Shown here: positions 1-64,000 of the stretch, one piece after another
Layout of the letters: each line of letters starts with the position of its first letter
Numbering within the stretch: position 1 is the stretch's first letter
Assembly: GCF_003991875.1 (NCBI RefSeq)
Contig: NZ_CP031423.1
Coordinates: 310,001 to 374,000, forward strand
Origin: Microbacterium lemovicicum
GTDB lineage: Bacteria > Actinomycetota > Actinomycetes > Actinomycetales > Microbacteriaceae
Direction of reading: 5' to 3'
Length of the DNA: 64,000 nucleotides
The notes under the pieces: model-generated
What the model was told of the DNA's origin: nothing
What the model saw: the letters and a program-made list of their open reading frames with translations, nothing else
Databases searched by the model: none
Position numbers and translations under genes: made by a program

Positions 1-63
1 CTGACCGGCGCCGATGACGACGACGGTCGCCGTGCGCTCGGCTGCCGTCGGGGAGGCGGTCAC
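1..63 (-). CDS. N-terminus of a FAD/NAD(P)-binding oxidoreductase (partial)
   Basis: Only the first 21 codons lie in the window; the gene runs off the left edge. Read on the minus strand from a GTG at 63, the peptide is a short hydrophilic leader followed by TVVVIGAGQ, the first beta strand and the beginning of a GxGxxG dinucleotide-binding loop. That supports a flavoprotein or NAD(P)-binding enzyme, but not a specific one. It starts 37 bp beyond the stop of the ATP-grasp gene and has the same orientation, so the two may be co-transcribed. Confidence 0.5.
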   Translation of the reverse strand, partial: MTASPTAAERTATVVVIGAGQ

Positions 64-99
64 AGGCCCAGGATACGGTCCCGTAGCAGCCCGACCTCG

Positions 100-1023
100 T
101 CAGCGATAGCGACGGGGGACCGTCCAGTGCCGTCCGAACTCCTCGTCGAACGACTCCGGATCGAACGGGCTGTCGCCGCCCGCCGGGAAGCTCGTGAGCT
201 CGCCGAACACCACCCTGCCGTCGACGTCGTAGAGGTCCACGCGCACGAAGTCGGTGCCGGCGGCGAGGCGCTCGGCGACGTCGATCATCTCGGCGAGGTG
301 CGCCGGTCGCGCGGGAGCGGGGTCGGCCCAGGGCGGCCCGCCCGAGAGCGGGAGGTGGCTCCAGTCGGGCAGGAAGAAGTCCTGCGTGCGCGTGCCGAAA
401 CGGCCGCTGTCGACCTGGATGTAGGCGCAGGTGCCGTGGAAGACGAAGAACTTGACGTCGTCCGGCACCGAACCGGCGGGCCCGGCGAGGAACTCCTCCA
501 CGATCACGCGGGGACGGATGCGCCCGTAGACCCACTCGCGGTTCGGTCCCTGCCCGTACAGCTTGCTCAGCCAGGTCTCCGCGATCCGTGCGACCTGCTC
601 GCGGGAGGCGTGCTCGGCTCTGACATGCCGGTAGACCCAGCCCCACTGCGCGTCGGGGAGGCGGGCGTCCTCGGGGGCGAACCGAGACACGACCAGCGCC
701 GCTCCGCTCCCGTGGGTGGGCTTCACGACGTAGGCGTCGGGCAGATCGACGTCGCGCAGCGCGAGTGCGTCGTCGAGGACCGCGAACACCCCCGGAAGAT
801 ACCGCTCGCCGACCACGGCGGCGACGTGATCACGCACGGCGGCCTTGTCGGCGAACGTCACGATCAGGTCGCGGTGGTCGCGCAGCATCTTGTAGCGCAC
901 CTTCTCGCGGAAGGTGCGCGGGTGCCGCGTGCGCCACAGGCGGGCCGCGCGAACCAGGATGCTGCGCTCCCGCCATCTCACCCGCGGACGGCGTGACCGG
1001 CGAGACGAGGTGGAGCGGGGCAT
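100..1023 (-). CDS. TupA-like ATP-grasp protein
   Basis: A 307-residue protein. After a basic N-terminus it has FREKVRYKMLRD and VVKPTHGSG, then EEFLAG and DDVKFFVFHG in the middle and RVDLYDVDGRVVFGELTSFPAGG near the C-terminus. This order (PTHGSG nucleotide loop, acidic metal-binding residues in the FGELT segment) matches the TupA-like ATP-grasp family, which is found in capsule, teichuronic acid and polysaccharide loci. The reaction is not known for most members. It is probably cytoplasmic: there is no signal peptide or membrane segment. No polysaccharide genes are adjacent, so the context does not give a substrate. The ATG at 1023 is used; nothing better is visible downstream. Confidence 0.75.
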   Translation of the reverse strand: MPRSTSSRRSRRPRVRWRERSILVRAARLWRTRHPRTFREKVRYKMLRDHRDLIVTFADKAAVRDHVAAVVGERYLPGVFAVLDDALALRDVDLPDAYVVKPTHGSGAALVVSRFAPEDARLPDAQWGWVYRHVRAEHASREQVARIAETWLSKLYGQGPNREWVYGRIRPRVIVEEFLAGPAGSVPDDVKFFVFHGTCAYIQVDSGRFGTRTQDFFLPDWSHLPLSGGPPWADPAPARPAHLAEMIDVAERLAAGTDFVRVDLYDVDGRVVFGELTSFPAGGDSPFDPESFDEEFGRHWTVPRRYR

Positions 1024-1197
1024 CCCTCGAGCCTATGCGCGGTCTCGATCTCCGCCCAGGGCGGGGGACCGCTTCCAGGTGCGCAGGGCGGGCTCGCGCG
1101 TCGGACGAGCTCACCGGCATCCCGACAGCCCGGTCGTCGCACTCCGGCATCTCTGCGCCGATCTCTGCACGCTCGAACAGGGCTCTGCGGGTATTGC

Positions 1198-1222
1198 TTG
1201 ACCTTTCCACTGTGTCAGGGTC
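1198..1222 (+). promoter_or_regulatory. Likely MerR-type autoregulatory promoter/operator
   Basis: TTGACC at 1198-1203 could serve as a -35 box and overlaps an imperfect inverted repeat with GACC at 1200-1203 and GGTC at 1219-1222. The repeat is 17-36 bp upstream of the MerR start at 1239. MerR regulators typically bind a dyad between widely spaced -35 and -10 boxes of their own promoter; no clear -10 box is visible here, so this is tentative. Confidence 0.35.
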
Positions 1223-1238
1223 GAGCGTGGTCTCCATC

Positions 1239-2069
1239 ATGTACACCATTGGAGAGTTCGCAGCCTACGGGCGGGTGAGCGCGCGGATGCTGCGGCACTA
1301 CGACGCGATCGGACTGCTCACGCCCGCGCGGGTCGACGCGATCACCGGGTACCGGCGCTACGAGTCCTCGCAGCTGTCGGACCTGACTCGCATCGTCGAC
1401 CTCCGCGGATTCGGCTGCTCGCTGGACGACGCCGCCGAGGTGCTCTCGTCGGGCGACCGGGACGCGGCGACTCGCGCGATCCTGGCCCGTCGGCGCGAGG
1501 ACCTCGCGGTCTCGATCGCCGCCGACACCGCGCGCCTCGCCCTGATCGATGCGCGACTCTCCCGTCTCGAAGGAGCCCGCACCATGAACCGCATCACCTA
1601 CACCTCGCTGCCCGCCGTCACCGTGTACGCGGCCAGCGGCATCGCACCCGGAGGGGGCCCGGACAACGTCTCGCCGGTCGTGGATCGCATCCTGCCGCCG
1701 CTGCTCCACTCCCTTCAGGAATCGGGCGTCGACTTCCGCGAGCCCGGCATCTTCTGGTACGAACCGGTCGAGGGGAGCGATGACCTGCGCGTCCGGGTGT
1801 CGTGGATCGCCGCCGGCGATCCCGTCGAGCACCCGGCCTGGGAGGTCGTCACCCTCCCCGAGGTCGTTCACGCCGCTGTCTTCGACTATCGCGGCGACAT
1901 GCGCGGAATCGGCGACGCGTGGCAGGAGTTCATGTCCGGGCTCGCCGAGGCCGGGGTGACGATGACCGGCGCGGGGCGTGAGGTGTACCTCGAGTCCGAA
2001 CCCCTGCCGCAGTCGCACTGGCTCACTCAGTTGCAGCAGCCGATCCTCCGGCTTCCCTCGAAGCACTGA
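1239..2069 (+). CDS. MerR family regulator with GyrI-like effector domain
   Basis: A 276-residue one-component regulator. The N-terminal winged helix (about 1-70: MYTIGEFAAYGRVSARMLRHYD, then a GYRRYESSQ wing) is a typical MerR DNA-binding domain; a short coiled coil (about 75-112) follows. Residues about 117-275 form a GyrI/BltR-like ligand pocket (ITYTSLPAVTVY, then VFDYRGDMRGIGDAWQEF). Such proteins usually sense amphipathic drugs and twist a long-spacer promoter. The ATG at 1239 is chosen because the MerR domain begins exactly there; an upstream in-frame extension is possible but carries no recognizable domain. There is no obvious effector gene next door, so autoregulation or a distant target is likely. 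Confidence 0.85.
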   Translation: MYTIGEFAAYGRVSARMLRHYDAIGLLTPARVDAITGYRRYESSQLSDLTRIVDLRGFGCSLDDAAEVLSSGDRDAATRAILARRREDLAVSIAADTARLALIDARLSRLEGARTMNRITYTSLPAVTVYAASGIAPGGGPDNVSPVVDRILPPLLHSLQESGVDFREPGIFWYEPVEGSDDLRVRVSWIAAGDPVEHPAWEVVTLPEVVHAAVFDYRGDMRGIGDAWQEFMSGLAEAGVTMTGAGREVYLESEPLPQSHWLTQLQQPILRLPSKH

Positions 2070-2200
2070 CCTGCCGCGAACTCATCGTGCGGAGTGGGGC
2101 GCGGCTCCTACGTTCGGGCAAGCTTGGGATAGAGCGGTGAACCGATGGTGAAGAACATCGTGTGTCGACCGAGGAGGGGTCAGTACTCAGCGAGCGAGGC

Positions 2201-3031
2201 TCAGCGAAGCTCTGTGGACCTCTGCACGTGCATCCAGGCGGGCTCGGCAAGTCGATCGGAAAGTCTCATGAAGTCGCTGATGCTCTTCCGCCCCGGCCAG
2301 TCATCGGGCAGAAGCGATGCGGGCAATCCTGGGTCGACGTAGGGGAGGATGCGCCACGCATCCACCAACCGGATGTAGTCGCTGAAGGCCGACCGCTCCG
2401 ACACACCGACGGCTCTGTTGATCGGCTCGATCGTCTTCTGAAACTCGAGATGCTCAGCACGCAGACGCGGGAGATCCCACCACTGATTGATCGCTTCCTT
2501 CAGCGTTCCCTCGTGCAGGATCTGTTCGGCGAGGAACACGGTCGCGTAGGACCGGATGCCGAGGTCGATGAGTATTTCCTGGACCTCGTCGCTCAGGTAA
2601 GCGGGACAGATCCAGAGTGCGGGCGAGACGACGCCGCATCCGATCCACTGCAATCGGCGACGCAACTGGTGACGTACATCCCGGTGGCTCTCCGGGATGG
2701 AGAACGACACCAGACACCACGATTCGTCGTCAGCCATCTGCCGGACGGCGAAGATTCGTCGATCTCCTCGCTTGAGCATGCCGGCCGCGTCCGGGTTGAG
2801 GCGGTAACCGATGCCCGCGTCTCGGTCGGCGATCAGCAGACCTTTCTGCTTCACTCGCACGACGCCCGTTCGAGCACGTGCGGCCGGCACCCCGAGATCG
2901 TCCATGAGCTGAACGAGATCCGCGATGGCGATCCAGCCGCCGAGACGACGCAGGTAGAGACCGATGATCGTTCGAAGAAGCGAGACCGTGCTACCCGGTC
3001 TTGCGTCGAGGTCATCGAGTATGGCCGTCAT
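2201..3031 (-). CDS. PaaX-like transcriptional regulator
   Basis: About 276 residues. The N-terminal winged helix (LLRTIIGLYLRRLGGWIAIADLVQLMDDLGV) and a C-terminal region with WDLPRLRAEH are typical of PaaX family repressors, which respond to aryl-CoA thioesters such as phenylacetyl-CoA. It is the last gene of the tryptophan dioxygenase-kynureninase operon, starting 20 bp after the kynureninase stop. An in-frame start further upstream (3079) would overlap kynureninase and is less likely. Because the window also encodes an anthraniloyl-CoA pathway, I infer that the inducer is anthraniloyl-CoA or a related thioester and that it controls both the kyn operon and the 23-29 kb operon. Confidence 0.8.
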   Translation of the reverse strand: MTAILDDLDARPGSTVSLLRTIIGLYLRRLGGWIAIADLVQLMDDLGVPAARARTGVVRVKQKGLLIADRDAGIGYRLNPDAAGMLKRGDRRIFAVRQMADDESWCLVSFSIPESHRDVRHQLRRRLQWIGCGVVSPALWICPAYLSDEVQEILIDLGIRSYATVFLAEQILHEGTLKEAINQWWDLPRLRAEHLEFQKTIEPINRAVGVSERSAFSDYIRLVDAWRILPYVDPGLPASLLPDDWPGRKSISDFMRLSDRLAEPAWMHVQRSTELR

Positions 3032-3050
3032 CGCACCTCCAATGAACAGC

Positions 3051-4289
3051 TCAGTCTTCCATGCGCTCCGCGATGGCACGCACCCCGGCCAACGCCTCTT
3101 GGTGGGATGTGCTGAGGGGAGACAGGCCGATGCGGATGCCGTCGGGGAAGCGGAAGTCGGGGATCACGCCCGTGCTCCAAAGCTGCTGGGTCAGCGGTCC
3201 GAAGGACGCATGCCCCAGAGTGATGTGACTGCCGCGACCGTGTGGATCCCGGGGACTCGCGAGACGGACGTCCTTGTCGGCGAGCAATGCGTCGTACGCG
3301 TCGATCGCGAAGTTCGTGAGACTCACGGACTTGGCGCGGATGCGCTCGACCGACGCCTCCTCGATCAGGTCGAGCATCCCGGTCAGGGGAAGCATCGCGA
3401 GGATCGGCGGGGTGCCGCTGATGAACCGCCGGATACCGGCGGCCGGCTCGTAGGCGGACCCCATTCCGAAGACGTCCGCGGCACCCATCCACCCCTGGAT
3501 CGGCTGGCGAAGCGCGTCGTGGTGCTCGGCCCGAACGTACGCGAACGCCGGAGCGCCCGGTCCGCCGTTGAGGTATTTGTACGTACAGCTCACCGCAATG
3601 TCGACGCCCCAGGCATCCAGCTCCATCGGTACGACTCCCACGGAGTGGCACAGATCCCACAGCATGATTGCTCCGGTCGCCTTCACGACGGCGGTGATTG
3701 CGGCCATGTCGGCGAGCGCGCCGGATCTGTAATCCACATGGCTCAGCACGACCAGAGCAGTGCGCGGCGAGACGGCCGCGGACACGTCCTCCGTGCTCAC
3801 GCCCCGTACGGGATCCGGCTCGACCCATCTAACCGTCCGGCCCGATTCACGGGCGATCCCCTCGACGATGAACCGATCGGTCGGGAAGTTCCCGGCTTCG
3901 ATCACGATCTCGTCGCGTCGGGGGCGGGCTTCGACGGCGGCGCGGATGAGCTTGTAGAGCAGGACGGTGGTCGAATCGGCCACCACGGTCTGACCGGGGG
4001 CCGCGCCGAGCGCAATCCGACCCAGACGGTCGCCGATCGTCACGGGCAGATCCATCCACTTCTCATCCCAAGAGCGGATGAGGCGGGTGCCCCACTCGGA
4101 CCGGATGAAGTCGCGGAGGTGGTCGTCGGTCGCGCGAAGAGGCCGTCCGAGGGAGTTTCCGTCCAGGTAGGCGATGACGCCTTCCGCCGGGTGGAAGCGC
4201 GCACCGAAGTGCGCGAGGTCATCGATCCGGTCGAGTTCTTGTGCGGCCGCGGTGAGGGTGTGGACGGCGGGAGAGAGGGGAATGGTCAT
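3051..4289 (-). CDS. kynU: Kynureninase
   Basis: A 412-residue PLP enzyme that hydrolyses L-kynurenine to anthranilate and L-alanine. It carries FHPAEGVIAYLDGNSLGRPL at the N-terminus (the GNSLG motif of kynureninases), a DLCHSVG segment for the PLP-ring aspartate, and CTYKYLNGGPG with the Schiff-base lysine. The length is usual for the family. It sits 4 bp after tryptophan 2,3-dioxygenase and 20 bp before the PaaX-like gene, in one minus-strand operon. The anthranilate formed would be the substrate for the CoA ligase at 28.1-29.4 kb. Confidence 0.95.
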   Translation of the reverse strand: MTIPLSPAVHTLTAAAQELDRIDDLAHFGARFHPAEGVIAYLDGNSLGRPLRATDDHLRDFIRSEWGTRLIRSWDEKWMDLPVTIGDRLGRIALGAAPGQTVVADSTTVLLYKLIRAAVEARPRRDEIVIEAGNFPTDRFIVEGIARESGRTVRWVEPDPVRGVSTEDVSAAVSPRTALVVLSHVDYRSGALADMAAITAVVKATGAIMLWDLCHSVGVVPMELDAWGVDIAVSCTYKYLNGGPGAPAFAYVRAEHHDALRQPIQGWMGAADVFGMGSAYEPAAGIRRFISGTPPILAMLPLTGMLDLIEEASVERIRAKSVSLTNFAIDAYDALLADKDVRLASPRDPHGRGSHITLGHASFGPLTQQLWSTGVIPDFRFPDGIRIGLSPLSTSHQEALAGVRAIAERMED

Positions 4290-4293
4290 CGCG

Positions 4294-5148
4294 TCACGAC
4301 CCGATCCGTGTGCGAACCGCGTACAGCTCGGGGAAGAAGGTGAGGGAGAGGGCCCGCTGCAGGAAGTCGACGCCGCTCGAGCCGCCCGTGCCGACCTTCA
4401 TGCCGATCGTCCGGGAGACCGTCCTGAGGTGCCGGAAGCGCCACAGCTGGAAGTTGTCCTCGAGATCGACGAGCTCCTCGCAGGCCTCGTACAGGTCCCA
4501 GTACTGCTCGGTTCCTTCGTAGATCGCCTGGATGACCGGAACGAGGTCGTCGTTCGCGCTGTAGGGCTTGGTGATGTCGCGCTCGAGGATGTGTGACGGG
4601 ACCTCGAGTCCTCGCCGTGCGGCCAGGCGCAGGAATTCGTCGTAGAGGGTCGGGCGGTGCAGCTCGCGCTCGAGCATGGCGCGCGCGGTCGGGTCCGAGT
4701 CGAAGACGCTCAGCATCTTCTCGTTTTTGTTGCCGAGGGCGAATTCCACCGCGCGATACTGCGCCGACTGGAAACCCGAGGAGTTGCCGAGGTCGTTTCG
4801 GAACTGCGCGTATTCCGTCGGAGTCAGAGTGGCGAGCACCGACCACTGCTGGATCATCACGTTCTGGATGTGCTTGATGCGCGCCATGCGCTTGAGCGCC
4901 ACGGGGAGGAGGTCGGCCGCCATCGCCTCACGCGCTGAGGCCAGTTCGTGGATGACGAGCTTGAGCCATAGCTCCGTCGTCTGGTGCTGGATGATGAACA
5001 GCAGTTCGTCGTGGTGCTCCGGATCGCTGAGCGGATGCTGGGCTCCCAGCAGTCGGTCGAGTCCGAGATAGCCGCCGTAACTCATCCTGTCGCTGAAATC
5101 CGTGACGATGCTCTTCTCTATCGGCCGCACGTTCTCTTCGTTCATCAT
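4294..5148 (-). CDS. kynA: Tryptophan 2,3-dioxygenase
   Basis: About 284 residues. This haem enzyme opens the indole ring of L-tryptophan to give N-formylkynurenine. Diagnostic segments are YGGYLGLDRLLGAQHPLS, then HHDELLFIIQHQTTELWLKL (containing the proximal substrate and haem pocket residues) and, near the C-terminus, KVGTGGSSGVDFL, the active-site GTGG loop. Candidate starts are the ATGs at 5148 and 5145, both served by a GAGG ribosome binding site; the GTG at 5154 is too close to it. First gene of the kyn operon; a palindrome shared with the 29.5 kb operon lies 32-41 bp upstream. Confidence 0.95.
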   Translation of the reverse strand: MMNEENVRPIEKSIVTDFSDRMSYGGYLGLDRLLGAQHPLSDPEHHDELLFIIQHQTTELWLKLVIHELASAREAMAADLLPVALKRMARIKHIQNVMIQQWSVLATLTPTEYAQFRNDLGNSSGFQSAQYRAVEFALGNKNEKMLSVFDSDPTARAMLERELHRPTLYDEFLRLAARRGLEVPSHILERDITKPYSANDDLVPVIQAIYEGTEQYWDLYEACEELVDLEDNFQLWRFRHLRTVSRTIGMKVGTGGSSGVDFLQRALSLTFFPELYAVRTRIGS

Positions 5149-5179
5149 GATCACCTCGTCGACAAGATATCATTATCGT

Positions 5180-5189
5180 GACGGACGTC
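5180..5189. promoter_or_regulatory. Candidate PaaX-type operator upstream of kynA
   Basis: GACG-GA-CGTC is a 10-bp inverted repeat inside CGTGACGGACGTCATGT. The same CGTGACG-NN-CGTC core followed by a nearby ATGT occurs upstream of the CoA-ligase operon at 29477-29486, at nearly the same distance from its start codon. On the minus strand a TAATGA, which could be a -10 box, lies just downstream. Shared control by the PaaX-like protein is inferred. Confidence 0.4.
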
Positions 5190-5238
5190 ATGTTTTAGTA
5201 TTCTCGGAGAGCCGATTCCCTGATCAGAGGATGTGTGC

Positions 5239-5574
5239 ATGAGTGACGACAGAACCCCCGACGACGAGATGACCCTGTGGAATCTGCGCGTCTGCGTGGA
5301 CAGCATCGGCGGCCGGTCCGTGTGCGGACTGGAGGTCGGAGACTATTTCGACGTCGTGAACAGCAATGAGCTGCGCCTGCCGGCCGACAGGCACTTCTGC
5401 ATGTACGCCGTGCAGGCGGTGCTGCCGATGCTCCCGGCCAAGCAGCGTGATCTTCCTGCGGCCGATTGGCTCGAGCGCGACACGCTCGCCGCCTGTCCAG
5501 ATCCCGAAGAACGACTCATCATGCGGATCGAGCGCACGGAACGTGTCACCCTGCGAACGGAGAATCTCACGTGA
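5239..5574 (+). CDS. TIGR04076 family protein
   Basis: A 111-residue protein of the TIGR04076 type: a short beta-rich domain with CGLEVGDYFDVVNSNELRLP and FCMYAVQAVLPMLPAKQR. The function of the family is not established. The ATG at 5239 is preferred because AGAGG stands 8 bp upstream; an in-frame GTG six bases earlier has no better site. The stop overlaps the start of the LLM monooxygenase (GTGA, 5571-5574), so the two are translationally coupled and probably act together. It is divergent from kynA across a 90-bp promoter region. Confidence 0.75.
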   Translation: MSDDRTPDDEMTLWNLRVCVDSIGGRSVCGLEVGDYFDVVNSNELRLPADRHFCMYAVQAVLPMLPAKQRDLPAADWLERDTLAACPDPEERLIMRIERTERVTLRTENLT

Positions 5575-6566
5575 CCCGCTCATTCGAGGTCGGTCTCGGC
5601 ATCCGCAGCGATCACCCCTTCGGGGAGTACGGGCGCATCGCCGTGGCTGCGGAGGAGGCCGGCATCGACGTGCTGAGCGTGTTCGCAGACCTGTGGTTCC
5701 AGCCGGCGCTGCCCGCGCTCCTCGAGATCGCGGGCGCGACCCGGAGGGTGCGTCTGGGCGCAGCCTGTTGGAACCCGTACTCGAGCCATCCTTACGAGCT
5801 GGCGGGTCAGATGGCTGCTCTGAGCATCGCCTCGCAGGGCCGCGCCTACTTCGGCCTTGCGAAGGGAACCTGGCTCGGAGACGTCTCGATCCCGCAGCCG
5901 CGCGCGATCGCTCATCTACGTGAGTGCGTCGACGTGGTCCGGTTGCTCCTCTCGGGTGATCGGAGCGGCTATGAGGGTGAGATCTATCAGGTGGCCGCGG
6001 GCGTCGGATTCCGGGTTCCCCTTCCCGAGATCCTCCCGCCGGTCCTCATCGGCACCTGGGGCAGGCAGACCATGGCGATGGCTTCCAAAGTCGCGGACGA
6101 GGTGAAGATCGGCGGGTCCGCGAATCCCGACATGGTGCGTGTCGTGCGCGAGTGGCTGGCCGCGGGGAGTCCTGCGCGCGGGGATGCCGTCGGTGTCGTC
6201 GTCGGGGCGGTGACCGTGGTCGACGAGGACGGCGAGGCGGCGAGGGCGGTCGCCCGGCGGGAAGTGGCGATGTACCTGGCCGTCGTGGGCGAACTCGACG
6301 TGACGGTGGACATCCCGCAGGATCTGCTCTCCGAGGTGACCACGCTCGTCCGAGCAGACGATCACGACGCTGCCGGCGCACTGATCCCGGACGACCTCCT
6401 CGACCGCTTCGCCTTCGCCGGCACCCCTGACCACATCGCTCAGCAGCTCCACGCGCTGGGCGAGGCCGGAGTGCGGCGTGTCGAGTTCGGGGGCCCGCTG
6501 GGCACCGGGGATCCGCTCGCGGCGCTCGATCTCATCGGGCGCCGCGTCCTCCCCGCCTTCGCCTGA
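5571..6566 (+). CDS. LLM class (luciferase-like) flavin/F420-dependent oxidoreductase
   Basis: A 331-residue TIM-barrel protein with the LLM pattern: GLGIRSDHPFGEYGRIAVAAEEAGIDVLSVF, RVRLGAACWNPYSSHPYELAGQMAAL, GRAYFGLAKGTWL and LPPVLIGTWG. These enzymes use reduced FMN or F420 to oxidize or reduce small molecules; the mycobacterial reductases of similar length use F420. The cofactor cannot be read from the sequence. The GTG at 5571 overlaps the stop of the TIGR04076 gene by 4 bp, giving a coupled pair divergent from the kyn operon. A role in oxidizing an indole- or anthranilate-related compound is only suggested by location. Confidence 0.85.
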   Translation: MTRSFEVGLGIRSDHPFGEYGRIAVAAEEAGIDVLSVFADLWFQPALPALLEIAGATRRVRLGAACWNPYSSHPYELAGQMAALSIASQGRAYFGLAKGTWLGDVSIPQPRAIAHLRECVDVVRLLLSGDRSGYEGEIYQVAAGVGFRVPLPEILPPVLIGTWGRQTMAMASKVADEVKIGGSANPDMVRVVREWLAAGSPARGDAVGVVVGAVTVVDEDGEAARAVARREVAMYLAVVGELDVTVDIPQDLLSEVTTLVRADDHDAAGALIPDDLLDRFAFAGTPDHIAQQLHALGEAGVRRVEFGGPLGTGDPLAALDLIGRRVLPAFA

Positions 6567-6684
6567 CACGGAGGGCTTGGTGACAACGCGAGTGGCGGCT
6601 GTTTACTAGGATCAAATATCTCAGTGAACAATCGTCAGGAGTATTGATGTCGATGCATCTCGGCCGATCGCGTCCGATGGTGCC

Positions 6685-7284
6685 GTGAGCACCAGACTGG
6701 ACATCCCCGACGACTCCTCTGGAGTCGGGCCCCGCCTGCGAGAGATCCGGAAGAGTCAGGGGCTGTCCCTGCGTGCGGTGGCAGACCGGAGCGGGCTCTC
6801 GGTGGGGTTCCTCTCCCAGGTGGAGCGGGGGCTCAGCTCGATCGCGCTCTCGAGTCTCCACTCGGTCGCGGACGCGCTGGGCGTCTCGCTGGCGGCGCTG
6901 TTCGAGGCGCGCCCCCAGGAACCGCAGGTCGAGGATGACGGCGCCGTGGTCTTCACGATCACGCGCGCAGTCGATCGGCCGAGGCGGACGGTCTCGAGTG
7001 GCCGTCACTACGAGCTTCTGTCCGCTCGGGCATCCGGGCTGGTCCTCGAGCCGATGCTCGTGTACATCGAGCCCGGCGGTACTCGCGAAGCGGCCAAGCC
7101 GCACGCCGGTGAGGAGTTCGCCTACGTCCTCAGCGGGGAGCTCATGTACGAGGTCGCCGGCGAGGCGCACCGCCTCGGACCGGGCGACAGTCTGTACCTG
7201 CGTTCGACCGCGCCGCACACGTTCTACAACGACGGCGAGGTGACGACCATCGTCGTCTCGGTCGTCACCCCGCGGCACTTCTGA
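6685..7284 (+). CDS. XRE-family regulator with C-terminal cupin domain
   Basis: 199 residues. A helix-turn-helix at about 15-68 (LREIRKSQGLSLRAVADRSGLSVGFLSQVERG) is followed by a cupin barrel at about 120-190 (PHAGEEFAYVLSGELMYEV, then PGDSLYLRSTAPHTFYN). This PuuR-like architecture belongs to one-component regulators of amine, amino acid and antibiotic catabolism; the cupin binds the inducer. It lies alone between the LLM gene and the isomerase-GMC pair. The upstream 118 bp is AT-rich (TTTACTAGGATCAAATATC) and contains a TGAACA half-site resembling the operator upstream of hyuA at 9952-9973, so it may regulate that operon and itself. Confidence 0.85.
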   Translation: MSTRLDIPDDSSGVGPRLREIRKSQGLSLRAVADRSGLSVGFLSQVERGLSSIALSSLHSVADALGVSLAALFEARPQEPQVEDDGAVVFTITRAVDRPRRTVSSGRHYELLSARASGLVLEPMLVYIEPGGTREAAKPHAGEEFAYVLSGELMYEVAGEAHRLGPGDSLYLRSTAPHTFYNDGEVTTIVVSVVTPRHF

Positions 7285-7321
7285 GCGTGCCGGCGGCTAT
7301 CGCCGTCGCCGACTCGTCCCC

Positions 7322-8218
7322 TCAGATCACGTCGCCCGTCATGTCGGCGAGCCACCGGCCGCACAGACGGATGCTCTCCTGCGCCGAGGGGGCGGCAGGC
7401 TGGTCGACCTCGACGACCCACCACAGCTCCGGCCGGTCGCTGAACAGGTCGAAGAGCGCGGGGATGTCCGCGTCGCCTCGGCCCGGTTCCACCCAGAGGC
7501 CCGCCATCACCGCCTCACGGTAGGAGCGACGCTGCTCCCGCGACTCTGCAGCCACATCCGCCCGATAATCCTTGAGGTGGACGCCCACGACGCGATCGCG
7601 GTAGGCCGTCAGCAGGGCGACCGGATCGGCCCCCGCCCAGGCCAGATGCCCGATGTCCGGCCCGAAGGAGAGCACGGTGTCCGAGACGCCGTCGAGGACG
7701 GCTCTGGTCTCCGCTTCGGTCTCCACCCACGAGCCGACGTGGGGATGCAGGGCGGGACGCACCCCCTCCGATGTCAGCACCGTCGCCGTCTCGCCGAGGA
7801 GATCCACCATCCTGGCCAGTCTGCCGGCGTCCGCGTCCAAGCCGATCGCCGCGTGCGCCACCCGTGGGTGGTCCGGCGGCATGTTCGCGCCGAAGAAGAC
7901 GACCTCGATGCCGAGAGCGGCATAGTCCGCGCCCGTACGACGCACCTCGTCCAGCCGACGTCGTCGGACTGCGGGGTCATCGTTCCAGTCGTTTCCGGTG
8001 ATGCCGGGGCCGAGCGCAAGGCCGTGCCGCGCGGCCTGATCCGCGTACTCCTGCCCGAGGGCGGCCTGCCGGGCTTCGACGTGCACCGCCGCGAACCCGG
8101 CGTCCGCGACGCTGCCGAGGACGACGTCGGCGTCGGGAGCGATCGAGCCGTCGACCCACCCGTCCGATGTCGCGGCCCATTGGATCGGATTCAGCGCGAT
8201 GCGATCGTGACGTGGCAC
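7322..8218 (-). CDS. Sugar phosphate isomerase/epimerase-like TIM-barrel protein
   Basis: 298 residues of the xylose-isomerase-like TIM-barrel superfamily (IolE/IolH-type). Visible landmarks are ALNPIQWAAT at the N-terminus, ALHPHVGSWVETEAE (metal-binding His and Glu), FGPDIGHLAWAGADP, and VGVHLKDYRAD, with ELWWVVEVDQP near the end supplying the last glutamate. Members are metal-dependent isomerases, epimerases, dehydratases or lyases acting on keto-sugars and inosose. The GTG at 8218 has AGGAGG 6 bp upstream. It is divergent from a GMC sugar-oxidase-like gene, and such pairs often act in sequence (oxidation to a 3-keto-sugar, then elimination or isomerization). Substrate unknown. Confidence 0.8.
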   Translation of the reverse strand: MPRHDRIALNPIQWAATSDGWVDGSIAPDADVVLGSVADAGFAAVHVEARQAALGQEYADQAARHGLALGPGITGNDWNDDPAVRRRRLDEVRRTGADYAALGIEVVFFGANMPPDHPRVAHAAIGLDADAGRLARMVDLLGETATVLTSEGVRPALHPHVGSWVETEAETRAVLDGVSDTVLSFGPDIGHLAWAGADPVALLTAYRDRVVGVHLKDYRADVAAESREQRRSYREAVMAGLWVEPGRGDADIPALFDLFSDRPELWWVVEVDQPAAPSAQESIRLCGRWLADMTGDVI

Positions 8219-8275
8219 GGGAGCCTCCTGTTTTTTAGTGAAATCAAAACGAAACTTTACTGTGATTGATTTTGT

Positions 8276-8288
8276 GTTCTATTAGAAC
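8276..8288. promoter_or_regulatory. Palindrome between divergent isomerase and GMC genes
   Basis: GTTCTA-T-TAGAAC is a perfect 6-bp-arm dyad with one central base, in the AT-rich 134-bp divergent region. Its position between two start codons suggests an operator that controls both genes. The binding protein is unknown; the XRE-cupin regulator 1 kb away is the nearest candidate. Confidence 0.4.
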
Positions 8289-8352
8289 CGACCTTCTCGA
8301 TGTGCGCGACCCCCGTCGGCGCACTCCCTCAGCAGGATGACTGGAAGACGTG

Positions 8353-9885
8353 ATGGCGCAGCGCGGACCGAACCCCCACTCCTCACGCCCGCGATCGGCC
8401 GAGGTCGTGATCGTCGGAGCCGGGATCATGGGGGCCGTCGTCGCCGCACGCATCCGTGAGCTCCGACCGCATGCGTCGGTCCTGATGGTGGATGCGGGTC
8501 CCCCACTCGGCTCCGCGCTCGGACACCATCTCCATGACACGCCCGACGAGGAGATGCGTTCGCAGTTCCTCGCCCGCGCCGAGCGGGCGAACCAGGAGAG
8601 GTACATGAGCCGCGGCGGTGCGGATGCGGGCCGCGATCTGACAGCGGTGCCTCCCGGAATGCACCCGCTCGCAGGTTTCGGGCACGACACCGCGCAGATG
8701 CCCGGCGCGTCGATCGGCTGGAACCTCGGCGGAATGAGCGTGCACTGGGCAGCGGCGACACCGACACCCTTCGGCAGTGAGATCCCCGCGGAGATCGATC
8801 GACAGGAGTGGGACTCCGACCTGCTGACCGCGCAGCGACTCCTGCATGTCCATCCCGCGGCGTATCCGTCCGATGCGGTGGGTGACGCCGTGCTGGAGGT
8901 GGTGCAGGACACACTCGAAGGGCGAGGCGCCGAAGGACGGCATCCGCAGCCCATGCCCGTCGCGATGCAGCCGCACTCCGATGGACGGCTGCACCGCACC
9001 GGACCCGGCGCGGTGTTCCCGGCGATCGAGCGCGGCGGCGACGATTTCTTCGAACTGCAGCACTCCACGATCGTGCGGCGCGTGCTGACCGAGGACGGTC
9101 GTGCAACCGGCGTCGTCGTCCGCGCGCTCGACTCGGATCAGGAGAGCGTGGTCCACGCCCCTGTGGTCGTGATCTGCGCCGACACCATGCGGACTCCGCA
9201 ACTCCTCTTCGCCTCCGGCCTCGGCGGTCCGGCCGTCGGACGCCACTTGAACGAGCACGCCTTTCTCGCGGGGACGATCCTCGTGGACCTGCAGAGGCTG
9301 GGGGTGCGCGAGACCACGCCCCATCTCGACGGCGAATGGTTCACGTCTGCGAGCTGGCTGCCTCACAGCGACGAGGAGCAGCCCTTCCAGGCTCAGATCA
9401 TGCAGACGCCCGTCGACGGGGGCGCTGACTCGCCGCAGGAGTTCGCCGTCACGATGGCCTTCTACGTCCCGACCGAGGTGAGAGCTGACAATCGCATCGA
9501 GTTCTCTGCCGAGGAGGAGGACATCATCGGGATGCCGCGCATGACCGTCCGCTTCGGGTACACGCCGAAGGACGAGGCCCTGATCGAACGTGCGCGCGGC
9601 GAGCAGGCGCTCATCGCGGAGCGCCTGGGCCGGTTCGATCCGTCCCAGCCGTCGACGCTTCTGCCCGCAGGCTCGTCCCTCCACTACACGGGCACGGCGC
9701 GCCTCGGCAGCAGTGCGGACGGTTCCAGCGTCTGCGATCCGGACGGCAGGGTGTGGGGCTGCGAGGGCGTCCTCGTGGCCGGAAACGCGGTCGTTCCGAC
9801 TGCGCTCGTCGCCAACTCGACCCTTGCCGGCGCTGTCACGGCCGTCCGCGCGGGCCGGGCAGCGGCGCGTCTGCTCGGCGGATGA
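8353..9885 (+). CDS. GMC family / pyranose-oxidase-like FAD oxidoreductase
   Basis: About 510 residues. The N-terminus has the FAD-binding VVIVGAGIMGAVVAARI and a DAG adenine-ribose segment; GASIGWNLGGMSVHWAAATP is the flavin-proximal region typical of pyranose-oxidase-like GMC enzymes; the C-terminus has HYTGTARLG and NAVVPTALVANSTLAGAVTAVRAG. Such enzymes oxidize sugar or glycoside hydroxyls (C2 or C3), using oxygen or a dye acceptor. GGAAG lies 5 bp from the ATG at 8353; an in-frame GTG directly precedes it. No Tat signal is seen, so it is probably cytoplasmic. The divergent TIM-barrel isomerase suggests a role in sugar or C-/O-glycoside catabolism. Confidence 0.85.
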   Translation: MAQRGPNPHSSRPRSAEVVIVGAGIMGAVVAARIRELRPHASVLMVDAGPPLGSALGHHLHDTPDEEMRSQFLARAERANQERYMSRGGADAGRDLTAVPPGMHPLAGFGHDTAQMPGASIGWNLGGMSVHWAAATPTPFGSEIPAEIDRQEWDSDLLTAQRLLHVHPAAYPSDAVGDAVLEVVQDTLEGRGAEGRHPQPMPVAMQPHSDGRLHRTGPGAVFPAIERGGDDFFELQHSTIVRRVLTEDGRATGVVVRALDSDQESVVHAPVVVICADTMRTPQLLFASGLGGPAVGRHLNEHAFLAGTILVDLQRLGVRETTPHLDGEWFTSASWLPHSDEEQPFQAQIMQTPVDGGADSPQEFAVTMAFYVPTEVRADNRIEFSAEEEDIIGMPRMTVRFGYTPKDEALIERARGEQALIAERLGRFDPSQPSTLLPAGSSLHYTGTARLGSSADGSSVCDPDGRVWGCEGVLVAGNAVVPTALVANSTLAGAVTAVRAGRAAARLLGG

Positions 9886-9912
9886 CGTCCATGTAACGAA
9901 CTCCGCTTGCTA

Positions 9913-9940
9913 TTGACACTGAGTAGAGCTGAATTTTAGT
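9913..9940 (+). promoter_or_regulatory. Promoter of the hyuA operon
   Basis: TTGACA at 9913-9918 and TTTAGT at 9935-9940 with a 16-bp spacer form a good sigma70-type promoter in an AT-rich gap, about 46 bp upstream of the hyuA start. It is followed directly by a strong inverted repeat at 9952-9973. Confidence 0.5.
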
Positions 9941-9951
9941 GTGAGTGAAAT

Positions 9952-9973
9952 TTAATGAACGTTTGTTCAATAA
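9952..9973. promoter_or_regulatory. Operator-like inverted repeat upstream of hyuA
   Basis: TTAATGAAC-GTTT-GTTCAATAA matches its own complement at 8 of 9 positions per arm. It lies between the predicted -10 box and the hyuA ribosome binding site, so a bound protein would block transcription. No regulator gene is inside the operon; the XRE-cupin protein at 6.7 kb is a candidate. Confidence 0.5.
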
Positions 9974-9985
9974 GAAGGGACTTCC

Positions 9986-12037
9986 ATGATTGAGCGTCCA
10001 TATCGCCTTGCCGTCGACATCGGCGGCACGTTCGTGGACGCCATGGAACTCGACCAGCGCACGGGCGTCGTTCGATTCCGGAAGGCGTCGACGACACCAG
10101 CGGAGCCGTGGAAGGGCGTCCTGGCGGCCGTCGAAGAACTCGGCACCGACCTCTCCCAGACGGAGCTGTTCATCCATGGAACGACGCTCGGGCTGAACGC
10201 GGTGCTCGAACGCCGGGGCGGCCACACCGGAATCATCACCAACGCCGGCCTCCGCGACATCTTCCTCATGGGCCGAGGCAATGTCCCCGATGACCGCATG
10301 TACGACTTCCAGTACGAGCGGCCTGCAAGCCTCGTCGAACGCCGCAACACCGCCGGAGTCATCGGGCGCCTCGACCACCTGGGCCGCGAGGTCACGCCGC
10401 TCGATGAGGACGACCTGCGGGAAACCGCACGTCGTCTCGTCGAGGACAACGGCGTCATCTCCCTCGCGGTCTGCTTCGTCCATTCGTACCGCAACCCCGC
10501 GAGCGAGCAGCGTGCGGCGACCCTTCTGCGCGAGTGGTATCCCGACGTGAAGGTCAGCGTGTCCACCGACATCGTCCAGGAGTACCGCGAGTACGAGCGC
10601 ACCTCGACGACGGTGCTGGAGGCCTACATCCGGCCGATTTTCGAGCGCTACGTCGACGAGCTCGAGCGCGGCCTCGCCGCGCTCGGTTTCGACGCACAGT
10701 TCCTCATCATGCGCTCGGGCGGTGGATCGATGACCTCGGCCACAGCGAAGCACACCCCGACCCCGACGGTGCTCTCCGGACCCGCCGGCGGAATCGTCGG
10801 GGGCGAGTACATCGCCGAGACCCTACGTCGCGACAAGGTGCTCACATTCGACATCGGCGGCACGTCGCTCGACGCGTGCGTGATCGACGACGGCCAGGCG
10901 GTCGTGACCCACCAGGCCGAGCTCGAACACTTCCCTCTGCTCATCCCCGCCTACGACATCCGCACGATCGGCGCCGGCGGCGGCTCCATCGCCTCCGTCG
11001 ATCGCGGCTTCCTCAAGGTCGGGCCGCGCAGCGCCTCGGCCGTCCCCGGCCCGGTCGCCTATGGCCGCGGCGGCACGGAGCCGACGGTGACGGATGCCTC
11101 GGTGGCGCTCGGCTACGTGGACCCCGAGAGCTTCCTCTCCGGCACGATGCGTCTGCACGACGCTGAGGCGGTGGAGGCGCTGCGTACCGAGATCGCCGAG
11201 CCGCTCGGCCTCAGCGTCACCGCCGCCGCCGCCGGCATCTTCGACGTCATGCTGGCACGCACCGTTGGTGCCGTCCGGCAGATCACCGTCGAGCGCGGAC
11301 ATGACCCCCGGGTCTTCTCGCTGCTCGCCTTCGGTGGCGCGGGCCCGCTCGTCGCGCCCCTCCTCGCCCGTGAGATGGGAGTGGGCGAGGTCATCGTGCC
11401 CTTCGCTCCGAGTGGTTTCAGCGCATGGGGCATGTTGAGTGCTGATGTCGTGACCGACTTCTCCCGCACCCGGATCGAGGTCCTGGACGACGCCGACCCC
11501 GCCGACCTCGCCGGCGGCCTGGACGCCGTGGGCGATCTTGCGCTGGCGTCGCTGGAGGAACAGGGCATCGCCCGTGCGGACGCCGAGATCGAACGCCGCC
11601 TCGAGCTGCGCTACCTCGGACAGGAACATACGCTCATGGTGTCCGTGGACTCGGGTGAGATCGACGTCACGGCCGTGCGCGCGGCCTTCGACGACGCGCA
11701 CCGCGGCCGGTACGGTCACGCACTCCCGAACGCGGTCCAGATCCTCACTCTCCGAGTGCGCGGTCTCGGCCGCACCGTGCGACCCGAGCTGAAGACGAGC
11801 GACTCGGCCGGCGCCGATCCGTCCCCCGCCTTCGTCAAGACCCGCACCGCTTTCGACTTCGGCATGCGCGAGCTCGCCGACTTCGACGTCTACGATCGGT
11901 CGCTCCTGCGGCCGGGCAACACCTTCACTGGTCCCGCGCTCGTGGACGAGGGAACGTCGACCACCGTCGTCCACAGCGGTCAGCGCGTGACCGTCGAGGA
12001 ACACGGCTACCTGCTCATCACCCCGGAGGCATCGTGA
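9986..12037 (+). CDS. hyuA: Hydantoinase/oxoprolinase A subunit (HyuA type)
   Basis: 683 residues, the normal size for the ATP-binding A subunit of N-methylhydantoinase/5-oxoprolinase/acetone-carboxylase-like enzymes. Two actin-fold phosphate motifs are visible: VDIGGTFVDAM at about residue 8 and FDIGGTSLDAC at about 288; GPAGGIVGG and GAGGGSIASVD lie between and after them. With HyuB it would hydrolyse a lactam, imide or hydantoin at the expense of ATP. The ATG at 9986 has AGAAGGGA upstream. It is the first gene of an operon that continues through hyuB, an amidohydrolase and an ABC importer; the GTG of hyuB overlaps its stop by 4 bp. Confidence 0.9.
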   Translation: MIERPYRLAVDIGGTFVDAMELDQRTGVVRFRKASTTPAEPWKGVLAAVEELGTDLSQTELFIHGTTLGLNAVLERRGGHTGIITNAGLRDIFLMGRGNVPDDRMYDFQYERPASLVERRNTAGVIGRLDHLGREVTPLDEDDLRETARRLVEDNGVISLAVCFVHSYRNPASEQRAATLLREWYPDVKVSVSTDIVQEYREYERTSTTVLEAYIRPIFERYVDELERGLAALGFDAQFLIMRSGGGSMTSATAKHTPTPTVLSGPAGGIVGGEYIAETLRRDKVLTFDIGGTSLDACVIDDGQAVVTHQAELEHFPLLIPAYDIRTIGAGGGSIASVDRGFLKVGPRSASAVPGPVAYGRGGTEPTVTDASVALGYVDPESFLSGTMRLHDAEAVEALRTEIAEPLGLSVTAAAAGIFDVMLARTVGAVRQITVERGHDPRVFSLLAFGGAGPLVAPLLAREMGVGEVIVPFAPSGFSAWGMLSADVVTDFSRTRIEVLDDADPADLAGGLDAVGDLALASLEEQGIARADAEIERRLELRYLGQEHTLMVSVDSGEIDVTAVRAAFDDAHRGRYGHALPNAVQILTLRVRGLGRTVRPELKTSDSAGADPSPAFVKTRTAFDFGMRELADFDVYDRSLLRPGNTFTGPALVDEGTSTTVVHSGQRVTVEEHGYLLITPEAS

Positions 12038-13716
12038 CCACGCCCGCTCTGGACGGGGCGACCATCGAGGTCGTCCGCTCCTACCTGCTCGCCGCAGCCG
12101 ACGAGATGCGGACCACCCTCATCCGCACCGCATTCAATCCCGTGATCTACGAAGTGTTGGATTTCGGGATCTCGATCTACGATGCGCAGGCGGAGCTCGT
12201 CGCCGAGGCGCCGGGTCTGACCTTCTTCCTCGGCGCGAACGACTATTCGCTGCAGAAGGGCATCGAGTACGTCGGCAAGGACAACCTCCACGCCGGTGAC
12301 GTCGTGATGCTCAACTACCCGTACTGGAACGCCGCGCACGCGTACGATGCGACGCTGTTCGCCCCGGTGTTCCTCCCCGGGGCGGACGAGCTGATTGGCT
12401 ACGTCTGCGTACGCGCGCACTGGATGGATCTCGGAGCGAAGGACGCCGGGTACGTCCTGGACTCGACCGACGTGCATCAAGAGGGCATGCTCTTCCCCGG
12501 CACGAAGGTGTGGAGCCGCGGTGAGCCCGTCCACGACATACACGAGCTCATCCGATTCAACTCGCGGATGCCGGACCTCGTCCTCGGAGACCTGCACGCC
12601 CAGGTCGCGAGCCTGCGCACGGGCGAGCGCCGGTTCGTCGAGATCATCGAGAAGTTCGGCGTCGACGTCGTCGCCGACGCGGTCGCCGCGGCACGCGCCG
12701 AGAGCGAGGCCCGCACCCGCGAGGCGCTCCGCGCGCTGCCGCAGGGGACGTGGACGGCCGAGGATCTCCTCGACGATGACGGGCTGAGCGACGACCCCAT
12801 TCCGATGAAGGTCACCGTGACGAACGCCGACGGCGAGCTCACGATCGATTTCGCCGGCTCGTCGGACGCTGTCCGCGGACCCGTGAACATGCCCTACGGC
12901 GCGACGATCGCACTCGGGAAGGTCGTTCTGAAGAATCTGACCGCCCGTGACGAGCCGAGCAACGCCGGAACGACCGTGCCGCTCACCGTTCTCGCCGAGC
13001 CCGGCACCCTCTTCCACGCCGTGTACCCCGCGCCGACCTTCACTCTCTGGACGGGCATCGTCGCGCTGGAACTGGTCTACAAGGCTCTCGCCCAGGGCAT
13101 GCCCGACCTGCTGGCCGCCAGCTCCGGCGGCGACGTGCCCGGCTTCATGATGGTCGGGTCGCACCCGGACACCGGCGAGTTCTACGCGATCAGCAACAAC
13201 GATCCGATCGGCTGGGGCGCCAGCCCCGACCACGACGGCCTCGAGGCGACGATCCATCTGTCCGAGTCGACGGTGCGCAACACCCCGCTGGAGGTGCTCG
13301 AGGCCCGGAGCGGCATGCGCTTCGAGCGCATCGAGATCCGCACGGACTCCGGCGGAGCGGGGCGTTTCCGAGGCGGAAGCGGCATCACCCGCGACATTCG
13401 CTTCGTGGCGGAGGGCGAGCTGCTGTCCGTCATCAAGAAGACCAAGACCCGCCCGTGGGCACTGGACGGCGGGCAGGAGCCCGAGCCCAACCAGGTCATC
13501 GTGTTCCCCGGAACAGACCGCGAGGCGCGGGTGAGCACGAAGCGGACTCCCGTCACGGCCGGCGACCTCATCCGCATCGAGAGCGCGGGCGGCGGTGGCC
13601 ACGGCGATCCCCGATCGCGCGACCCGGAGGCGGTCCGCCGCGATCTGGCGGAGGGTTACATCTCCGAGCGGACGGCGCGCGACGTGTACGGACTCACCGA
13701 CATGGAAGGAGCATGA
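12034..13716 (+). CDS. hyuB: Hydantoinase/oxoprolinase B subunit (HyuB type)
   Basis: 560 residues. Family features include TTLIRTAFNPVIYEVLDFGISIYD near the N-terminus, GDVVMLNYPYWNAAHAYDATLFAPVF with metal-binding residues, and GSDAVRGPVNMPYGAT followed by a glycine-rich GGAGRFRGGSG near the C-terminus. It is the partner of HyuA and carries the hydrolytic metal site. It starts with a GTG that overlaps the hyuA stop and ends in ATGATGA, overlapping the start of the amidohydrolase. The substrate is not shown by the sequence. Related HyuAB-type enzymes (IaaCE) open the oxindole lactam in anaerobic indoleacetate degradation, which makes an indole-derived lactam a reasonable guess here. Confidence 0.9.
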   Translation: MTTPALDGATIEVVRSYLLAAADEMRTTLIRTAFNPVIYEVLDFGISIYDAQAELVAEAPGLTFFLGANDYSLQKGIEYVGKDNLHAGDVVMLNYPYWNAAHAYDATLFAPVFLPGADELIGYVCVRAHWMDLGAKDAGYVLDSTDVHQEGMLFPGTKVWSRGEPVHDIHELIRFNSRMPDLVLGDLHAQVASLRTGERRFVEIIEKFGVDVVADAVAAARAESEARTREALRALPQGTWTAEDLLDDDGLSDDPIPMKVTVTNADGELTIDFAGSSDAVRGPVNMPYGATIALGKVVLKNLTARDEPSNAGTTVPLTVLAEPGTLFHAVYPAPTFTLWTGIVALELVYKALAQGMPDLLAASSGGDVPGFMMVGSHPDTGEFYAISNNDPIGWGASPDHDGLEATIHLSESTVRNTPLEVLEARSGMRFERIEIRTDSGGAGRFRGGSGITRDIRFVAEGELLSVIKKTKTRPWALDGGQEPEPNQVIVFPGTDREARVSTKRTPVTAGDLIRIESAGGGGHGDPRSRDPEAVRRDLAEGYISERTARDVYGLTDMEGA

Positions 13717-14981
13717 TGACCGACCCCGCAGCCCTCCGATCGGTGGCCAGCGTCGCCACGACCCCGGCGAGCGTCGTCCTCACCGCCGCACGGATCGTCG
13801 ACGTCGGAGCCGGAACGAGTGCGCTCGGCGCGATCTGGGTCCGCGACGGCGTGATCGCGGCGGTGGGCGACGAGAGCGTCGTTCGCGCATCCGCCGACGG
13901 CGCCGTCGAGATCTCGATGGGCGGAGCCACCGTCGCCCCCGGCCTGCTGAACATGCACACGCACTTCTCCCTCGCCCTCCCCGGGGTGCGGGGCGATCAG
14001 ATGGCGGCGCTGGATGACGCGGGCCTCGCGCTCTACATGGCCGACGGCGCACGTCGAGCGCTGCACGCGGGAATCACGACCGTCCGCTGCGTGGCGGAAC
14101 GGGATCATGTGGACTTCTCGCTGCGCGCCGCCATCTCCCAGGGGCAGATTCCAGGCCCGCGCATCTTCACCGCGGGTCAGGCCCTGGTCTGCACCGGCGG
14201 TCACGGTCACGCGACGGGGGACACCCTGGAATGCGACGGAGCGGACGCCTTCGCCCGCGGCGTGCGCACGCAGGTGAAGGCGGGCGCCGATCTCATCAAG
14301 GTGATGATCTCCGGAGGCATCGCGGGCGAGCACGAGCGCATCGACACCCCCCAGCTGACGGACGCGGAGATGATCGCGGCGATCGAGACAGCGCACGCAT
14401 GGGGACGCAAGGTCACCGCGCACGCAGGACCGGCGGCGATCATCGAACGCGCCGTGGCCCTGGGGCTCGACTGCGTCGAGCACGGGTACGAGCTGACCCC
14501 CGAGACCGCCGATCGGATGGCCGCCGCGGGCACCCATCTCGTGCCGACCCTCATCGTCACCCGCTGCAAGGCCTTCTTCGACGAGCTCGGCGTGCCGGAA
14601 TGGATGCAGGCCCGCTCCCTTGGAGCCGGACCTCGCCACCTGGAGTCGTTCCGGATGGCGCTCGAGGCAGGTGTGCCGATCATGGTCGGCAGCGACATGC
14701 CGCCGTTCTGGTTCTTCGAGGGGACGACCGCCATCGTCCGCGAGATGGAGCACATGAGCGAGCAGGGTCTCGGCCCCGCCGCCACCCTCAAGGCGGCCAC
14801 TCTGACCCCCGCGTCGTGGTTGGGAGTCGACGACGAGATCGGCAGCATCGACGTCGGCAAGCGCGCCGACCTGATCGCCATGGACGCTGACCCGCTCGAG
14901 GACATCAGCGCTCTGCGCGGCATCCGGTGGGTGATGCAGGGCGGAGACGTCGTGCGCGACGATCGGAGGGCAGTCGCGTGA
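13713..14981 (+). CDS. Metal-dependent amidohydrolase (imidazolonepropionase-like)
   Basis: 422 residues of the amidohydrolase superfamily. The metal motif NMHTHFS is at about residue 80, a DLIKVMISGG strand supplies the lysine position, later histidines appear in VTAHAGP and CVEHGYEL, and the final aspartate is in MVGSDMPPF. It would hydrolyse an amide, imine or cyclic amidine. Two adjacent ATGs (13713 and 13716) follow GGAAGGA; the first overlaps the hyuB stop. Coupled to hyuB upstream and to the NTF2-like gene downstream (GTGA overlap), so it probably acts on the HyuAB product or precursor. Confidence 0.85.
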   Translation: MMTDPAALRSVASVATTPASVVLTAARIVDVGAGTSALGAIWVRDGVIAAVGDESVVRASADGAVEISMGGATVAPGLLNMHTHFSLALPGVRGDQMAALDDAGLALYMADGARRALHAGITTVRCVAERDHVDFSLRAAISQGQIPGPRIFTAGQALVCTGGHGHATGDTLECDGADAFARGVRTQVKAGADLIKVMISGGIAGEHERIDTPQLTDAEMIAAIETAHAWGRKVTAHAGPAAIIERAVALGLDCVEHGYELTPETADRMAAAGTHLVPTLIVTRCKAFFDELGVPEWMQARSLGAGPRHLESFRMALEAGVPIMVGSDMPPFWFFEGTTAIVREMEHMSEQGLGPAATLKAATLTPASWLGVDDEIGSIDVGKRADLIAMDADPLEDISALRGIRWVMQGGDVVRDDRRAVA

Positions 14982-15403
14982 CCACCGCTCAGGACTCCCG
15001 CACAACGGATGCCGCCGATGAGGTGATCGCCGGCATCCGCGACATGTACGACGCCTTCACGGTGAACGACCGTGAGCGGTTCGATTCTCATCTCCATCAC
15101 GCCACCACCACGTGGGAGAGCGAGCTGCCCCGGATGTACACACGCGCCGATCTCGACGAATTCCGCGACCGTCGCGGCGACTCCGGCGAACGCACCGTCG
15201 TCAGCGAGGTGGTCGTCATCCCGCAGCGCGTGGAGGTGTGGGGCGACACGGCCGTCGCGGCCTACCTCCTGCGCGTCGTGACACCGGATGCCGCCCCCGA
15301 CGGTGTCACCCGCGTCACCGACGTGCTCCGACGCGGCGAGGACGGATGGCGGATCGTCCATCACCATGCCCAGGACCGCGACGTCGACGATCCGACGGCC
15401 TAG
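14978..15403 (+). CDS. NTF2-like / SnoaL-like small protein
   Basis: 141 residues with the cone-shaped NTF2 fold pattern: a long first helix (ADEVIAGIRDMYDAFTVNDRERFDSHLHH), a strand hairpin, and TRVTDVLRRGEDGWRIVHHHAQ at the end, the usual last strands. Such proteins can be isomerases, hydrolases or binding proteins. Its GTG overlaps the amidohydrolase stop by 4 bp. A function in the hydantoinase operon, perhaps isomerizing or racemizing the substrate, is a guess. Confidence 0.75.
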   Translation: MTTAQDSRTTDAADEVIAGIRDMYDAFTVNDRERFDSHLHHATTTWESELPRMYTRADLDEFRDRRGDSGERTVVSEVVVIPQRVEVWGDTAVAAYLLRVVTPDAAPDGVTRVTDVLRRGEDGWRIVHHHAQDRDVDDPTA

Positions 15404-15518
15404 GCCCCGCAGACACGAAACCCGACCCGTCACGAACCTCCAGACCCCATCGAATCCGACGCTGATCGACGACCGAACACCCCGCACCCGAAGCACCACC
15501 GAACGAAGGAGCAGTACC

Positions 15519-17081
15519 GTGCGCAGCACCCAGACATCACGCGGTTGGCGGGCGAAAGCCCTCGCCGCAGCGGCGACCATCGCCGCACTCTCGCTCCTCG
15601 CCGCCTGCTCGGGCGGCGGGGGCGGGGACACCGGAGGCACCGGAGAAGCCGTCGAGGGCAAGACCCTCGTGGCCGCTCAGCCGGTCGACCTCGCGCCGAG
15701 CTCGTTTCTGAAGACGACGTTCGGCAACATCCTCGCCGAATACGCGGTCTTCGAGACGCTCACGCTCATCAGCCCGGAGTCCGGCGAGCCCGAGGGCGTC
15801 CTCGCGTCGTCCTGGGAGATCGCGCCCGACCAGCTCAGCATGGACATCACGCTGCGCGACGACGTCACCTTCCACAGCGGCAAGAAGTTCACCGCGGATG
15901 ATGTCATCTTCACCCTCGAGAAGGTGCAGGATCCGGCGGAGGGCGCCGCCAACGAGGTCATCGCCGCAAACATCTCGGCGATGGACAAGATCAGCGACAC
16001 CGAGCTGAAGCTGACTTTCGCGCAGCCGGAGGTGAGCATGTTCGACCTGTTCGAATCCATGCCGATCGTCAACAGCGAGTCTTACGCAGACAACGCCGCC
16101 GGTGAAGTCGTCGACGGCACGGGTCGCTTCTCCTGGGACAAGTGGACCCCCGGCTCGACCTTGGAGCTGAAGAAGTACGACGGCTACCGCGACGCCGCCA
16201 ACACCACGCTCGCCGGCATCGAGGTCCAGGTGATCGCCGACGCCTCGGCGATGCTCTCGGCGGTCCGCAGCGGTTCCGTCCAGTACGCCATCGGCATCCC
16301 GGCGTCCGACTCGACCGTTCTCGCACAGGACCCCGCATTCGCTCTGGTGAAGACGGGCGGAAGCTCGGAGTCGCTTGCATTCGACGTCACGCAGGCACCG
16401 TTCGACAAGCCGGAGGTGCGTCAGGCGATCGCCTACGCGATCGACCGTGACCGCATCAACGATCAGGTCTACGGGGGTCAGAGCCGCCCGACAGATCTGT
16501 TCTGGAAGGAAGCGAGCCCCGGCTACGACGAAGAGCAGTCGAATCTCTACGGTTACGACATGGACAAGGCGGCTCAGCTCCTCGCGTCCGCGGGCGTCAG
16601 CAACACCTCGTTCGACCTCCTCGCGGTGAACGACCCCGCCACGCTGGGTGCGTTCCAGATCATCCAGAACAGCCTCGCGGAGCTCGGCCTCAACGCGACG
16701 GTCACGGCAGTGGACTCGGCCGATTACGACCAGCGCAAGGCAAGCGGGCAGATGGGCGCGCCGGTATACCTCATCGGCGCGACGGAGTCGCAGTCGCCGG
16801 GAGCCACGCTGCAGACCCGTGTGGAGCTGCGAGCGGAAGACAACCTCACCGGTTTCTCCTCTCCTGAGTACACGTCGCTGATCCAGGACGTCACCACGGC
16901 GACCGATCCCGAAGTGATCCGTGAGGCGTTGCGCGCGTACAACGAGTACTTCCTCGATCAGGCGTTCGTACTGCCGATCGTGCAGTCGCAGAACATCAGC
17001 GTCCGTTCCTCGGACGTGGATGGCATCGGCGGCACGCAGGCCGGCTTCATCCGCCTCGACACGGCGTCCTTCACGTCCTGA
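15519..17081 (+). CDS. ABC transporter substrate-binding lipoprotein (peptide/opine family 5)
   Basis: 520 residues. A basic N-terminus and hydrophobic stretch lead to the lipobox LLAAC, with the lipidated cysteine at residue 30, then a glycine/serine-rich linker. The body shows the family-5 pattern: PEGVLASSWEIAPD, VTFHSGKKFTADDVIFTLEK, and ADNAAGEVVDGTGRFSWDKWTPGS followed by KKYDGY. The GTG at 15519 has AAGGAG 7 bp upstream. It is the binding protein of the Opp/Dpp-type importer encoded immediately downstream; the likely cargo is the substrate of HyuAB/amidohydrolase. A 115-bp gap separates it from the NTF2 gene. Confidence 0.9.
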   Translation: MRSTQTSRGWRAKALAAAATIAALSLLAACSGGGGGDTGGTGEAVEGKTLVAAQPVDLAPSSFLKTTFGNILAEYAVFETLTLISPESGEPEGVLASSWEIAPDQLSMDITLRDDVTFHSGKKFTADDVIFTLEKVQDPAEGAANEVIAANISAMDKISDTELKLTFAQPEVSMFDLFESMPIVNSESYADNAAGEVVDGTGRFSWDKWTPGSTLELKKYDGYRDAANTTLAGIEVQVIADASAMLSAVRSGSVQYAIGIPASDSTVLAQDPAFALVKTGGSSESLAFDVTQAPFDKPEVRQAIAYAIDRDRINDQVYGGQSRPTDLFWKEASPGYDEEQSNLYGYDMDKAAQLLASAGVSNTSFDLLAVNDPATLGAFQIIQNSLAELGLNATVTAVDSADYDQRKASGQMGAPVYLIGATESQSPGATLQTRVELRAEDNLTGFSSPEYTSLIQDVTTATDPEVIREALRAYNEYFLDQAFVLPIVQSQNISVRSSDVDGIGGTQAGFIRLDTASFTS

Positions 17082-17106
17082 TTCACATACGGAGAGGGTG
17101 ACTGAC

Positions 17107-18063
17107 ATGTTCGCTCAGACGCGCAGACGAGCCGTCTCACTGGCGGTGGTTCTGGCGATCGGTTCGGTCGTCGCATTCGCGGTGCCGCGACTCGCGCCCG
17201 GCGACGTGGCAGTCACCCTCGCCGGCCCCAATGCGACGCCCGAGAACATCGAGGCGATCCGAGAGCGACTGGGGCTGGACCGGCCGGAGATCGTGCAGTT
17301 CTTCGACTGGATCGGCGGGCTGTTCCGAGGTGACCTCGGAACGTCGTACGTCTACAGCCGCAGCGTTGCGAGCCTCATCGGCGACCGGCTCGACAGCACT
17401 CTGCAGCTGGCCCTGCTGGCAGCGCTGTTCGTCGCGATCCTCGCGACAGTCCTGGGCGTGCTGATGGGCTCCTCGCGACAGCCGAGACTGCGCGCAGTTC
17501 TTGACGTCGTAAGCAGCCTGTTGATCGCCGTCCCGTCGTTCCTGGTGGGACTGCTCTTCATCCTCGCGTTCGGCGTGCTGAACCGGTGGCTCCCCATCAG
17601 TGGGCAGGTGTCGGTCACGGAGGACGTCGGGGAGGGGCTTCGCTACCTGCTCCTGCCCGCCCTCGCACTGTCGCTGTCGGCGGTGGGTGTGATCTCACGC
17701 CTGATCGGCACGGACATGCGCACCATGCGCGAGGAGGAGTTCGTCTACCTCGCCACGAGCAAGGGCGCCTCGCGATGGCGCATCACCCTGCGACACGTGC
17801 TGCCCAACAGCCTCAACGCGGCGATCGTGGCGTTCGGCCTCACGATCGGCGATCTGCTGGCCGGTGCCATCGTCATCGAAGCGCTCTTCAATCGTCAGGG
17901 TCTCGGACAGCTCGCCGTGCTCAGCGTGCAGTCCCGCGACTTCGCCGTCCTGCAGGTGCTCATCCTGGGCGCCGTCGTCGTGGCGGCCGTGTTCCAGATC
18001 CTCACCGAGGTGGCCATCGCGTCCCTCGATCCGCGAATCCGAGCAGGAGTGTCCGCACGATGA
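17107..18063 (+). CDS. ABC transporter permease (DppB/OppB type)
   Basis: 318 residues with about six membrane segments. After the first segment (AVSLAVVLAIGSVVAFAVPRLAPGD) comes the extracytoplasmic RERLGLDRPEIVQFFDWIGGLFRGDLGTSY, a hallmark of OppB/DppB. The EAA loop EEEFVYLATSKGASRWRI, which contacts the ATPase, is near the C-terminus. GGAGAGG stands upstream of the ATG at 17107. The stop overlaps the next permease (ATGA). Confidence 0.9.
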   Translation: MFAQTRRRAVSLAVVLAIGSVVAFAVPRLAPGDVAVTLAGPNATPENIEAIRERLGLDRPEIVQFFDWIGGLFRGDLGTSYVYSRSVASLIGDRLDSTLQLALLAALFVAILATVLGVLMGSSRQPRLRAVLDVVSSLLIAVPSFLVGLLFILAFGVLNRWLPISGQVSVTEDVGEGLRYLLLPALALSLSAVGVISRLIGTDMRTMREEEFVYLATSKGASRWRITLRHVLPNSLNAAIVAFGLTIGDLLAGAIVIEALFNRQGLGQLAVLSVQSRDFAVLQVLILGAVVVAAVFQILTEVAIASLDPRIRAGVSAR

Positions 18064-18926
18064 CCGCCACCGCCGCCCTGACCGAACGGACCGGCCCGCG
18101 CCGCTATCCTTCCCTGTCGCGCTACGCCTCGGCGCTGCGCAGTCCGAAGGGCATCATCGGCATCACGATCATCGTGGTGCTCGGATCCGCTGCACTGCTG
18201 GCGCCGGTGATCTTCCCCGCCGGTCCCGACGTGCAGAGCCGTGATGCGCTGCTCGGGATCTCCGCGCAGCATGTCTTCGGCACGGACGAGTACGGCCGCG
18301 ACCTGCTGACCCGCAACCTGTACGGCCTGCGGATCGATCTGTTCATCATCCTCACCGCCGTCCCGCTGAGCATGATCCTCGGGACACTGCTGGGCCTGAC
18401 CGGTGCGATCTCCGAGCGATTCGGCAGCATCGTGCAGCGCTGCCTCGACGTGATCGTCGGCTTCCCGGGCCTGATCCTCGGCATCTGCATCGTCGTCATC
18501 CTCGGTCCCGGATGGTTCCCGATCTTCCTGACGATCCTCATCACAGGGCTGCCCAGCGCGGGGCGGCTCTCGCGCGCCGTGCTGCTGCGCGAGCGGGATC
18601 GCGAGCATGTGCTGGCCGCGCGCGTCCTCGGCGTGCCCCGCTGGAAGATCCTGCTGCGGCACATCCTCCCGTTCACCGTCGAATCGGCGCTGGTGAACGC
18701 CGCCGTCTGGATGGTGATCGGCGTGTACATCGGCGCCGGCCTCAGCATTGTGGGCCTGGGCGTGCAGCCACCCACCCCGTCCCTCGGGGTGCTGATCAAC
18801 GGCGGGATGCGCTACATCTATCAGGCCCCCACCTATGTCCTGTTCCCCGCGCTCATCCTGGTGCTGATCGCCATCGCCTTCGGCTTCATCGCCGACGCCC
18901 TCAACGAGAGGACGGCGAAGCGATGA
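18060..18926 (+). CDS. ABC transporter permease (DppC/OppC type)
   Basis: 288 residues. The N-terminal cytoplasmic part precedes GIIGITIIVVLGSAALLAPV, the first membrane segment; HVFGTDEYGRDLLTR is the OppC/DppC signature, and ERDREHVLAARVLGVPRWKI is the EAA loop. It pairs with the upstream permease and shares ATGA overlaps with the genes on both sides, so the importer is translated as one coupled unit. Confidence 0.9.
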   Translation: MTATAALTERTGPRRYPSLSRYASALRSPKGIIGITIIVVLGSAALLAPVIFPAGPDVQSRDALLGISAQHVFGTDEYGRDLLTRNLYGLRIDLFIILTAVPLSMILGTLLGLTGAISERFGSIVQRCLDVIVGFPGLILGICIVVILGPGWFPIFLTILITGLPSAGRLSRAVLLRERDREHVLAARVLGVPRWKILLRHILPFTVESALVNAAVWMVIGVYIGAGLSIVGLGVQPPTPSLGVLINGGMRYIYQAPTYVLFPALILVLIAIAFGFIADALNERTAKR

Positions 18927-20527
18927 CTGCACCCGATTCCGTCATCCCCCTTCTGAGCGTGCGAAACCTCTCGGTCGGCTTCTCCGGTGAGCGCGGCGCG
19001 ATCACCCAGGTCGTCGACGAGGTGTCCTTCGACATCGACCAGGGACGCATCCTCGGCGTCGTGGGCGAGTCCGGCTCCGGCAAGTCGGTCACAGCACGCG
19101 CGGTGATGCGCATGCTGGCGCCGTCGGCACGGGTGACGAGCGGCTCGGTGCTCCTTCGCGGCGACGACATCCTGCGTGCTCCCGAGAAGCGCATGCGTGC
19201 CATGCGCGGACGCGACATGGGCATGGTCTTCCAGGATCCGCAGTCGACGCTCAACCCGATCATGCGCATCGGCGACCAGATCGAGGAGTCGCTGCGTATC
19301 CACGGCGTCGACCGCGATGCGGCTCGGCTGCGCGTCCGGGAACTGCTGGAGCAGGTCGGCATCTCCGATCCCGAACGCGCGAGGCGCAGGTTCCCGCACG
19401 AATTCTCCGGCGGGATGCGTCAACGCGTCGTCATCGCGACAGCGCTGGCCAACAGCCCCTCCCTCCTCATCGCGGACGAGCCCACCACCGCCCTGGACGT
19501 GACCGTGCAGGCTCAGGTTCTCAACCTCCTGCTCGAGATGCGCAGGGAGCTCGGGATCGCGATCCTCCTCATCACGCACGACATGGGCGTGGTGGCCGAC
19601 ACCTGCGACGAGGTTCTGGTCATGAACGGCGGGCGCGTCGTCGAGAGCGGGCCGGTCGGTGCGGTGCTCACGACTCCGAAGGACGCCTACACGCGACGTC
19701 TCCTTGCCGCGATCCCCGACCTCACAGCGCCCACCCGGCCTGCGCCGCCGGCGTCCACAGCGGTATTGCAGGCTCGCGAGGTCCGGACGGTCATCGGCGG
19801 GAGCCGACACGGGCACGTCGCGGTCGACGGTGTTTCGCTGTCGATCGCACGGGGTGAGACGCTCGGCCTGGTGGGCGAATCGGGCTGCGGCAAGTCGAGC
19901 CTGTCGAAGACGCTCGTCGGACTGCTGCCCGCAGCATCAGGGTCGATCGAACTGCGCGGGTCGGACGTCACGGCGATGACGACGAAGGATCGCGCACGGC
20001 TCAGCGACTCCGTGCAGTACGTCTTCCAGGATCCGCTGGCCTCTCTCAACCCCCGACGGACCGTCGCTCAATCCCTCGAGGAGGCCATAGAGACGGCCCG
20101 CGGACCCCGCCGCGATCCACGCGCGCGCAGCACGGAACTGCTCGAACGCGTCGGGCTGGGGCCGGAGAGCCTCGATCGCTACCCGCACGCGTTCTCCGGC
20201 GGACAGCGTCAGCGCATCGGCATCGCGCGGGCGCTGGCTGCCGACCCGGAGATCATCATCCTCGACGAGCCGGTGTCGGCCCTCGACGTCTCGATTCAGG
20301 CCCAGGTGCTCGACCTCCTCGTGGAGCTGCAGGACGACCTCGGCGTCGGCTATCTCTTCATCTCGCACGATCTCGCGGTCATCCGCTCGATCAGTCATCG
20401 GGTGATGGTGATGCGAGCCGGCCGGATCGTGGAAGAGGGCGACACGGATGACGTGTTCGAACGCCCGCAGCACGAGTACACACAGCAGCTCCTGTCCTCC
20501 ATCCCCCGCCTGGAAGACGCTGAATGA
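18923..20527 (+). CDS. Fused double ATPase of an Opp/Dpp-type ABC transporter
   Basis: 534 residues containing two complete ATPase domains, equivalent to DppD and DppF fused. Domain one has Walker A GESGSGKS near residue 50, signature FSGGMRQRV and Walker B LLIADEPTTALD; domain two has GESGCGKS near 320, FSGGQRQRIGIARAL and IIILDEPVSALD. All residues needed for hydrolysis are present. It energizes the two permeases encoded just upstream and overlaps the second by 4 bp. Confidence 0.92.
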   Translation: MTAPDSVIPLLSVRNLSVGFSGERGAITQVVDEVSFDIDQGRILGVVGESGSGKSVTARAVMRMLAPSARVTSGSVLLRGDDILRAPEKRMRAMRGRDMGMVFQDPQSTLNPIMRIGDQIEESLRIHGVDRDAARLRVRELLEQVGISDPERARRRFPHEFSGGMRQRVVIATALANSPSLLIADEPTTALDVTVQAQVLNLLLEMRRELGIAILLITHDMGVVADTCDEVLVMNGGRVVESGPVGAVLTTPKDAYTRRLLAAIPDLTAPTRPAPPASTAVLQAREVRTVIGGSRHGHVAVDGVSLSIARGETLGLVGESGCGKSSLSKTLVGLLPAASGSIELRGSDVTAMTTKDRARLSDSVQYVFQDPLASLNPRRTVAQSLEEAIETARGPRRDPRARSTELLERVGLGPESLDRYPHAFSGGQRQRIGIARALAADPEIIILDEPVSALDVSIQAQVLDLLVELQDDLGVGYLFISHDLAVIRSISHRVMVMRAGRIVEEGDTDDVFERPQHEYTQQLLSSIPRLEDAE

Positions 20528-20639
20528 ACCGCGAACCGCGGGCGTCCGCTGCGGACGTCGCTCGTCATCGCTCCGGTCGTGCGCGCGCCGCTTCTGCCAT
20601 GCTGACATCATCAGCTTCCAACGAGAGGGACACACGACG

Positions 20640-21116
20640 ATGACGTCCGAAGAGATCATCCTGGGAGATCTTCCCGCCGGTATCGTGCGGGCGGACGAGG
20701 CCTACGCCGGTCGGGTGTGGAACGTCCTGGGGCACACGTACACCACCAAGATCGAGAGCGCGTCGACGTACTCGTGGCTCTCCCTCGACCCGGCCGGCAC
20801 CGGAGTCCCTCCGCACGTGCACCCCACGCAGGACGAGTTCATCTATGTCTTCGAGGGCGTCTACACGCTCTACCTCGATGGACAGTGGACGACCGCGGGC
20901 CCCGGTGATCTCGTGCAGATGCCCCGCAACCTGCCGCACGCCTATTACAACAAGCAGGACTCGGTGGCGAAGTCGCTCTTCTGGGTCAGTCCCGGCGGGA
21001 AGCTGGCGAACCTGTTCAGCCTGCTCCACAACGTCACCGACCCCGCCGAGGTCGTCCGCCTGTCGGCGCTGAACGGCGTGGACTTCCTGCCCGAGGGGGC
21101 GGTCGACGGGGCGTGA
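20640..21116 (+). CDS. Cupin domain protein
   Basis: 158 residues. A single cupin barrel with a complete metal site: PPHVHPTQDEFIYVFEG (motif 1, HxHx(5)E-like) and QMPRNLPHAYYN (motif 2). Similar proteins include quercetinase-like dioxygenases and isomerases, but also non-enzymatic members. The ATG at 20640 is preceded by GAGAGGG. It overlaps the start of the broken arylformamidase-like gene by 4 bp (GTGA), so the two were a coupled pair. A 112-bp gap separates it from the ATPase; it may be in the same operon. Confidence 0.8.
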   Translation: MTSEEIILGDLPAGIVRADEAYAGRVWNVLGHTYTTKIESASTYSWLSLDPAGTGVPPHVHPTQDEFIYVFEGVYTLYLDGQWTTAGPGDLVQMPRNLPHAYYNKQDSVAKSLFWVSPGGKLANLFSLLHNVTDPAEVVRLSALNGVDFLPEGAVDGA

Positions 21117-21842
21117 CGACGCCCGCCGTCGATCCTGCGCCGCGGGACGGCATCCTCCGGTACGGCCAGCACGAGGACCAGCGGATCGAGCTGACCCGTC
21201 CGAACGGAGATCCGCGGGGCGCGCCCGTAGTCATCCACGGCGGATACTGGCGGGCGCGGTTCACGATGAACCTGATGCGGCCCCTCGTGCCGGTGTTCGA
21301 CGAGGCCGGGTGGCTCGTCGCGAACATCGAGTACCGCCGGGCCGCTGACGGCTGGACCGCCACGCGTGACGATGTCGCTGCGGCGCTGACCGCGGTGAGA
21401 GACCTGAGCGCCACGCGCGGACTGCTGGTCGTCGGCCACTCGGTCCGGCGGGCAGCTGGCCCTGCTGAACGGGCGCGAGGGCGACATGGTCGTCGCGCTT
21501 GCGCCCGTGAGCGACCTCGTGAGCGGCTACGACGAGGGGATCGGCGACGGCGCGATCGAGGAGTTCCTCCACGACTCGCCTACCAGCCGGCCCGACGTGT
21601 ACTTCGAGGCTTCGCTCCTTGCACACGTCCCACCGCTCAGCGAGGTGGTCGTCGTCCACGGACGCGACGATGCTCGCGTGCCCATCGCCCAGACGCGCAC
21701 CTACGTGGCGGCGTCCCGGGCGACGGGGCAGGACGTCACGGTCCTCGAGGTGCCGAGTCTCTCGCACCTCGACGCGATCGATCCGCGGGCACCGCACTGG
21801 CGCGACGTGTCCGCATGGATCGACGGTCGACGGGCGCCCTAG
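21113..21842 (+). pseudogene. kynB-like: Arylformamidase-like alpha/beta hydrolase, frameshifted
   Basis: An alpha/beta hydrolase of about 242 residues if the frame is restored. IHGGYW at about residue 41 is the HGGxW oxyanion-hole motif of eukaryote-type kynurenine formamidases. The nucleophile elbow should read GHSAGGQLALLN, but an extra T at about 21444 shifts the frame immediately after GHS; upstream lies in one frame and the remainder (acid in HGRDDARVP, histidine in SLSHLDAI) in the next. Deleting one base restores a continuous reading frame. N-formylkynurenine hydrolysis would connect tryptophan dioxygenase to kynureninase. It may be a true pseudogene or a sequencing error. An IS481-type element lies on its stop codon. 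Confidence 0.75.
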
Positions 21843-21843
21843 T
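21838..21843. repeat. Target-site duplication, left (CCTAGT)
   Basis: CCTAGT directly precedes the left end of the IS and is repeated at 22950-22955 after the right end. It fits the NCTAGN target preference described for IS481. It contains the TAG stop codon of the upstream gene, which is therefore preserved. Confidence 0.85.
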
Positions 21844-22834
21844 TGTGATGTCCAGGCAGGTTGTTGAGTCTGCTGATGGGTGGGCCGCCGATGGCGGAGT
21901 GGGTTCGGTGATGATTGTAGAAGTGCAGCCAACCGGGCAAGGCAGCGCGTCGTTCGGTTTCTGAGGAGTAGAAGCGGGCGTAGGCCCATCCGTCGGCGAG
22001 GGTGCGGTGCAGGCGCTCGATCTTCCCGTTGGTCTGCGGCCGGTAGGGGCGAGTTCGTTTGTGGCGGATCCCGAGCTGGGTGCAGGCGTCTTTCCAGGCG
22101 TGGGATCGGTAGGCCGAGCCGTTGTCGGAGAGCACGCGCTCGACGGTGACGCCGCGTTCAGCGAACCAGGTGACTGCGCGCTCGAGCACGCCGATCGCCG
22201 TGACGGCCTTCTCGTCTGCGCAGACCTCGATGTAGGCGACGCGGGAGTGGTCGTCGATCACGGTGTGCAGGAACGCGGTGCCGATGAGAGGGCGGTAGTG
22301 GCGGCCGCGTTCCCCGGTTCGGACGGCTTGGTCGCGGGCGTTGGCTTTGCTCTGCTGGCGGCTGAGGAACTTGTGTCCGCCGCCGTCGGGGATGTTGCCG
22401 AACTTGGTGACGTCGACGTGGATAAGCGAACCCGGGTGCGGGTGCTCGTAGCGTCGGATCGGCTCGCCGGTGACGCGGTCGATATGGCTGAGCCGGTTGA
22501 TCCGGGCGCGCACGAGCACCGCGTGAACTGTCGATGCCGGCAACCCCAGTTCGCCGCCGATCTGCACAGGTCCGAGCCGTCGCCGCCATCGCAACCTGAC
22601 GATTCGTTTGACGACATCCGGTGGTGTTCTGGTCGGCATCGACCGCGGGCGACTGGAGCGATCCACCATCCCCGCAGCGCCCTCGGCCCGATATCGGGCC
22701 GCCCACTTTCGGGCAGTCACGGGCGAGACCATGAACATCTTGGCCGCGACGATCACCGGCCACCGATCATCGACGACGAGCCGCGCCAACCGAAGTCGAG
22801 CGCGCGGAGTCAGAGCAGCATTAGCGTGGGACAC
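21839..22834 (-). CDS. IS481-family transposase
   Basis: About 331 residues from the GTG at 22834 (MSHANAALTPRARLRLARLVVDD reads as a typical IS481 N-terminus; the ATG at 22876 lies further upstream). An HTH region (FMVSPVTARKWAARYRAEG) precedes the integrase core. The catalytic acids are visible: Asp in HVDVTKFGN or VIDDHSRVAY, Asp in VLSDNGSAYR, and Glu in NGKIERLHRTL. The reading frame is intact, so the element is probably active. The C-terminus runs a few bases past the left inverted repeat into the target duplication. Confidence 0.92.
   Translation of the reverse strand: MSHANAALTPRARLRLARLVVDDRWPVIVAAKMFMVSPVTARKWAARYRAEGAAGMVDRSSRPRSMPTRTPPDVVKRIVRLRWRRRLGPVQIGGELGLPASTVHAVLVRARINRLSHIDRVTGEPIRRYEHPHPGSLIHVDVTKFGNIPDGGGHKFLSRQQSKANARDQAVRTGERGRHYRPLIGTAFLHTVIDDHSRVAYIEVCADEKAVTAIGVLERAVTWFAERGVTVERVLSDNGSAYRSHAWKDACTQLGIRHKRTRPYRPQTNGKIERLHRTLADGWAYARFYSSETERRAALPGWLHFYNHHRTHSAIGGPPISRLNNLPGHHN
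21844..21866 (+). repeat. IS left terminal inverted repeat
   Basis: TGTGATGTCCAGG followed by CAGGTTGTTG matches the complement of the right end (22927-22949) at 21 of 23 positions. Confidence 0.85.
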
Positions 22835-22926
22835 GAAGGCCTCCTGAGTGCGAGAGCGGTTCCTAGACAGCTCCACTCTCGCAACGGGAGGCCTTCACCC
22901 GTCAGCGAATCACACGCTATTCACGC

Positions 22927-22949
22927 AACAACGTCCCTGGACATCACAC
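22927..22949 (-). repeat. IS right terminal inverted repeat
   Basis: Reads CAACAACGTC then CCTGGACATCACA on the plus strand, the complement of the left end with two mismatches. The second CCTAGT follows at 22950-22955. Confidence 0.85.
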
Positions 22950-22976
22950 CTAGTCGGGCCGCGAACCGATCCCGGC

Positions 22977-23402
22977 TCAGGCGCGCGCGTACCCTTCGAG
23001 GGTGTCGTCGTCGACGTCATCGAGATTGACGACGATGTTCTCCGGCGTACGCGCGGTGAGCCACACCAGATCGTCAGTGGTGGACATATTGGCCTCCACG
23101 TGCGGCATGAACGGCGGCACGAAGACCCAGTCGCCCTCGGACATGTCGAGCCACTGCCGATACCCCTCGCCGAAGTAGATGCGGCCCTTCCCCCGGAGCA
23201 CGTAGCCGCCGGTCTCGGCCTCCCCGTGGTGGTGGGGGAACGACCGGTAGCCCGGGCTGTTGCTCACCTGGCCGAACCACAGCTTCGTAGCCGGGGTGTG
23301 CTGGATGCTGACCCCGGAGATGCGGATCGCGCCTCCGGACTGTCCCGTCGAACGGTCTTCCTCGCCGGCCCGTGTGACCACGGGCACGTCATCGTGTGCC
23401 AT
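22977..23402 (-). CDS. Small cupin protein, candidate ring-cleavage dioxygenase
   Basis: 141 residues. A single cupin barrel with PHHHGEAETGGYVLRGKG (motif 1 with several histidines and Glu) and FVPPFMPHVEAN (motif 2 with His), so a metal centre can form. The ATG at 23402 has GGAAGGA upstream and overlaps the preceding FAH gene by 14 bp. It is the last gene of the CoA ligase/aryl-CoA monooxygenase operon. Single-domain cupins include extradiol-type dioxygenases, isomerases and sensors. Because the operon has a thioesterase, a RidA and an FAH hydrolase, I suggest ring cleavage of an aminophenol-type intermediate; this is inference. Confidence 0.8.
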   Translation of the reverse strand: MAHDDVPVVTRAGEEDRSTGQSGGAIRISGVSIQHTPATKLWFGQVSNSPGYRSFPHHHGEAETGGYVLRGKGRIYFGEGYRQWLDMSEGDWVFVPPFMPHVEANMSTTDDLVWLTARTPENIVVNLDDVDDDTLEGYARA

Positions 23403-24240
23403 GAGAGGTTCCTTCCGCAGTGGTGAAGACACGGTTGTCGAGTGACCCGATGCCGTCGATGGATGTGGTCAACCTGTCGCCGTCGGCCAGGAAGCGCGGG
23501 GGCGTGCGCCCCGAGCCGACGCCTCCCGGCGTTCCGGTGAGGACCAGATCGCCCGGGCGCAGCCGGGTGAAGGAAGAGACGTAGGCGAGGAGATCCGCGG
23601 GCCCGAACACCAGGTCGGACACGTCGTGGTCCTGCAGCACGTCGTCGTTCACCGTCGTGCGCAGGTGTCTGCCCCCCGCCGCCGGATCGAACTCGTCAGG
23701 GGTCACGACGACGGGTCCGACGGGAGTCGTGGCGTCGAACATCTTGCCCTGCTGCCATTGCGTCGTGCGGTTCTGCCAGTCGCGCATGGAGATGTCGTTG
23801 GCGACTGTGTACCCCGCGATGGCCGACGCCGCCTCGTCGCGGGTGGCGCGTCGAAGGTCGGCTCCCACGACAACGACCAGTTCGCCCTCCCAGTCGACCC
23901 GGTCCGGGGCATCCGAGACGTGGATGTCGTCGTCGGGGCCGACGAGAGTGTCGGCGTGTTTGAGGAAGACCGTGGGGTGCGAGGGGAGTTCGCGGCCCAT
24001 CTCGAGGATGTGCTCCCGGTAGTTCAGACCGATGCAGATGATCTTCGTGGGTGCCGGCACCGGGGTGAGCCGCCGTGACCCGCTCGGAACGATCTCCTCC
24101 GCCCCGTCGATCGCGTCACGCCACCGTGGGTCGGACAGGAGGTGGCCGACGTCTGCAGCCGGCAGGCGCCGCCACCGTTCTGCGTCTTCGTACGCAGCGG
24201 TCGTCGTGCCGTCGGGCAGGACTGCGGTCAGCAGGCGCAT
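23389..24240 (-). CDS. Fumarylacetoacetate hydrolase family protein
   Basis: 283 residues. A short N-terminal part precedes the FAH fold: KIICIGLNYREHILEMG, PTVFLKHADTLVGPDD, DWEGELVVVVGADLR (metal-binding Glu residues), GYTVANDISMRDWQ and GDLVLTGTPGGVG. This family includes C-C bond hydrolases such as fumarylacetoacetate and fumarylpyruvate hydrolases, plus decarboxylases. In this operon it would be the step after ring opening. It begins 28 bp after RidA and overlaps the cupin gene. Confidence 0.88.
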   Translation of the reverse strand: MRLLTAVLPDGTTTAAYEDAERWRRLPAADVGHLLSDPRWRDAIDGAEEIVPSGSRRLTPVPAPTKIICIGLNYREHILEMGRELPSHPTVFLKHADTLVGPDDDIHVSDAPDRVDWEGELVVVVGADLRRATRDEAASAIAGYTVANDISMRDWQNRTTQWQQGKMFDATTPVGPVVVTPDEFDPAAGGRHLRTTVNDDVLQDHDVSDLVFGPADLLAYVSSFTRLRPGDLVLTGTPGGVGSGRTPPRFLADGDRLTTSIDGIGSLDNRVFTTAEGTSHGTR

Positions 24241-24268
24241 GCGTGCCTCCTCGACGATGTCGCACCGG

Positions 24269-24667
24269 TCACTGCGAGATCACCGCGACCGCCTGTATCT
24301 CGATCAGCGCCTCGGGCTGCCACAGCGCGGTCACGCCCACCCCGGCCATCGCCGGGTAGTGCGCGGAGCCGGTGAGCTCGCGCCAGACGCGTCCGATCTC
24401 TCGCCCGTGACGCTGGTAGTCGGCTACGTCGATGAGGTAGATGGTCACCGAGACGAGGTCGTCGGGCCGGCCCCCTGCCTCGCGCAGCGTCTCCAGGACG
24501 TTGGAGAACGACTGCGTGAACTGCTCGACGATCCCTCCGGCCACGATCGCTCCCGTGGCATCCATCGCCGTCTGCCCGCCCAGGTAGACGGTGTTCCCCG
24601 CCTTCGTCCCGTGCGAGAACCCCGAGGGCTTGGCCAGGCTCGCGGGGTTGATGTTCTCGTTGGTCAT
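24269..24667 (-). CDS. RidA family (YjgF/YER057c) deaminase
   Basis: 132 residues. Typical segments are FSHGTKAGNTVYLGGQTAMDATG, QSFSNVLETLREAGGRPDDLVSVTIYL and PAMAGVGVTALWQPEALIEIQAVAV, with the conserved GV..L..P..L.EI region; the canonical RidA arginine before the second half of this motif is replaced (VGVTALWQP), so activity may differ. RidA proteins hydrolyse enamines and imines to ketones and ammonia. The ATG at 24667 overlaps the stop of the thioesterase gene (ATGA). An amino group from anthranilate has to leave somewhere in the pathway, and this is a natural candidate. Confidence 0.88.
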   Translation of the reverse strand: MTNENINPASLAKPSGFSHGTKAGNTVYLGGQTAMDATGAIVAGGIVEQFTQSFSNVLETLREAGGRPDDLVSVTIYLIDVADYQRHGREIGRVWRELTGSAHYPAMAGVGVTALWQPEALIEIQAVAVISQ

Positions 24668-25599
24668 CGCTGATCCCTTCCTTCGTGCGCGGCGCTGCCT
24701 GGCTGCTCCGAGGCGTGTCGCGTCGTCGGCGCGTTCCACCGCACCAGCCCTTCCTGAGCGACGCTGGCGACCAGCCGGCCGTCCTGATGGAACGACCCTC
24801 GCACGAGCGCGCGATCGTCTTGAACCGACAGAGCCTCCTGCGTGTAGAGGAACCAGCGCGAGACGTCGAGCGGACGGTGGAACCACATCGCGTGATCGAG
24901 GCTCGCCGTCGTGAGGCCGACGGAACGCCAGTGCAGTCCCCGCAGGCGCAGCGCAGCCTCGAGGATCGTGTAGTCGCAGACGTACGTGAGAGCAGCCGGG
25001 TGTGAGGCGACATCGTGAGGCAGCGCGTCGAAGGATCGCACCCAGAGCGATTGGGTCCGGGCGCGTGCGGGATCGCCGCGGTCGTAGAGTGCGGGCTCGA
25101 CATGGCGCATGTCGAAGCTGCGGCCGCTCGCCCAGTAGTCCGTCGCGTCATCGTCCGCCGTCCGATCGAGCGCATCTGCGGACGAGGGGAGGTCGTCGGG
25201 CGCGGGGACGTCGAAGGACGCCATCGGCGGGAAGTGGTCGCCGCCGGGCGTGGTCGCGAACGACATCGCCGCGGAGAGGCACTTCTTCCCCGACTGCCAC
25301 ACGCTGATCTCACGCATTGAGAACGAGCGCCCGTCGCGGGTGCGGCGCACGTCGATCCGAACCGGCGAGCCGATCTCGACGGGGCTCAGGAAGTAGGCAT
25401 GGAGCGAGTGGGCGGTGCGGTCGCCCTCCACGGTGAGGGATGCCGCGGCCACGGCCTGCGCAGCGGTGTCGCCGCCGTACGCCTTCGGCCAGGGCACGTA
25501 CTGCGGCATGGCCTCGAATGACCGGATGCCGTCCGCGGAGGAGGGCACTTCCGCGACACGGACGGCGTCGAGGAAGCGCTGGCTGGTGGGACCGCTCAT
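24664..25599 (-). CDS. Acyl-CoA thioesterase (TesB type)
   Basis: 311 residues, a double hot-dog protein. The N-terminal half has YGGDTAAQAVAAAS and HSLHAYFLSPVEIG, and the C-terminal half has the catalytic-region SLDHAMWFHRPLDVSRWFLY, both typical of TesB. It would release CoA from an aryl- or acyl-CoA intermediate. It starts one base after the stop of the large monooxygenase and overlaps ridA at its end. A thioesterase just after an aryl-CoA hydroxylase resembles salicylyl-CoA to gentisate routes and argues for free-acid ring cleavage here. Confidence 0.88.
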   Translation of the reverse strand: MSGPTSQRFLDAVRVAEVPSSADGIRSFEAMPQYVPWPKAYGGDTAAQAVAAASLTVEGDRTAHSLHAYFLSPVEIGSPVRIDVRRTRDGRSFSMREISVWQSGKKCLSAAMSFATTPGGDHFPPMASFDVPAPDDLPSSADALDRTADDDATDYWASGRSFDMRHVEPALYDRGDPARARTQSLWVRSFDALPHDVASHPAALTYVCDYTILEAALRLRGLHWRSVGLTTASLDHAMWFHRPLDVSRWFLYTQEALSVQDDRALVRGSFHQDGRLVASVAQEGLVRWNAPTTRHASEQPGSAAHEGRDQR

Positions 25600-25600
25600 C

Positions 25601-27877
25601 TCACGCCACCTGCACCCGGCGGCGGGCGCCGATCCCCGCGCGGTACTGCTGCGGAACGGTCGGATCGGCCCAGGCCTGGTCGATCGCCGCGTTGAGGGTC
25701 CAGTACGGATCGATCAGGTGCGGCCGGGCGATCAGGCAGAGGTCGGCTCGGCCGGCAAGAAGGATCGTGTTGACGTCGTCGACGCTGGACACCGCTCCGA
25801 CGGTCATGGTGGGGATGCCGACCTCGTGGCGGATCTTGTCGCTGTACGGCGTCTGGTAGAGGCGCCCGTACTCGGGTCGCGCCTCGACGCTGGTCTGTCC
25901 CGTCGACACATCGATGATGTCGGCACCGTGATCCTTGAGCCAGCGGGACAGCGTGACCGCGTCGTCGCCGGAGAAGCCGCCCTGCACCCAGTCCGTGGCG
26001 CTGATCCGGACGCTGATCGGCTTCTCTGCGGGCCATACCGCGCGCACTCCGTCGAAGATCTCGAGCGCGAGGCGCGCGCGCGAGGCCAGGTCGCCGCCGT
26101 AGGCGTCGTCGCGATGATTGGAAAGCGGACTCAGGAAACTGGAGACCAGATAACCGTGGGCGAAGTGGAGCTCGATCAGGTCGAATCCCGCCGTCTCGGC
26201 CCGACGCGCAGCATCCACGTGCTCCTTCACGATGCCGGAGATCTCGTCGAGGGTCAGTTCGTGCGGCACGGCGGAGTTCTCGCCGTACGGCAGCGCCGAC
26301 GGGCCGACGATCGGCCAGTTGTCCGCCGGCAGGGGCTCGTCGATCTCCTCCCAGCCGACCTGTGTCGACGCCTTCCGTCCGGCATGCCCGATCTGCAGGC
26401 CGATCTTCGCCGAGGTGTCCTCGTGCACGAAGCGGACGATCGTCCCCCACGCGGCGGCCTGCTCGTCGTTCCAGATGCCGGGGCAGCCCGGAGTGATCCG
26501 CCCCTGAGGCGAGGTGCAGGTCATCTCCGTGAACACGAGTCCGGCACCGCCGACGGCTCGCGAGCCGAGGTGCACCAGATGCCAGTTCGTGGGCATGCCG
26601 TCCACCGCGGAGTACTGGGCGGTCGGAGACACTGCCACGCGGTTTTTCAGAGTGAGGCCGCGCAGGGTGAGGGGGTAGAACATGGGCGGCGTGCGCGGGT
26701 CCTCCGGTGCATCCGTCGCGTGTGAGCGGAACCACTCCAGGGCCCGATCGGCATACGAGCCGTCGCGCAGCCGGAGGTTGTCGTACGTGATCCGCTGGCT
26801 GCGGGTGAGCAGCTGGAACACGAACTGGGCCGGGGGGAGCTCGGCATAGCGGTCGATGTTCTCAAACCACCGCAGGCTCGTCAGGGCCGAGCGCCGCAGA
26901 GACTCTGCGATGGGTCGTCGCTCCGCTTCGTACCGTGCGAGCCCGTCGGCGATGCGCTCCTCCGCGGTGACGGCGCCCACCAGCGCGATCGCGTCCTCCA
27001 GCGCCTGCTTCGTTCCCGACCCGATCGAGAAGTGCGCGGTGTGCGCGGCGTCCCCGATGATCACGACGGTGTCGTCGAACCATCGCCGGTTCGAGACGTC
27101 GCGGAAGTTGAGCCACCCGGAGTTGTTGCCGATCAGCCGGTGCCCGCCGAGGTACTCCGCGAAGATCTGCTCGCAGAATGCCATCGAGCGCTCATCACTC
27201 TGGCCCGGCACTCGCCGAGCCGCCGCGAAGTCGTCGAGGCCGGCGCGACGCCACGTCTCGGGATCGGTCTCCACGAGGAAGGTGGAATGGGTGTCGTCGT
27301 AGGGATAGATATGCGCCCAGAACATCCCGTACGGGGTGTCGACGAAGAGGAATGTGAAGCAGTCCACAGGGCGGTCGGTCCCGTACCAGACGTACTTGAA
27401 GGGCCGCTCCGACTCCTCGGTGCCGAACGCGTCGGAGAGCTCGCGGCGTACCGCGCTGTTGACGCCGTCGGACGCGATGACGAGGTCGTACTCGGCGCGC
27501 AGCTGCTCCAGAGGAGGCGACGGTGTCGAAGGGCGCAGGTCCACTCCAAGCTCGGCCGCCCGCTCTGCGAGCGTCACCAGGAGGTCGCGCCGGGCCAGCG
27601 CAGCGAACGAGTGGCCGTCCGACCGCTCCCGGAAGCCGTTCACGTCCACGTCGATCGCCGACCACTTGCGCCAGAGCGTCTCGATCCGATCGAAGGACAC
27701 CGGGTCCGCGACGGCGAGGTTGTCGAGCGTCTCCTGCGAGAAGACGACGCCGAAGCCGAAGGTGTCGTCGATGGCGTTGCGCTCGTACACGGTCACCTCG
27801 TGGGCGGGATCGGCGAGCTTGAGGAGGATCGCGGAATACAGGCCGCCCGGGCCGGCGCCGATGGAGACTGCTTTCAT
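25601..27877 (-). CDS. Bifunctional aryl-CoA (anthraniloyl/salicylyl-CoA) monooxygenase - old yellow enzyme fusion
   Basis: 758 residues in two domains. Residues 1 to about 370 are a class A FAD monooxygenase (SIGAGPGGLYSAILLKL at the N-terminus, DGVNSAVRREL, and IGDAAHTAHFSIGSGTKQALED). Residues about 385-758 are an FMN TIM barrel of the old yellow enzyme type (YPLTLRGLTLKNRVAVSPTAQYS, GHAGRKAS, ELHFAHGYL). This fusion is that of 2-aminobenzoyl-CoA monooxygenase/reductase and of salicylyl-CoA 5-hydroxylase. With kynureninase in the same region, anthraniloyl-CoA is the most likely substrate, hydroxylated at C5 and perhaps reduced. It lies directly between the small 66-residue gene and the thioesterase. 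Confidence 0.9.
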   Translation of the reverse strand: MKAVSIGAGPGGLYSAILLKLADPAHEVTVYERNAIDDTFGFGVVFSQETLDNLAVADPVSFDRIETLWRKWSAIDVDVNGFRERSDGHSFAALARRDLLVTLAERAAELGVDLRPSTPSPPLEQLRAEYDLVIASDGVNSAVRRELSDAFGTEESERPFKYVWYGTDRPVDCFTFLFVDTPYGMFWAHIYPYDDTHSTFLVETDPETWRRAGLDDFAAARRVPGQSDERSMAFCEQIFAEYLGGHRLIGNNSGWLNFRDVSNRRWFDDTVVIIGDAAHTAHFSIGSGTKQALEDAIALVGAVTAEERIADGLARYEAERRPIAESLRRSALTSLRWFENIDRYAELPPAQFVFQLLTRSQRITYDNLRLRDGSYADRALEWFRSHATDAPEDPRTPPMFYPLTLRGLTLKNRVAVSPTAQYSAVDGMPTNWHLVHLGSRAVGGAGLVFTEMTCTSPQGRITPGCPGIWNDEQAAAWGTIVRFVHEDTSAKIGLQIGHAGRKASTQVGWEEIDEPLPADNWPIVGPSALPYGENSAVPHELTLDEISGIVKEHVDAARRAETAGFDLIELHFAHGYLVSSFLSPLSNHRDDAYGGDLASRARLALEIFDGVRAVWPAEKPISVRISATDWVQGGFSGDDAVTLSRWLKDHGADIIDVSTGQTSVEARPEYGRLYQTPYSDKIRHEVGIPTMTVGAVSSVDDVNTILLAGRADLCLIARPHLIDPYWTLNAAIDQAWADPTVPQQYRAGIGARRRVQVA

Positions 27878-27898
27878 GGTGTGTGCTCTTCTCGCGGC

Positions 27899-28099
27899 TC
27901 AGATGCCGTGGTCGATGAGGTTCTCGTAATCGAGGGTGGCGCCGGTCACGACGATTGACACGCTGGCGAGCGCGTCGCGGAGGTTGGCCGCCTGATAGGG
28001 CGGGAGGTCCCGGGCGCACAGGTCTTTGAGCGCCGAGTAGACCTCGAGGATGGCCCTCTCGTCGTCGGTCAGCGGCAGGTTCAGGATGGTCGAGGACAT
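27899..28099 (-). CDS. Small conserved-looking protein of unknown function in the anthraniloyl-CoA operon
   Basis: 66 residues, acidic to neutral: an N-terminal ILNLPLTDDERAILEVYSALKDL helix, PPYQAANLRDALASVSIVVTG in the middle, ending DYENLIDHGI. I do not recognize a family. The ATG at 28099 follows the CoA ligase stop by 20 bp and the gene ends 21 bp before the large monooxygenase. The tight spacing and lack of its own promoter suggest a job with the flanking enzymes, such as an accessory subunit or a chaperone of the monooxygenase. Confidence 0.7.
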   Translation of the reverse strand: MSSTILNLPLTDDERAILEVYSALKDLCARDLPPYQAANLRDALASVSIVVTGATLDYENLIDHGI

Positions 28100-28119
28100 G
28101 TGGGTGTCTTCCTTCGGCG

Positions 28120-29439
28120 TCAACGCAGATCGAGAAGGCGGCGCGCCTTCAGCTCGAAGCGGGGGAGGGCGTTCACATCGGCGCGTTCCAGGCAGAATCG
28201 AAGCCCTTCGTGCGCGTCGGCGAGGGCCTGGGCGAGTGAGGTCTCCAGCGCAGCCCATTCCCGCGCGTCCGTGGCGGGCGAGGGCTCGACGACGAGGGTG
28301 ATCTCGTCGCGGATGCCCTCTCGGTGGATCCGGATCTGGAACTCCTCGATTCCAGAGTGCGTGCGCACGATGCTTTCCACTGCCTGCGGGTAGACGTTCG
28401 TGCCACGGACGAGTTTCATGTCGTCCACGCGACCCTGCAGTCCGCCGGCGTACATGTCCCATGTGCGCCCATTGCCGGCGACGGCGGCGGGGATCTTCAC
28501 CACCCGGTCGGCGGTGCGGTAGCGGATGAGGGGGATGATGCTGCGTCCGAACGACGTCGAGACCCGCTCGCCCGCCTCTCCGTAGGGCAGCTCTCTGCCG
28601 GTGTCGGGGTCGACGACCTGCTCGATGAAGTGGTCCTCGATGATGTGGCATCCGCCCGGCTGATTCTGCGGCTCGAACATGAAGACGGTCGAGATCTCGG
28701 TCATCCCGGCGGTGTCGTACGCCTTCGCGCCCCAGGCCTCCTCGATCAGCGACTTCATCTCAGGAACGACAGGCTCTCCCGACAGCACGACCGTGTGGAC
28801 GGCGCTCTCGGCGAGGTCGTAGCCCAGTTCGATCGCGACCTGAGCCAGTCGTGCCGCGTAGGTGGGGGTGGATGCGACGACGGTCGCACCGAAGTCGACG
28901 ATCTGCTTCACTCGCGTCTCGGTCGTCTGCGCTCCGCCGGGAATGGTCAGGGCGCCCATCTTCTCCAGTGCATTGTGGAGTCCCCAGAAGCCGATGAACG
29001 AGCCGTACCCGAACGCGACGTAGCCGATGTCATGCGCTCGCACACCCATGCCCCACAGCGCGTACGCCCACATCTCGCTCGCCCACTTCCAGTCCCGACG
29101 AGTGTCGAGCGCTCGCAGCGGGGTGCGCCCGGACGTGCCGCTGGTGGTGTGCAGGCGCACAGCCGCGTCGGCTCCCGCCGCGGGCAGATCACCGTACGGC
29201 GGTGCCGCTTCCTGGCTCTTCATCCAGGCGTCGCGGGTGAGAAAGGGAATCCGCTCGATGTCGGTCCAGGACTTCAGCTGCGTCGGGGAGAAACCCGCCT
29301 CCCGGAAGGAGCGCCGGTAGAACGGGCTCCGTTCGTCCGCCCACGTCACCAGCCGCCGCAGCTTCGCCAGCTGCAGCTCGCGCAGCTGATCGCGCTCGAG
29401 TGTCTCCGTCTTCGGGTTCCAGAACTGCTGCTCGGTCAC
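28120..29439 (-). CDS. PaaK-like aryl-CoA ligase (probably anthranilate-CoA ligase)
   Basis: 439 residues, the normal length of phenylacetate-CoA ligase (PaaK) relatives. The adenylation P-loop HTTSGTSGRTP is at about residue 97, YDTAGMTEIST and DPDTGRELPYGEAGERV follow, and GRVDDMKLVRGTNVYPQAVE is the hinge with the C-terminal domain. It forms an aryl-CoA from a carboxylic acid, ATP and CoA. As first gene of the operon that encodes the anthraniloyl-CoA-type monooxygenase, and with kynureninase in the same region, its substrate is probably anthranilate. A palindrome shared with the kynA promoter lies 38-47 bp upstream. Confidence 0.9.
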   Translation of the reverse strand: MTEQQFWNPKTETLERDQLRELQLAKLRRLVTWADERSPFYRRSFREAGFSPTQLKSWTDIERIPFLTRDAWMKSQEAAPPYGDLPAAGADAAVRLHTTSGTSGRTPLRALDTRRDWKWASEMWAYALWGMGVRAHDIGYVAFGYGSFIGFWGLHNALEKMGALTIPGGAQTTETRVKQIVDFGATVVASTPTYAARLAQVAIELGYDLAESAVHTVVLSGEPVVPEMKSLIEEAWGAKAYDTAGMTEISTVFMFEPQNQPGGCHIIEDHFIEQVVDPDTGRELPYGEAGERVSTSFGRSIIPLIRYRTADRVVKIPAAVAGNGRTWDMYAGGLQGRVDDMKLVRGTNVYPQAVESIVRTHSGIEEFQIRIHREGIRDEITLVVEPSPATDAREWAALETSLAQALADAHEGLRFCLERADVNALPRFELKARRLLDLR

Positions 29440-29476
29440 GACACACGCCTCTCGTCAGGTCACATTACGTACATTA

Positions 29477-29486
29477 GACGCTCGTC
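29477..29486. promoter_or_regulatory. Candidate PaaX-type operator upstream of the aryl-CoA operon
   Basis: GACG-CT-CGTC on the plus strand; on the minus strand it reads CGTGACGAGCGTC followed by TAATGT, which could be the -10 box. The same CGTGACG-NN-CGTC core is upstream of kynA (5180-5189). Confidence 0.4.
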
Positions 29487-29702
29487 ACGTATCCGCAATG
29501 TTTCCGCACGAGATGGCAGTGCCGCCGGAGATCGACGGTGAGCCGCCGGTACGCGCGATGGGCGGCAACCCCGGCGCCGCGATGGGCACATCGAGGTGTG
29601 CGCTCGTCGTCCGGTGATGCCTAGGCGTCGCGCAGCGGAATCTCCGCCTCACAGGCTGCCGTGACAGCTCACAAAGCCGGGGGCGAACGCCCATTCGAGC
29701 TT

Positions 29703-29747
29703 AAAAAAGCCCCGCGATCCCTGTGTAGACAAGGGATCGCGGGGCTT
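29703..29747 (-). terminator. Terminator copy at the left end of the island
   Basis: A 16-bp perfect stem (AAGCCCCGCGATCCCT at 29707-29722 paired with 29732-29747) with a 9-base loop, followed on the minus strand by a T tract. It is the original terminator of the tRNA-Ser gene, now separated from it by the inserted island. Confidence 0.85.
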
Positions 29748-29751
29748 CTGA

Positions 29752-29781
29752 GATGGCGGTGACGGTGGGATTTGAACCCAC
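29752..29781. repeat. attL: tRNA-Ser 3'-end remnant
   Basis: 30 bp identical to the 3' part of the intact tRNA-Ser(CGA) gene at 53260-53289, including the T arm, acceptor strand and CCA end. Homology with the tRNA stops abruptly after this. This is the left attachment site. Confidence 0.92.
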
Positions 29782-29894
29782 TCTTCCGGGCTATGTCTCG
29801 GACGGTTTGGATCCGAAAACCGCGAAATTCCGCGGCTAGGCGCGGCCGAGAGACACGCTTCGATCGTTCCGGATCACTCACTTTCTCGCTCGAT

Positions 29895-29914
29895 TGTGGG
29901 CAAATTGTGGGCAA
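29895..29914 (+). repeat. Candidate integrase arm-type repeat, left copy
   Basis: TGTGGGCAAATTGTGGGCAA, itself two TGTGGGCAA units separated by AT; an exact second copy is at 53172-53191. In a circular form both would flank the attachment core in the same orientation, as arm sites of tyrosine integrases do. Confidence 0.6.
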
Positions 29915-29991
29915 GCCGAGCCGTCTGGGACGGGGCCAACTGCCGCTCGTTCCGCATGCAGATCAACCGATGCTGGTCTGTCTATGAGGGG

Positions 29992-31101
29992 TCAGATGCT
30001 GTCGCTGGACGCCGTCGAGAGCGTCGATGTGCGAGCAGCGTCCAAGGCTAGAGACACCCCGTCGAGGTCGTCATCGAAGAGGTCGCTGTAGACATCGAGA
30101 GTGACCGCAGCGCTCGCGTGTCCGAGCATGCGCTGCACAGCCTTGACGTTGGCCCCAGCGCTGATCGCCAGTGATGCCGCCGTGTGTCGAAGATCGTGCG
30201 GGGTCACACGCGGGAATGTGGAGTCAGCGTTCTGGGCCCTCTTCACGGCGCCCGCGAACCACCCCGCCTGTGAGTTCGAGAGAGGGAGTGGATCGAGACC
30301 GTTCCCGAACAGAAACATCTCCGGCGTTCGAGCCTGCACCCGAAGCCCCAGGTCATGCACGACAAACGGTGGGAGGGGGATGGACCGCTGCTTGTGGGAC
30401 TTCGGCGTGCCCAATACGATGCGGGCGCCGACCATCACAGCGTTCTCCTCGATCAGAGCTCGGCCTCGAACGAGATCGACTTGCCGAACACGCAACGCTG
30501 TCGCCTCACCCCACCGAGTGCCGGTGTACGCGAGGAAGCGAACGAGCGCCGGCTCAGCGGACGAAGCGGCGAGCATCTCCACCTGGATGTGGGTGAGGTA
30601 CGCCTTGCGCTTGTGCCCCTTCTTCGGAAGCACGATGTCCCGTGCAGGGTTTGAGGAAAGCCGACGGTCTCTGACCGCGGATTCGAGCATGCCGGCCAGA
30701 ATGCCGTGAGCCCGTAAAACGTTCGAGGCGCTCTGAGCGGCAGCCATTTCCGATACCCACTGCTGAATCTCGGTGTGGCGTATTGAGGCGAGCGAGCGTC
30801 GGCCCCAGCGTGGAAGCACGTGGAGCCGCCACGACGACTCAAGAGAGCGAAACGATGACGCCTTCATGACCTGCTCGCGAGCATCGACCCACTCTTTGCC
30901 GGCCGATGCGACGGTTATGGAGCGCGCGCTGGTGTCTAAGAACTCTCCACGCGCTTTGCCTACTTCGACCGACGAAAGGAACAGCTCGGCACCCCTCTTC
31001 GTGGTGAAACCGCGCTTGTCAGTCTGCGTCGAGTCAGGACGCCGGTATCGCACGCGGTAACGCTTCCCATGAGCCGTCGCGTACGCGGTCACGCTACCCA
31101 T
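29992..31101 (-). CDS. int: Tyrosine recombinase / phage-type integrase
   Basis: 369 residues. The N-terminal part has an arm-binding-like basic domain (KRYRVRYRRPDSTQTDKRGFTTKR) and a SAM-like core-binding domain; the catalytic domain shows YTGTRWGEATALR (first Arg), TPHDLRHTAASL (HxxR) and GHASAAVTLDVYSDL (nucleophile Tyr at about 341). All catalytic residues are present. It lies 210 bp from the tRNA remnant and is transcribed towards it. It overlaps the 203-residue gene upstream by 8 bp, so the two are co-expressed. Confidence 0.92.
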   Translation of the reverse strand: MGSVTAYATAHGKRYRVRYRRPDSTQTDKRGFTTKRGAELFLSSVEVGKARGEFLDTSARSITVASAGKEWVDAREQVMKASSFRSLESSWRLHVLPRWGRRSLASIRHTEIQQWVSEMAAAQSASNVLRAHGILAGMLESAVRDRRLSSNPARDIVLPKKGHKRKAYLTHIQVEMLAASSAEPALVRFLAYTGTRWGEATALRVRQVDLVRGRALIEENAVMVGARIVLGTPKSHKQRSIPLPPFVVHDLGLRVQARTPEMFLFGNGLDPLPLSNSQAGWFAGAVKRAQNADSTFPRVTPHDLRHTAASLAISAGANVKAVQRMLGHASAAVTLDVYSDLFDDDLDGVSLALDAARTSTLSTASSDSI

Positions 31102-31705
31102 GCGCGGGGCGGCCGATAGCGGAGGTCATGCCGGTCAGGCGGCCCGCTTTGCGCGCCTTCTTGATCCAGTCGGAGGCGGTGCGCTCCGGGACGGCAAGCT
31201 CGGCGGTGATCAGCTTCACTGGTGGTCGACCAGCCAGAGCGGCAACGCCATAGAGGATCTCGATGACATCCCACCGTTCATCCTTCACGCCGTGCTTCAC
31301 GACCGCGGCCACCAGCCAGGGCGCAAGAATCCGGTTGTCATCTGCGGTGAGGTCCGAGACCGTCGCCCACTTAGCTTCCGGCTCCTCGTCCAGCCGGACA
31401 GCGATGCAGTGCGGGACCGCGGCTTGCAGAACGCCCTGGGTGGAGGTGTGCCGAAGCTTTTCCTCGTCGAAGTTGTCGCTCACCCCGCGATTGAGGATCA
31501 CGGACGGCACGTATCGTCCCTTCACCTTGCGGTAATGCGCCTCGATCGTCGTCTCAATGCCCGAGGCGTCGTCGACGGAGGTGGCGACAAATCCGGCCGC
31601 AATGCGTAGCGACGACCCCAAAGGCGTCTGCGCCGCGGCTTCGGTCATCTTCTCGCCGGTCAGCGTCGTCACGTCGACTATCACCGCCTCAGTCTGTCTT
31701 ACCAC
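31094..31705 (-). CDS. Hypothetical protein coupled to the integrase
   Basis: 203 residues from a GTG. The N-terminal two thirds is unrecognized (FVATSVDDASGIETTIEAHYRKVKGRY). The C-terminal part (ITAELAVPERTASDWIKKARKAGRLTG) looks like a helix-turn-helix. Similar unnamed proteins are common beside integrases in actinobacterial prophages and islands, so an excisionase or directionality-factor role is possible but unproven. It overlaps the integrase start by 8 bp. Confidence 0.65.
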   Translation of the reverse strand: MVRQTEAVIVDVTTLTGEKMTEAAAQTPLGSSLRIAAGFVATSVDDASGIETTIEAHYRKVKGRYVPSVILNRGVSDNFDEEKLRHTSTQGVLQAAVPHCIAVRLDEEPEAKWATVSDLTADDNRILAPWLVAAVVKHGVKDERWDVIEILYGVAALAGRPPVKLITAELAVPERTASDWIKKARKAGRLTGMTSAIGRPAHG

Positions 31706-31975
31706 GCCACCATTCCGCAGATCGCGGTCCGCTCACCGTACCGCTGATACGAGTTTCACGGAAGAGGTGAGGCTTTCCGCAAAATATCGCGGCCCCAACG
31801 CTGCTGTGTGGTCCGGCCTGTGGCCGGGCTGAGGTCGCCCCACGACGGCGCGGAGCTGCGTATGGGGCTGGGGGATCTCGCATCTGCCCACTGGCAGAGA
31901 CTTCGCGGGTCTAGTCACTCCTTCTGGCGCGGCCGGCAAGAGGCGCTGCGTTCGCGTCCAGGTAGCATCTGCCCT

Positions 31976-32146
31976 ATGGAGCCGCACCACGGTGGGTCTG
32001 ATGGTGCGGTGGCCGGGGTGCATTGTTCGTGCTGCGGGCGCGGTTACGCGCGGAGCAAGCTGCATGCGTTGGGCGATTCGGGCGCGTTCATATGTCGTCG
32101 ATGCGGGCTTTACGTGGCGCTGCGGTTGCGAAGAGACCCGCAGTAG
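31976..32146 (+). CDS. Small zinc-ribbon-like protein
   Basis: 56 residues with two CxxC pairs (CSCCGRGYARSKLHAL and FICRRCGLYVALRLRRD), the pattern of a zinc ribbon. It lies in a 465-bp gap between the integrase module and the arsenic genes. No clear ribosome binding site is visible, so confidence is modest. Confidence 0.45.
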   Translation: MEPHHGGSDGAVAGVHCSCCGRGYARSKLHALGDSGAFICRRCGLYVALRLRRDPQ

Positions 32147-32170
32147 CGCCCAGCGCCGTCGGTGAGGGGT

Positions 32171-32566
32171 TCACGCCTCCAGCGCCAGCGCGCGAACCTT
32201 CTCGAGGACGCGATCGCGGAGGTCTCTGACCCCGTCGATGCCCCAGCTGTTCGGGTCGGGGAACTCCCATTCGACGAGTCGTCCTGTGACTGGTCCGGGC
32301 AGGGCGAGTCCGGGTTTCATGGTGACGACGATGTCCGCCGCGGCCAGGTCTGCGGCGGTGACGGGACGCGGAACGGCTGCGCTGGTGTCGATGCCCAACT
32401 CTCCGAGGGCCTCGGCGATGACGGGGTTGATGTGTTCCGCGGGTCCGATGCCGCCGCTAGTCGGGTTCGCCCGCCCTGGGGCGATGTGCTCGAGAAGGTG
32501 CGCGCCGAGCTGGGAGCGGCCGGCGTTGTGCTGGCAGATGAACAGGACCGTGGGTGGGGTGCTCAC
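32171..32566 (-). CDS. arsC: Arsenate reductase, low-molecular-weight phosphatase type
   Basis: 131 residues. The P-loop CQHNAGRS (C-X5-R-S) near the N-terminus and the general-acid region VEWEFPDP are those of LMW tyrosine phosphatase-like arsenate reductases. It reduces arsenate to arsenite. The GTG at 32566 overlaps the stop of the FAD reductase gene (GTGA), and it is the last gene of the minus-strand aqpS-reductase-arsC operon. The electron donor (mycothiol/mycoredoxin or thioredoxin) cannot be read from sequence. Confidence 0.9.
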   Translation of the reverse strand: MSTPPTVLFICQHNAGRSQLGAHLLEHIAPGRANPTSGGIGPAEHINPVIAEALGELGIDTSAAVPRPVTAADLAAADIVVTMKPGLALPGPVTGRLVEWEFPDPNSWGIDGVRDLRDRVLEKVRALALEA

Positions 32567-33951
32567 GCGAGGACTCCTGTCGGGGTTTGGGTGCGGGACC
32601 ATGCCTGGCTGGCGACCTGGACGGCATCCCACGGGGAGCCGAGCGGCGGCGTGTAGGAGAGGTCAAGGTCCGAGATCTGCTCGACGGTGAGACCGGCGAA
32701 CAGGGCAGTGGCGTAGGTGTCGACCCGTTTCGCGGTTTCGGTGCCGAGCCTTCCGACCAGCTGCGCGCCGAGCAGCAGCCCGGACTCGGTGTCGCCGGTG
32801 ATGCGGATGCTGATCGGCTGCGCGCCCGGGTAGTAACGCTTGTGGTCATCCGCCGCGGTCTGCGTGGTGGTCGGGTGGTAGCCGGCGGCGGCCGCTTCGT
32901 GTTCGCGGAGCCCGGTGCGGGCTGCGACGACGTCGAACACTTTCACGACCTGAGTGCCGACCGATCCGGCGAACCGGGCGGCTCCGCCGAGAGCGTTCTC
33001 TCCGGCGACGCGACCCTGCTTGTGCGCGGTGGTGCCCAGCGGCAGGTAGGTGAGGCCGAGGAGGCGGTGGTGGGTGGTGACCCCGTCGCCGGCGGCGAAG
33101 ACGTGCGGGAGGCCGGTGCGCATCTGCTCGTCAACCACCACCGCCCGTCCCGCGCCGAGCGTCGCGCCGGCCCGCTCGAGGAGGCTCGTGTTGGGACGGA
33201 CGCCGACCACAGCCAGAACGAGGTCGGCGGTGTGGGTGACGGGCTGCCCGTCGTGCTCGGCGTGGACGACCAGGCCGGTGGTGGTCTTTTCGACGGCGCG
33301 GACGGTGGTGTTCGTGTGGACGGTGACGCCGTGCTCGACGAGTTCGGTGTGCACGATCGACGCGAGTTCGGGGTCGAGGGTGGAGAGGACTTCGGGTCCG
33401 CGTTGCAGTTGGGTGACGTGGATGCCGCGGCCGGTGAATCCTTCGGCCATTTCGAGGCCGACGTAGCCGGCGCCGATGATGATCGCCGTCTTCGGGTCCC
33501 GTTCGGTGAGGTGCTTCTCTAACGCGAACGTGTCGCCCATGGAGTGGATGACGTGGACCCCGTCGTTAGGGGTGAGCTGCTCCAGGCCCGCGATCCCGGC
33601 GTAGGCGGGCAGGGCGCCGGTGCCGACCACCAGTTCGTCGTAGGCGATCTGCGACTCGGCGCCGGTGCTGTCGCGGACGGTGAGGCGCTGCCCGGCGACG
33701 TCGATGCTGGTCGCGAGAGTGTCCAGGCGGAGCCGCATGCCGGTCGCTTCGAGGTCGGCGTGGGTGCGGTGCGCAAGGGACTGCCAGGGCTTCACGTCGC
33801 CGGAGAAGAAGTACGGGATGCCGCAGATGGAGTAGTTCGGGTAGGCGTCCGCGACGACCACGGTGACCTCGACGGTGGGGTCCAGTTCGCGGGCGCGGAG
33901 GGCGGCGGAGATACCGGCGTCGCTGCCGCCAATAGCAACAAGATGCGTCAT
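32563..33951 (-). CDS. FAD/NAD(P)H-dependent disulfide-reductase-like oxidoreductase
   Basis: 462 residues of the NADH oxidase / CoA-disulfide reductase branch. LVAIGGSDAGISAALRARELDP is the FAD-binding start, YSICGIPYFFSG carries the single active-site cysteine, IIIGAGYVGLEMAEGF is the NAD(P)-binding loop and HVFAAGDGV the second FAD contact. Homologues occur in actinobacterial ars operons next to ArsC, where they may supply reducing power. Overlaps aqpS at its start and arsC at its end. Confidence 0.85.
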   Translation of the reverse strand: MTHLVAIGGSDAGISAALRARELDPTVEVTVVVADAYPNYSICGIPYFFSGDVKPWQSLAHRTHADLEATGMRLRLDTLATSIDVAGQRLTVRDSTGAESQIAYDELVVGTGALPAYAGIAGLEQLTPNDGVHVIHSMGDTFALEKHLTERDPKTAIIIGAGYVGLEMAEGFTGRGIHVTQLQRGPEVLSTLDPELASIVHTELVEHGVTVHTNTTVRAVEKTTTGLVVHAEHDGQPVTHTADLVLAVVGVRPNTSLLERAGATLGAGRAVVVDEQMRTGLPHVFAAGDGVTTHHRLLGLTYLPLGTTAHKQGRVAGENALGGAARFAGSVGTQVVKVFDVVAARTGLREHEAAAAGYHPTTTQTAADDHKRYYPGAQPISIRITGDTESGLLLGAQLVGRLGTETAKRVDTYATALFAGLTVEQISDLDLSYTPPLGSPWDAVQVASQAWSRTQTPTGVLA

Positions 33952-34694
33952 GAGGAGTCCTTCTCAGGGTCGGTGAGGTTGTGCGAGACGGTCAGATCAT
34001 CCGCAGCCGTGGTGGCGTGCGGGAACAGCAGCAGGGCGAGGACGATCCCGATGGCAGCGCCGAGGAGTTGTGCGGCCAGGAACGGGAGCACGGAGGCGGG
34101 AGCGATGCCGGCGAACGTGTCGGTGAAGACACGGCCGATGGTCACGGCGGGGTTGGCGAACGAGGTGGAGCTGGTGAACCAGTACGCGGCGCCGATGTAG
34201 GAGCCGGCCGCGGCGGCGATGACCGGGGTGCTGCGGTGTGCGCGGGCCAGGCCGATGATCAGCAGCACCAGTCCTGCGGTCGCGACGATCTCCGCGAGGA
34301 ACGTCGCCGGGGTGGACCGGTTCGTGGTGGAGAGCGCGGTCGGGGTGGCGAACATGGCATTCGCAAGGACGGCGCCGCCGATCGCGCCGACCACCTGCGC
34401 CACGACATAGAGCGCCAGCAGCGTCAACGGAAGGCCGGTGTGGTGGTGGCGGCGGCCGAGGATCGTGTCGGCGACCGAGACGACGGGGTTGAAGTGCGCA
34501 CCGGAGACCGGGCGGAGGAGCAGGATCAGCACGCCCAAGCCGAGGGCGGTGGCGATCGAGTTCTCCAGCAGCTGCAGTCCCGGGTCGATGGAGAGGCGGG
34601 ACGCGGCGATGCCGGATCCGACCACGACCGTCACCAGCAGGCCGGTGCCGAGCAGTTCGGCGCCGGTGCGGCGGAGCAGGGTGATCGTGTTCAT
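33948..34694 (-). CDS. aqpS: Aquaglyceroporin-like channel (AqpS type)
   Basis: About 248 residues with six membrane segments and two NPA-type loops: HFNPVVS (NPV variant) and FANPAVT. Placed between an arsenite-producing reductase and an arsenic regulator, it matches the arrangement of Sinorhizobium meliloti aqpS, where arsenite made by ArsC leaves the cell down its gradient through the channel. The ATG at 34694 is chosen for the GAGGATCC site upstream; an earlier ATG at 34706 lies on the operator. There is no ArsB or Acr3 gene in the window, so this channel may be the only arsenite exit encoded here. Confidence 0.85.
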   Translation of the reverse strand: MNTITLLRRTGAELLGTGLLVTVVVGSGIAASRLSIDPGLQLLENSIATALGLGVLILLLRPVSGAHFNPVVSVADTILGRRHHHTGLPLTLLALYVVAQVVGAIGGAVLANAMFATPTALSTTNRSTPATFLAEIVATAGLVLLIIGLARAHRSTPVIAAAAGSYIGAAYWFTSSTSFANPAVTIGRVFTDTFAGIAPASVLPFLAAQLLGAAIGIVLALLLFPHATTAADDLTVSHNLTDPEKDSS

Positions 34695-34704
34695 CTGGAT
34701 CCTC

Positions 34705-34737
34705 ATCTTGACGAACCTAATATAGCTCAGTCAAGAT
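34705..34737. promoter_or_regulatory. ArsR operator between aqpS and arsR-arsC
   Basis: ATCTTGAC (34705-34712) and GTCAAGAT (34730-34737) form perfect 8-bp arms with a 17-bp AT-rich spacer in the 50-bp divergent region, overlapping the ends of both transcription starts. It is a good candidate site for the ArsR-ArsC fusion or the second ArsR. Confidence 0.6.
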
Positions 34738-34744
34738 TGAGGCA

Positions 34745-35419
34745 ATGAACGATGAGAGAACTTCCTTGGAGTTGCGGGCCGCGAAGCACGCGGCTCTTGC
34801 TGACCCTGCCCGGCTGCGGATGCTCGACCTGCTCACGTTCGGAGACCTGTCTCCCACGGAGCTGCAATCAGAGCTTGTCGGGATGACGTCGAACCTGCTG
34901 GCGCATCACCTGAACGTGCTCGAGCGGGAAGGAATCGTCTCCCGCGGCCGCTCTGAGGGCGACGGGCGGCGAACGTATGTCCGCCTCAACCCGGGTGCTT
35001 TGCTCGAGCTGGGATCCTTCGCAACGGCGGGGGCGGAGCGTGTCGTGTTCGTCTGCTCCGCAAACTCCGCCCGCTCCCAACTCGCGCAAGCGCTGTGGAA
35101 CGACGTGAGCGAGATCCCCGCGATCAGCGCCGGCACGCATCCCGCCGATCGCGTCGCGGCAGGAGCCATTGCGACGGCTGCTCGTCACGGGCTGGACCTG
35201 GCCGAAGTGGTGCCGCAGCAGGTCGACGGGATCCTGCGAGACACCGATTTCGTGATCACGGTCTGCGATCGCGCGCACGAAGAGTTCCCCGACCGTGTCT
35301 TGCATTGGTCCGTGCCGGACCCGGTTCCCGCCTCCACGGACGCCGCATTCGAGGCCGCGTTCGCGGATCTCGCTTCCCGGGTCACTCGGTTGGCGCCAAG
35401 GATGCTCGCGCTCACCTGA
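34745..35419 (+). CDS. ArsR-ArsC fusion: HTH regulator plus arsenate-reductase-like phosphatase domain
   Basis: 224 residues. Residues 1 to about 92 are an ArsR winged helix (AALADPARLRMLDLLTFGD, LLAHHLNVLEREGIVSR), with no cysteines there. Residues about 100-224 are an LMW-phosphatase-type domain with the P-loop CSANSARSQL and later DFVITVCDRAHEE. Regulator and reductase are in one chain, so arsenic may be sensed at the reductase cysteine; this is inference. It is divergent from aqpS across the 8-bp-arm operator. Confidence 0.88.
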   Translation: MNDERTSLELRAAKHAALADPARLRMLDLLTFGDLSPTELQSELVGMTSNLLAHHLNVLEREGIVSRGRSEGDGRRTYVRLNPGALLELGSFATAGAERVVFVCSANSARSQLAQALWNDVSEIPAISAGTHPADRVAAGAIATAARHGLDLAEVVPQQVDGILRDTDFVITVCDRAHEEFPDRVLHWSVPDPVPASTDAAFEAAFADLASRVTRLAPRMLALT

Positions 35420-35425
35420 CCCGGG

Positions 35426-35935
35426 TCAGTGACCGTTGCGTGCCGAGCGTCGCTCGACGAGGACGGTGTCCCGCCAAGTGCCGGCGTGCGGGCCGAGCTG
35501 CGAGAGCGCGACGCGCTCCCTCGTGCCAATAGTCCGAAACCCGGCCGTCTCGTGCAGGCGGAGACTGATCGTGTTCTCGGGGAAGATGCTGGACTGGATC
35601 GTCCAGTAGCCGGCGTCGTCGACCGCGGTGATGAACGCGTCCAGCAGTAAACGTCCGATCCCTTGCCCATGCGCCTTGGGATGCACGTAAACGGAGTGCT
35701 CAATCACCCCCTGGTAGGCCGCCCGAGCAGAGACCTGAGACGCGGCAGCCCAGCCTACGACGGTCCCGTCCTCGCTCGTGGCGACCAGGCGAGCGTCCGT
35801 GATCTTGCCTGAGTCGAACTGCTCCCAGGTCGGGGTGGTGGTCTCGAAGGTGGCTTCGCCGCCGGCGATCCCGGCCGCGAAGATCTCCTCGACCCGCGGC
35901 CAATCCGCCTCGGTCATCGGCCGGATGAGGGTCAT
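35426..35935 (-). CDS. arsN: GNAT acetyltransferase, ArsN/phosphinothricin acetyltransferase-like
   Basis: 169 residues. A PPT-acetyltransferase-like GNAT protein: IRPMTEADWPRVEEIFAAGI, TFETTTPTWEQFD, HSVYVHPKAHGQGIGRLLLDAFI (acetyl-CoA loop) and LRLHETAGFRTIGTRERV. Members next to ars genes (ArsN1) acetylate arsinothricin, an organoarsenical antibiotic. The ATG at 35935 overlaps the arsO stop (ATGA), so the two are one transcript. The exact substrate is not proven here. Confidence 0.85.
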   Translation of the reverse strand: MTLIRPMTEADWPRVEEIFAAGIAGGEATFETTTPTWEQFDSGKITDARLVATSEDGTVVGWAAASQVSARAAYQGVIEHSVYVHPKAHGQGIGRLLLDAFITAVDDAGYWTIQSSIFPENTISLRLHETAGFRTIGTRERVALSQLGPHAGTWRDTVLVERRSARNGH

Positions 35936-37248
35936 GAGCAGCAGGAACCGCCGCTGCTCAAATCGGTGGAACAGACCCCAGTTGCGGGGAGAGTGAGCTC
36001 GACCTGGGATGCGGAACGCATGTCCCCGTCCAGCCACGCGACCACGGAGCGGACCTGCTCGTAACCGGTAGCGAGCAGGAAGGTCGGGGCACGCCCGTAG
36101 GACTTCATCCCGACCAGGAAGAACCCCGGCTCGGGGTGGGTGAGCTCACGGAACCCGTGCGGTTCGACCGTGCCGCAGGAGTGCACGTTCGGATCGATCA
36201 GCGGCGCCAACCGGCGCGGCGCTTCCACGATGTCATCCAGCTCCAGACGGATCTCGCGGAGCATGTCGAGGTTCGGGCGGAACCCGGTCGCGTTCACCAC
36301 CACGTCCGTGACGTGCTGCGCCGGACCGCCGCGGCGGGTGCCCTGCAGGCGGATGCCGGCGTCATCGGCAGCGACGCTCGAGATCTCAAACCGATCAACG
36401 AGCTGGACCTCCCCCCGGGCGACGAGGCGGTCAACGCGTGAGCCGAGTTGCGCGCGTCCTTCGAGCTCGTCCTCGGGCGAGGAGGAGATCCGGACGGCGG
36501 AGGTGTTGCGGATCAACCAACTGACCATGGTCCCCGGCTCGTCGCGTGCCAGGCGTGCGAGAGCGATCAGGGTGTTCGCCGCGGAGTGCCCGGCGCCGAC
36601 CACCGTGGTGTGCCGGCCAGCGAACCGCGCCCGGTCAGCGCCCAGCACGTCCGGAAGCGCATGCACGATGCTGCCGGTGACCGTGTCCGCGCCGATCGGG
36701 GGAAGCCCCGAGGAAGCCAGCGGGTTCGGGGTCGTGTAGGTGCCGGAGGCATCGACCACCGCCCGCCCGGTGATCTCTTCGACGGTGCCGTCCGCGTGCT
36801 GCAGTCGCAACAGGAACGGCGCCTGCGCGCGGCCGGCGGTACGGGTGCGGTCCATCCCCTCGCGAGTCACCGCGACCACGGTCTCGCCGAATCGGATGCG
36901 CGACGCGAGCTGCTCAAGTCCCGCGAGAGGGACGAGGTAATCCTCGACGAGCTCGGCTCCAGTGGGGGCGACGTCCGGGTTGGGCGAAACCCAGCCGATC
37001 GGCTCAAGGAGTCGCTGCGCAGCCGGGTCGATCAGGTGCCGCCACGGGGAGAACAAGCGGGTGTGACCCCAAAGCCGGACGGACGCAGCGACCTGGTCGC
37101 TGGTTTCCAGGATCAGGAAGTCGATGCCCCGCTCGACGAGGTTCGCGGCCGCAGCGAGACCGATCGGGCCAGCGCCGATGATCACCACGGGCAGCGTCGC
37201 GAGTCGATCGCTCGTCACAGTGCGGGGAGTCAGATCCAGCAGTGTCAC
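35932..37248 (-). CDS. arsO: ArsO-like flavin monooxygenase
   Basis: 438 residues. FAD loop PVVIIGAGPIGLAAAANL near the N-terminus, LWGHTRLFSPWRHLI, GAGHSAANTLIALARLA (NADPH loop) and VVNATGFRPNLD. This flavin-containing monooxygenase type is common in ars clusters and named ArsO; its chemistry is not settled. The GTG at 37248 with GGAGG upstream is chosen; an ATG at 37314 would run into the arsR promoter. Overlaps arsN, and is divergent from arsR. Confidence 0.85.
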   Translation of the reverse strand: MTLLDLTPRTVTSDRLATLPVVIIGAGPIGLAAAANLVERGIDFLILETSDQVAASVRLWGHTRLFSPWRHLIDPAAQRLLEPIGWVSPNPDVAPTGAELVEDYLVPLAGLEQLASRIRFGETVVAVTREGMDRTRTAGRAQAPFLLRLQHADGTVEEITGRAVVDASGTYTTPNPLASSGLPPIGADTVTGSIVHALPDVLGADRARFAGRHTTVVGAGHSAANTLIALARLARDEPGTMVSWLIRNTSAVRISSSPEDELEGRAQLGSRVDRLVARGEVQLVDRFEISSVAADDAGIRLQGTRRGGPAQHVTDVVVNATGFRPNLDMLREIRLELDDIVEAPRRLAPLIDPNVHSCGTVEPHGFRELTHPEPGFFLVGMKSYGRAPTFLLATGYEQVRSVVAWLDGDMRSASQVELTLPATGVCSTDLSSGGSCCS

Positions 37249-37263
37249 GACGAAACCTCCAGA

Positions 37264-37317
37264 ATATTGATGAACGTCGATGCCAGTATCACCGCATCTA
37301 TCGACCGCTGTCAATAT
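37264..37317. promoter_or_regulatory. Divergent arsO-arsR regulatory region
   Basis: ATATTGA (37264-37270) and TCAATAT (37311-37317) are inverted and 40 bp apart; TCGAT and ATCGA motifs lie between them. The region separates the start codons of arsO (37248) and arsR (37334) and probably holds the ArsR sites for both. Confidence 0.5.
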
Positions 37318-37333
37318 CGACTACCATCGATGT

Positions 37334-37684
37334 ATGGTCACCATGCTCGAGGTCAGAGACGTCTCCACGATCGCGTGCTGTGCGCCGCTGATTCGCGAGC
37401 CGCTCACTCAGTCAAATGCTGAGCAGCTTGCGCAGACGCTGAAGGCTCTGGCTGATCCGGCCCGTCTCCGACTGCTGTCGATCGTCGCCGCCAGTCCGGA
37501 CCAGGAGGCATGCGTATGTGACCTGATCGAGCCAATGGGACTGTCGCAGCCGACCGTCTCCCATCACTTGAAGGTGCTCACAGCAGCAGGATTTCTCGCC
37601 CGCTCCAAGCGTGGGGCATGGGCGTACTACCGGCTCGTCCCGGCCGCGCTTGATAGGGTGACCCAAACCCTCATCAGCGCTTAG
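37334..37684 (+). CDS. arsR: ArsR family arsenite-sensing repressor
   Basis: 116 residues. Winged helix with ALADPARLRLLSIV and SQPTVSHHLKVLTAAGFLARSKRG. With the ATG at 37334, cysteines fall at positions 15 and 16 (TIACCAP) and 60 and 62 (EACVCDL), like the Cys15/Cys16 plus Cys55 arsenite site of Corynebacterium glutamicum ArsR; this supports the chosen start over the ATG at 37280. It should derepress the arsO-arsN transcript and perhaps the aqpS operon in arsenite. Confidence 0.92.
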   Translation: MVTMLEVRDVSTIACCAPLIREPLTQSNAEQLAQTLKALADPARLRLLSIVAASPDQEACVCDLIEPMGLSQPTVSHHLKVLTAAGFLARSKRGAWAYYRLVPAALDRVTQTLISA

Positions 37685-37922
37685 GCATCGTCTCTGTCAT
37701 TGCGCCTCAGTCGTTGCAAGACGATTAGCGATCACAGGACGCCGCCACGAAGCGGTCAACTCCACAATCGTTCTAAGAGCTCACGCTCGACTTGACAGCG
37801 CTGCCCGAAACAACCGGTTGCTCGCGAGCAGCGCTAAAGGCCCGGATATGAGCACTACGGGAGCGGATCGCTCGATCCATTCCTCACGACAGAGACTGCA
37901 ATGCACGCAGGCGCCAATGTGT

Positions 37923-37957
37923 AACTACGTAGCGGTTCCGCATAAAGGGGCGTAGTT
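37923..37957 (+). other. Candidate oriT or regulatory hairpin before the relaxase
   Basis: AACTACG (37923-37929) and CGTAGTT (37951-37957) form a 7-bp inverted repeat with a 21-base loop, 8 bp upstream of the MobF relaxase start, in a 280-bp gene-free stretch. Relaxase origins often lie next to the relaxase gene and contain such a dyad beside the nick site. No nick motif can be named. Confidence 0.35.
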
Positions 37958-37964
37958 TTGTCGC

Positions 37965-40694
37965 ATGCGCGGGGGCTTAGAGCGGTGGAAGCGAGGGACG
38001 GACTCGCGCGGGCTGCGGCACGCTCTCGCGTATGCGCTCGACGGAGTCTGTGATGCGCACGTTCAGGACTCCACGGGCGGTGCGGCGGTGGAAGGGTACA
38101 GCGGAGTCGCGGATGCAGCGATGACGCGGTTCATTGTCGAGGACGGTGTCGTCTCGGCGGATGCGTTGTCGGCGGGCGCGTTGCGAGTGTGGCTGGCCGG
38201 TCACGACCCGCTCACGGGGCAGGAGCGGGGGAGACCGCACCTGCGTGCGGAGTCGGATCTGCTGTTGGACGCGACGTTGAATCATCGGAAGTCGTACAGC
38301 ATCGCCGTCCTGCTGCACGCGGAGCTGGCGGTGGAGTTCGAGGCGTTGCAGGACCGTATCCGCGACCGCACCATTGTCTTGTGGCAGCAGGAGCTGAACG
38401 CCCGCCGCGGTCACGGCGGCCTCATCCGGGAGGACATCAGCCGCCTGGAAGTGGTCGAGTTGCAGCACCGCCGTTCCCGCGCGTTGGACCCGCATATTCA
38501 CCGGCATCTGTGGTTGAACGTCAAGGTCCGTGGCGAGGATGGCCAGTGGACCAATGTGGATTCGCGGGTGGCGATGAAGTTCCACACGGTCATAAACGCT
38601 GAAGGGGAACTCGCCGCCCGCACTGACCCGCGGTGGGTGACAGCGCTCGCGCGGCACGGGTACACGATCGACGCCGGCGGGGAGATCGCAGAGCTGGCTG
38701 CGCTGGTGGCGCCGTTGTCGCGGCGGTCGGCGCAGATCGAAGCGAACCGTGCCCATCTGATCGCGGAATGGCAGTCCGCGCACGCGGGCGCTGCGCCGAG
38801 CGTGGCGATCCTTCAGCAGATCGACCGCCGCGCGTGGGCGGTCGCCCGTCCGAACAAGCCGGTGTTGCTGGACGAAGAGTCTTGGGAGCGAGCCGTCCGC
38901 GACGAACTCCACAGCCTCGACCCATCGATCGGTCACCCCCGCATACCTGCCCCACTGGCCGCGACGCCGCTCGGCGACCTGGACGTCGACCTGTTGGCGG
39001 CCATGGCGGTGGTGGATGCGGATGAGCGGTCGCGGAGCTCGAGCGGCCGGTTCGGCCTGTACGACCTGCATGCCGGCGCTCTCCGGGCTCTCTCCCGCAC
39101 CGGCGTGATCGTTCACCGCTCAGAGCTGGATGATGTGCACCACCGCATCATCGCAACAGCGATGTCGTCGGTCGTTCGGTTGACGGATGAACACGATGTG
39201 CCGGGTCATGTGAAGCAGTACATGGCCACCGAGACCGTGAGATCGAAAGTGCGACTAGCTCGTGATCTCGATCTGATCGCCACCCCGGGTCCGTCCTTCT
39301 CACGCGCCGACCTCCGAACCGCGGCAACACGGGTACTCGACGCTGACCGTCTTGACGCCTCTCAGCTCGACGCGGCGTCTGCCATCGCTGGGCATGCCGG
39401 GCTGGTGACGGTCACAGGCCCGGCCGGTGCGGGCAAGACGACCATGCTCCGCCTCGCTCACCACGCCCTCCGGAGCCAGCGGCGGCGCATGCTGGTCGTC
39501 ACTCCGACCCGGAAGGCCTCGTCCATCGCTGCCGAAGAGATTGGTGCGGCCGCCACGAGTGTGCACGCCCTTCTTCACGACCACGGGTTCCGGTGGGCCA
39601 AGAATGATGCTGGCGCGCAGGTGTGGACACGCCTCGTACCCGGCGACACCGACCCGACCACTTGCGCCCCGTACCCCGGGGTCACTAAGTACCCTCTACA
39701 CCGCGGCGACAGGATCGTGGTCGACGAGGCCGGAATGATGGACCTGCAGACCGCCGAAGCCCTCACCACCATCACCTTCGAGTCCCGGGTGGGACTCGCT
39801 CTCGTAGGCGACCCGCACCAGGCCGCGCCCGTCGGCCACACCGGGGCGATGGCGATCGCGATTCGTGCCACCTCGGCCGCGATCGAATTGGACACCGTGC
39901 ACCGGTTCCGCGACCCCGCCTACGCGGCGCTCACTCTCCAGCTCCGCAACCCCCGCGACCTCGAGGACGCGGTGCAGATCGCTCAAGCACTCACCGAGAC
40001 CGGCCACGTCACCCGGGTCGACAGCACGGACGCTGCCCGTGAGGCGATGGTCGACGCTTACTTCCAAGCCCGAAGCCGCGCGCATACGGTCGCGCTGGTA
40101 TGCGGCACCAACAGCGAAGTCGACGCCGTCAATACCCTCATCCAAGATCAGCGCGTTACGTGTGGGCAGCTTGACCCGCGGACGGTCGCGTGGGGGAGAG
40201 GCGAGCAGCGGCTGCTTGAAGGCGACACCGTCCAGACCCGACGTAACGACAGGGTCATGGGTGTGGAGAACCGGGCCACGTGGGTGATTCACCGTATCCA
40301 CGCCGACCGCATCGACCTGATTTCACCCGTCGACGCCGGTGAGCATCGGTGGGTGACCCACGACTACGCGGCGGACCATGTCCAGCTTGCGTACGCGTCT
40401 ACCGTGCACGGCATTCAAGGTGACACCACCCACACCGCCATCGTCGGCCCGGACGTCAGCGCAGCCGGCCTCTACGTCGGACTCACACGCGGCCGCCACC
40501 ACAACACCGCCATCACCATCGCCCACACCGACCAGGCCGCGATCAACCAGCTCGCCCCCACCATGCTTCGCGGCCACGACGAAACCAGCATCACCCACTC
40601 CGTCAATGCCGTTCGCGACGAGCTCAGACGCTCCGCACGTGACGCGCCGCAAACTCAGGCGCTACCTGCACACGAGATCAGCCTCGCTAGATGA
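37965..40694 (+). CDS. MobF-type relaxase with RecD-like helicase domain
   Basis: 909 residues. The N-terminal relaxase domain (to about 300) includes HRKSYSIAVLLHAE and the histidine triad LDPHIHRHLWLNV. The helicase half starts at about 470: Walker A GPAGAGKTTMLR, Walker B IVVDEAGMMD, GDPHQAAPVG, and motif VI GLYVGLTRGRHHN. It would nick oriT and unwind the transferred strand. The N-terminal catalytic tyrosine is not obvious, so the start may be longer or the family unusual. No coupling protein or secretion genes are in the window. Confidence 0.85.
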   Translation: MRGGLERWKRGTDSRGLRHALAYALDGVCDAHVQDSTGGAAVEGYSGVADAAMTRFIVEDGVVSADALSAGALRVWLAGHDPLTGQERGRPHLRAESDLLLDATLNHRKSYSIAVLLHAELAVEFEALQDRIRDRTIVLWQQELNARRGHGGLIREDISRLEVVELQHRRSRALDPHIHRHLWLNVKVRGEDGQWTNVDSRVAMKFHTVINAEGELAARTDPRWVTALARHGYTIDAGGEIAELAALVAPLSRRSAQIEANRAHLIAEWQSAHAGAAPSVAILQQIDRRAWAVARPNKPVLLDEESWERAVRDELHSLDPSIGHPRIPAPLAATPLGDLDVDLLAAMAVVDADERSRSSSGRFGLYDLHAGALRALSRTGVIVHRSELDDVHHRIIATAMSSVVRLTDEHDVPGHVKQYMATETVRSKVRLARDLDLIATPGPSFSRADLRTAATRVLDADRLDASQLDAASAIAGHAGLVTVTGPAGAGKTTMLRLAHHALRSQRRRMLVVTPTRKASSIAAEEIGAAATSVHALLHDHGFRWAKNDAGAQVWTRLVPGDTDPTTCAPYPGVTKYPLHRGDRIVVDEAGMMDLQTAEALTTITFESRVGLALVGDPHQAAPVGHTGAMAIAIRATSAAIELDTVHRFRDPAYAALTLQLRNPRDLEDAVQIAQALTETGHVTRVDSTDAAREAMVDAYFQARSRAHTVALVCGTNSEVDAVNTLIQDQRVTCGQLDPRTVAWGRGEQRLLEGDTVQTRRNDRVMGVENRATWVIHRIHADRIDLISPVDAGEHRWVTHDYAADHVQLAYASTVHGIQGDTTHTAIVGPDVSAAGLYVGLTRGRHHNTAITIAHTDQAAINQLAPTMLRGHDETSITHSVNAVRDELRRSARDAPQTQALPAHEISLAR

Positions 40695-41120
40695 GGTTAT
40701 GGAGCGAGGTCGAAACAGGGTCAGGCCCGCCGGTTGCCCGTCCGTTTGAGGTACCTCTGCGGGATTCTTCTACGGGCGGGTCATACGGGAATCGACGCTC
40801 GCAGCGCCGCTGAACCATCCGGTCGCATCGAGCTGATCAAGAACCTGCCGCGCACATGAGTCTTAGCTCTCGCGCAGCGTTTCTCCTCTGATCGATTTCG
40901 CGACCCCTGGCGGGTGGTTGCAACCGACAGACGAGCAACGCGGTGAGGGATCCGCTGAGGGCACGATACAGGCTGAGTACCGGTGCTCGAGACCTCTACG
41001 TGGCGTCGCGGTGATCGGCTGTCTAGCGAACGTTCTGGAGCGCAGGGGCGATCCGATCGAACCGCGATAGTAGGGTGCCGATCGTGACGACCCGGAAGTG
41101 TGGGTGTCGAAGGAGACGGC
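40695..41120. other. Gene-free stretch after the relaxase
   Basis: About 425 bp without a convincing gene. A 23-codon stretch at about 40787-40858 (ending RIELIKNLPRT then stop) reads like the C-terminus of an eroded gene that I cannot identify. The rest probably holds the promoter of the AraC-type regulator. Confidence 0.4.
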
Positions 41121-41990
41121 ATGATCGCGGCGCTAAACACACTGGTCGAACTAATCGAAGGTCATCTGGACGACGACCTCAACGTTGCATCTTTGGCGAG
41201 GGAACTCGGAACGACGGAGTACCACCTCCGTCGAATGTTCTCGTCGCTCGCAGGGATGCCGTTGTCGGATTACATCCGGCGGCGCCGCATGTCAGCGGCG
41301 TCAGCGGATGTTCTCGGAACCGACGACCTGCTGAGCATCGCGGTGCGGTACGGCTACGGCTCGACCGAGGCCTTCGGCCGAGCATTCCGATCAGTGCACG
41401 GCGTCAGCGTCGGTGACGTCAAGCGAGACGGCGGTCCACTTCGAACGCAACCGCAACTCAGGTTCCGCCTGACCGTAGAAGGGAACATCACCATGGACAC
41501 CCGAATCATCGATCGACCGGCGTTTCTCCTCGTCGGCCATGCCACCTGCGTGCCCCTCATTCACGAGGGCATCAACCCGCACATCCAATCCCACATAGCT
41601 TCCCTCCCGGTGGCCGAACACGAACGACTCAAAGCCTTGAGCGATACAGAGCCGGCCGGCCTGCTCCAGGTCAGCGCAGACGTCGACCCGGACTACACCG
41701 AGGGAAGCGAACTGACCTACCTGCATGGAGTGGCCGTCACGGGCACGGTCCCGGTGGCCGACGATCTCGACACGATCGAGGTTCCGGCCGGCACGTGGGC
41801 GGTGTTCCGCACCGAGGGCGAGTACCCGGCTGCGCTGCAGGAGGCATGGGCTGCGACCGCGACTGATTGGTTCCCGTCGAACCCTTGGCGGCTCCGGCCT
41901 GGGCCGTCCATCGTCGCGGTACTCGACCGTGCCGACGACTTCAGCACCGCCACCTGCGAGCTCTGGCTCCCCGTCGAGCGCGCTCAATAG
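41121..41990 (+). CDS. AraC family regulator with GyrI-like effector domain
   Basis: 289 residues. Residues 1-105 carry two AraC helix-turn-helix motifs (NVASLARELGTTEYHLRRMFSS and LLSIAVRYGYGSTEAFGRAFR); residues about 125-289 are a GyrI-like domain (IIDRPAFLLVGH, VPAGTWAVFRTEGEYPAALQEAW, CELWLPVE). This Rob-like order (DNA-binding first) suits a sensor of hydrophobic compounds. The ATG at 41121 has AAGGAG upstream. Confidence 0.88.
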   Translation: MIAALNTLVELIEGHLDDDLNVASLARELGTTEYHLRRMFSSLAGMPLSDYIRRRRMSAASADVLGTDDLLSIAVRYGYGSTEAFGRAFRSVHGVSVGDVKRDGGPLRTQPQLRFRLTVEGNITMDTRIIDRPAFLLVGHATCVPLIHEGINPHIQSHIASLPVAEHERLKALSDTEPAGLLQVSADVDPDYTEGSELTYLHGVAVTGTVPVADDLDTIEVPAGTWAVFRTEGEYPAALQEAWAATATDWFPSNPWRLRPGPSIVAVLDRADDFSTATCELWLPVERAQ

Positions 41991-42163
41991 AGGAGGACCT
42001 GCCGGCCGTGGGATGTCGGCAGGTCTGCCGCCGTTGAGGGAGCGGGCAATCTCTCCGCACGGTCGCAGCACGCCCCGCAGGACTGCGGGCCTTCAGTCAA
42101 GAATCTGCTCGGCGCAGCGGTCATCTTCGGGTGCATCCGTGACAAGAATTGACCTTAACGGTT

Positions 42164-42182
42164 CACTTCCATTTTGGAAGTG
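42164..42182. promoter_or_regulatory. HxlR-type operator overlapping the ribosome binding site
   Basis: CACTTCC-ATTTT-GGAAGTG is a perfect 7-bp-arm dyad. Its right arm contains the GGAAG Shine-Dalgarno of the VOC gene, so a bound repressor would sit on the transcript start region. The HxlR gene of the same operon is the natural ligand. Confidence 0.5.
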
Positions 42183-42189
42183 TTAGCGC

Positions 42190-42594
42190 ATGAGTCTTTT
42201 CATCACATGCCCCGTCGAGGACGTCGAACGTGCCACCGCCTTCTACACCGCTCTCGGCTGGACCCTCAACACCGAGATGTCCGATCACAACGTGTCGTGC
42301 TTCGCGTTAGCGGCAGAGCAGTACGTGATGCTCGGCAGCCGCGAGATGTACGCCAGCGTCGGCGCGACCGAGGAACTGGTCGGCGGACCAGACACCCCCT
42401 CTAAGGTGACGGTCTCGTTCGACCTCGCCAGCCGCGAGGCGGTCGACGAGCTTGTCGAGCGCGCAGCTGCGGCCGGAGGGCGGATCGGTGACACCGACGA
42501 CTACCCCTTCATGTACCAGCGCCAGTTCGACGATCCCGACGGTTATCACTACTCGCCGTTCTGGCTGAAGGCTGATGCCGATCCGACCAGGTGA
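42190..42594 (+). CDS. VOC (glyoxalase/bleomycin-resistance) family protein
   Basis: 134 residues. FITCPVEDVERATAFYTALGWTLN is the first beta-alpha-beta-beta-beta unit; the second ends with YQRQFDDPDGYHYSPFWLK. Members include glyoxalases, dioxygenases and antibiotic-binding proteins; this is a single-domain type of the PhnB-like class. Coupled by a GTGA overlap to an HxlR regulator, with an operator-like dyad in front. Probably a small inducible detoxification unit. Confidence 0.85.
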   Translation: MSLFITCPVEDVERATAFYTALGWTLNTEMSDHNVSCFALAAEQYVMLGSREMYASVGATEELVGGPDTPSKVTVSFDLASREAVDELVERAAAAGGRIGDTDDYPFMYQRQFDDPDGYHYSPFWLKADADPTR

Positions 42595-42872
42595 GCGACC
42601 TGGCCGCGGCCCTCGAGATCGTGGGCGCGAGGTGGGCGCTTCTGATCGTGGACCAGCTGTTGGAGGGGCCTCAACGTTACGGTGATCTACAGCGTGAGCT
42701 GGGGATGGGCACGAACATGCTCGCCACGCGCCTTCGCGAGCTCGAAGCCGCCGGCGTTCTCCGCCGTCTCCCACTGCGGCACAATACTCGCGCCTACGCA
42801 CTCACCGACCGAGGGCGTGCACTCAGCGCGGCGATCACCGCCCTGCGGCAATGGGGCGCCGAAAAGACCTAA
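42591..42872 (+). CDS. HxlR family regulator
   Basis: 93 residues of winged helix: LAAALEIVGARWALLIVDQLLEGPQRYGDLQRELG and LATRLRELEAAGVLRRLPL. It lacks the N-terminal cysteine segment present in redox-sensing members such as YodB. Starts at a GTG overlapping the VOC stop. Likely repressor of its own operon through the dyad at 42164-42182. Confidence 0.85.
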   Translation: MSDLAAALEIVGARWALLIVDQLLEGPQRYGDLQRELGMGTNMLATRLRELEAAGVLRRLPLRHNTRAYALTDRGRALSAAITALRQWGAEKT

Positions 42873-43664
42873 CACCGCAACTACCGCGAAAGCACTCGCT
42901 ACAAGGGATCCCGATCTGGGACACCGGAATGCCACCCTCGACGCTCGCCCGGAGAGCGGCGGGGGCCTCAGCCCCGGCAACAACTTCCTCGCCGCGATGC
43001 TCGGCTCCAGCAAGAACCGTGCACACCACTTCCTCACCGACGTCCTTCAAGAAGTGTATTTCTTCGATCCTCCAGGCGATCTCGGCGACCAGGTGACCGC
43101 TGCCGCGCTCAGCTGGTCGGGCGGGCTTGCACAGGTCGACGCGTCGCCCTGTACGCCCAGTCGGCGCAGAATGCGCACGCCAACTACTCGGGCACCCGGC
43201 ACCACCAGCTCCTTTCGCGAATTCACCCGACGGCACCGTACGGCGTCGGTCGTCCCCATCGCCACGTGGAAAGCAACAGTCGAATCCGTCACCAGTACGA
43301 ATCATCCGCAGTGGGGCTTCCAAGAGACGTACCAGGTGATCTCGGCGATGATGCTGACCCACGCTGTCGGCACGAGCGGTTTCTAACTGCTTCTGCTTCA
43401 GGGAGCTCAGGGTTTACTCGGTCGCGTTAGCTGACGGAACGTCCGGACGGGGCGGTCAAGTCGTGCGTGGCGGAGGCGATGAGATCAGTCAACCCGGACC
43501 GCGGTAACCCTTGGTCGCATGACATGACGATCACGATTGAGGATCGGCAAAGAAGTCGGACGGGGCAGGGGCCACGGAGTGCGACATACACGTCGAGGCT
43601 GGTTGATCCTGCGCGCCACCGGGTAGCAGGGCATCGACTTCAAAGCGCTGACACACCGGGTGAC
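42873..43664. other. Gene-free or degraded stretch
   Basis: About 790 bp between the HxlR gene and the SRPBCC gene. There are open frames on both strands but none gives a recognizable protein, and the most protein-like stretches (NNFLAAMLGSSKNRAHHFLTD, ALYAQSAQNAHANYSGTRHHQ) lie in different frames. This suggests an eroded gene of unknown type. Confidence 0.4.
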
Positions 43665-44090
43665 TCAGTCCTCCAGTAGATCCTTGAGTCCGCCGAGCAT
43701 CTTGGTCCAGTTGCCTTCGGCGTGCTCGGCTGCTCCGACCGTGTCGTTGTTGTCCTGCTCGAGCGTCACCTCCGTTCCGTTTCCGGATGGCGTCAGCGTG
43801 TAAGTGAGAGTGTGATAGTTCTCGGGGACGTCCGGCAATCCAGAGAGCGGGCTGAAGTGCGTGTGCTGCAGGATGCGCGGAGGGTCTACCCGAAGGAGTT
43901 CCCCGTGGTCCTCATAGGTCTTCCCGTCATACTCGCCACGCCAGGTGATCGGACTACCGGGTCGCCAGTTTGTGGTCAATTCCGCGCCGAAGTAGAACTG
44001 CTTGACCTTGTCCGGATCGGTGAGCGCATCCCAGACTTGCTCAGGGCGGGCATCGATGACCACCGACACGGTAGCGATGTGGTTTCCCAT
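43665..44090 (-). CDS. SRPBCC / AHSA1-like protein
   Basis: 141 residues with the START-like fold: TVSVVIDARPEQVWDALTDPDKVKQFYFGAELTTNW, then HTLTYTLTPSGNGTEVTLEQDN and a long C-terminal helix (NWTKMLGGLKDLLED). Such proteins bind hydrophobic ligands; they often pair with ArsR regulators, but none is next to it here. Confidence 0.82.
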   Translation of the reverse strand: MGNHIATVSVVIDARPEQVWDALTDPDKVKQFYFGAELTTNWRPGSPITWRGEYDGKTYEDHGELLRVDPPRILQHTHFSPLSGLPDVPENYHTLTYTLTPSGNGTEVTLEQDNNDTVGAAEHAEGNWTKMLGGLKDLLED

Positions 44091-44405
44091 AAATCTGGTC
44101 TACTCCCGGGCCGACATGGCCGCAACACGTGACGTCACCCGGCCGCACGTCCCGGTAGTCGCGGACGCAGCAAACGCGACAGGTGGTCTGTTTCTATTCC
44201 GCAAGCGAGCGCACTCGTCATCTGAATCCCGGACCAGGCTGCCCGAAAAACCCGTGATGATCACCCGTTGACTGGTCGCTTTACGAGACCATTGTCGACA
44301 ACCTGTAGTCGCTCCCCATTCAGGGATCTTGTAGCGGATGCGTCCTCGCTCCGCGCCACCTGATGTCGTCCCGCGCTGCGTCGCAGCGGAGAGTACGGTG
44401 TCGAC
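44091..44405. other. Gene-free stretch
   Basis: About 315 bp between divergent SRPBCC and hydrolase genes. I see no gene, repeat or clear promoter in it. Confidence 0.4.
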
Positions 44406-45134
44406 GTGACGAACGCGGCGGTGTGGTTCTCGGTCTCTGGCGACGGGGAGCCGCTGGTGGCTCTGCACCCAGGCGGCACCGATTCGCGGGCGATGGAGCC
44501 GCTGCTCGCCGAACTCGCCGACTACCGCCGGATACTGATTGACCGCCCCGGGCACGGCCGTTCCGCCGACTCGGCCGGGCCGTGGTGCTTCGAGGACATG
44601 GCCGACGTCATCGCCGGTGTCCTCGAAGAGCTGGGTGTCGACTCCGCCCACGTGGTCGGATGGAGTGACGGCGCAATCGTCGGCCTGCAGCTGGCGTTGC
44701 GACGGCCGGAACTGGTGCGCAGCCTCGTCTTCGGTGCGGGCGTGTTCCACCACGAGGGATGGCGGGACGGGGTATTGGGCGGTGAGCCGCCGGACTTCAT
44801 GAGCGACGCCTACGCCGAGGTCTCCCCCGACGGCCGCGACCACTGGCGTGTGGTTGTGGCGAAGTCGGCTGCCCTGCACGCCGTCGCCCCGACAGTGAGC
44901 ACCACGGACCTGGCGCACCTTGTCATGCCGGTACTGGTCGTGGCCGGTGATGACGACGAGGTGCGCATCGAGCACCTCATCGAAATGTTCGAGGCCCTAC
45001 CCGACGGCGAACTCGCGATCCTCCCGCGCGCGACCCACGGAGCTCTCATCGAGAAGCCGGACCTGCTCGCGCGGCTGATCCGCGACCTGCACCATCCAGC
45101 CGGGAACGGGCTCGCACCGATCCGTCGAGAGTGA
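44406..45134 (+). CDS. Alpha/beta hydrolase
   Basis: 242 residues. PLVALHPGGTDSRAMEPLLAEL (oxyanion region), RRILIDRPGHGRSAD, nucleophile elbow VVGWSDGAIVGLQLAL (GWSDG, Ser at about 100), acid in VVAGDDDEVR and histidine in RATHGALIEKPDL. All three catalytic residues are present. Starts at a GTG at 44406. Substrate unknown. Confidence 0.85.
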   Translation: MTNAAVWFSVSGDGEPLVALHPGGTDSRAMEPLLAELADYRRILIDRPGHGRSADSAGPWCFEDMADVIAGVLEELGVDSAHVVGWSDGAIVGLQLALRRPELVRSLVFGAGVFHHEGWRDGVLGGEPPDFMSDAYAEVSPDGRDHWRVVVAKSAALHAVAPTVSTTDLAHLVMPVLVVAGDDDEVRIEHLIEMFEALPDGELAILPRATHGALIEKPDLLARLIRDLHHPAGNGLAPIRRE

Positions 45135-45193
45135 CCGGTGCCCTGTCGTCAGGGAGCGCCCCAACTGGATCGCGCAACGACGCCAGGCGACTG

Positions 45194-45595
45194 CTAGCTC
45201 GCCTCCGTCGTCACCGGAAGGTCAACGGGTGTGTCCACATGGCTCGCGATGTTGACAACCGCGCCGGTGGGATCGCGGACGAAGAAGCGGCGGATACCCC
45301 AGGGCTCATCTCGGATATCCCGCACCATCTCGAGCCCGGACGCCAGCGCTTCCCGGTACGCCTCGTCGACGTCCTCCACCTCCAGCGAGACATCAACTCC
45401 GCGGACATCGGGGTCCACAGCCGTCGGGCTGTCCCACGCGACGATCAGCTGGGTGGTCGGAGTGCTCACCGACGCGAACATCAGCAGACCGTCTTGCTCC
45501 ATAGCGACCCGGAACCCGAGGAACGACTCATAGAACACTCGCGCCGCCGCCGGGTCATGAGTATCGATCACCGGCATCGCACGACGAATCTTCAT
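45194..45595 (-). CDS. VOC family protein
   Basis: 133 residues. IRRAMPVIDTHDPAAARVFYESFLGFRVAMEQDGL and FVRDPTGAVVNIASHVD are typical of the single-domain glyoxalase/bleomycin-resistance fold, likely active as a dimer. The ATG at 45595 is the first start compatible with the fold. A TATAAA box and a 12-bp palindrome stand upstream. Confidence 0.82.
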   Translation of the reverse strand: MKIRRAMPVIDTHDPAAARVFYESFLGFRVAMEQDGLLMFASVSTPTTQLIVAWDSPTAVDPDVRGVDVSLEVEDVDEAYREALASGLEMVRDIRDEPWGIRRFFVRDPTGAVVNIASHVDTPVDLPVTTEAS

Positions 45596-45630
45596 GGGTG
45601 CAGTCCTACCAAGCCACCGACCAATGCGAC

Positions 45631-45647
45631 AGAGGATCCTCTTTATA
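45631..45647 (-). promoter_or_regulatory. Promoter and palindrome upstream of the VOC gene
   Basis: On the minus strand TATAAA (45647-45642) is followed by AGAGGATCCTCT (45642-45631), a perfect 12-bp palindrome. A -10 box with an operator at the start site is plausible; no regulator is linked. Confidence 0.35.
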
Positions 45648-45879
45648 GTTGTCGCGGTGGCTAGGTGCCCGCACCTTGCCATGTAGGCGAGTCGAAACCG
45701 CTCCTGGTATCCGGTGTAGACGAGAACGTGCCGCCCCGAACCTCAACCGGTGTTGCAACAGGGAGCCCGGCTGGGCCGTGGAACCCCTCATTTAGTGGCG
45801 TTCCCCACGGGTAACCGAACCCGTCTCGGCCAGCGCTGGCGAGGGTAACGAGGGCTCGCGGCCTGGCGGCCTGTGAGCG

Positions 45880-46653
45880 TCACGCGATCGCAGGCGTGCT
45901 TTCCGGCTCTGCCCGCTGACGGCTGAGGAGTGCGACGCAGATCACTATCGCGGCGGTCAGCGCGAGGCTCACCGCACCCGTACCCGCGCCGATGCCGCCG
46001 CGCTCCGGGCTGACCCCGACCCAGTCGGCGAAGGAAGCGCCGAGCGGGCGGGTGAGGACGTAGCCGGTCCAAAAAGTGGCGACGGCGTTGACGTGGACAT
46101 ACCTGTACACGATGGCGGGGATGCAGATAGCTGCGAGGAACAGGATGCCTGAGCCGAGGTAGCCGAGGCGCAGGACGTGCGCTGCCCAGTCGCCTGCTGC
46201 GGTGCCGAGAGCGAAGGTCGTCAGCACGGTGGCCCAGTAGAACATCTCACGACGGGGCGTGTTGATCGAGTGGATCGACAGGGTCCGCTCTGTGCGGTAC
46301 CAGACGAGGAACAGTCCGACGAGAGCGATCGCGAAGCCCACGGTCGACGTCTCGTAAGGGACGGCGAATTGCACGTGCACGACGTCCGCGGCCATCGTTC
46401 CGAACACGCTGACCAGAACGACGGTGAGCCAGTACACCCATGGGACGTAGCGGCTGGTGCGAAATTGCAGCACGAGCGCTCCCGCGAGCAGGACGAACGC
46501 GATCGCGACACCGACCACGGGTTCTATGGTGGTCACGACGAAGTCGGAGGTCGTCTCGCCCATCCCGGTGGTGAGTATCTTCGTTATCCAGAACAACGCC
46601 GTGATCTGCGGGACCTTGCTGCGCGTCGCAGAGCGATGTTCCTGGTCACTCAT
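45880..46653 (-). CDS. COG4705-type membrane protein
   Basis: 257 residues with about eight membrane segments. The motifs KVPQITALFWITKILTTGMGET, TERTLSIHSINTPRREMFYWATVLTTFALGTAAGDW and TRPLGASFADWVG are repeated in the protein at 50484-51728, and are typical of the uncharacterized COG4705 membrane family. Overlaps the DedA gene by 8 bp. Function unknown; context suggests envelope stress. Confidence 0.8.
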   Translation of the reverse strand: MSDQEHRSATRSKVPQITALFWITKILTTGMGETTSDFVVTTIEPVVGVAIAFVLLAGALVLQFRTSRYVPWVYWLTVVLVSVFGTMAADVVHVQFAVPYETSTVGFAIALVGLFLVWYRTERTLSIHSINTPRREMFYWATVLTTFALGTAAGDWAAHVLRLGYLGSGILFLAAICIPAIVYRYVHVNAVATFWTGYVLTRPLGASFADWVGVSPERGGIGAGTGAVSLALTAAIVICVALLSRQRAEPESTPAIA

Positions 46654-47302
46654 GGTCCGCCTCAGTGGCAGCTTCCCGGCCGCGGTCGTTCTTGTCAGCT
46701 CGGCGTTCTCGGATCACGGTGATCGCGATCGGGATGAGCGAGACAACAACGATCCCCACGGCGATGATGTCGACATTGTCGGCGATCGCCGGGATCCTTC
46801 CGAGATAGAACCCTGCGGCGCTGAGCAGCAGCGACCACGCTGCGCCGCCGACGGCGTTCCAGAGCAGAAATCGGCGGTAGGGCATGCTCGACATGCCCAC
46901 AACCGGGGGGACGAAGGTGCGGATCACCGGCACGAATCGCGCGAGCACCAGAGATTGCGCCCCATACATCGCGAAGAACGCGTCGGCTCGTTCGAGGTAG
47001 CGGGCCTTGAAGACACGCGCGCCCGGAGTGAACAGTCGTTTCCCGAAGCGGCGGCCGATAGCGTATCCGACCGAATCGCCGACGATCGCGGCGACGGCGA
47101 CACCTGTGATGAGCAGCGGAAGAGGGAGACCCAGCGCGCCGGACAAGAGTGCGGCGGTGAAGATCAGCGAGTCGCCCGGCAGGAAAGGGAAGAGCAATCC
47201 TGTCTCGATGAAGATGATGCCCATGACCACGGGGAGAACCCACGGGCCGGATCCCTGGAGGAGGCCGGTGGGGTCAAGCAGACCCCCGGAATGCAACAGC
47301 AC
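46646..47302 (-). CDS. DedA family membrane protein
   Basis: 218 residues with four to five membrane segments. The DedA pattern is clear: FIETGLLFPFLPGDSLIF, GYAIGRRFGKRLF, ARFVPVIRTFVPPVVGMSSMPYRRFLLWNAVGGAAWS. DedA proteins are implicated in phospholipid flipping, membrane potential and drug/pH tolerance. Starts at a GTG with AAAGGA upstream; transcribed with the COG4705-type gene. Confidence 0.88.
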   Translation of the reverse strand: MLLHSGGLLDPTGLLQGSGPWVLPVVMGIIFIETGLLFPFLPGDSLIFTAALLSGALGLPLPLLITGVAVAAIVGDSVGYAIGRRFGKRLFTPGARVFKARYLERADAFFAMYGAQSLVLARFVPVIRTFVPPVVGMSSMPYRRFLLWNAVGGAAWSLLLSAAGFYLGRIPAIADNVDIIAVGIVVVSLIPIAITVIRERRADKNDRGREAATEADHE

Positions 47303-47494
47303 GAATGTCCTTTCAGGAGGAGCAGCCAGTTGGGTGTCCGAACGGCCACGAAGCGCTGCGGTGACGCATCCCTGCGGGACGTGCCGATGGGATCGGACAG
47401 GGAGCGACTTTGCGCTGCGATGCGGATGTCGGAAGGTTGACGGTGCAGCTGACGGCCGTGCGGGTGCCGCAGCGCGTCAGCTGGATCCGACGAG

Positions 47495-47812
47495 TCAGGG
47501 GGTGACGTCGTCGGCGGTCTCGCCGTCGCTGGTGCCGTCTTCGATTGATTGGTCGTCGGCGGTCTCCGCGTCGGTGTCGGCTACCTGCTGGTCATCGGCA
47601 GTTTCCTGGTCGGTGTCCGCAGCTCCCGTATTGTCCGGATGCTCCGAGTCCGAGTCCACGGTGGAGACGCTGAGGGAGGTGGTGGGCGGGGTCGGCGGGG
47701 TCGGCGGGGCAGCCTGAGCCGGCAGTGCCAGAGCAGCGACTCCGACGGCGGTCAGCAGCACGGCCGTGGCGCCCACGCCGGAGGCGACCATGAACGTCCT
47801 TGTCGAACGCAT
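47495..47812 (-). CDS. Small secreted acidic protein
   Basis: 105 residues. Signal peptide at 1-34 (RSTRTFMVASGVGATAVLL, then LALPAQA-A), a proline-rich spacer, then a repetitive acidic tail (DTDQETADDQQVADTDAETADDQ, with the ETADDQ unit repeated). No known family. It is divergent from the PAP2 gene and likely under the same two-component system; the acidic tail could bind divalent cations. Confidence 0.65.
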   Translation of the reverse strand: MRSTRTFMVASGVGATAVLLTAVGVAALALPAQAAPPTPPTPPTTSLSVSTVDSDSEHPDNTGAADTDQETADDQQVADTDAETADDQSIEDGTSDGETADDVTP

Positions 47813-47956
47813 CGGGTTTCCTTTCGTAAGCGGTTGTTACCCCGAAGGATCCCTGTCGCGTTGTAAGAAATCACCCAGAATCAGCGGCCGAGGCGTGAGG
47901 TAGGCGGACGCCTGTTTCTTTGCGGGTTCTTAGCGCGCTCTGTGGAGAGTGGACGG

Positions 47957-48697
47957 GTGCGCACCCTGAAGTCTCCCCTCGCCGGATGGTCCGCTGTGGC
48001 CGCGACCGAAACCGTCCTCATCATCGTGATGGGGCTCATGGTCTCTCGGTCGCCGGGATGGACCGCGTTCGAATCCCAAGTCGTCGTCGCCGTCAATGCC
48101 ACCCATGGGTGGCCCCTGGATGCGCTCGCGTCAGGGGTTAATGTGCTGTTCGGCCCCGTGGCTGCGGGCGTCATCGCCGTGATGGTCGTGATCGGAGCGG
48201 CTCTCCTGGCCCGATCGCGGAAGACCGGCATGCGGGTTGCGGTGATGATCGGGGTGCCGTGGGCGTTGGCGGACGTGATCAAGGCCATCGTGCACCGCGC
48301 CCGACCCGACGCGGGATTGCTGACACACCCGATCGTGGTCGACCCGACGACTTTCAGTTACCCCAGCGGTCACACGGCTTTCGCGGCGGCATTGATGACG
48401 ACGATGGCGTTGCTCGTCGCGGGTGCTGCGCGGACCTGGGTCACGGTGGGCGGGGCGATCATCGTCGTCATCACCGGCTGGTCGCGCATATACCTGGGCG
48501 TGCACTTCCCCACCGATATGCTCGCCTCGCTCCTGCTCGTGCCGATCGCCGTGGTCGCCTTCCACGAGATCACCGGCGAATTCTCCATGTTCACCGCGGT
48601 GAACAATCCCATCACGATGAGCCGGCGGGGCAGCCCTGGCGGGGAGCCTCTCGATGCCCGAGCCCGCAGCGACGACAATCGGGGAAGAGGTGCATGA
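47957..48697 (+). CDS. PAP2 superfamily phosphatase
   Basis: 246 residues, about six membrane segments. The three phosphatase motifs are intact: KAIVHRARPD, YPSGHTAF and SRIYLGVHFPTD. It would dephosphorylate a lipid phosphate (phosphatidate or undecaprenyl pyrophosphate). The GTG at 47957 has GGAGAG 7 bp upstream. Its stop overlaps the response regulator start region, so it is the first gene of the regulator-kinase operon. Confidence 0.88.
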   Translation: MRTLKSPLAGWSAVAATETVLIIVMGLMVSRSPGWTAFESQVVVAVNATHGWPLDALASGVNVLFGPVAAGVIAVMVVIGAALLARSRKTGMRVAVMIGVPWALADVIKAIVHRARPDAGLLTHPIVVDPTTFSYPSGHTAFAAALMTTMALLVAGAARTWVTVGGAIIVVITGWSRIYLGVHFPTDMLASLLLVPIAVVAFHEITGEFSMFTAVNNPITMSRRGSPGGEPLDARARSDDNRGRGA

Positions 48698-49362
48698 TGA
48701 CCGAGCTCAGACCACGGCTTCTGCTGGTGGAGGATGACCCGCAGCTGGGTCCGATCATGGCGCGGGTGCTGGACGAGGTCTACGAGGTCACACTGATCGA
48801 CGACGGCCGGGAGGGGCTGAACGCAGCCCAGAACGACCCCTTCGACGTGATGGTGGTGGATCGACGACTGCCATCCATGGACGGCATCTCGATCGTGGAA
48901 TCCCTCCGCGCGTCCGGAGAGGCCACGCCGATGCTCATCCTCACCGCTCTGGGCACCGTCCAGGACAAGGTCCGCGGGCTGGACGCCGGCGCGAACGACT
49001 ATCTTGTGAAACCGTTCGAGTTCGATGAGCTGTTTGCCCGGCTTCGCGCGATCCGCCGTGTGGGGACAGGGGAGGGGCCATTCGTCCGCATCGGCGGGTG
49101 GGAGTTCTACCCGGATTCACGAGCGGTCTATTCCCCCTACGACGGGCGCTTGATCCTGACTGAGCGGGAGAGCGACATGCTGAAACTGTTCGCCGTGAGC
49201 CCGCAGAGGACGTTCAGTCGCGCGGAAATCCTCCGCGCCGTGTTCTCCGCCGACGACACGCCGGGCACCGTCGACACATACGTCCATTACCTCCGCCGCA
49301 AGACCGATCCCAACATCGTCACGACAGTCCGAGGGCGCGGATACCGGCTGGGGATGCTGTGA
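48697..49362 (+). CDS. OmpR-family response regulator
   Basis: 221 residues. Receiver domain 1-115 with LLLVEDDPQ, phosphoacceptor Asp in VMVVDRRLPSMDG, and Lys in YLVKPFEFDEL; winged-helix DNA-binding domain 130-221 (LTERESDMLKLFA, TVDTYVHYLRRKTD, TVRGRGYRLG). ATG at 48697 or 48694 after GAAGAGG. Coupled to PAP2 upstream and to the kinase (GTGA overlap). Confidence 0.92.
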   Translation: MTELRPRLLLVEDDPQLGPIMARVLDEVYEVTLIDDGREGLNAAQNDPFDVMVVDRRLPSMDGISIVESLRASGEATPMLILTALGTVQDKVRGLDAGANDYLVKPFEFDELFARLRAIRRVGTGEGPFVRIGGWEFYPDSRAVYSPYDGRLILTERESDMLKLFAVSPQRTFSRAEILRAVFSADDTPGTVDTYVHYLRRKTDPNIVTTVRGRGYRLGML

Positions 49363-50360
49363 CGGTCCGGCGAACCCCCGCGGACCCGGACGCTCTGCTC
49401 GTCCGAAATGCCGCACGCAGGGTAGGTCTCACCATCACCCTCGGCGTATCGGTTCTGGTCGTGATCGTCCTTCTGGCCGCCCTGTCGGTCGTGTTCACCC
49501 AGATACCCCCGGGCGACCTGTTCAGCCCCGGAACAAACGAAACAGTCGTCGATATCGACGGCGTCGACATCCTCGTGTGGGGTGCGGTCATCGGGCTCGC
49601 GGCGGTGCTGCTCGCCGGGACGCTGAGCGTGTTCGTCACTCGGCGGGCCGTGGCCCCGCTGGTGGACGCACTGCGCCGACAGCGTCGGTTCGTCGCCGAC
49701 GCCTCGCACGAACTCCGCACCCCCCTGGCCATCGTGGACGCGCGGATCCAGGTCCTGGACCGTGAACTGCCCTCCGACCACCCTCAACACGACCTCGTCG
49801 CTGACCTTCGCAACGACTCACGAGCCCTGAACGCCGTCGTCTCGGACCTGCTGGATTCCATCGATATCTCGCCCGACGGGCCCGTCCGTCCCCTCCCGGT
49901 AGCCCCTGCCATCTCGTCCGCGGTCGCCGCGATGCGGGCCTTGGCGCGTGATCGTGATGTGACCATCGCGCCACTGGCGGTAGCGGAGGATCTTGCCGTG
50001 GCCGTTCCAGAGAGCAGCCTGCACCGCTGCCTCCTCTCACTCCTGGACAACGCCGTGAAACACTCACCGGCCGGTCGCACCGTCGGAGTGACGGCGTTCG
50101 CCGAGCGCGGCGCCGTGATGATCAGCGTCGCCGATCAGGGCAACGGAATCCAAGGGATCAGCGCGGACCGCATCTTCGATCGGTTCGCGCGGTCGGCCAA
50201 CGCCATCGACGGCGGCGGGAGCGCTCGCACCGGGTTCGGCATCGGACTCTCCCTCGTTCAGGACACCGTTCACCGTTACGGCGGGACGGCGTTCGTGACC
50301 ACGACCTCCATAGAGGGGACGACCATCACGCTGCGCTTTCCCCGCGCCACCCTCATCTGA
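49359..50360 (+). CDS. Sensor histidine kinase
   Basis: 333 residues. Two membrane segments (VSVLVVIVLLAALSVVF and VWGAVIGLAAVLLAGTLSVF) flank a short extracytoplasmic loop of about 35 residues. The H box is FVADASHELRTPLA; the ATPase domain has LLDNAVKHSPAG (N box), VADQGNGIQGI (G1) and TGFGIGLSLVQDTV (G2). The tiny sensor loop points to membrane-based or partner-mediated sensing, perhaps through the COG4705-type protein next to it. Confidence 0.92.
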   Translation: MTVRRTPADPDALLVRNAARRVGLTITLGVSVLVVIVLLAALSVVFTQIPPGDLFSPGTNETVVDIDGVDILVWGAVIGLAAVLLAGTLSVFVTRRAVAPLVDALRRQRRFVADASHELRTPLAIVDARIQVLDRELPSDHPQHDLVADLRNDSRALNAVVSDLLDSIDISPDGPVRPLPVAPAISSAVAAMRALARDRDVTIAPLAVAEDLAVAVPESSLHRCLLSLLDNAVKHSPAGRTVGVTAFAERGAVMISVADQGNGIQGISADRIFDRFARSANAIDGGGSARTGFGIGLSLVQDTVHRYGGTAFVTTTSIEGTTITLRFPRATLI

Positions 50361-50483
50361 CAGTCACGACTCCACGCCAGCGCACGTGACGCGCATTACA
50401 ACCGACGACCGACCTCCGACGGGGCGGACCGTCGGGCCCCATTCTCAGAAGCAACTTAGGGGTCGATTCGTACCGTTCGATAC

Positions 50484-51728
50484 ATGACACAAGCTATGCG
50501 CACGGCGCCAACGACACGCCGGCAGATGTTGAGCAAGGTCCCCGAGATCACCGTGTGGTTCTGGATCATCAAGATCCTCTGCACCACCGTCGGGGAGAGC
50601 TTCGCCGATTGGATCAACATGACCCTCGGCGTCGGTCTCGACCTCACCGCGCTCCTCTTCACCGGCATTCTCATCGCGGTGCTGGGCTGGCAAGTGGCGC
50701 TCCGGCGGTACGTCCCCTTCGTGTACTGGCTGACCGTCGTCGTTGTCAGTGTGACCGGCACCCTGTACACCGACATCCTCACCGATGACCTGGGCATCCC
50801 CCTTGCGCTGAGCACCGCCGTGTTCGCGGTGATACTCGCAACCGTGTTCGCGATCTGGTGGCGGAGTCAGCGCACCCTTTCCATCCACAGCATCACCACC
50901 ACACCGAGAGAACTGTTCTACTGGCTGGCCATCCTCGTCACCTTCGCCCTCGGCACAGCGACAGGAGACTGGATCCTCGAGCTGACGGGGTGGAGCCCCG
51001 GCGTCTCGGTCCTGCTCCCCGCCGCACTCATCATCGCCGTCACCGTCGGATGGAAACTCGGCGCCAACCCCGTCCTCGCCTTCTGGCTCGCATACATCCT
51101 CACTCGCCCCCTCGGCGCGAACCTCGGCGACTGGCTCGGCTTCCCCCCGGAACAGGGCGGGGTCGGACTTGGAGTTGCCTTGACCAGCATCATCTTCCTG
51201 GCTGCCATCCTCGCCGTCGTGATCTACCTCACAGCCACACGAGCCGACACCATCGAAAAGACTCCGTCGTATGCCACCGCACCCTCGACGCCGCGGCGCC
51301 AGCGGGCGACGCTTTCCTTCTACGGAGTGGTCGCTGTCGCATCCATCGGGCTGCTCGCATGGGCATCCGCTCAACCCCACTCCACGGCAGCCGCCAGCGA
51401 AGAAGGACCCGCGACGTCCGTGACCCTGGCCGCTGGACAGTCCGCCATCGCGCTCTTCCCCCGCGACAAGGTCTCGCGGTATCAGACCATCGCGACCGAT
51501 ACTCTCGCACTCCTCGCCGCCGACGACCAGGCAAACGCGACCGCCCACATCACCGACCTCGAAACAGCGTGGGATGAGGACCAAACCGCACTACAGCCCC
51601 TCGATAACACTGGATGGACGTACCTAGACGGGAAGATCGACACCGTTCTCACTGAACTTCGTGCACCGACCCCCGACATCACGGCGGAGAAGAACGCGCT
51701 GAACGACTTCCTCGCCGCGCTGCACTGA
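50484..51728 (+). CDS. COG4705-type membrane protein with extracytoplasmic C-terminal domain
   Basis: 414 residues. Residues 1 to about 255 repeat the COG4705-type core (KVPEITVWFWIIKILCTTVGE, SQRTLSIHSITTTPRELFYWLAILVTFALGTATGDW, TRPLGANLGDWLG). A ninth segment near 280 is followed by a soluble domain to 414 (ALFPRDKVSRYQTIATDTL, DLETAWDEDQTAL) that the minus-strand paralogue lacks. It follows the kinase by 123 bp and is probably part of the same regulon; the added domain may carry the signal. Confidence 0.8.
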   Translation: MTQAMRTAPTTRRQMLSKVPEITVWFWIIKILCTTVGESFADWINMTLGVGLDLTALLFTGILIAVLGWQVALRRYVPFVYWLTVVVVSVTGTLYTDILTDDLGIPLALSTAVFAVILATVFAIWWRSQRTLSIHSITTTPRELFYWLAILVTFALGTATGDWILELTGWSPGVSVLLPAALIIAVTVGWKLGANPVLAFWLAYILTRPLGANLGDWLGFPPEQGGVGLGVALTSIIFLAAILAVVIYLTATRADTIEKTPSYATAPSTPRRQRATLSFYGVVAVASIGLLAWASAQPHSTAAASEEGPATSVTLAAGQSAIALFPRDKVSRYQTIATDTLALLAADDQANATAHITDLETAWDEDQTALQPLDNTGWTYLDGKIDTVLTELRAPTPDITAEKNALNDFLAALH

Positions 51729-51807
51729 GGCCGTGGCGAGGACCACGGAAACGGCACTGTTACTGTTCTGGTGTCCGTGCGACAGTGTGATCAAGGAGGT
51801 GGTACCC

Positions 51808-51858
51808 GTGAACGATTCGACGTGGGTGCTCCTCACAGGAGTCACGGTCGGGCTATAG
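51808..51858 (+). other. Short leader-like reading frame
   Basis: A 16-residue frame (VNDSTWVLLTGVTVGL then TAG) preceded by AAGGAGGT at 51793-51800, one of the best ribosome binding sites in the window. It lies 46 bp before the alpha/beta hydrolase start. It could be a translated leader or a truncated gene; no attenuator hairpin is evident. Confidence 0.35.
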
Positions 51859-51903
51859 GTCGCCCGGGAGCGCCCCTCCATGCGCATCCCGAAAGGCACG
51901 ACC

Positions 51904-52635
51904 ATGCACTTCTTCTCAGAAGCCACACCCCGCGATGGGGTCATCGAACACCAGTTCATGCTCGGCGACATTCCGGGCGTCCTCTGGAGGCCAACACACC
52001 CCTCGGCACCGGTCCCGCTGATTCTGCTGGGACATCCCGGCGGGCTTCAGCGGATGTACCCGCGGCTGGCCGCCCGAGCTCGGCAAGCCGTCTCGAACGG
52101 GTTCGCAGCGGCGACCATCGAACTCCCCGGGAGTGGTGACCGACCGACCCTGACCATCGCCGAACAGGCTCGCGCCGATCTGCGGCGCACCCTGCAAACG
52201 GGCGAGCCGGTCAACGACGACATCGTCGACCGGCTGATCCTGCCGATCGTCGAGGCCGCGGTCCCCGAATGGCAGAGAACCCTCGACGCGCTCCTCTCAC
52301 TCCCCGACATCGCCGCACGAGTCGCCTACTCGGGAGGAATCATCTCAATCGGCGTCCGGCTCGCGCTGGTGGAACCACGCATCGTCGCGGCTGGATTGTT
52401 CGCGGGGAGTTACATACCCCGCGTCATCCTGGAAGATGCTCGCAGGGTCACTATCCCGCTTCACGTACTCCTCCAATGGGACGACGAAGGGAACGACCGG
52501 CAAATGGCTTTAGATCTGTTCGACGCATTCGGCTCGAAAGACAAGAGCCTGACCGCAAACATGGGCGGACACGCCGGCGTCCCTCCACACGCAGAGCAAG
52601 CAGCAGGCGCTTTCTTCGTCAGACACCTGACCTGA
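51904..52635 (+). CDS. Alpha/beta hydrolase-like protein
   Basis: About 243 residues from the ATG at 51904 (AAAGG upstream). PLILLGHPGGLQRMYPRLA is the oxyanion region, ATIELPGSGDRP, VLLQWDDEG (acid) and ANMGGHAGVPPHA (His). The nucleophile elbow expected as GxSxG is altered to GGIISIG, so activity is uncertain. It is the last clear gene of the island. Confidence 0.75.
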   Translation: MHFFSEATPRDGVIEHQFMLGDIPGVLWRPTHPSAPVPLILLGHPGGLQRMYPRLAARARQAVSNGFAAATIELPGSGDRPTLTIAEQARADLRRTLQTGEPVNDDIVDRLILPIVEAAVPEWQRTLDALLSLPDIAARVAYSGGIISIGVRLALVEPRIVAAGLFAGSYIPRVILEDARRVTIPLHVLLQWDDEGNDRQMALDLFDAFGSKDKSLTANMGGHAGVPPHAEQAAGAFFVRHLT

Positions 52636-53211
52636 AGCCGACGTACGCCCTCGGCGACCAGGCGGCACCGTGCTCCCGTGCGGATTGGGCGATGGAATAC
52701 CCAGATCGCCGATAGTGGGGCGACGCGATTGGCCTTGCCTGTTGATGGCCCCTGTCCTCGGCACCCTTTTCGCAGGCGTCGTCGTAAGAGGTTGAGCATG
52801 GGGAGGCCGGCGGGCTCACCGGCTCACGATGAGCCCGCCACCAGCGGGGTCTCGGCCGACTCGATCAGACGCCTAGAAGCTACTGGCCTCTTCGCGTCCC
52901 GCGATACCCCCTTGACTCGTGTGCTCTGACGAACGTGTGCGGTAGGCGCTCAGGGGAACTGCGCGGCGCCCTCAGCACCTAGCAGGCAACACACCCCGCC
53001 CACCTGAATTCGACTGGGGGACGTTCTGATTTTGGCGAGCGCCCGTTCGTCGGAACACCTCCGACAAAGTTGCCAGTGGCTCGGAGACTTCCACCCGTGG
53101 TGCACCCCCAAGTGGTCCGGCGCATACGTCGTAAGGAGCTGGAGAGTCTTCGTGACCAGACGTCTTGAGAATGTGGGCAAATTGTGGGCAAATGGCCAAC
53201 CGAGCTGAACC
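52636..53211. other. Gene-free right end of the island
   Basis: About 575 bp with no convincing gene. A perfect 10-bp stem, GGCGGGCTCA at 52809-52818 with TGAGCCCGCC at 52830-52839 and an 11-base loop, could be a terminator without a T tract. The right arm-type repeat is at its end. Confidence 0.45.
53172..53191 (+). repeat. Candidate integrase arm-type repeat, right copy
   Basis: Exact second copy of TGTGGGCAAATTGTGGGCAA (first copy at 29895-29914), 68 bp from the attR repeat. Confidence 0.6.
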
Positions 53212-53255
53212 AAAAAGCCCCGCGATCCCTGTCAAGACAAGGGATTGCGGGGCTT
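53212..53255 (-). terminator. tRNA-Ser terminator carried by the island
   Basis: A 16-bp stem (53215-53230 with 53240-53255, one G-T pair) followed on the minus strand by TTTTT. It differs from the copy at 29703-29747 at five positions in and around the loop, showing that the element brought its own tRNA end and terminator. Confidence 0.85.
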
Positions 53256-53259
53256 CTAT

Positions 53260-53289
53260 GATGGCGGTGACGGTGGGATTTGAACCCAC
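53260..53289. repeat. attR: tRNA-Ser 3' end
   Basis: 30 bp identical to 29752-29781; here it is part of the complete tRNA-Ser gene. Confidence 0.92.
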
Positions 53290-53351
53290 GGTAGGGGTGA
53301 ACCTACACAACATTTCGAGTGTTGCACCTTCGGCCGCTCGGACACGTCACC
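53262..53351 (-). tRNA. tRNA-Ser (CGA)
   Basis: 90 bases with a long variable arm typical of tRNA-Ser. The 7-bp acceptor stem is GGTGACG/CGTCACC; the anticodon stem CAACA/TGTTG encloses CTCGAAA, giving anticodon CGA (plus-strand TCG at 53315-53317); the T arm is GTGGG-TTCAAAT-CCCAC. CCA is encoded at 53262-53264. It reads UCG codons. Its 3' end is the integration site of the island, which restores the gene. Confidence 0.97.
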
Positions 53352-53541
53352 GCCGACGAGCTTACGCCAGAGCAGACATGCCCGCCAATCGAGGCCGGGC
53401 GAGGATCTCTTGAGCCCCGGTCAAGAATGCCTGTTCTTGCGCCGGCGATCGACTCGAGCACACCGCCCCGCCGTCATACTCTGAGCCCACAGGGCCTCCC
53501 GGCGACGATGCCGGACCCGGAGCGATCCCCGAAGGACGGCC

Positions 53542-53868
53542 ATGCACGATCTCGACCGACTCGCCGCCATCTTCTCCGCGCTGGCGAGCCCGACCCGGCT
53601 GCGCATCGTCGCGCTGCTCGCCGACGCCCGCGATCAGGGCCGAGCCGCAGCATCCGCTCCCGGCGTGCTGGAGATCGCCGAGGGTGCCGAGATCTCCCGG
53701 TTCTCGGCATCGTTCCACCTGGAGCAGCTGCGCGATGCCGGCATCGTGCGAAAGGTCCGCGTGGGCACCCGCTGGGCGCACTCGCTCACCGAGGAGGCGA
53801 CGGACGCCGTCGACGAGTGGCTGTTCGACGTCGCCGACGACCACACGCTGAGCGCGATCCCGAGCTGA
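53542..53868 (+). CDS. ArsR-like winged-helix regulator
   Basis: 108 residues. LAAIFSALASPTRLRIVALLADARD and FSASFHLEQLRDAGIVRKVRVGTRWAHSLTEEA form an ArsR-type winged helix without metal-binding cysteines. It lies alone downstream of tRNA-Ser, convergent with the phytochrome gene. Target unknown. Confidence 0.82.
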   Translation: MHDLDRLAAIFSALASPTRLRIVALLADARDQGRAAASAPGVLEIAEGAEISRFSASFHLEQLRDAGIVRKVRVGTRWAHSLTEEATDAVDEWLFDVADDHTLSAIPS

Positions 53869-53889
53869 GCGGCTCGGAGTGAAGCCCGC

Positions 53890-55887
53890 TCAGGCCGAGA
53901 CGCGGTTCTTGCCCGACACCTTCGCCCGGTACATCGCCTCGTCAGCGTGACGGAGCAGCTCGGCCGCTTCGATGGGGCGGTCGGTCACGGCGATGCCGAC
54001 GGATGCCGTCACCGTCACGACCGATCCGTCGATCGCCGCCGGCTCGGCGATGGCCTCGATGATGCGGCCCGCCACGTGCTCGGCCGCCTCGCGGTCCATG
54101 TGCTGGCACAGGATGACGAACTCGTCGCCGCCCAGCCGAGCCACCGTGTCCTGCGCGCGCACCACCGACACGATGCGCTCGCCGATCAGCGAGATCAGCG
54201 CGTCGCCGACGTCGTGCCCGAAGGTGTCGTTGACCGACTTGAAGCCGTCGAGGTCGATGAAGAGCAGAGTGAGGATCCACGACGGGGCGTCATCGCGCAG
54301 CGCCAGTTCGAGGCGGTCCAGCATCCCCCGTCGGTTCGAGAGTCCCGTCAGCGGGTCGTACATCGCGAGATGCGCGAGTTCCGATTCGACGCGGCGCAGG
54401 AGGGCGCCCTCGAGGTCGCGCGCGAGGTCGATCGCCTCTCCGGCGAGCTCGCCCCACGCCGGCGCCGTGTCCGCGACGCTGTCGGTCCACGCGGAGAACG
54501 ACATGCGCGGGGAGAGGGGGGTGAGCCGGTTCGCGTTCGTCTGGTCGCCGAGCCAATCGATGTCCAGCAGCACTTCGTTGCGGAAGAACGCGATGTAGTC
54601 GCCGGCCCCGCCCAGCGGCACCATCAGCACGCCGGTGACGGACGGGGCCACCTCCGCGAAGTACGGCCGGTCGAGGTGGAGGGCGTCGGTGGAGATGAAC
54701 GAGTACTCCTTCGACGCGTCGAGCCGAGCGCGCAGCCCCTCGAGCTCGGCGGTGGGCGGAGTGTCGCCGACCACGCGCGTGCGTCCGTTGACGCGCACGG
54801 CGACGCCGTCGCACGAGATGAGGTCGCGCACGCTCACCTCGCCGCGCACGAGGGTTCCGGCGATGTCGTCGGTGGCGGCGATCTGCGCGAGGAGCTGTGC
54901 CCGTGTGCGCCGAAGCTCGACCTGCCGGTTGAGCCGCCGCACCTGCTCGAGCGCCCGCACCTGCAGAGCCACCTGGTTCGCGAGCACCTCGATGCCGCGT
55001 CGCTGGATGAACGGCAGCTGGTGCCGCGTCCGGTGTGCGCACGTGATCATCCCGGTGAGCACACCGTCGGTGACCATCGAGAACGACACCGTGGACTCCT
55101 GGCCCATGTTGCGCATGAACTCGAGGTGGTGGGGTGAGACCGAGCGCAGCTCGGCGGGGCTGAGGTCGAGCGCCGACGGCGCGTACTCACCGCCGACGGT
55201 GATGATCGGCGACGATGCGCCCGTGGTGCCGACGATCGCGCGGGAGAGCTTCGTGATGTACAGCCGGCGCGCCTGTGCCGGGATGTCGGATGCCGGGAAG
55301 TGGAGTCCCTCGAACGGCTCCATGTCTTCGGCGCGCGCCTCGGCGACCACTTCTCCGTGGTCGTCGGGGTGGAAGCGGTAGACCATCACCCGGTCGAAGC
55401 CCGTCAGCGCGCGCAGCTCGCGCGCGGTCTCCTTGAAGAGCCGGTCGACGTCGTCGATGGCGGCGAGGCGGTGGCTGATCGCGTACAGCCCGGACGCCAG
55501 CTGCTGAAGCGGCAGCTGCCGTCGCGGCTCGAGTTCGATGAGGATCAATCCGCTCGAGGGCTGCACGATCGCGTCGAACAGCCCGGCGTCGGTCGCGAAG
55601 GTGATCGGGTTGGCCGCCCGCGGGTCTTCGAGCATCGCCTGGAGGCTCTGCTCGAGCTCCGCGTCGACGGCCGTGGACAGCGGCTGACCGAGAAGGGGGC
55701 CCGCGAGCCCCAGCAGGTCGGCGCAGTTCTCGCTGAGGGCGACGATGCGATGGGATGCCGGCTCCACCGCCAGGAGGGCACCGTGGGCCTGGATCGAGCC
55801 GGGCGTTCTGATCGGTTCGCGCGCGCAATCCTCGAGACGTCGGATCTCGGAGTCGCTGAGGGTCAGATGCACCCGCTGATCGGTCAA
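53890..55887 (-). CDS. Bacteriophytochrome with GGDEF (diguanylate cyclase) output
   Basis: 665 residues from the TTG at 55887 (GAAGGAG 4 bp upstream); a longer start would overlap the divergent marR start. Order: PAS with the bilin-binding Cys at residue 21 (EDCAREPIRTPGSIQAHG), GAF (MVYRFHPDDHGEVVAE, HFPASDIPAQAR, and His in SPHHLEFMRNMG), PHY with the PRMSF tongue motif, then GGDEF (DPLTGLSNRRGMLD, LGGDEFVIL). An RxxD inhibitory site (RAQD) precedes GGDEF. It should bind biliverdin and make cyclic di-GMP under red/far-red control. No haem oxygenase gene is adjacent. Confidence 0.92.
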   Translation of the reverse strand: MTDQRVHLTLSDSEIRRLEDCAREPIRTPGSIQAHGALLAVEPASHRIVALSENCADLLGLAGPLLGQPLSTAVDAELEQSLQAMLEDPRAANPITFATDAGLFDAIVQPSSGLILIELEPRRQLPLQQLASGLYAISHRLAAIDDVDRLFKETARELRALTGFDRVMVYRFHPDDHGEVVAEARAEDMEPFEGLHFPASDIPAQARRLYITKLSRAIVGTTGASSPIITVGGEYAPSALDLSPAELRSVSPHHLEFMRNMGQESTVSFSMVTDGVLTGMITCAHRTRHQLPFIQRRGIEVLANQVALQVRALEQVRRLNRQVELRRTRAQLLAQIAATDDIAGTLVRGEVSVRDLISCDGVAVRVNGRTRVVGDTPPTAELEGLRARLDASKEYSFISTDALHLDRPYFAEVAPSVTGVLMVPLGGAGDYIAFFRNEVLLDIDWLGDQTNANRLTPLSPRMSFSAWTDSVADTAPAWGELAGEAIDLARDLEGALLRRVESELAHLAMYDPLTGLSNRRGMLDRLELALRDDAPSWILTLLFIDLDGFKSVNDTFGHDVGDALISLIGERIVSVVRAQDTVARLGGDEFVILCQHMDREAAEHVAGRIIEAIAEPAAIDGSVVTVTASVGIAVTDRPIEAAELLRHADEAMYRAKVSGKNRVSA

Positions 55888-56002
55888 TCGGCTCCTTCGT
55901 CCGTCCTGCGTCGATTCTTCCACACGGCCCGCGCCGGGTGAGGAGGCGGCATGACTAGAGTTGTCGCGCGGGTGCGCCGGCTCGCGAAGAAGGACGTTCA
56001 CC

Positions 56003-56455
56003 ATGACCTCACAGCTGACCACCGTCGATGACCGGGTGTCGCGGGGTGTGGAGCGCCTTCGACTCGCGGAGGCGCGGCTCGCCCGGCGCCGCCAGACCCA
56101 TTGCGGACCGAGTGAGAACGCGCGGATGGCGATGCGGTACGTCTACGAGCGCTCGGACGCGGGCGAGGACGTGACGCCCACGGCGATCGCCGAGCACCTC
56201 GAGATCTCGACGGCGGCCGTGAGCGGCATCCTGGACCGTCTGCACGCCGGGGGGATGATCGCCTTCGCGTCCAACCCGCGCGACGGTCGCAGCAAGCTCG
56301 TCGTGCCTTTCGACCGTTCCACCGATGTCGACGACCTGGACCCGCTGACCGCGGCCGTGCGCACGTTCGCCGTCGACATGTCGCCGGAGATGGTGGAGGC
56401 CGTCGCGCGCTTCCTGGAGCACGTCATCGAGGCCGTCGACGACGAGTGCCGCTGA
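56003..56455 (+). CDS. MarR family regulator
   Basis: 150 residues. Winged helix with VTPTAIAEHLEISTAAVSGILDRLHAGGMIAFASNPRDGRSKLV, the recognition helix and wing of MarR, and a C-terminal dimerization helix. ATG at 56003 with GAAGAAGGA upstream. Divergent from the phytochrome gene and so possibly its regulator. Confidence 0.87.
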   Translation: MTSQLTTVDDRVSRGVERLRLAEARLARRRQTHCGPSENARMAMRYVYERSDAGEDVTPTAIAEHLEISTAAVSGILDRLHAGGMIAFASNPRDGRSKLVVPFDRSTDVDDLDPLTAAVRTFAVDMSPEMVEAVARFLEHVIEAVDDECR

Positions 56456-56462
56456 GCCGCTT

Positions 56463-56777
56463 CTAGGCGGCACGGGGGCCGGGCCGCGGGGGCTCGTCGA
56501 GGACGGTCAGGCCGTTGACGCTCCCGGCTTCTCTCATGAGCGCGTCGATCCACGCCCCGTTGAGGGAGGGGGTGCGGCCGCCGTAGAAGTGGAAGACGAG
56601 CGGCACCGCCGGCGCCACCCAGAGGGCGCGCGTGCCGAGACCGTCGGTGGGCGGGGTGTTGAAGAGGAACGATTCGCGGCGGCGCAGCTTGTTCATGAAC
56701 ACGACGCGCAGGTGCGCGAGGAGCCGGTCGTCGAAATCGAACGACTGGTTGCTGCTGCCGTAAATCAATCGCCCCAC
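56463..56777 (-). CDS. DUF7882-type small protein, copy 1
   Basis: 104 residues. MGRLIYGSSN, DDRLLAHLRVVFMNKLRRRESFLF, then VFHFYGGRTPSLNGAWIDALM. It shares MG-x-x-Y, LAHL-x-VV, KLRR-x-ESF and the W-I-x-x-LM segment with the genes at 63038 and 63372. Such proteins are common in Microbacteriaceae and are sometimes named ATP-dependent DNA ligase, for which I see no ligase motif. Function unknown. Confidence 0.8.
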   Translation of the reverse strand: MGRLIYGSSNQSFDFDDRLLAHLRVVFMNKLRRRESFLFNTPPTDGLGTRALWVAPAVPLVFHFYGGRTPSLNGAWIDALMREAGSVNGLTVLDEPPRPGPRAA

Positions 56778-56881
56778 GGCGTCAACTTACCGCACCGGCC
56801 GGGTTAACCAGTCATGTCTAACCCGCTTAGCTAAAGCTGCGCCGGCTGCCGGGGCGTCCGAGCCCCGGCAGCCAGGGGTCG

Positions 56882-57541
56882 TCAGGCGGCCGGGCCGGCT
56901 CCGCGCAACTCGGCGAGCTCGCGGCCGGAGCGGCGCGCACCCTGCTCGGCCTCGTGCTTGAGCTCGGCGGCGACCTCGGTGAAGGAGTCGAGCGCGGGGT
57001 TCACTCCGACGAGGGTGAAGGGCCGCTGCACGACGCGGAGGTCGAGGCCCCAGACGTCTCCGAGCACCCGGCGGAGCCAGCCGGTCGAGTGGTCCCAGCC
57101 CTCCTTGGGGCTGCCGGGGCTGTAGTTGCCGCCGAGCACGGTGACCAGCGTCGCGGGCTTGCCGCGGAGGGCGGTGCCCTGCGGGTCGATGCGCGGGTCG
57201 GTGTAGGCCACGTCGAACCACGTCTTGAAATGCTGCGAGACGCCGTAGTTGTAGAGGGGGACGGCGAACAGGAGTGCCTCGGCATCGATCAGCTCGTCGG
57301 CGAAGGAGGTCGCCAGCGCCGTGGCGGCGCGCTGCTCCTCGGTGCGGTCGGCCTCGGGGGTGAATCCGCCGGTGACCGCGTTCTGCCAGGCCGTGGCCGG
57401 CACGGGGTCGGCGGCGAGGTCGCGACGGACGACGCCCGCGTCGGGGTGGGCGGCCGTCCACTGCTCTTCGACGAGGTCGGCGAGGGAACGGCTGGCGGAC
57501 GTCGCGGGCAGGATGCTGGCATCCAGGCGGAACAGGGACAT
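56882..57541 (-). CDS. azoR: FMN-dependent NADH-azoreductase
   Basis: 219 residues of the flavodoxin-like AzoR/NQO family: LFRLDASILPATSASRSLADL (phosphate loop), ALLFAVPLYNYGVSQHFKTWFD (FMN loop) and VTVLGGNYSPGS. It reduces quinones and azo compounds. Divergent from an HxlR gene, the same arrangement as Bacillus subtilis yodB-azoR1, and probably repressed by it via the dyad at 57560-57586. Confidence 0.9.
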   Translation of the reverse strand: MSLFRLDASILPATSASRSLADLVEEQWTAAHPDAGVVRRDLAADPVPATAWQNAVTGGFTPEADRTEEQRAATALATSFADELIDAEALLFAVPLYNYGVSQHFKTWFDVAYTDPRIDPQGTALRGKPATLVTVLGGNYSPGSPKEGWDHSTGWLRRVLGDVWGLDLRVVQRPFTLVGVNPALDSFTEVAAELKHEAEQGARRSGRELAELRGAGPAA

Positions 57542-57559
57542 CGGGGCTCCAATCTTCGA

Positions 57560-57586
57560 TAGTCGCTATGAAAAGTGAAGCGACTA
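57560..57586. promoter_or_regulatory. HxlR operator between azoR and hxlR
   Basis: TAGTCGCT (57560-57567) and AGCGACTA (57579-57586), perfect 8-bp arms with an 11-bp spacer, in the 74-bp divergent region. Confidence 0.65.
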
Positions 57587-57615
57587 GACAGACAGTAGCA
57601 CCGTATGATCGAAGC

Positions 57616-57948
57616 ATGGTCGACGGAGGCGGTGCCGAGCACGCGTGCGATGCCGCCGTCGTGCTCGCGTTCTCCCTGCTCGGCAAGCGCTGGAACGGCA
57701 TGATCATCGACGCGCTGGGACCCGGGCCGCTCTCGTTCGTCGCCCTGCGACGTGCGGTGGCCGGCATCAGCGACGCCATGCTCTCCGACCGGGTCGCGGA
57801 GCTCGCCGAAGCGGGTGTGGTCTCGCGCACCGTCGACTCCGGTCCGCCGGTAGCCGTCGCCTACGCCCTCACGCAGAGCGGCCACGACCTCGTGCCGCTG
57901 CTCCAGCAGCTGGGCACGTGGGCCTCGGCCAACCTCACGAAGGCATGA
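57616..57948 (+). CDS. HxlR family redox-type regulator
   Basis: 110 residues. LAFSLLGKRWNGMIIDALGPGPLSFVALRRAV and ISDAMLSDRVAELAEAGVVSR are the HxlR winged helix. A single conserved-type cysteine at residue 11 (AEHACDAAVV) matches the sensing Cys of YodB-type quinone sensors. ATG at 57616. Divergent from azoR. Confidence 0.9.
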   Translation: MVDGGGAEHACDAAVVLAFSLLGKRWNGMIIDALGPGPLSFVALRRAVAGISDAMLSDRVAELAEAGVVSRTVDSGPPVAVAYALTQSGHDLVPLLQQLGTWASANLTKA

Positions 57949-57989
57949 GGCGACGGATGCCGCGTCCCGGGGCCGCGGCATCCGCTCCG

Positions 57990-58940
57990 TCAGCTCATGC
58001 GACCGAAGGTGGCGTCGATGTCGGCCATCTCCATCTCGGCGGTCGCCTGGATGAGGGCCATCAGCTCCTCGTCGGCACCGGGCGAGAACTCCTCGCGGCG
58101 CTCGGGGGCGATCTCCAGCGGGGCACCCTCGGGCGCCTGCTCGCTCGCATCGAGCTCGGTGCCGTCGCCCGACGGTGACAACCCCTGGAAGATGCGACCG
58201 GCCTCGGACTGGTTGTCGAGGTCGAACGAGTACTGCTTGCTCTGCAGGCCGAGGTCGACGAGGCGCTTCACCTCGGGGAACTGCTCGGCGTTGGTCTTCG
58301 GGATGGGAAGCGTGCCGCGCCAGTTGACGCCCAGCGTCTCGAGGGCCTTGGCGTAGGCGTTCTCGTGCGCCTGGTCGCGGACGATCAGATAGGCGATCGT
58401 CGAGCGCGCGGTCTTGTTGTCGGTCATCTCGTACAGGCGGCACTTCTGCAGACGCCCGGTGGATTCGAGCATGAGGTTGTAGAGCAGGTCGAGCACGAGG
58501 TTGCCCGAGTTGTAGACGTAGCTGCCGCTCCACGGGTTGCCGGCCGCGTCGACGGGCAGAGCGCCCTGCGCGCCCACGAGGTAGTGGTGGATGTTGCTGT
58601 GGTCCAGTGCGATGTTCAGCGGCACCGCGCCGCCGGCGCCGGGCTGGTCGATCGGATCGGTCGGCTTGCCCTGGTACGCGGGCGAGCCGTCGAGCAGACG
58701 GGCGATCGTCGTGCCGATGAGCTCGACGTGACCGATCTCCTCGGTGCCGATGCCCTGGATGAGGTCCTTGTAGGGCTTGCCCTCCGGACCGCGGAAGTTG
58801 ATGCTCTGGAACAGGTACTGCATCATCGTGCGCATCTCGCCGAACTGCCCGCCGAGACCCTCCTGCAGCGCGTTGGCGGCGGCGGGGTCGGGCTCGTCCT
58901 GCTCGATCGGGTTGATGAGGCGCTGGAGGTGGAAGTACAT
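57990..58940 (-). CDS. Manganese catalase
   Basis: 316 residues. A ferritin-like four-helix bundle with metal ligands in FGEMRTMMQYLF, GTEEIGHVELIGT and IVRDQAHENAYAKAL, plus the usual long C-terminal tail. It dismutates hydrogen peroxide with a dinuclear Mn centre. Own transcript; convergent with hxlR. Confidence 0.93.
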   Translation of the reverse strand: MYFHLQRLINPIEQDEPDPAAANALQEGLGGQFGEMRTMMQYLFQSINFRGPEGKPYKDLIQGIGTEEIGHVELIGTTIARLLDGSPAYQGKPTDPIDQPGAGGAVPLNIALDHSNIHHYLVGAQGALPVDAAGNPWSGSYVYNSGNLVLDLLYNLMLESTGRLQKCRLYEMTDNKTARSTIAYLIVRDQAHENAYAKALETLGVNWRGTLPIPKTNAEQFPEVKRLVDLGLQSKQYSFDLDNQSEAGRIFQGLSPSGDGTELDASEQAPEGAPLEIAPERREEFSPGADEELMALIQATAEMEMADIDATFGRMS

Positions 58941-59088
58941 GGTGTCTCCTCGTGTTCGGGAATCTCACCATGCCGACGGGAGGCCCGTCTCGCCGCGGCC
59001 CTGGCATCGGCGCGGTCACCCGGCTAGGGTCGCGCGCGCCGGGGTAGCCGGCCGATCGGCTCAGACCGCGCGCGCCGGAGCCGTCGGC

Positions 59089-60732
59089 TCAGAGTGCGAG
59101 GGCCAGGGCACGGTGCACGGACGCGACAGCGCTGGAGCCCTCGCCGACGGCAGCGGCCACGCGCTTCATCGACCCGCGCCGCACGTCTCCCGCCGCGAAC
59201 ACCCGCGGCAGGGAGGTCTCGAACGGCAGCGGCTCCCGCCCCAGGCGCTGCCATTGCTCGAGCGACTGCGCGGCGATGTCGGTGCCGGTGCGCAGGAAAC
59301 CGTCGGTGTCGCGGTCGAGGTCCGAGAGCCAGCCCGTGGCCGGCACGGCCCCGATGAAGCAGAAGAGTCCGCGCGCGTCGACGTCGCCGACCGAGTCGAT
59401 GCGCACGCCCTCGAGCGCGTTGCTGCCCTCCAGTGCCGTCACCTGCGAGCCGGTGTGCACCTCGATGCGCGGATCCTCGACGAGCCGGTCGACGAGGTAC
59501 GACGACATGCGCGCGGAGAGGTCGCCGCCGCGGGCCACGAGCCGCACGGGGCACCCGTTCGCCGCGAGGTAGAGCGCCGCCTGGCCGGCCGAGTTCGCCC
59601 CGCCGACGACCACCACGGGCGACTCCACGACCTGCCGCAGCTCGAGCTGCGTGGCGGCGTAGAAGATCCCGGCGCCCTCGAAGTGCGACCACCGGTCGAG
59701 CGGCAGCGTGCGGTAGGCGGCTCCCGAGGTCACGATCGCGGAGCGCGCGTGGATGATGCGGCCGTCGGTCAGCGTCACGTCGAGGCCGCCGTCGGTGGGC
59801 TGCAGCCGCACCGCCTCGCAGGGGGCGTAGACGCGCACGCCGAACTTGAGCGCCTGCAGCGAGGCCTGTCCGATGAGGTCGCCTCCGCTGACGCCGAAGG
59901 GGAAGCCGAGGAAGTTCTCGATGCGCGAGGTGGCGGCCGCCTGTCCGCCGGGCGCGACGGCATCGAGCAGCACCGTGCTGAGCCCTTCGGACGCGCCGTA
60001 GATCGCGGCTGCGAGACCCGCAGGGCCTCCGCCCACGACCACGAGGTCGACGACCTCGTCGGCGTGCGCCTGGTAGCTCAGGCCGAGGCGCTCGGCCACG
60101 AGCCCGGGCGTCGCGTGCGGCAGGGCCTCGCCCTGCAGGAACGCGATGGGCAGGTCGGAGGGGTCGAACTCGTGCGTCTGCGAGTACTGGGCGGCTCCCG
60201 CCGCGTCGAGCTCGACCGCGGTGTGCACGAGGTCGAGACGCTCGGCGAAGCGCCGCAGCGAGAGGAAGTCGCCGGAGTTCGCGGCACCGACGAACTTGAG
60301 CGTGAGGGCGGCGGGGCCGGTGCGCAGCGCCTCGCGCCGTGCCCACAGCGCGTGCAGGATGAGGTCGCAGAGCTCGTCGTCCTCGGCCATCAGCCGCCGC
60401 AGCTGCGGCCGCGACACGCGACGGATGCGTCCGGCGCGCGTCACGCGTGCGGACAGGAACGCCCCTTGCCCGTTGAGCAGCCCGAGCTCGCCCACGAACG
60501 TGCGCGCTCCCATGGTGGCGAGCACCGCCTCCTCGATCCACCACAGCGAGTCGCGGACGACCTCGATCACGGCATCCTCGACGAGGATCAGGTCGTAGTC
60601 GGCGTCGCCGGAGCGGAAGACGTCCTCGCCGGCCGTCACGTCCTGGGGCGCGCCGAAGGCGAGGAGACGCTCCCACTGGGCATCGGTGAGGGCGGGGTTC
60701 TGGAGGGGATCGAGGTGCGCAGCATCCTTCAC
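59089..60732 (-). CDS. cNMP-binding domain fused to a thioredoxin-reductase-like flavoprotein
   Basis: 547 residues. Residues about 20-130 are a cyclic-nucleotide-binding-like barrel (GEDVFRSGDADYDLILVEDAVIEVV, VGELGLLNGQGAF). A thioredoxin-like spacer follows (FAERLDLVHTAVEL). Residues about 225-547 are TrxR-like: VVVGGGPAGLAAAIYGASEGL, PGGQAAATSRIENFLGFP, VVVGGANSAGQAALYLA and AAGDVRRGSMKRVAAAVGEGSSAV. The redox CxxC is missing (GIFYAATQLE at that place), so it is not a normal thioredoxin reductase. Confidence 0.88.
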   Translation of the reverse strand: MKDAAHLDPLQNPALTDAQWERLLAFGAPQDVTAGEDVFRSGDADYDLILVEDAVIEVVRDSLWWIEEAVLATMGARTFVGELGLLNGQGAFLSARVTRAGRIRRVSRPQLRRLMAEDDELCDLILHALWARREALRTGPAALTLKFVGAANSGDFLSLRRFAERLDLVHTAVELDAAGAAQYSQTHEFDPSDLPIAFLQGEALPHATPGLVAERLGLSYQAHADEVVDLVVVGGGPAGLAAAIYGASEGLSTVLLDAVAPGGQAAATSRIENFLGFPFGVSGGDLIGQASLQALKFGVRVYAPCEAVRLQPTDGGLDVTLTDGRIIHARSAIVTSGAAYRTLPLDRWSHFEGAGIFYAATQLELRQVVESPVVVVGGANSAGQAALYLAANGCPVRLVARGGDLSARMSSYLVDRLVEDPRIEVHTGSQVTALEGSNALEGVRIDSVGDVDARGLFCFIGAVPATGWLSDLDRDTDGFLRTGTDIAAQSLEQWQRLGREPLPFETSLPRVFAAGDVRRGSMKRVAAAVGEGSSAVASVHRALALAL

Positions 60733-60829
60733 CCTCCAGAGAGTAGTGACGCGCGACCCCGCGTGGGCGGATCGGGCGCCCCGTTCTCTTGGCGCGAACG
60801 GCGGCGACGATCCCGCCGAGGTCGCCTCA

Positions 60830-60936
60830 CGCGTCAGGTGAACACCGAGAGGCAGCGGAACGACGCTGTCGCCGACCGCTCACCTGACGCGAACTCCGGC
60901 TGCCGGGAAGGTGAGAGGGCACGAAGCGTCACCTGA
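60830..60936. repeat. Repeated TCACCTGA-type sites
   Basis: CGCGTCAGGTGA (60830-60841) and TCACCTGACGCG (60880-60891) are a perfect 12-bp inverted repeat 38 bp apart; a third TCACCTGA is at 60929-60936. It lies upstream of the cNMP-flavoprotein gene and could be an operator array or a dispersed intergenic repeat. Confidence 0.45.
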
Positions 60937-60951
60937 GACGGTGCCGCGTGA

Positions 60952-61245
60952 TCAGGACCGGTGGCGCACCGGGGGAGCGAAGGAGGGGATGGGAATGGGG
61001 CGGGTCGACCGTGCGCGGCGACGCGTTCGGTCGCGGAGGTCATCCAGCGCCGTCTCGGCGTCGAGGTATTCGGTGGACAGCGCGACGGATCCGGTCCAGA
61101 CCAGGCGGACGGATGCTTCGTCCTGCCGTTCGATGCGGGCGATCACGTTGCGCGGGTCGGCGGGCGGGTAGCGCGTGTCCACGATGAACCACTCCCCGTC
61201 GGCGATGCGACGCAGGGAGAACGGCTCAGAAGCGTCGTCGCTCAT
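60952..61245 (-). CDS. Hypothetical protein
   Basis: 97 residues: FSLRRIADGEWFIVDTRYPPADPRNVIARIERQ then SVRLVWTGSVALSTEYLDAETALDDL, and a basic, proline-rich tail. Beta-rich and probably soluble; no family recognized. ATG at 61245 with GGAGGGAGG upstream supports it. Confidence 0.65.
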   Translation of the reverse strand: MSDDASEPFSLRRIADGEWFIVDTRYPPADPRNVIARIERQDEASVRLVWTGSVALSTEYLDAETALDDLRDRTRRRARSTRPIPIPSFAPPVRHRS

Positions 61246-61443
61246 TGAAGCCTCCCTCCGGGCCGGTGAGCCCAGCTCCACCGTGCGCCGCACCCCACGG
61301 ATCGCGAACACCCTTGACAGTCCGGGGGCGGTGTGGGCCACGGCCCGTGCCACAGCGAACGTCGAGCGTCAAGCGGCTGGCCCGGGTGCCCACGGGTCGC
61401 AGGATGGGCCCAGCGGCACCGCGCCGCGTCGGGAGGACACACC

Positions 61444-62409
61444 ATGACACGCTTCGGCTACACCCTGATGACCGAGCAGAGCGGCCCGAAGGACCTCGTG
61501 CGGTACGCGATCGCCGCCGAGAAGGTCGGCTTCGACTTCGAGGTCTCCAGCGACCACTACACGCCGTGGCTCACCAGCCAGGGCCACGCGTCCTACGCCT
61601 GGGCGGTGCTCGGCGCGGTCGCGCAGGCGACCGATTCGGTCGAGCTCATGACGTACGTGACGTGCCCGACGCTGCGCTATCACCCTGCCGTCGTCGCCCA
61701 GAAGGCCGCCACGCTGCAGCTGCTGTCGGACGGTCGGTTCACACTGGGACTCGGCTCGGGCGAGAACCTGAACGAGCACGTCGTGGGAGAGGGCTGGCCG
61801 TCGGTGGACGCCCGCCAGAACATGCTGGAGGAGGCGATCGAGATCATCCGCGCGCTGCACACCGGCGACCTCGTCACCTACGACGGCGAGTACTTCCGCG
61901 TCGACTCCGCCCGCATCTGGGACCTCCCCGAGGGCGGTGTCCCGATCGCCGTGGCGATCTCGGGTGAGAAGTCGATCGCCCGCTTCGGGCCGCTCAGCGA
62001 CCACGCGATCGCCGTCGAGCCCGACGCCGACCTCGTGTCCGGCTGGAACGAGCACCACGGCGCCGACTCGCGCAAGATCGGCCAGATCCCGATCAGCTGG
62101 GACCCCGACAAAGATGCCGCGATCGCCCGTGCGCACGACCAGTTCCGGTGGTTCGGCGGCGGATGGGCCGTGAACGCCGACCTCCCCACCCCCGCGGGGT
62201 TCGCCGCCGCCAGCCAGTTCGTGCGCCCCGAGGACGTCGCCGAGGCGATCCCCTGCGGCCCCGACCTCGACGCGATCGCGGAGGCCGTCAAGGCGTACGT
62301 CGACGCCGGGTTCACCGACGTGGCCGTCGTGCAGGTGGGCGACGAGGGTCAGGACCGCTTCCTCGACGAGGCGGCAGGGCCGCTGCTCGAGAGGCTCCGC
62401 GCGCTGTGA
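61444..62409 (+). CDS. F420-dependent LLM oxidoreductase (TIGR03557-like)
   Basis: 321 residues. RFGYTLMTEQSGPKDLVRYAIAAEKVGFDFEVSSDHYTPW, VTCPTLRYHPAVVAQKAATLQLL and FTLGLGSGENLNEHV are close to the F420-dependent glucose-6-phosphate dehydrogenase-like TIGR03557 group. Substrate unknown. ATG at 61444; divergent from the 97-residue gene. Confidence 0.88.
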   Translation: MTRFGYTLMTEQSGPKDLVRYAIAAEKVGFDFEVSSDHYTPWLTSQGHASYAWAVLGAVAQATDSVELMTYVTCPTLRYHPAVVAQKAATLQLLSDGRFTLGLGSGENLNEHVVGEGWPSVDARQNMLEEAIEIIRALHTGDLVTYDGEYFRVDSARIWDLPEGGVPIAVAISGEKSIARFGPLSDHAIAVEPDADLVSGWNEHHGADSRKIGQIPISWDPDKDAAIARAHDQFRWFGGGWAVNADLPTPAGFAAASQFVRPEDVAEAIPCGPDLDAIAEAVKAYVDAGFTDVAVVQVGDEGQDRFLDEAAGPLLERLRAL

Positions 62410-62421
62410 AGAGGTCGCCCC

Positions 62422-62988
62422 GTGGTCGGTGACGGGGCGCAGCTCTGCCTCGCCGCCGGCGCCGACTGCGGGGGCGAGGTCGATCAGGATGCTCCGCTCG
62501 CCCTGTGCGAGCGGCATCTGGCCGCCGCGGCCGACTGGTCGAGGCGTGCGGAGGGGGTGACCGACCTGCTGCCGTCGCCCTGCGGCGTCTGCGGTTCGCG
62601 GCTCGGCGTGCGGTGGCCTTCGGGCTGGCTCTGCGCCGTCTGCGAGTGGCGCTACGGCGACGTGCCCGACGGCGATCTCCCGCGTCCCCGCGTCGATGTC
62701 GTCTACTACCTGCGCTACGCCGACCGGGTGAAGATCGGCACCACCGCCGACCCCCGCCAGCGGTTCGCGGCGATCATGCACGACGAGGTGCTGGCCTTCG
62801 AGCGGGGGGACCGCCGCAGGGAGCGTGCGCGCCACGAGCAGTTCGCACCCGACAGGTTCGCGCGGACGGAATGGTTCGTGCTGTCCGACCCGATCCGGGA
62901 GCACGTGGCGACGCTGGGCGCCGGCGTCGTCGATCCCTGGGAGCTCCTGCTGCGTTGGCGGAGTGAGGCGCTCGCCGCGCAGGGGTGA
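62422..62988 (+). CDS. GIY-YIG nuclease-like protein with zinc-finger-like N-terminus
   Basis: 188 residues from a GTG. N-terminal cysteines and histidine (CLAAGADCGG, CERHL, CGVCGSRL, LCAVCEWR) may bind zinc. The C-terminal half (VVYYLRYADRVKIGTTADPRQRFAAI, ERARHEQFAPDRFARTEWF) matches the T5orf172-type GIY-YIG domain (YYL, KIGTT, R, E). A DNA-related role is plausible. Confidence 0.75.
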   Translation: MVGDGAQLCLAAGADCGGEVDQDAPLALCERHLAAAADWSRRAEGVTDLLPSPCGVCGSRLGVRWPSGWLCAVCEWRYGDVPDGDLPRPRVDVVYYLRYADRVKIGTTADPRQRFAAIMHDEVLAFERGDRRRERARHEQFAPDRFARTEWFVLSDPIREHVATLGAGVVDPWELLLRWRSEALAAQG

Positions 62989-63037
62989 GCCCGGCGCCAT
63001 CAGGGGAGCGGGAGCGCGGTGGTTTAGGCTCGCCCTC

Positions 63038-63355
63038 ATGGGTCGCTTCATCTACGACACGATGTCGAATTCCGTCGACATCGATGACCGCACGCTCGCA
63101 CACCTGCGGATCGTCATCATGAACAAGCTGCGGCGATCCGAGTCGTTCATGTTCGACGTCGAGCCCGGAGACGGCACAGGACGCCGCAGCTTCTGGGTGC
63201 ACCCGGCCGTGCCGATGCAGTTCCACTTCTTCGGCAGCCGCCCGCCGCGCATCAACCGCGTGTGGATCGAAGACCTCATGCAGGTCGCGAGCGGCCCGAA
63301 CGGTCTCTCGGTCACCGCCGAGCCCGAAGAGGACCGCCCCGCGTCGGAGGAGTAG
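63038..63355 (+). CDS. DUF7882-type small protein, copy 2
   Basis: 105 residues: MGRFIYDTMSN, DIDDRTLAHLRIVIMNKLRRSESFMF, FHFFGSRPPRINRVWIEDLM. The closest relative of the copy at 56463 by eye. Function unknown. Confidence 0.82.
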   Translation: MGRFIYDTMSNSVDIDDRTLAHLRIVIMNKLRRSESFMFDVEPGDGTGRRSFWVHPAVPMQFHFFGSRPPRINRVWIEDLMQVASGPNGLSVTAEPEEDRPASEE

Positions 63356-63371
63356 CCTCCCCGGCGCTGCG

Positions 63372-63716
63372 TCAGTTCTGGGCGAGTTCGCCGTCGGTCG
63401 CGGTGGCTCCGGCGCCGTCGAAGTGCTCGGCGACGAGCATGATGCCGCCCGACGAGTTCGCCGAGTTGGAGAGCTCCTCGATCCACTCGCGGCTGAGCAG
63501 CGTCGGCTCCGGGTCGTCGAAGACGAACCGCAGCGGGATCGACTCGTGCAGCCAGATCGAGCTGCGCCCGCGCGGCTGATCGTCGGGGTGACGCCATGAC
63601 ACGGTGAAGCTCTCGCCCCGGCGCAGCTTGGTGGCGATGACGACCTTCAGGTGCGCCAGCGCCCGGTCTTCGATGTGGATCGGCGTCGCCGATCCGCCGT
63701 AGTAGATGGTGCCCAC
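63372..63716 (-). CDS. DUF7882-type small protein, copy 3
   Basis: 114 residues: MGTIYYGGSATPIHIEDRALAHLKVVIATKLRRGESFTV, RFVFDDPEPTLLSREWIEELSNSANSSGGIML. Convergent with copy 2 with 16 bp between stops. More diverged than the other two. Confidence 0.82.
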   Translation of the reverse strand: MGTIYYGGSATPIHIEDRALAHLKVVIATKLRRGESFTVSWRHPDDQPRGRSSIWLHESIPLRFVFDDPEPTLLSREWIEELSNSANSSGGIMLVAEHFDGAGATATDGELAQN

Positions 63717-63833
63717 GCAACGACTGTATAGCGGGTCGCCTGCGGCGTCACCTTTCGCCGCCCCGTGTCAAGGGGCTGACCGCGCGACACGCGGGGGGCA
63801 GAGTGGTCAGCCGAGACCCAAGGAGGGAGCGCT

Positions 63834-64000
63834 GTGGTGAGCTCGCAGGATCCACACGCCGAACAAACCCCGATGGAAGCCGCGCCCGACGCGTCCGCCG
63901 TCGCCGACCAGATCCCCGGCATCGACATCGTCGCCGGTGAGCTTCTGCCGCGCCGTCCGCGGACGCGGAGCGGCCGGCCCGCCGCGGGCGGACCGGCCGA
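63834..64000 (+). CDS. N-terminus of an unidentified protein (partial)
   Basis: Starts at GTG 63834 (or 63837) after AGGAGG and runs off the right edge after 55 codons. The visible part is hydrophilic and low-complexity (PMEAAPDASAVADQIPGIDIV, then RRPRTRSGRPAAGG), with no recognizable domain. Confidence 0.5.
   Translation, partial: MVSSQDPHAEQTPMEAAPDASAVADQIPGIDIVAGELLPRRPRTRSGRPAAGGPA

Follow-up and report, generated by a model that had tools for sequence, protein, structure and literature searches.

The 2-aminobenzoyl-CoA monooxygenase/reductase (ACMR) was identified in 1990 (reference 77 of PMC3534580), and in the Azoarcus evansii pathway, as outlined in PMC3534580 and PMC4539516, its action is followed by beta-oxidation. 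The fate of its product is usually drawn in this way, and one recent curation of catabolic pathways omitted this anthraniloyl-CoA branch for lack of knowledge, according to its own account (PMC9007349). A related system is the lower quinaldine pathway encoded on plasmid pAL1 of Arthrobacter Rue61a, whose ligase has been shown to form anthraniloyl-CoA; in the same report, C7H7NO3-CoA and C7H8O4-CoA are confined to cells grown on anthranilate, and neither hydroxyanthranilates (5-hydroxyanthranilate included) nor gentisate support growth (PMC3534580). For free 5-hydroxyanthranilate, this failure to grow may stem from missing uptake or a missing ligase. In a third arrangement, which to judge from its annotation serves salicylate by way of gentisyl-CoA, the same fusion-enzyme and FAH families are combined with gentisate 1,2-dioxygenase.

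In the present study, a stretch of 64,000 nucleotides of Microbacterium lemovicicum (contig NZ_CP031423.1, positions 310,001 to 374,000), referred to as the window, was analyzed. Seven tightly spaced reading frames lie on the minus strand at 22977-29439, with gaps of 20, 21, 1, -4, 28 and -14 bases in the order from ligase to cupin. The first-pass annotation had placed a seven-gene operon at 22977..29486; all seven frames were found in place on the minus strand and the position 22977 was confirmed, but 29486 lies 47 bases past the start codon used here. The features are as follows:

28120..29439, minus strand: PaaK-type AMP-forming CoA ligase, 439 aa (Pfam AMP-binding and AMP-binding_C_2)
27899..28099, minus strand: 66-aa DUF6052-like protein (Pfam DUF6052, E 3e-5, 24.7 bits against a cut-off of 25)
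25601..27877, minus strand: fusion of FAD monooxygenase and OYE reductase, 2-aminobenzoyl-CoA monooxygenase/reductase-like, 758 aa (Pfam FAD_binding_3 and Oxidored_FMN)
24664..25599, minus strand: TesB-type thioesterase (Pfam Acyl_CoA_thio)
24269..24667, minus strand: Rid-family protein without the arginine (Pfam Ribonuc_L-PSP)
23389..24240, minus strand: FAH-family hydrolase (Pfam FAA_hydrolase)
22977..23402, minus strand: single-domain metal cupin, 141 aa (Pfam Cupin_2)
4294..5154, minus strand: tryptophan 2,3-dioxygenase (TIGR03036, 391.9 bits, cut-off 390.7; PF03301)
3051..4289, minus strand: kynureninase (TIGR01814, 241.2 bits, cut-off 246.4; KYNU_C)

The operon shares the CoA ligase and the monooxygenase-OYE fusion with the Azoarcus evansii pathway; unlike that pathway, it has no hydratase, acyl-CoA dehydrogenase or SDR gene and has cupin, TesB and FAH genes. 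No enoyl-CoA hydratase, acyl-CoA dehydrogenase or thiolase was found within the operon, and no hydratase, acyl-CoA dehydrogenase or dehydrogenase gene either there or at 12-34 kb of the window. The pAL1 plasmid carries homologues of five of the seven genes (identities: cupin 77%, Rid 68%, FAH 54%, fusion 52% and TesB 48%) together with a functionally equivalent ligase. Unlike the window, pAL1 has PaaX regulators, a divergent Rid gene and no DUF6052 gene, and the ligase assayed in Rue61a is of the benzoate type, whereas that of the window is PaaK-type. The best NCBIfam models for the window ligase were those of PaaK (242 and 240 bits, far below the cut-offs of 700 and 646). At the same place, most relatives carry a ligase of the benzoate type, and the window protein is presumed to be an anthranilate-CoA ligase.

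A total of 93 fusion-enzyme loci were examined, and 72 were retained, the other 21 having one flank shorter than 5 kb; a second, short match of L032 was dropped. Because one similarity search, one search of plasmids and two samples of genomes supplied the loci, they are not a random draw; near relatives are included, so that p values overstate independence. Cupin, TesB and Rid genes without beta-oxidation genes were present at 28 loci, the window included, beta-oxidation genes without cupin or TesB at 32, and a gentisate dioxygenase without Rid at nine; one locus was mixed and two had none. The core set (fusion enzyme, cupin, TesB, Rid and usually FAH) is found in the window, on the Rue61a quinaldine plasmid and at 26 further loci. 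Among the carriers of the cassette is plasmid pRLCBG43, which also bears the quinolone gene aqdC1. Hydratase, acyl-CoA dehydrogenase and gentisate dioxygenase genes occurred at none of the 28 cupin-type loci, whereas local hydratase and acyl-CoA dehydrogenase genes occurred at all 32 beta-oxidation-type loci. The core point of the first-pass annotation, a distinct route without beta-oxidation genes, thus stands. The test that it set, whether the genes always travel together, came out positively for cupin, TesB and Rid at the cupin-type loci (28 of 28) and for FAH at most of them, but 32 other fusion loci lack cupin and TesB, and the 66-aa gene accompanied only the PaaK-type ligase: it was found at all seven cupin-type loci with this ligase and, at E 0.01, at none with another ligase type.

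Clean-up functions are common among thioesterases and Rid proteins. Such a role has been described for Rid proteins (PMC4433059), and TesB, Rid and cupin might likewise form a side or detoxification system that clears damaged or dead-end CoA esters, while carbon passes through beta-oxidation enzymes encoded elsewhere. This appears improbable, as the cassette and the local hydratase and acyl-CoA dehydrogenase genes are mutually exclusive and the cupin is highly conserved.

Anthranilate is a breakdown product of tryptophan and is made by kynureninase. The tryptophan dioxygenase and kynureninase genes of the window lie 18 kb from the operon, and the dioxygenase probably represents, as context, an upstream anthranilate supply. 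One or both genes also adjoin four of the 28 cupin-type loci. Anthraniloyl-CoA as the substrate class, as had been suggested from the DNA letters, is supported by these neighbors and by the occurrence of the cassette in Rue61a, where the plasmid-encoded ligase makes anthraniloyl-CoA. Salicylate or another ortho-substituted aromatic acid is a highly improbable substrate. The NCBIfam name for the family of the fusion enzyme, salicylyl-CoA 5-hydroxylase, and the PaaK-type ligase, which is unlike the assayed ligases, speak for it, but PaaK-type ligases also stand at Rid-bearing beta-oxidation-type loci (L137, L140 and L149). Moreover, Rid is present at 59 of 60 cupin- or beta-oxidation-type loci and at none of the nine gentisate-type loci, which marks it as an indicator of a nitrogen-bearing substrate, and the tryptophan genes in the window and beside cupin-type loci likewise count against salicylate.

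For this operon we propose an aerobic route, named the dihydrogentisyl-CoA route here, that converts anthranilate as CoA esters to succinate and pyruvate, and we give it about an even chance. The ligase would form anthraniloyl-CoA, a reaction demonstrated in relatives whose ligase is of another type. The fusion enzyme would then hydroxylate C5 and its OYE half would reduce the ring to 2-amino-5-oxocyclohex-1-ene-1-carbonyl-CoA, as reported for the Azoarcus enzyme. Subsequently, the Rid protein would release ammonia from the enamine by hydrolysis and leave 2,5-dioxocyclohexane-1-carbonyl-CoA (gentisyl-CoA plus two hydrogens), a product whose formula was seen in Rue61a. The metal cupin would bind this beta-keto thioester as an enolate and, with O2, cut C1-C2 to give 2,4-dioxoheptanedioyl-CoA; TesB would free CoA, perhaps before the ring is cut, and the FAH protein would split the acylpyruvate (succinylpyruvate) into succinate and pyruvate. 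The acids balance as C7H9NO3 + H2O - NH3 = C7H8O4, which with O2 gives C7H8O6, and this in turn gives C4H6O4 + C3H4O3 with H2O. The route uses each catalytic gene once and needs no dehydrogenase, hydratase or thiolase, and the 66-aa protein is without a role in it. The Rid proteins of the beta-oxidation-type relatives likewise lack the arginine, and these relatives therefore probably use the first three steps as well.

The fusion protein has an N-terminal FAD monooxygenase joined to a C-terminal OYE reductase, as in ACMR; it scored 1066.3 bits against NF006101, 12 under the cut-off of 1078, and shares 55% identity on average with the other cupin-type fusions. Its OYE motif, H571-x-x-H574-G-Y576, is intact, and H571, H574 and Y576 are presumably the catalytic His/His/Tyr of OYE. 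This motif is intact in 28 of 28 cupin-type enzymes and broken in nine of nine gentisate-type enzymes, which suggests that the ring is probably reduced in the cupin-type route. The gentisate-type enzymes form three separate lineages with an identical His-to-Gln change, and with only three lineages, all in agreement, significance is not reached (sign test p 0.25); the 29 beta-oxidation-type rows in this lineage comparison exclude the distant L133-L151. Across the whole superfamily the motif does not track ring fate: it is intact in L133-L135 and broken in 13 of the 16 distant enzymes L136-L151 (intact in L136, L142 and L149), many of which adjoin beta-oxidation genes and Rid. It is also broken in L059, on a cut contig next to tryptophan dioxygenase and kynureninase, and the unclassed L044, from a truncated Streptomyces contig, shows the motif of the gentisate type.

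The first-pass annotation had drawn a gentisate-like order, in which aromatic 5-hydroxyanthraniloyl-CoA is freed by TesB to 5-hydroxyanthranilate, the cupin cleaves the ring, Rid removes the nitrogen and FAH acts last. The imperfect guidance of the OYE motif leaves room for this order, and gentisate-type loci do pair the same enzyme family with a dioxygenase and FAH; their end chemistry is analogous but one redox level higher, with fumarate in place of succinate. Furthermore, 5-hydroxyanthraniloyl-CoA is reported as the fusion-enzyme product when NADH is short, C7H7NO3-CoA is described in Rue61a (PMC3534580), and a gentisate route via 5-hydroxyanthranilate is reported for Nocardia opaca (PMC4539516). 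Nevertheless, we consider the order unlikely to a marked degree, and its passage through free 5-hydroxyanthranilate conflicts with the intact motif at all 28 cupin-type loci, the arginine-less Rid, and the non-growth and C7H8O4-CoA ester described for Rue61a. C1-C2 dioxygenation of 5-hydroxyanthranilate would also leave an amide at C2 and no imine for Rid. Moreover, the gentisate-type loci have a bicupin dioxygenase and no Rid, whereas the window cupin has a single domain. Its single-sequence matches to gentisate or 3-hydroxyanthranilate dioxygenases were weak (E 0.016-0.34; gentisate dioxygenase at E 0.08), none appeared by profile at E 0.001, and these assignments were rejected. A search of this genome for relatives of the L090 gentisate dioxygenase, run without a positive control, found none.

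In the dihydrogentisyl-CoA route, the Rid protein is presumed to be an enamine hydrolase working on a CoA ester. The conserved arginine needed for imine hydrolysis in RidA is replaced by methionine in the window protein, which has YPAM where its best solved relative has YPAR. This arginine is missing in all 38 Rid proteins compared (27 cupin-type and 11 other; M in 35, L in two and S in one), with L117 and later loci excluded from the Rid and cupin residue counts. The arginine is described as binding carboxylates, so its loss fits a thioester substrate, and in 2015 the roles of the Rid subfamilies without it were described as completely unknown (PMC4433059). If the route is true, a substrate class would be gained for an arginine-less Rid protein.

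The TesB residues D209, S233 and Q282 align with Asp, Thr and Gln of E. coli TesB (1c8u), which we take to be the catalytic triad, with Ser replacing Thr. The FAH protein keeps H77/E80, E118/E120/D149 and K166, presumably the His-Glu lid pair, the acidic metal ligands and the lysine, and is presumed to be an acylpyruvate (succinylpyruvate) hydrolase. An FAH gene lies within the flanks of 26 of the 28 cupin-type loci, or 27 once L034 is extended; at L033 there is none within 9 kb, and one occurs only far off in its 1.8 Mb record. At L034, L035, L071, L079 and L036 (a cut contig) the best match is a gentisate-type FAH (37-43%) and not the usual one, and at L092 the FAH and TesB frames are split. 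Variation of FAH beside a constant cupin and TesB would follow from a final position of FAH in the route, with an acylpyruvate as its substrate.

The metal-binding signature H57, H59, E63 and H101 is present in all 27 cupins compared, and, at a mean pairwise identity of 72%, the cupin is more conserved than the other four families compared. It is presumed to be the ring-opening dioxygenase. Dke1, a single-domain cupin of 153 residues, offers a parallel, since it cleaves beta-diketones, as cis-beta-keto-enolates, with O2 (PMC4019311). The window cupin likewise has a single domain of about 150 residues; unlike Dke1, its substrate would be a CoA ester, and no Dke1 chain occurred among the 35 sequence-search or 28 profile-search matches listed for it. 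By profile, its nearest solved relatives are oxalate decarboxylases (E 3e-11). AlphaFold2 on a four-row cupin alignment gave a mean pLDDT of 40, which was unusable.

FAH proteins hydrolyze C-C bonds of beta-diketones, and a hydrolytic opening can accordingly be drawn after the first three steps, in which FAH cuts C1-C2 of 2,5-dioxocyclohexane-1-carbonyl-CoA by retro-Claisen chemistry without O2; TesB would turn the resulting 4-oxopimeloyl-CoA into 4-oxopimelate, and the cupin would be an isomerase, decarboxylase or accessory protein. The kept FAH residues, the beta-keto thioester nature of the proposed C7H8O4-CoA and the decarboxylases and isomerases nearest to the cupin agree with it. We regard it as rather unlikely, as it leaves the most conserved gene without a catalytic role, and the cupin is constant at 28 of 28 loci whereas L033 has no FAH nearby and several loci have one of another type; to our knowledge, the substrates of FAH proteins are free acylpyruvates and not CoA esters.

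If the dihydrogentisyl-CoA route is correct, an additional type of ring-cleaving cupin would be recognized. Somewhat short of an even chance, the route may be an undescribed central aromatic route, a counterpart of the gentisate pathway that works on reduced, non-aromatic CoA esters, in which an arginine-less Rid deaminates a CoA-bound enamine, a one-domain cupin serves as a new ring-cleaving dioxygenase of beta-keto thioesters, and carbon exits as succinate and pyruvate via succinylpyruvate. With a six-enzyme cassette replacing beta-oxidation genes at 28 loci, the question is directly testable with purified proteins.

Of 297 genomes in the order, 18, from 10 genera, carried a close cupin (at least 67% identity), and each of these belongs to the 21 genomes with a full-length fusion enzyme (OYE-only matches in G078, G080, G120 and G176 excluded). 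This linkage exceeds chance (hypergeometric 4e-26, uncorrected for relatedness). A further genome, G285, carries a cupin of 58% identity but lacks the fusion enzyme, and in G114 an additional cupin (54%) lies elsewhere in the genome. Within the window, a second cupin at 20.6 kb was left out of the route, as its type recurs near the fusion enzyme only in L069, L085, L086 and L088, and membership of the operon in the adjacent genomic island was rejected, because a tRNA-end repeat separates it from the integrase. Paralogous cupins of 53-57% identity occur at L113 and L114, neither of which has a fusion enzyme. Both loci have acyl-CoA dehydrogenase-like frames, L113 has an FAH (49%) and L114 has ligase- and SDR-like frames, which suggests a wider CoA-ester role for these cupins and no specific step. 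MaoC-like and carboxylase-like neighbors of these paralogues were named by eye.

The operon consists of seven minus-strand genes (22977-29439), transcribed in the following order: a PaaK-type ligase, a 66-amino-acid DUF6052-like protein, the monooxygenase-OYE fusion (25601-27877), TesB, Rid, FAH and a cupin. The intergenic gaps are short or negative, and the genes are spaced as in a single operon. The seven-gene set described in the first-pass annotation is present, real and unusual. The genome encodes a single full-length fusion enzyme of this type.

The neighbours of 93 fusion-enzyme loci were read, and the 72 loci flanked on each side by 5 kb or more were classed. Twenty-eight harbored cupin, TesB and Rid genes and lacked genes for a hydratase, an acyl-CoA dehydrogenase and a gentisate dioxygenase (cupin type), which bears out the earlier claim of a route without beta-oxidation. 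A hydratase and/or an acyl-CoA dehydrogenase occurred together with Rid at 31 loci, none of which had a cupin or TesB, and one further locus of this beta-oxidation type lacked Rid as well as cupin and TesB. Nine loci lacked Rid and carried a bicupin gentisate dioxygenase (gentisate type). Moreover, gentisate dioxygenase-like, beta-oxidation and Rid genes were all present at one locus (L141), and none of the class-defining genes was found at two (L116 and L139). FAH lay inside the flanks at 26 of the 28 cupin-type loci, and at 27 once L034 was extended; the cupin-type locus without FAH was L033.

The first-pass annotation had proposed a gentisate-like order in which TesB releases free 5-hydroxyanthranilate before ring cleavage by the cupin. 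The distinct non-beta-oxidation gene set upholds one part of this proposal, but the aromatic free-acid order should give way to a reduced version that runs on CoA esters. Plasmid pAL1 of Arthrobacter sp. Rue61a (locus L030) carries a form of the cassette that has another ligase type and lacks DUF6052. According to the available part of the report on this strain, a pAL1 ligase and a chromosomal ligase make anthraniloyl-CoA; CoA esters of C7H7NO3 and C7H8O4 acids were present in anthranilate-grown cells alone; the C7H8O4 ester was proposed to be cyclohexanedione-carboxyl-CoA; and anthranilate supported growth of the strain, whereas 3- and 5-hydroxyanthranilate, gentisate and salicylate did not (PMC3534580). 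The main text of that report nowhere uses the word cupin, and no discussion of the cupin, FAH, Rid and TesB genes beside the pAL1 ligase was found in its available part.

In the revised scheme, a Dke1-like C1-C2 cleavage of C7H8O4-CoA would yield an acylpyruvate thioester, on which TesB and an FAH-family acylpyruvate hydrolase would act to give succinate and pyruvate. This scheme uses each enzyme gene once. The Dke1-like ring cleavage by the cupin is inferred; sequence and profile searches of solved structures gave no close cupin homologue whose function is known. The cupin metal signature (H, H, E, H) was invariant in 27 of 27 proteins, and the mean pairwise identity of the cupin (72%) was the highest of five families, followed by Rid (70%), the fusion enzyme (66%), TesB (55%) and FAH (51%). 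No description of this route was found in searches of the open literature, most subscription journals lying outside that search, and succinylpyruvate did not occur in the open literature searched.

The OYE half of the fusion enzyme contains H571-x-x-H574-G-Y576, which aligns with an HxxHGY stretch in solved OYE relatives; H571, H574 and Y576 correspond to the catalytic His, His and Tyr of the OYE family. The motif was intact in all 28 cupin-type enzymes and in all 29 of the closer beta-oxidation-type enzymes that were compared. In the gentisate-type enzymes, the first His was changed to Gln in 9/9 and the Tyr was lost in 8/9. These nine represent three separate lineages (Streptomyces, Brevundimonas and Cupriavidus) with the same His change in each; three lineages are too few for significance. 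As counterevidence, the motif was broken in 13 of the 16 distant enzymes L136-L151, many of them beside beta-oxidation genes, and it was also broken in L059, whose only visible neighbours on the contig are tryptophan dioxygenase, kynureninase and a hydrolase. Within the closer relatives, the simple reading of these sequences is that enzymes which supply an aromatic gentisate step may have given up ring reduction, while that of this operon would have kept it.

Rid was present at 28/28 cupin-type, 31/32 beta-oxidation-type and 0/9 gentisate-type loci. In the available part of a study of the family, an arginine that binds the substrate carboxylate is essential in the tested RidA proteins, and Rid groups without it are considered most likely not to be imine hydrolases (PMC4433059). 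This arginine was absent from all 38 Rid proteins compared (27 cupin-type and 11 others), the position being occupied by M in 35, L in 2 and S in 1. The arginine-less protein could do something else; we read the loss as a likely adaptation to a substrate with a thioester in place of the carboxyl.

In an order sample of 297 genomes, drawn evenly by the tool, the full fusion enzyme was found in 21 and a close cupin in 18, all of them among those 21. Of the three fusion-only genomes, G004 and G023 had beta-oxidation genes, and in G016 the enzyme lay on a 3,973-base contig. Genome G285 had a cupin at 58% and no fusion enzyme. In a phylum sample of 396 genomes, the fusion enzyme occurred in 40 and a close cupin (70-100%) in 3, each with the fusion enzyme, so that most holders of the fusion enzyme in the phylum are not of the cupin type; weak cupin relatives (38-45%) occurred in 8 more genomes. 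In this sampling, the cupin type was met mostly within the order of the host, and also in Tsukamurella, Rhodococcus, Streptantibioticus and genome G567.

The cassette with the other ligase type and without DUF6052 was also found on a Tsukamurella plasmid, on pRLCBG43 of Rhodococcus erythropolis BG43 together with aqdC1, and on a plasmid of Rhodococcus NJ-530, where it adjoins genes for tryptophan dioxygenase and a kynureninase-type protein. The closest relatives of the window's fusion enzyme were from Microbacteriaceae, including Herbiconiux (72-76%), with G101 at 63%; in Herbiconiux oxytropis, about 9 kb separates the fusion gene from the ligase, DUF6052 and FAH genes upstream of it. In the fusion-enzyme tree, the window's clade (L069, L037 and L034-L036) and the pAL1 clade were separated by beta-oxidation and gentisate types, and cupin content required 2 to 3 changes. 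Thus, the set is either old among actinobacterial enzymes and was lost, or was assembled more than once. Paralogous cupins at L113 (9643-9987) and L114 (9375-9731), with 53-57% identity and no fusion enzyme, had acyl-CoA dehydrogenase-like frames and, by eye, MaoC-like and carboxylase-like genes as neighbours, so other CoA-ester pathways may also use this cupin subfamily.

Two genes of the window bear on substrate supply:
3051-4289, kynureninase
4294-5154, tryptophan 2,3-dioxygenase
A second such pair lies elsewhere in the genome, and these genes make anthranilate from tryptophan the likely feed. The kynurenine genes are separated from the operon by hydantoinase A/B, amidohydrolase and peptide-type ABC transporter genes (9986-20527), and together these may make up a larger catabolic region. 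The window's PaaK-type ligase is of a different type from the one assayed; ligases of its type also occur at other loci where a fusion enzyme is accompanied by Rid (L137, L140 and L149). The DUF6052 protein (27899-28099) was present at all seven cupin-type loci with a PaaK-type ligase and was found only beside that ligase, and thus may be a ligase partner; weak matches in L137, L139 and L151 likewise had PaaK-type ligases.

An IS481-family transposase (21839-22876) lies directly 3' of the cupin gene, and a genomic island (29754-53290) adjoins the operon, which is just outside it; the operon thus has mobile DNA on either side. The last 29 bases of a minus-strand tRNA-Ser (53262-53351) are repeated with one mismatch at 29754-29782, adjoining a phage-type integrase (29992-31101). 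The island also contains a TrwC relaxase-like gene (37965-40694), an aquaporin-like gene, a low-molecular-weight phosphatase and redox genes, which by eye have the look of arsenic resistance. The fusion enzyme was present in none of 12 other sampled genomes of the genus. After a second, different cupin (20640-21116) comes an alpha/beta-hydrolase gene that a frame change interrupts (21152-21821), and L069, L085 and L086 have this pair next to their anthranilate cassette. The hydrolases of these three loci are 31-34% like one beside tryptophan dioxygenase in Ruegeria, which is perhaps a kynurenine formamidase.
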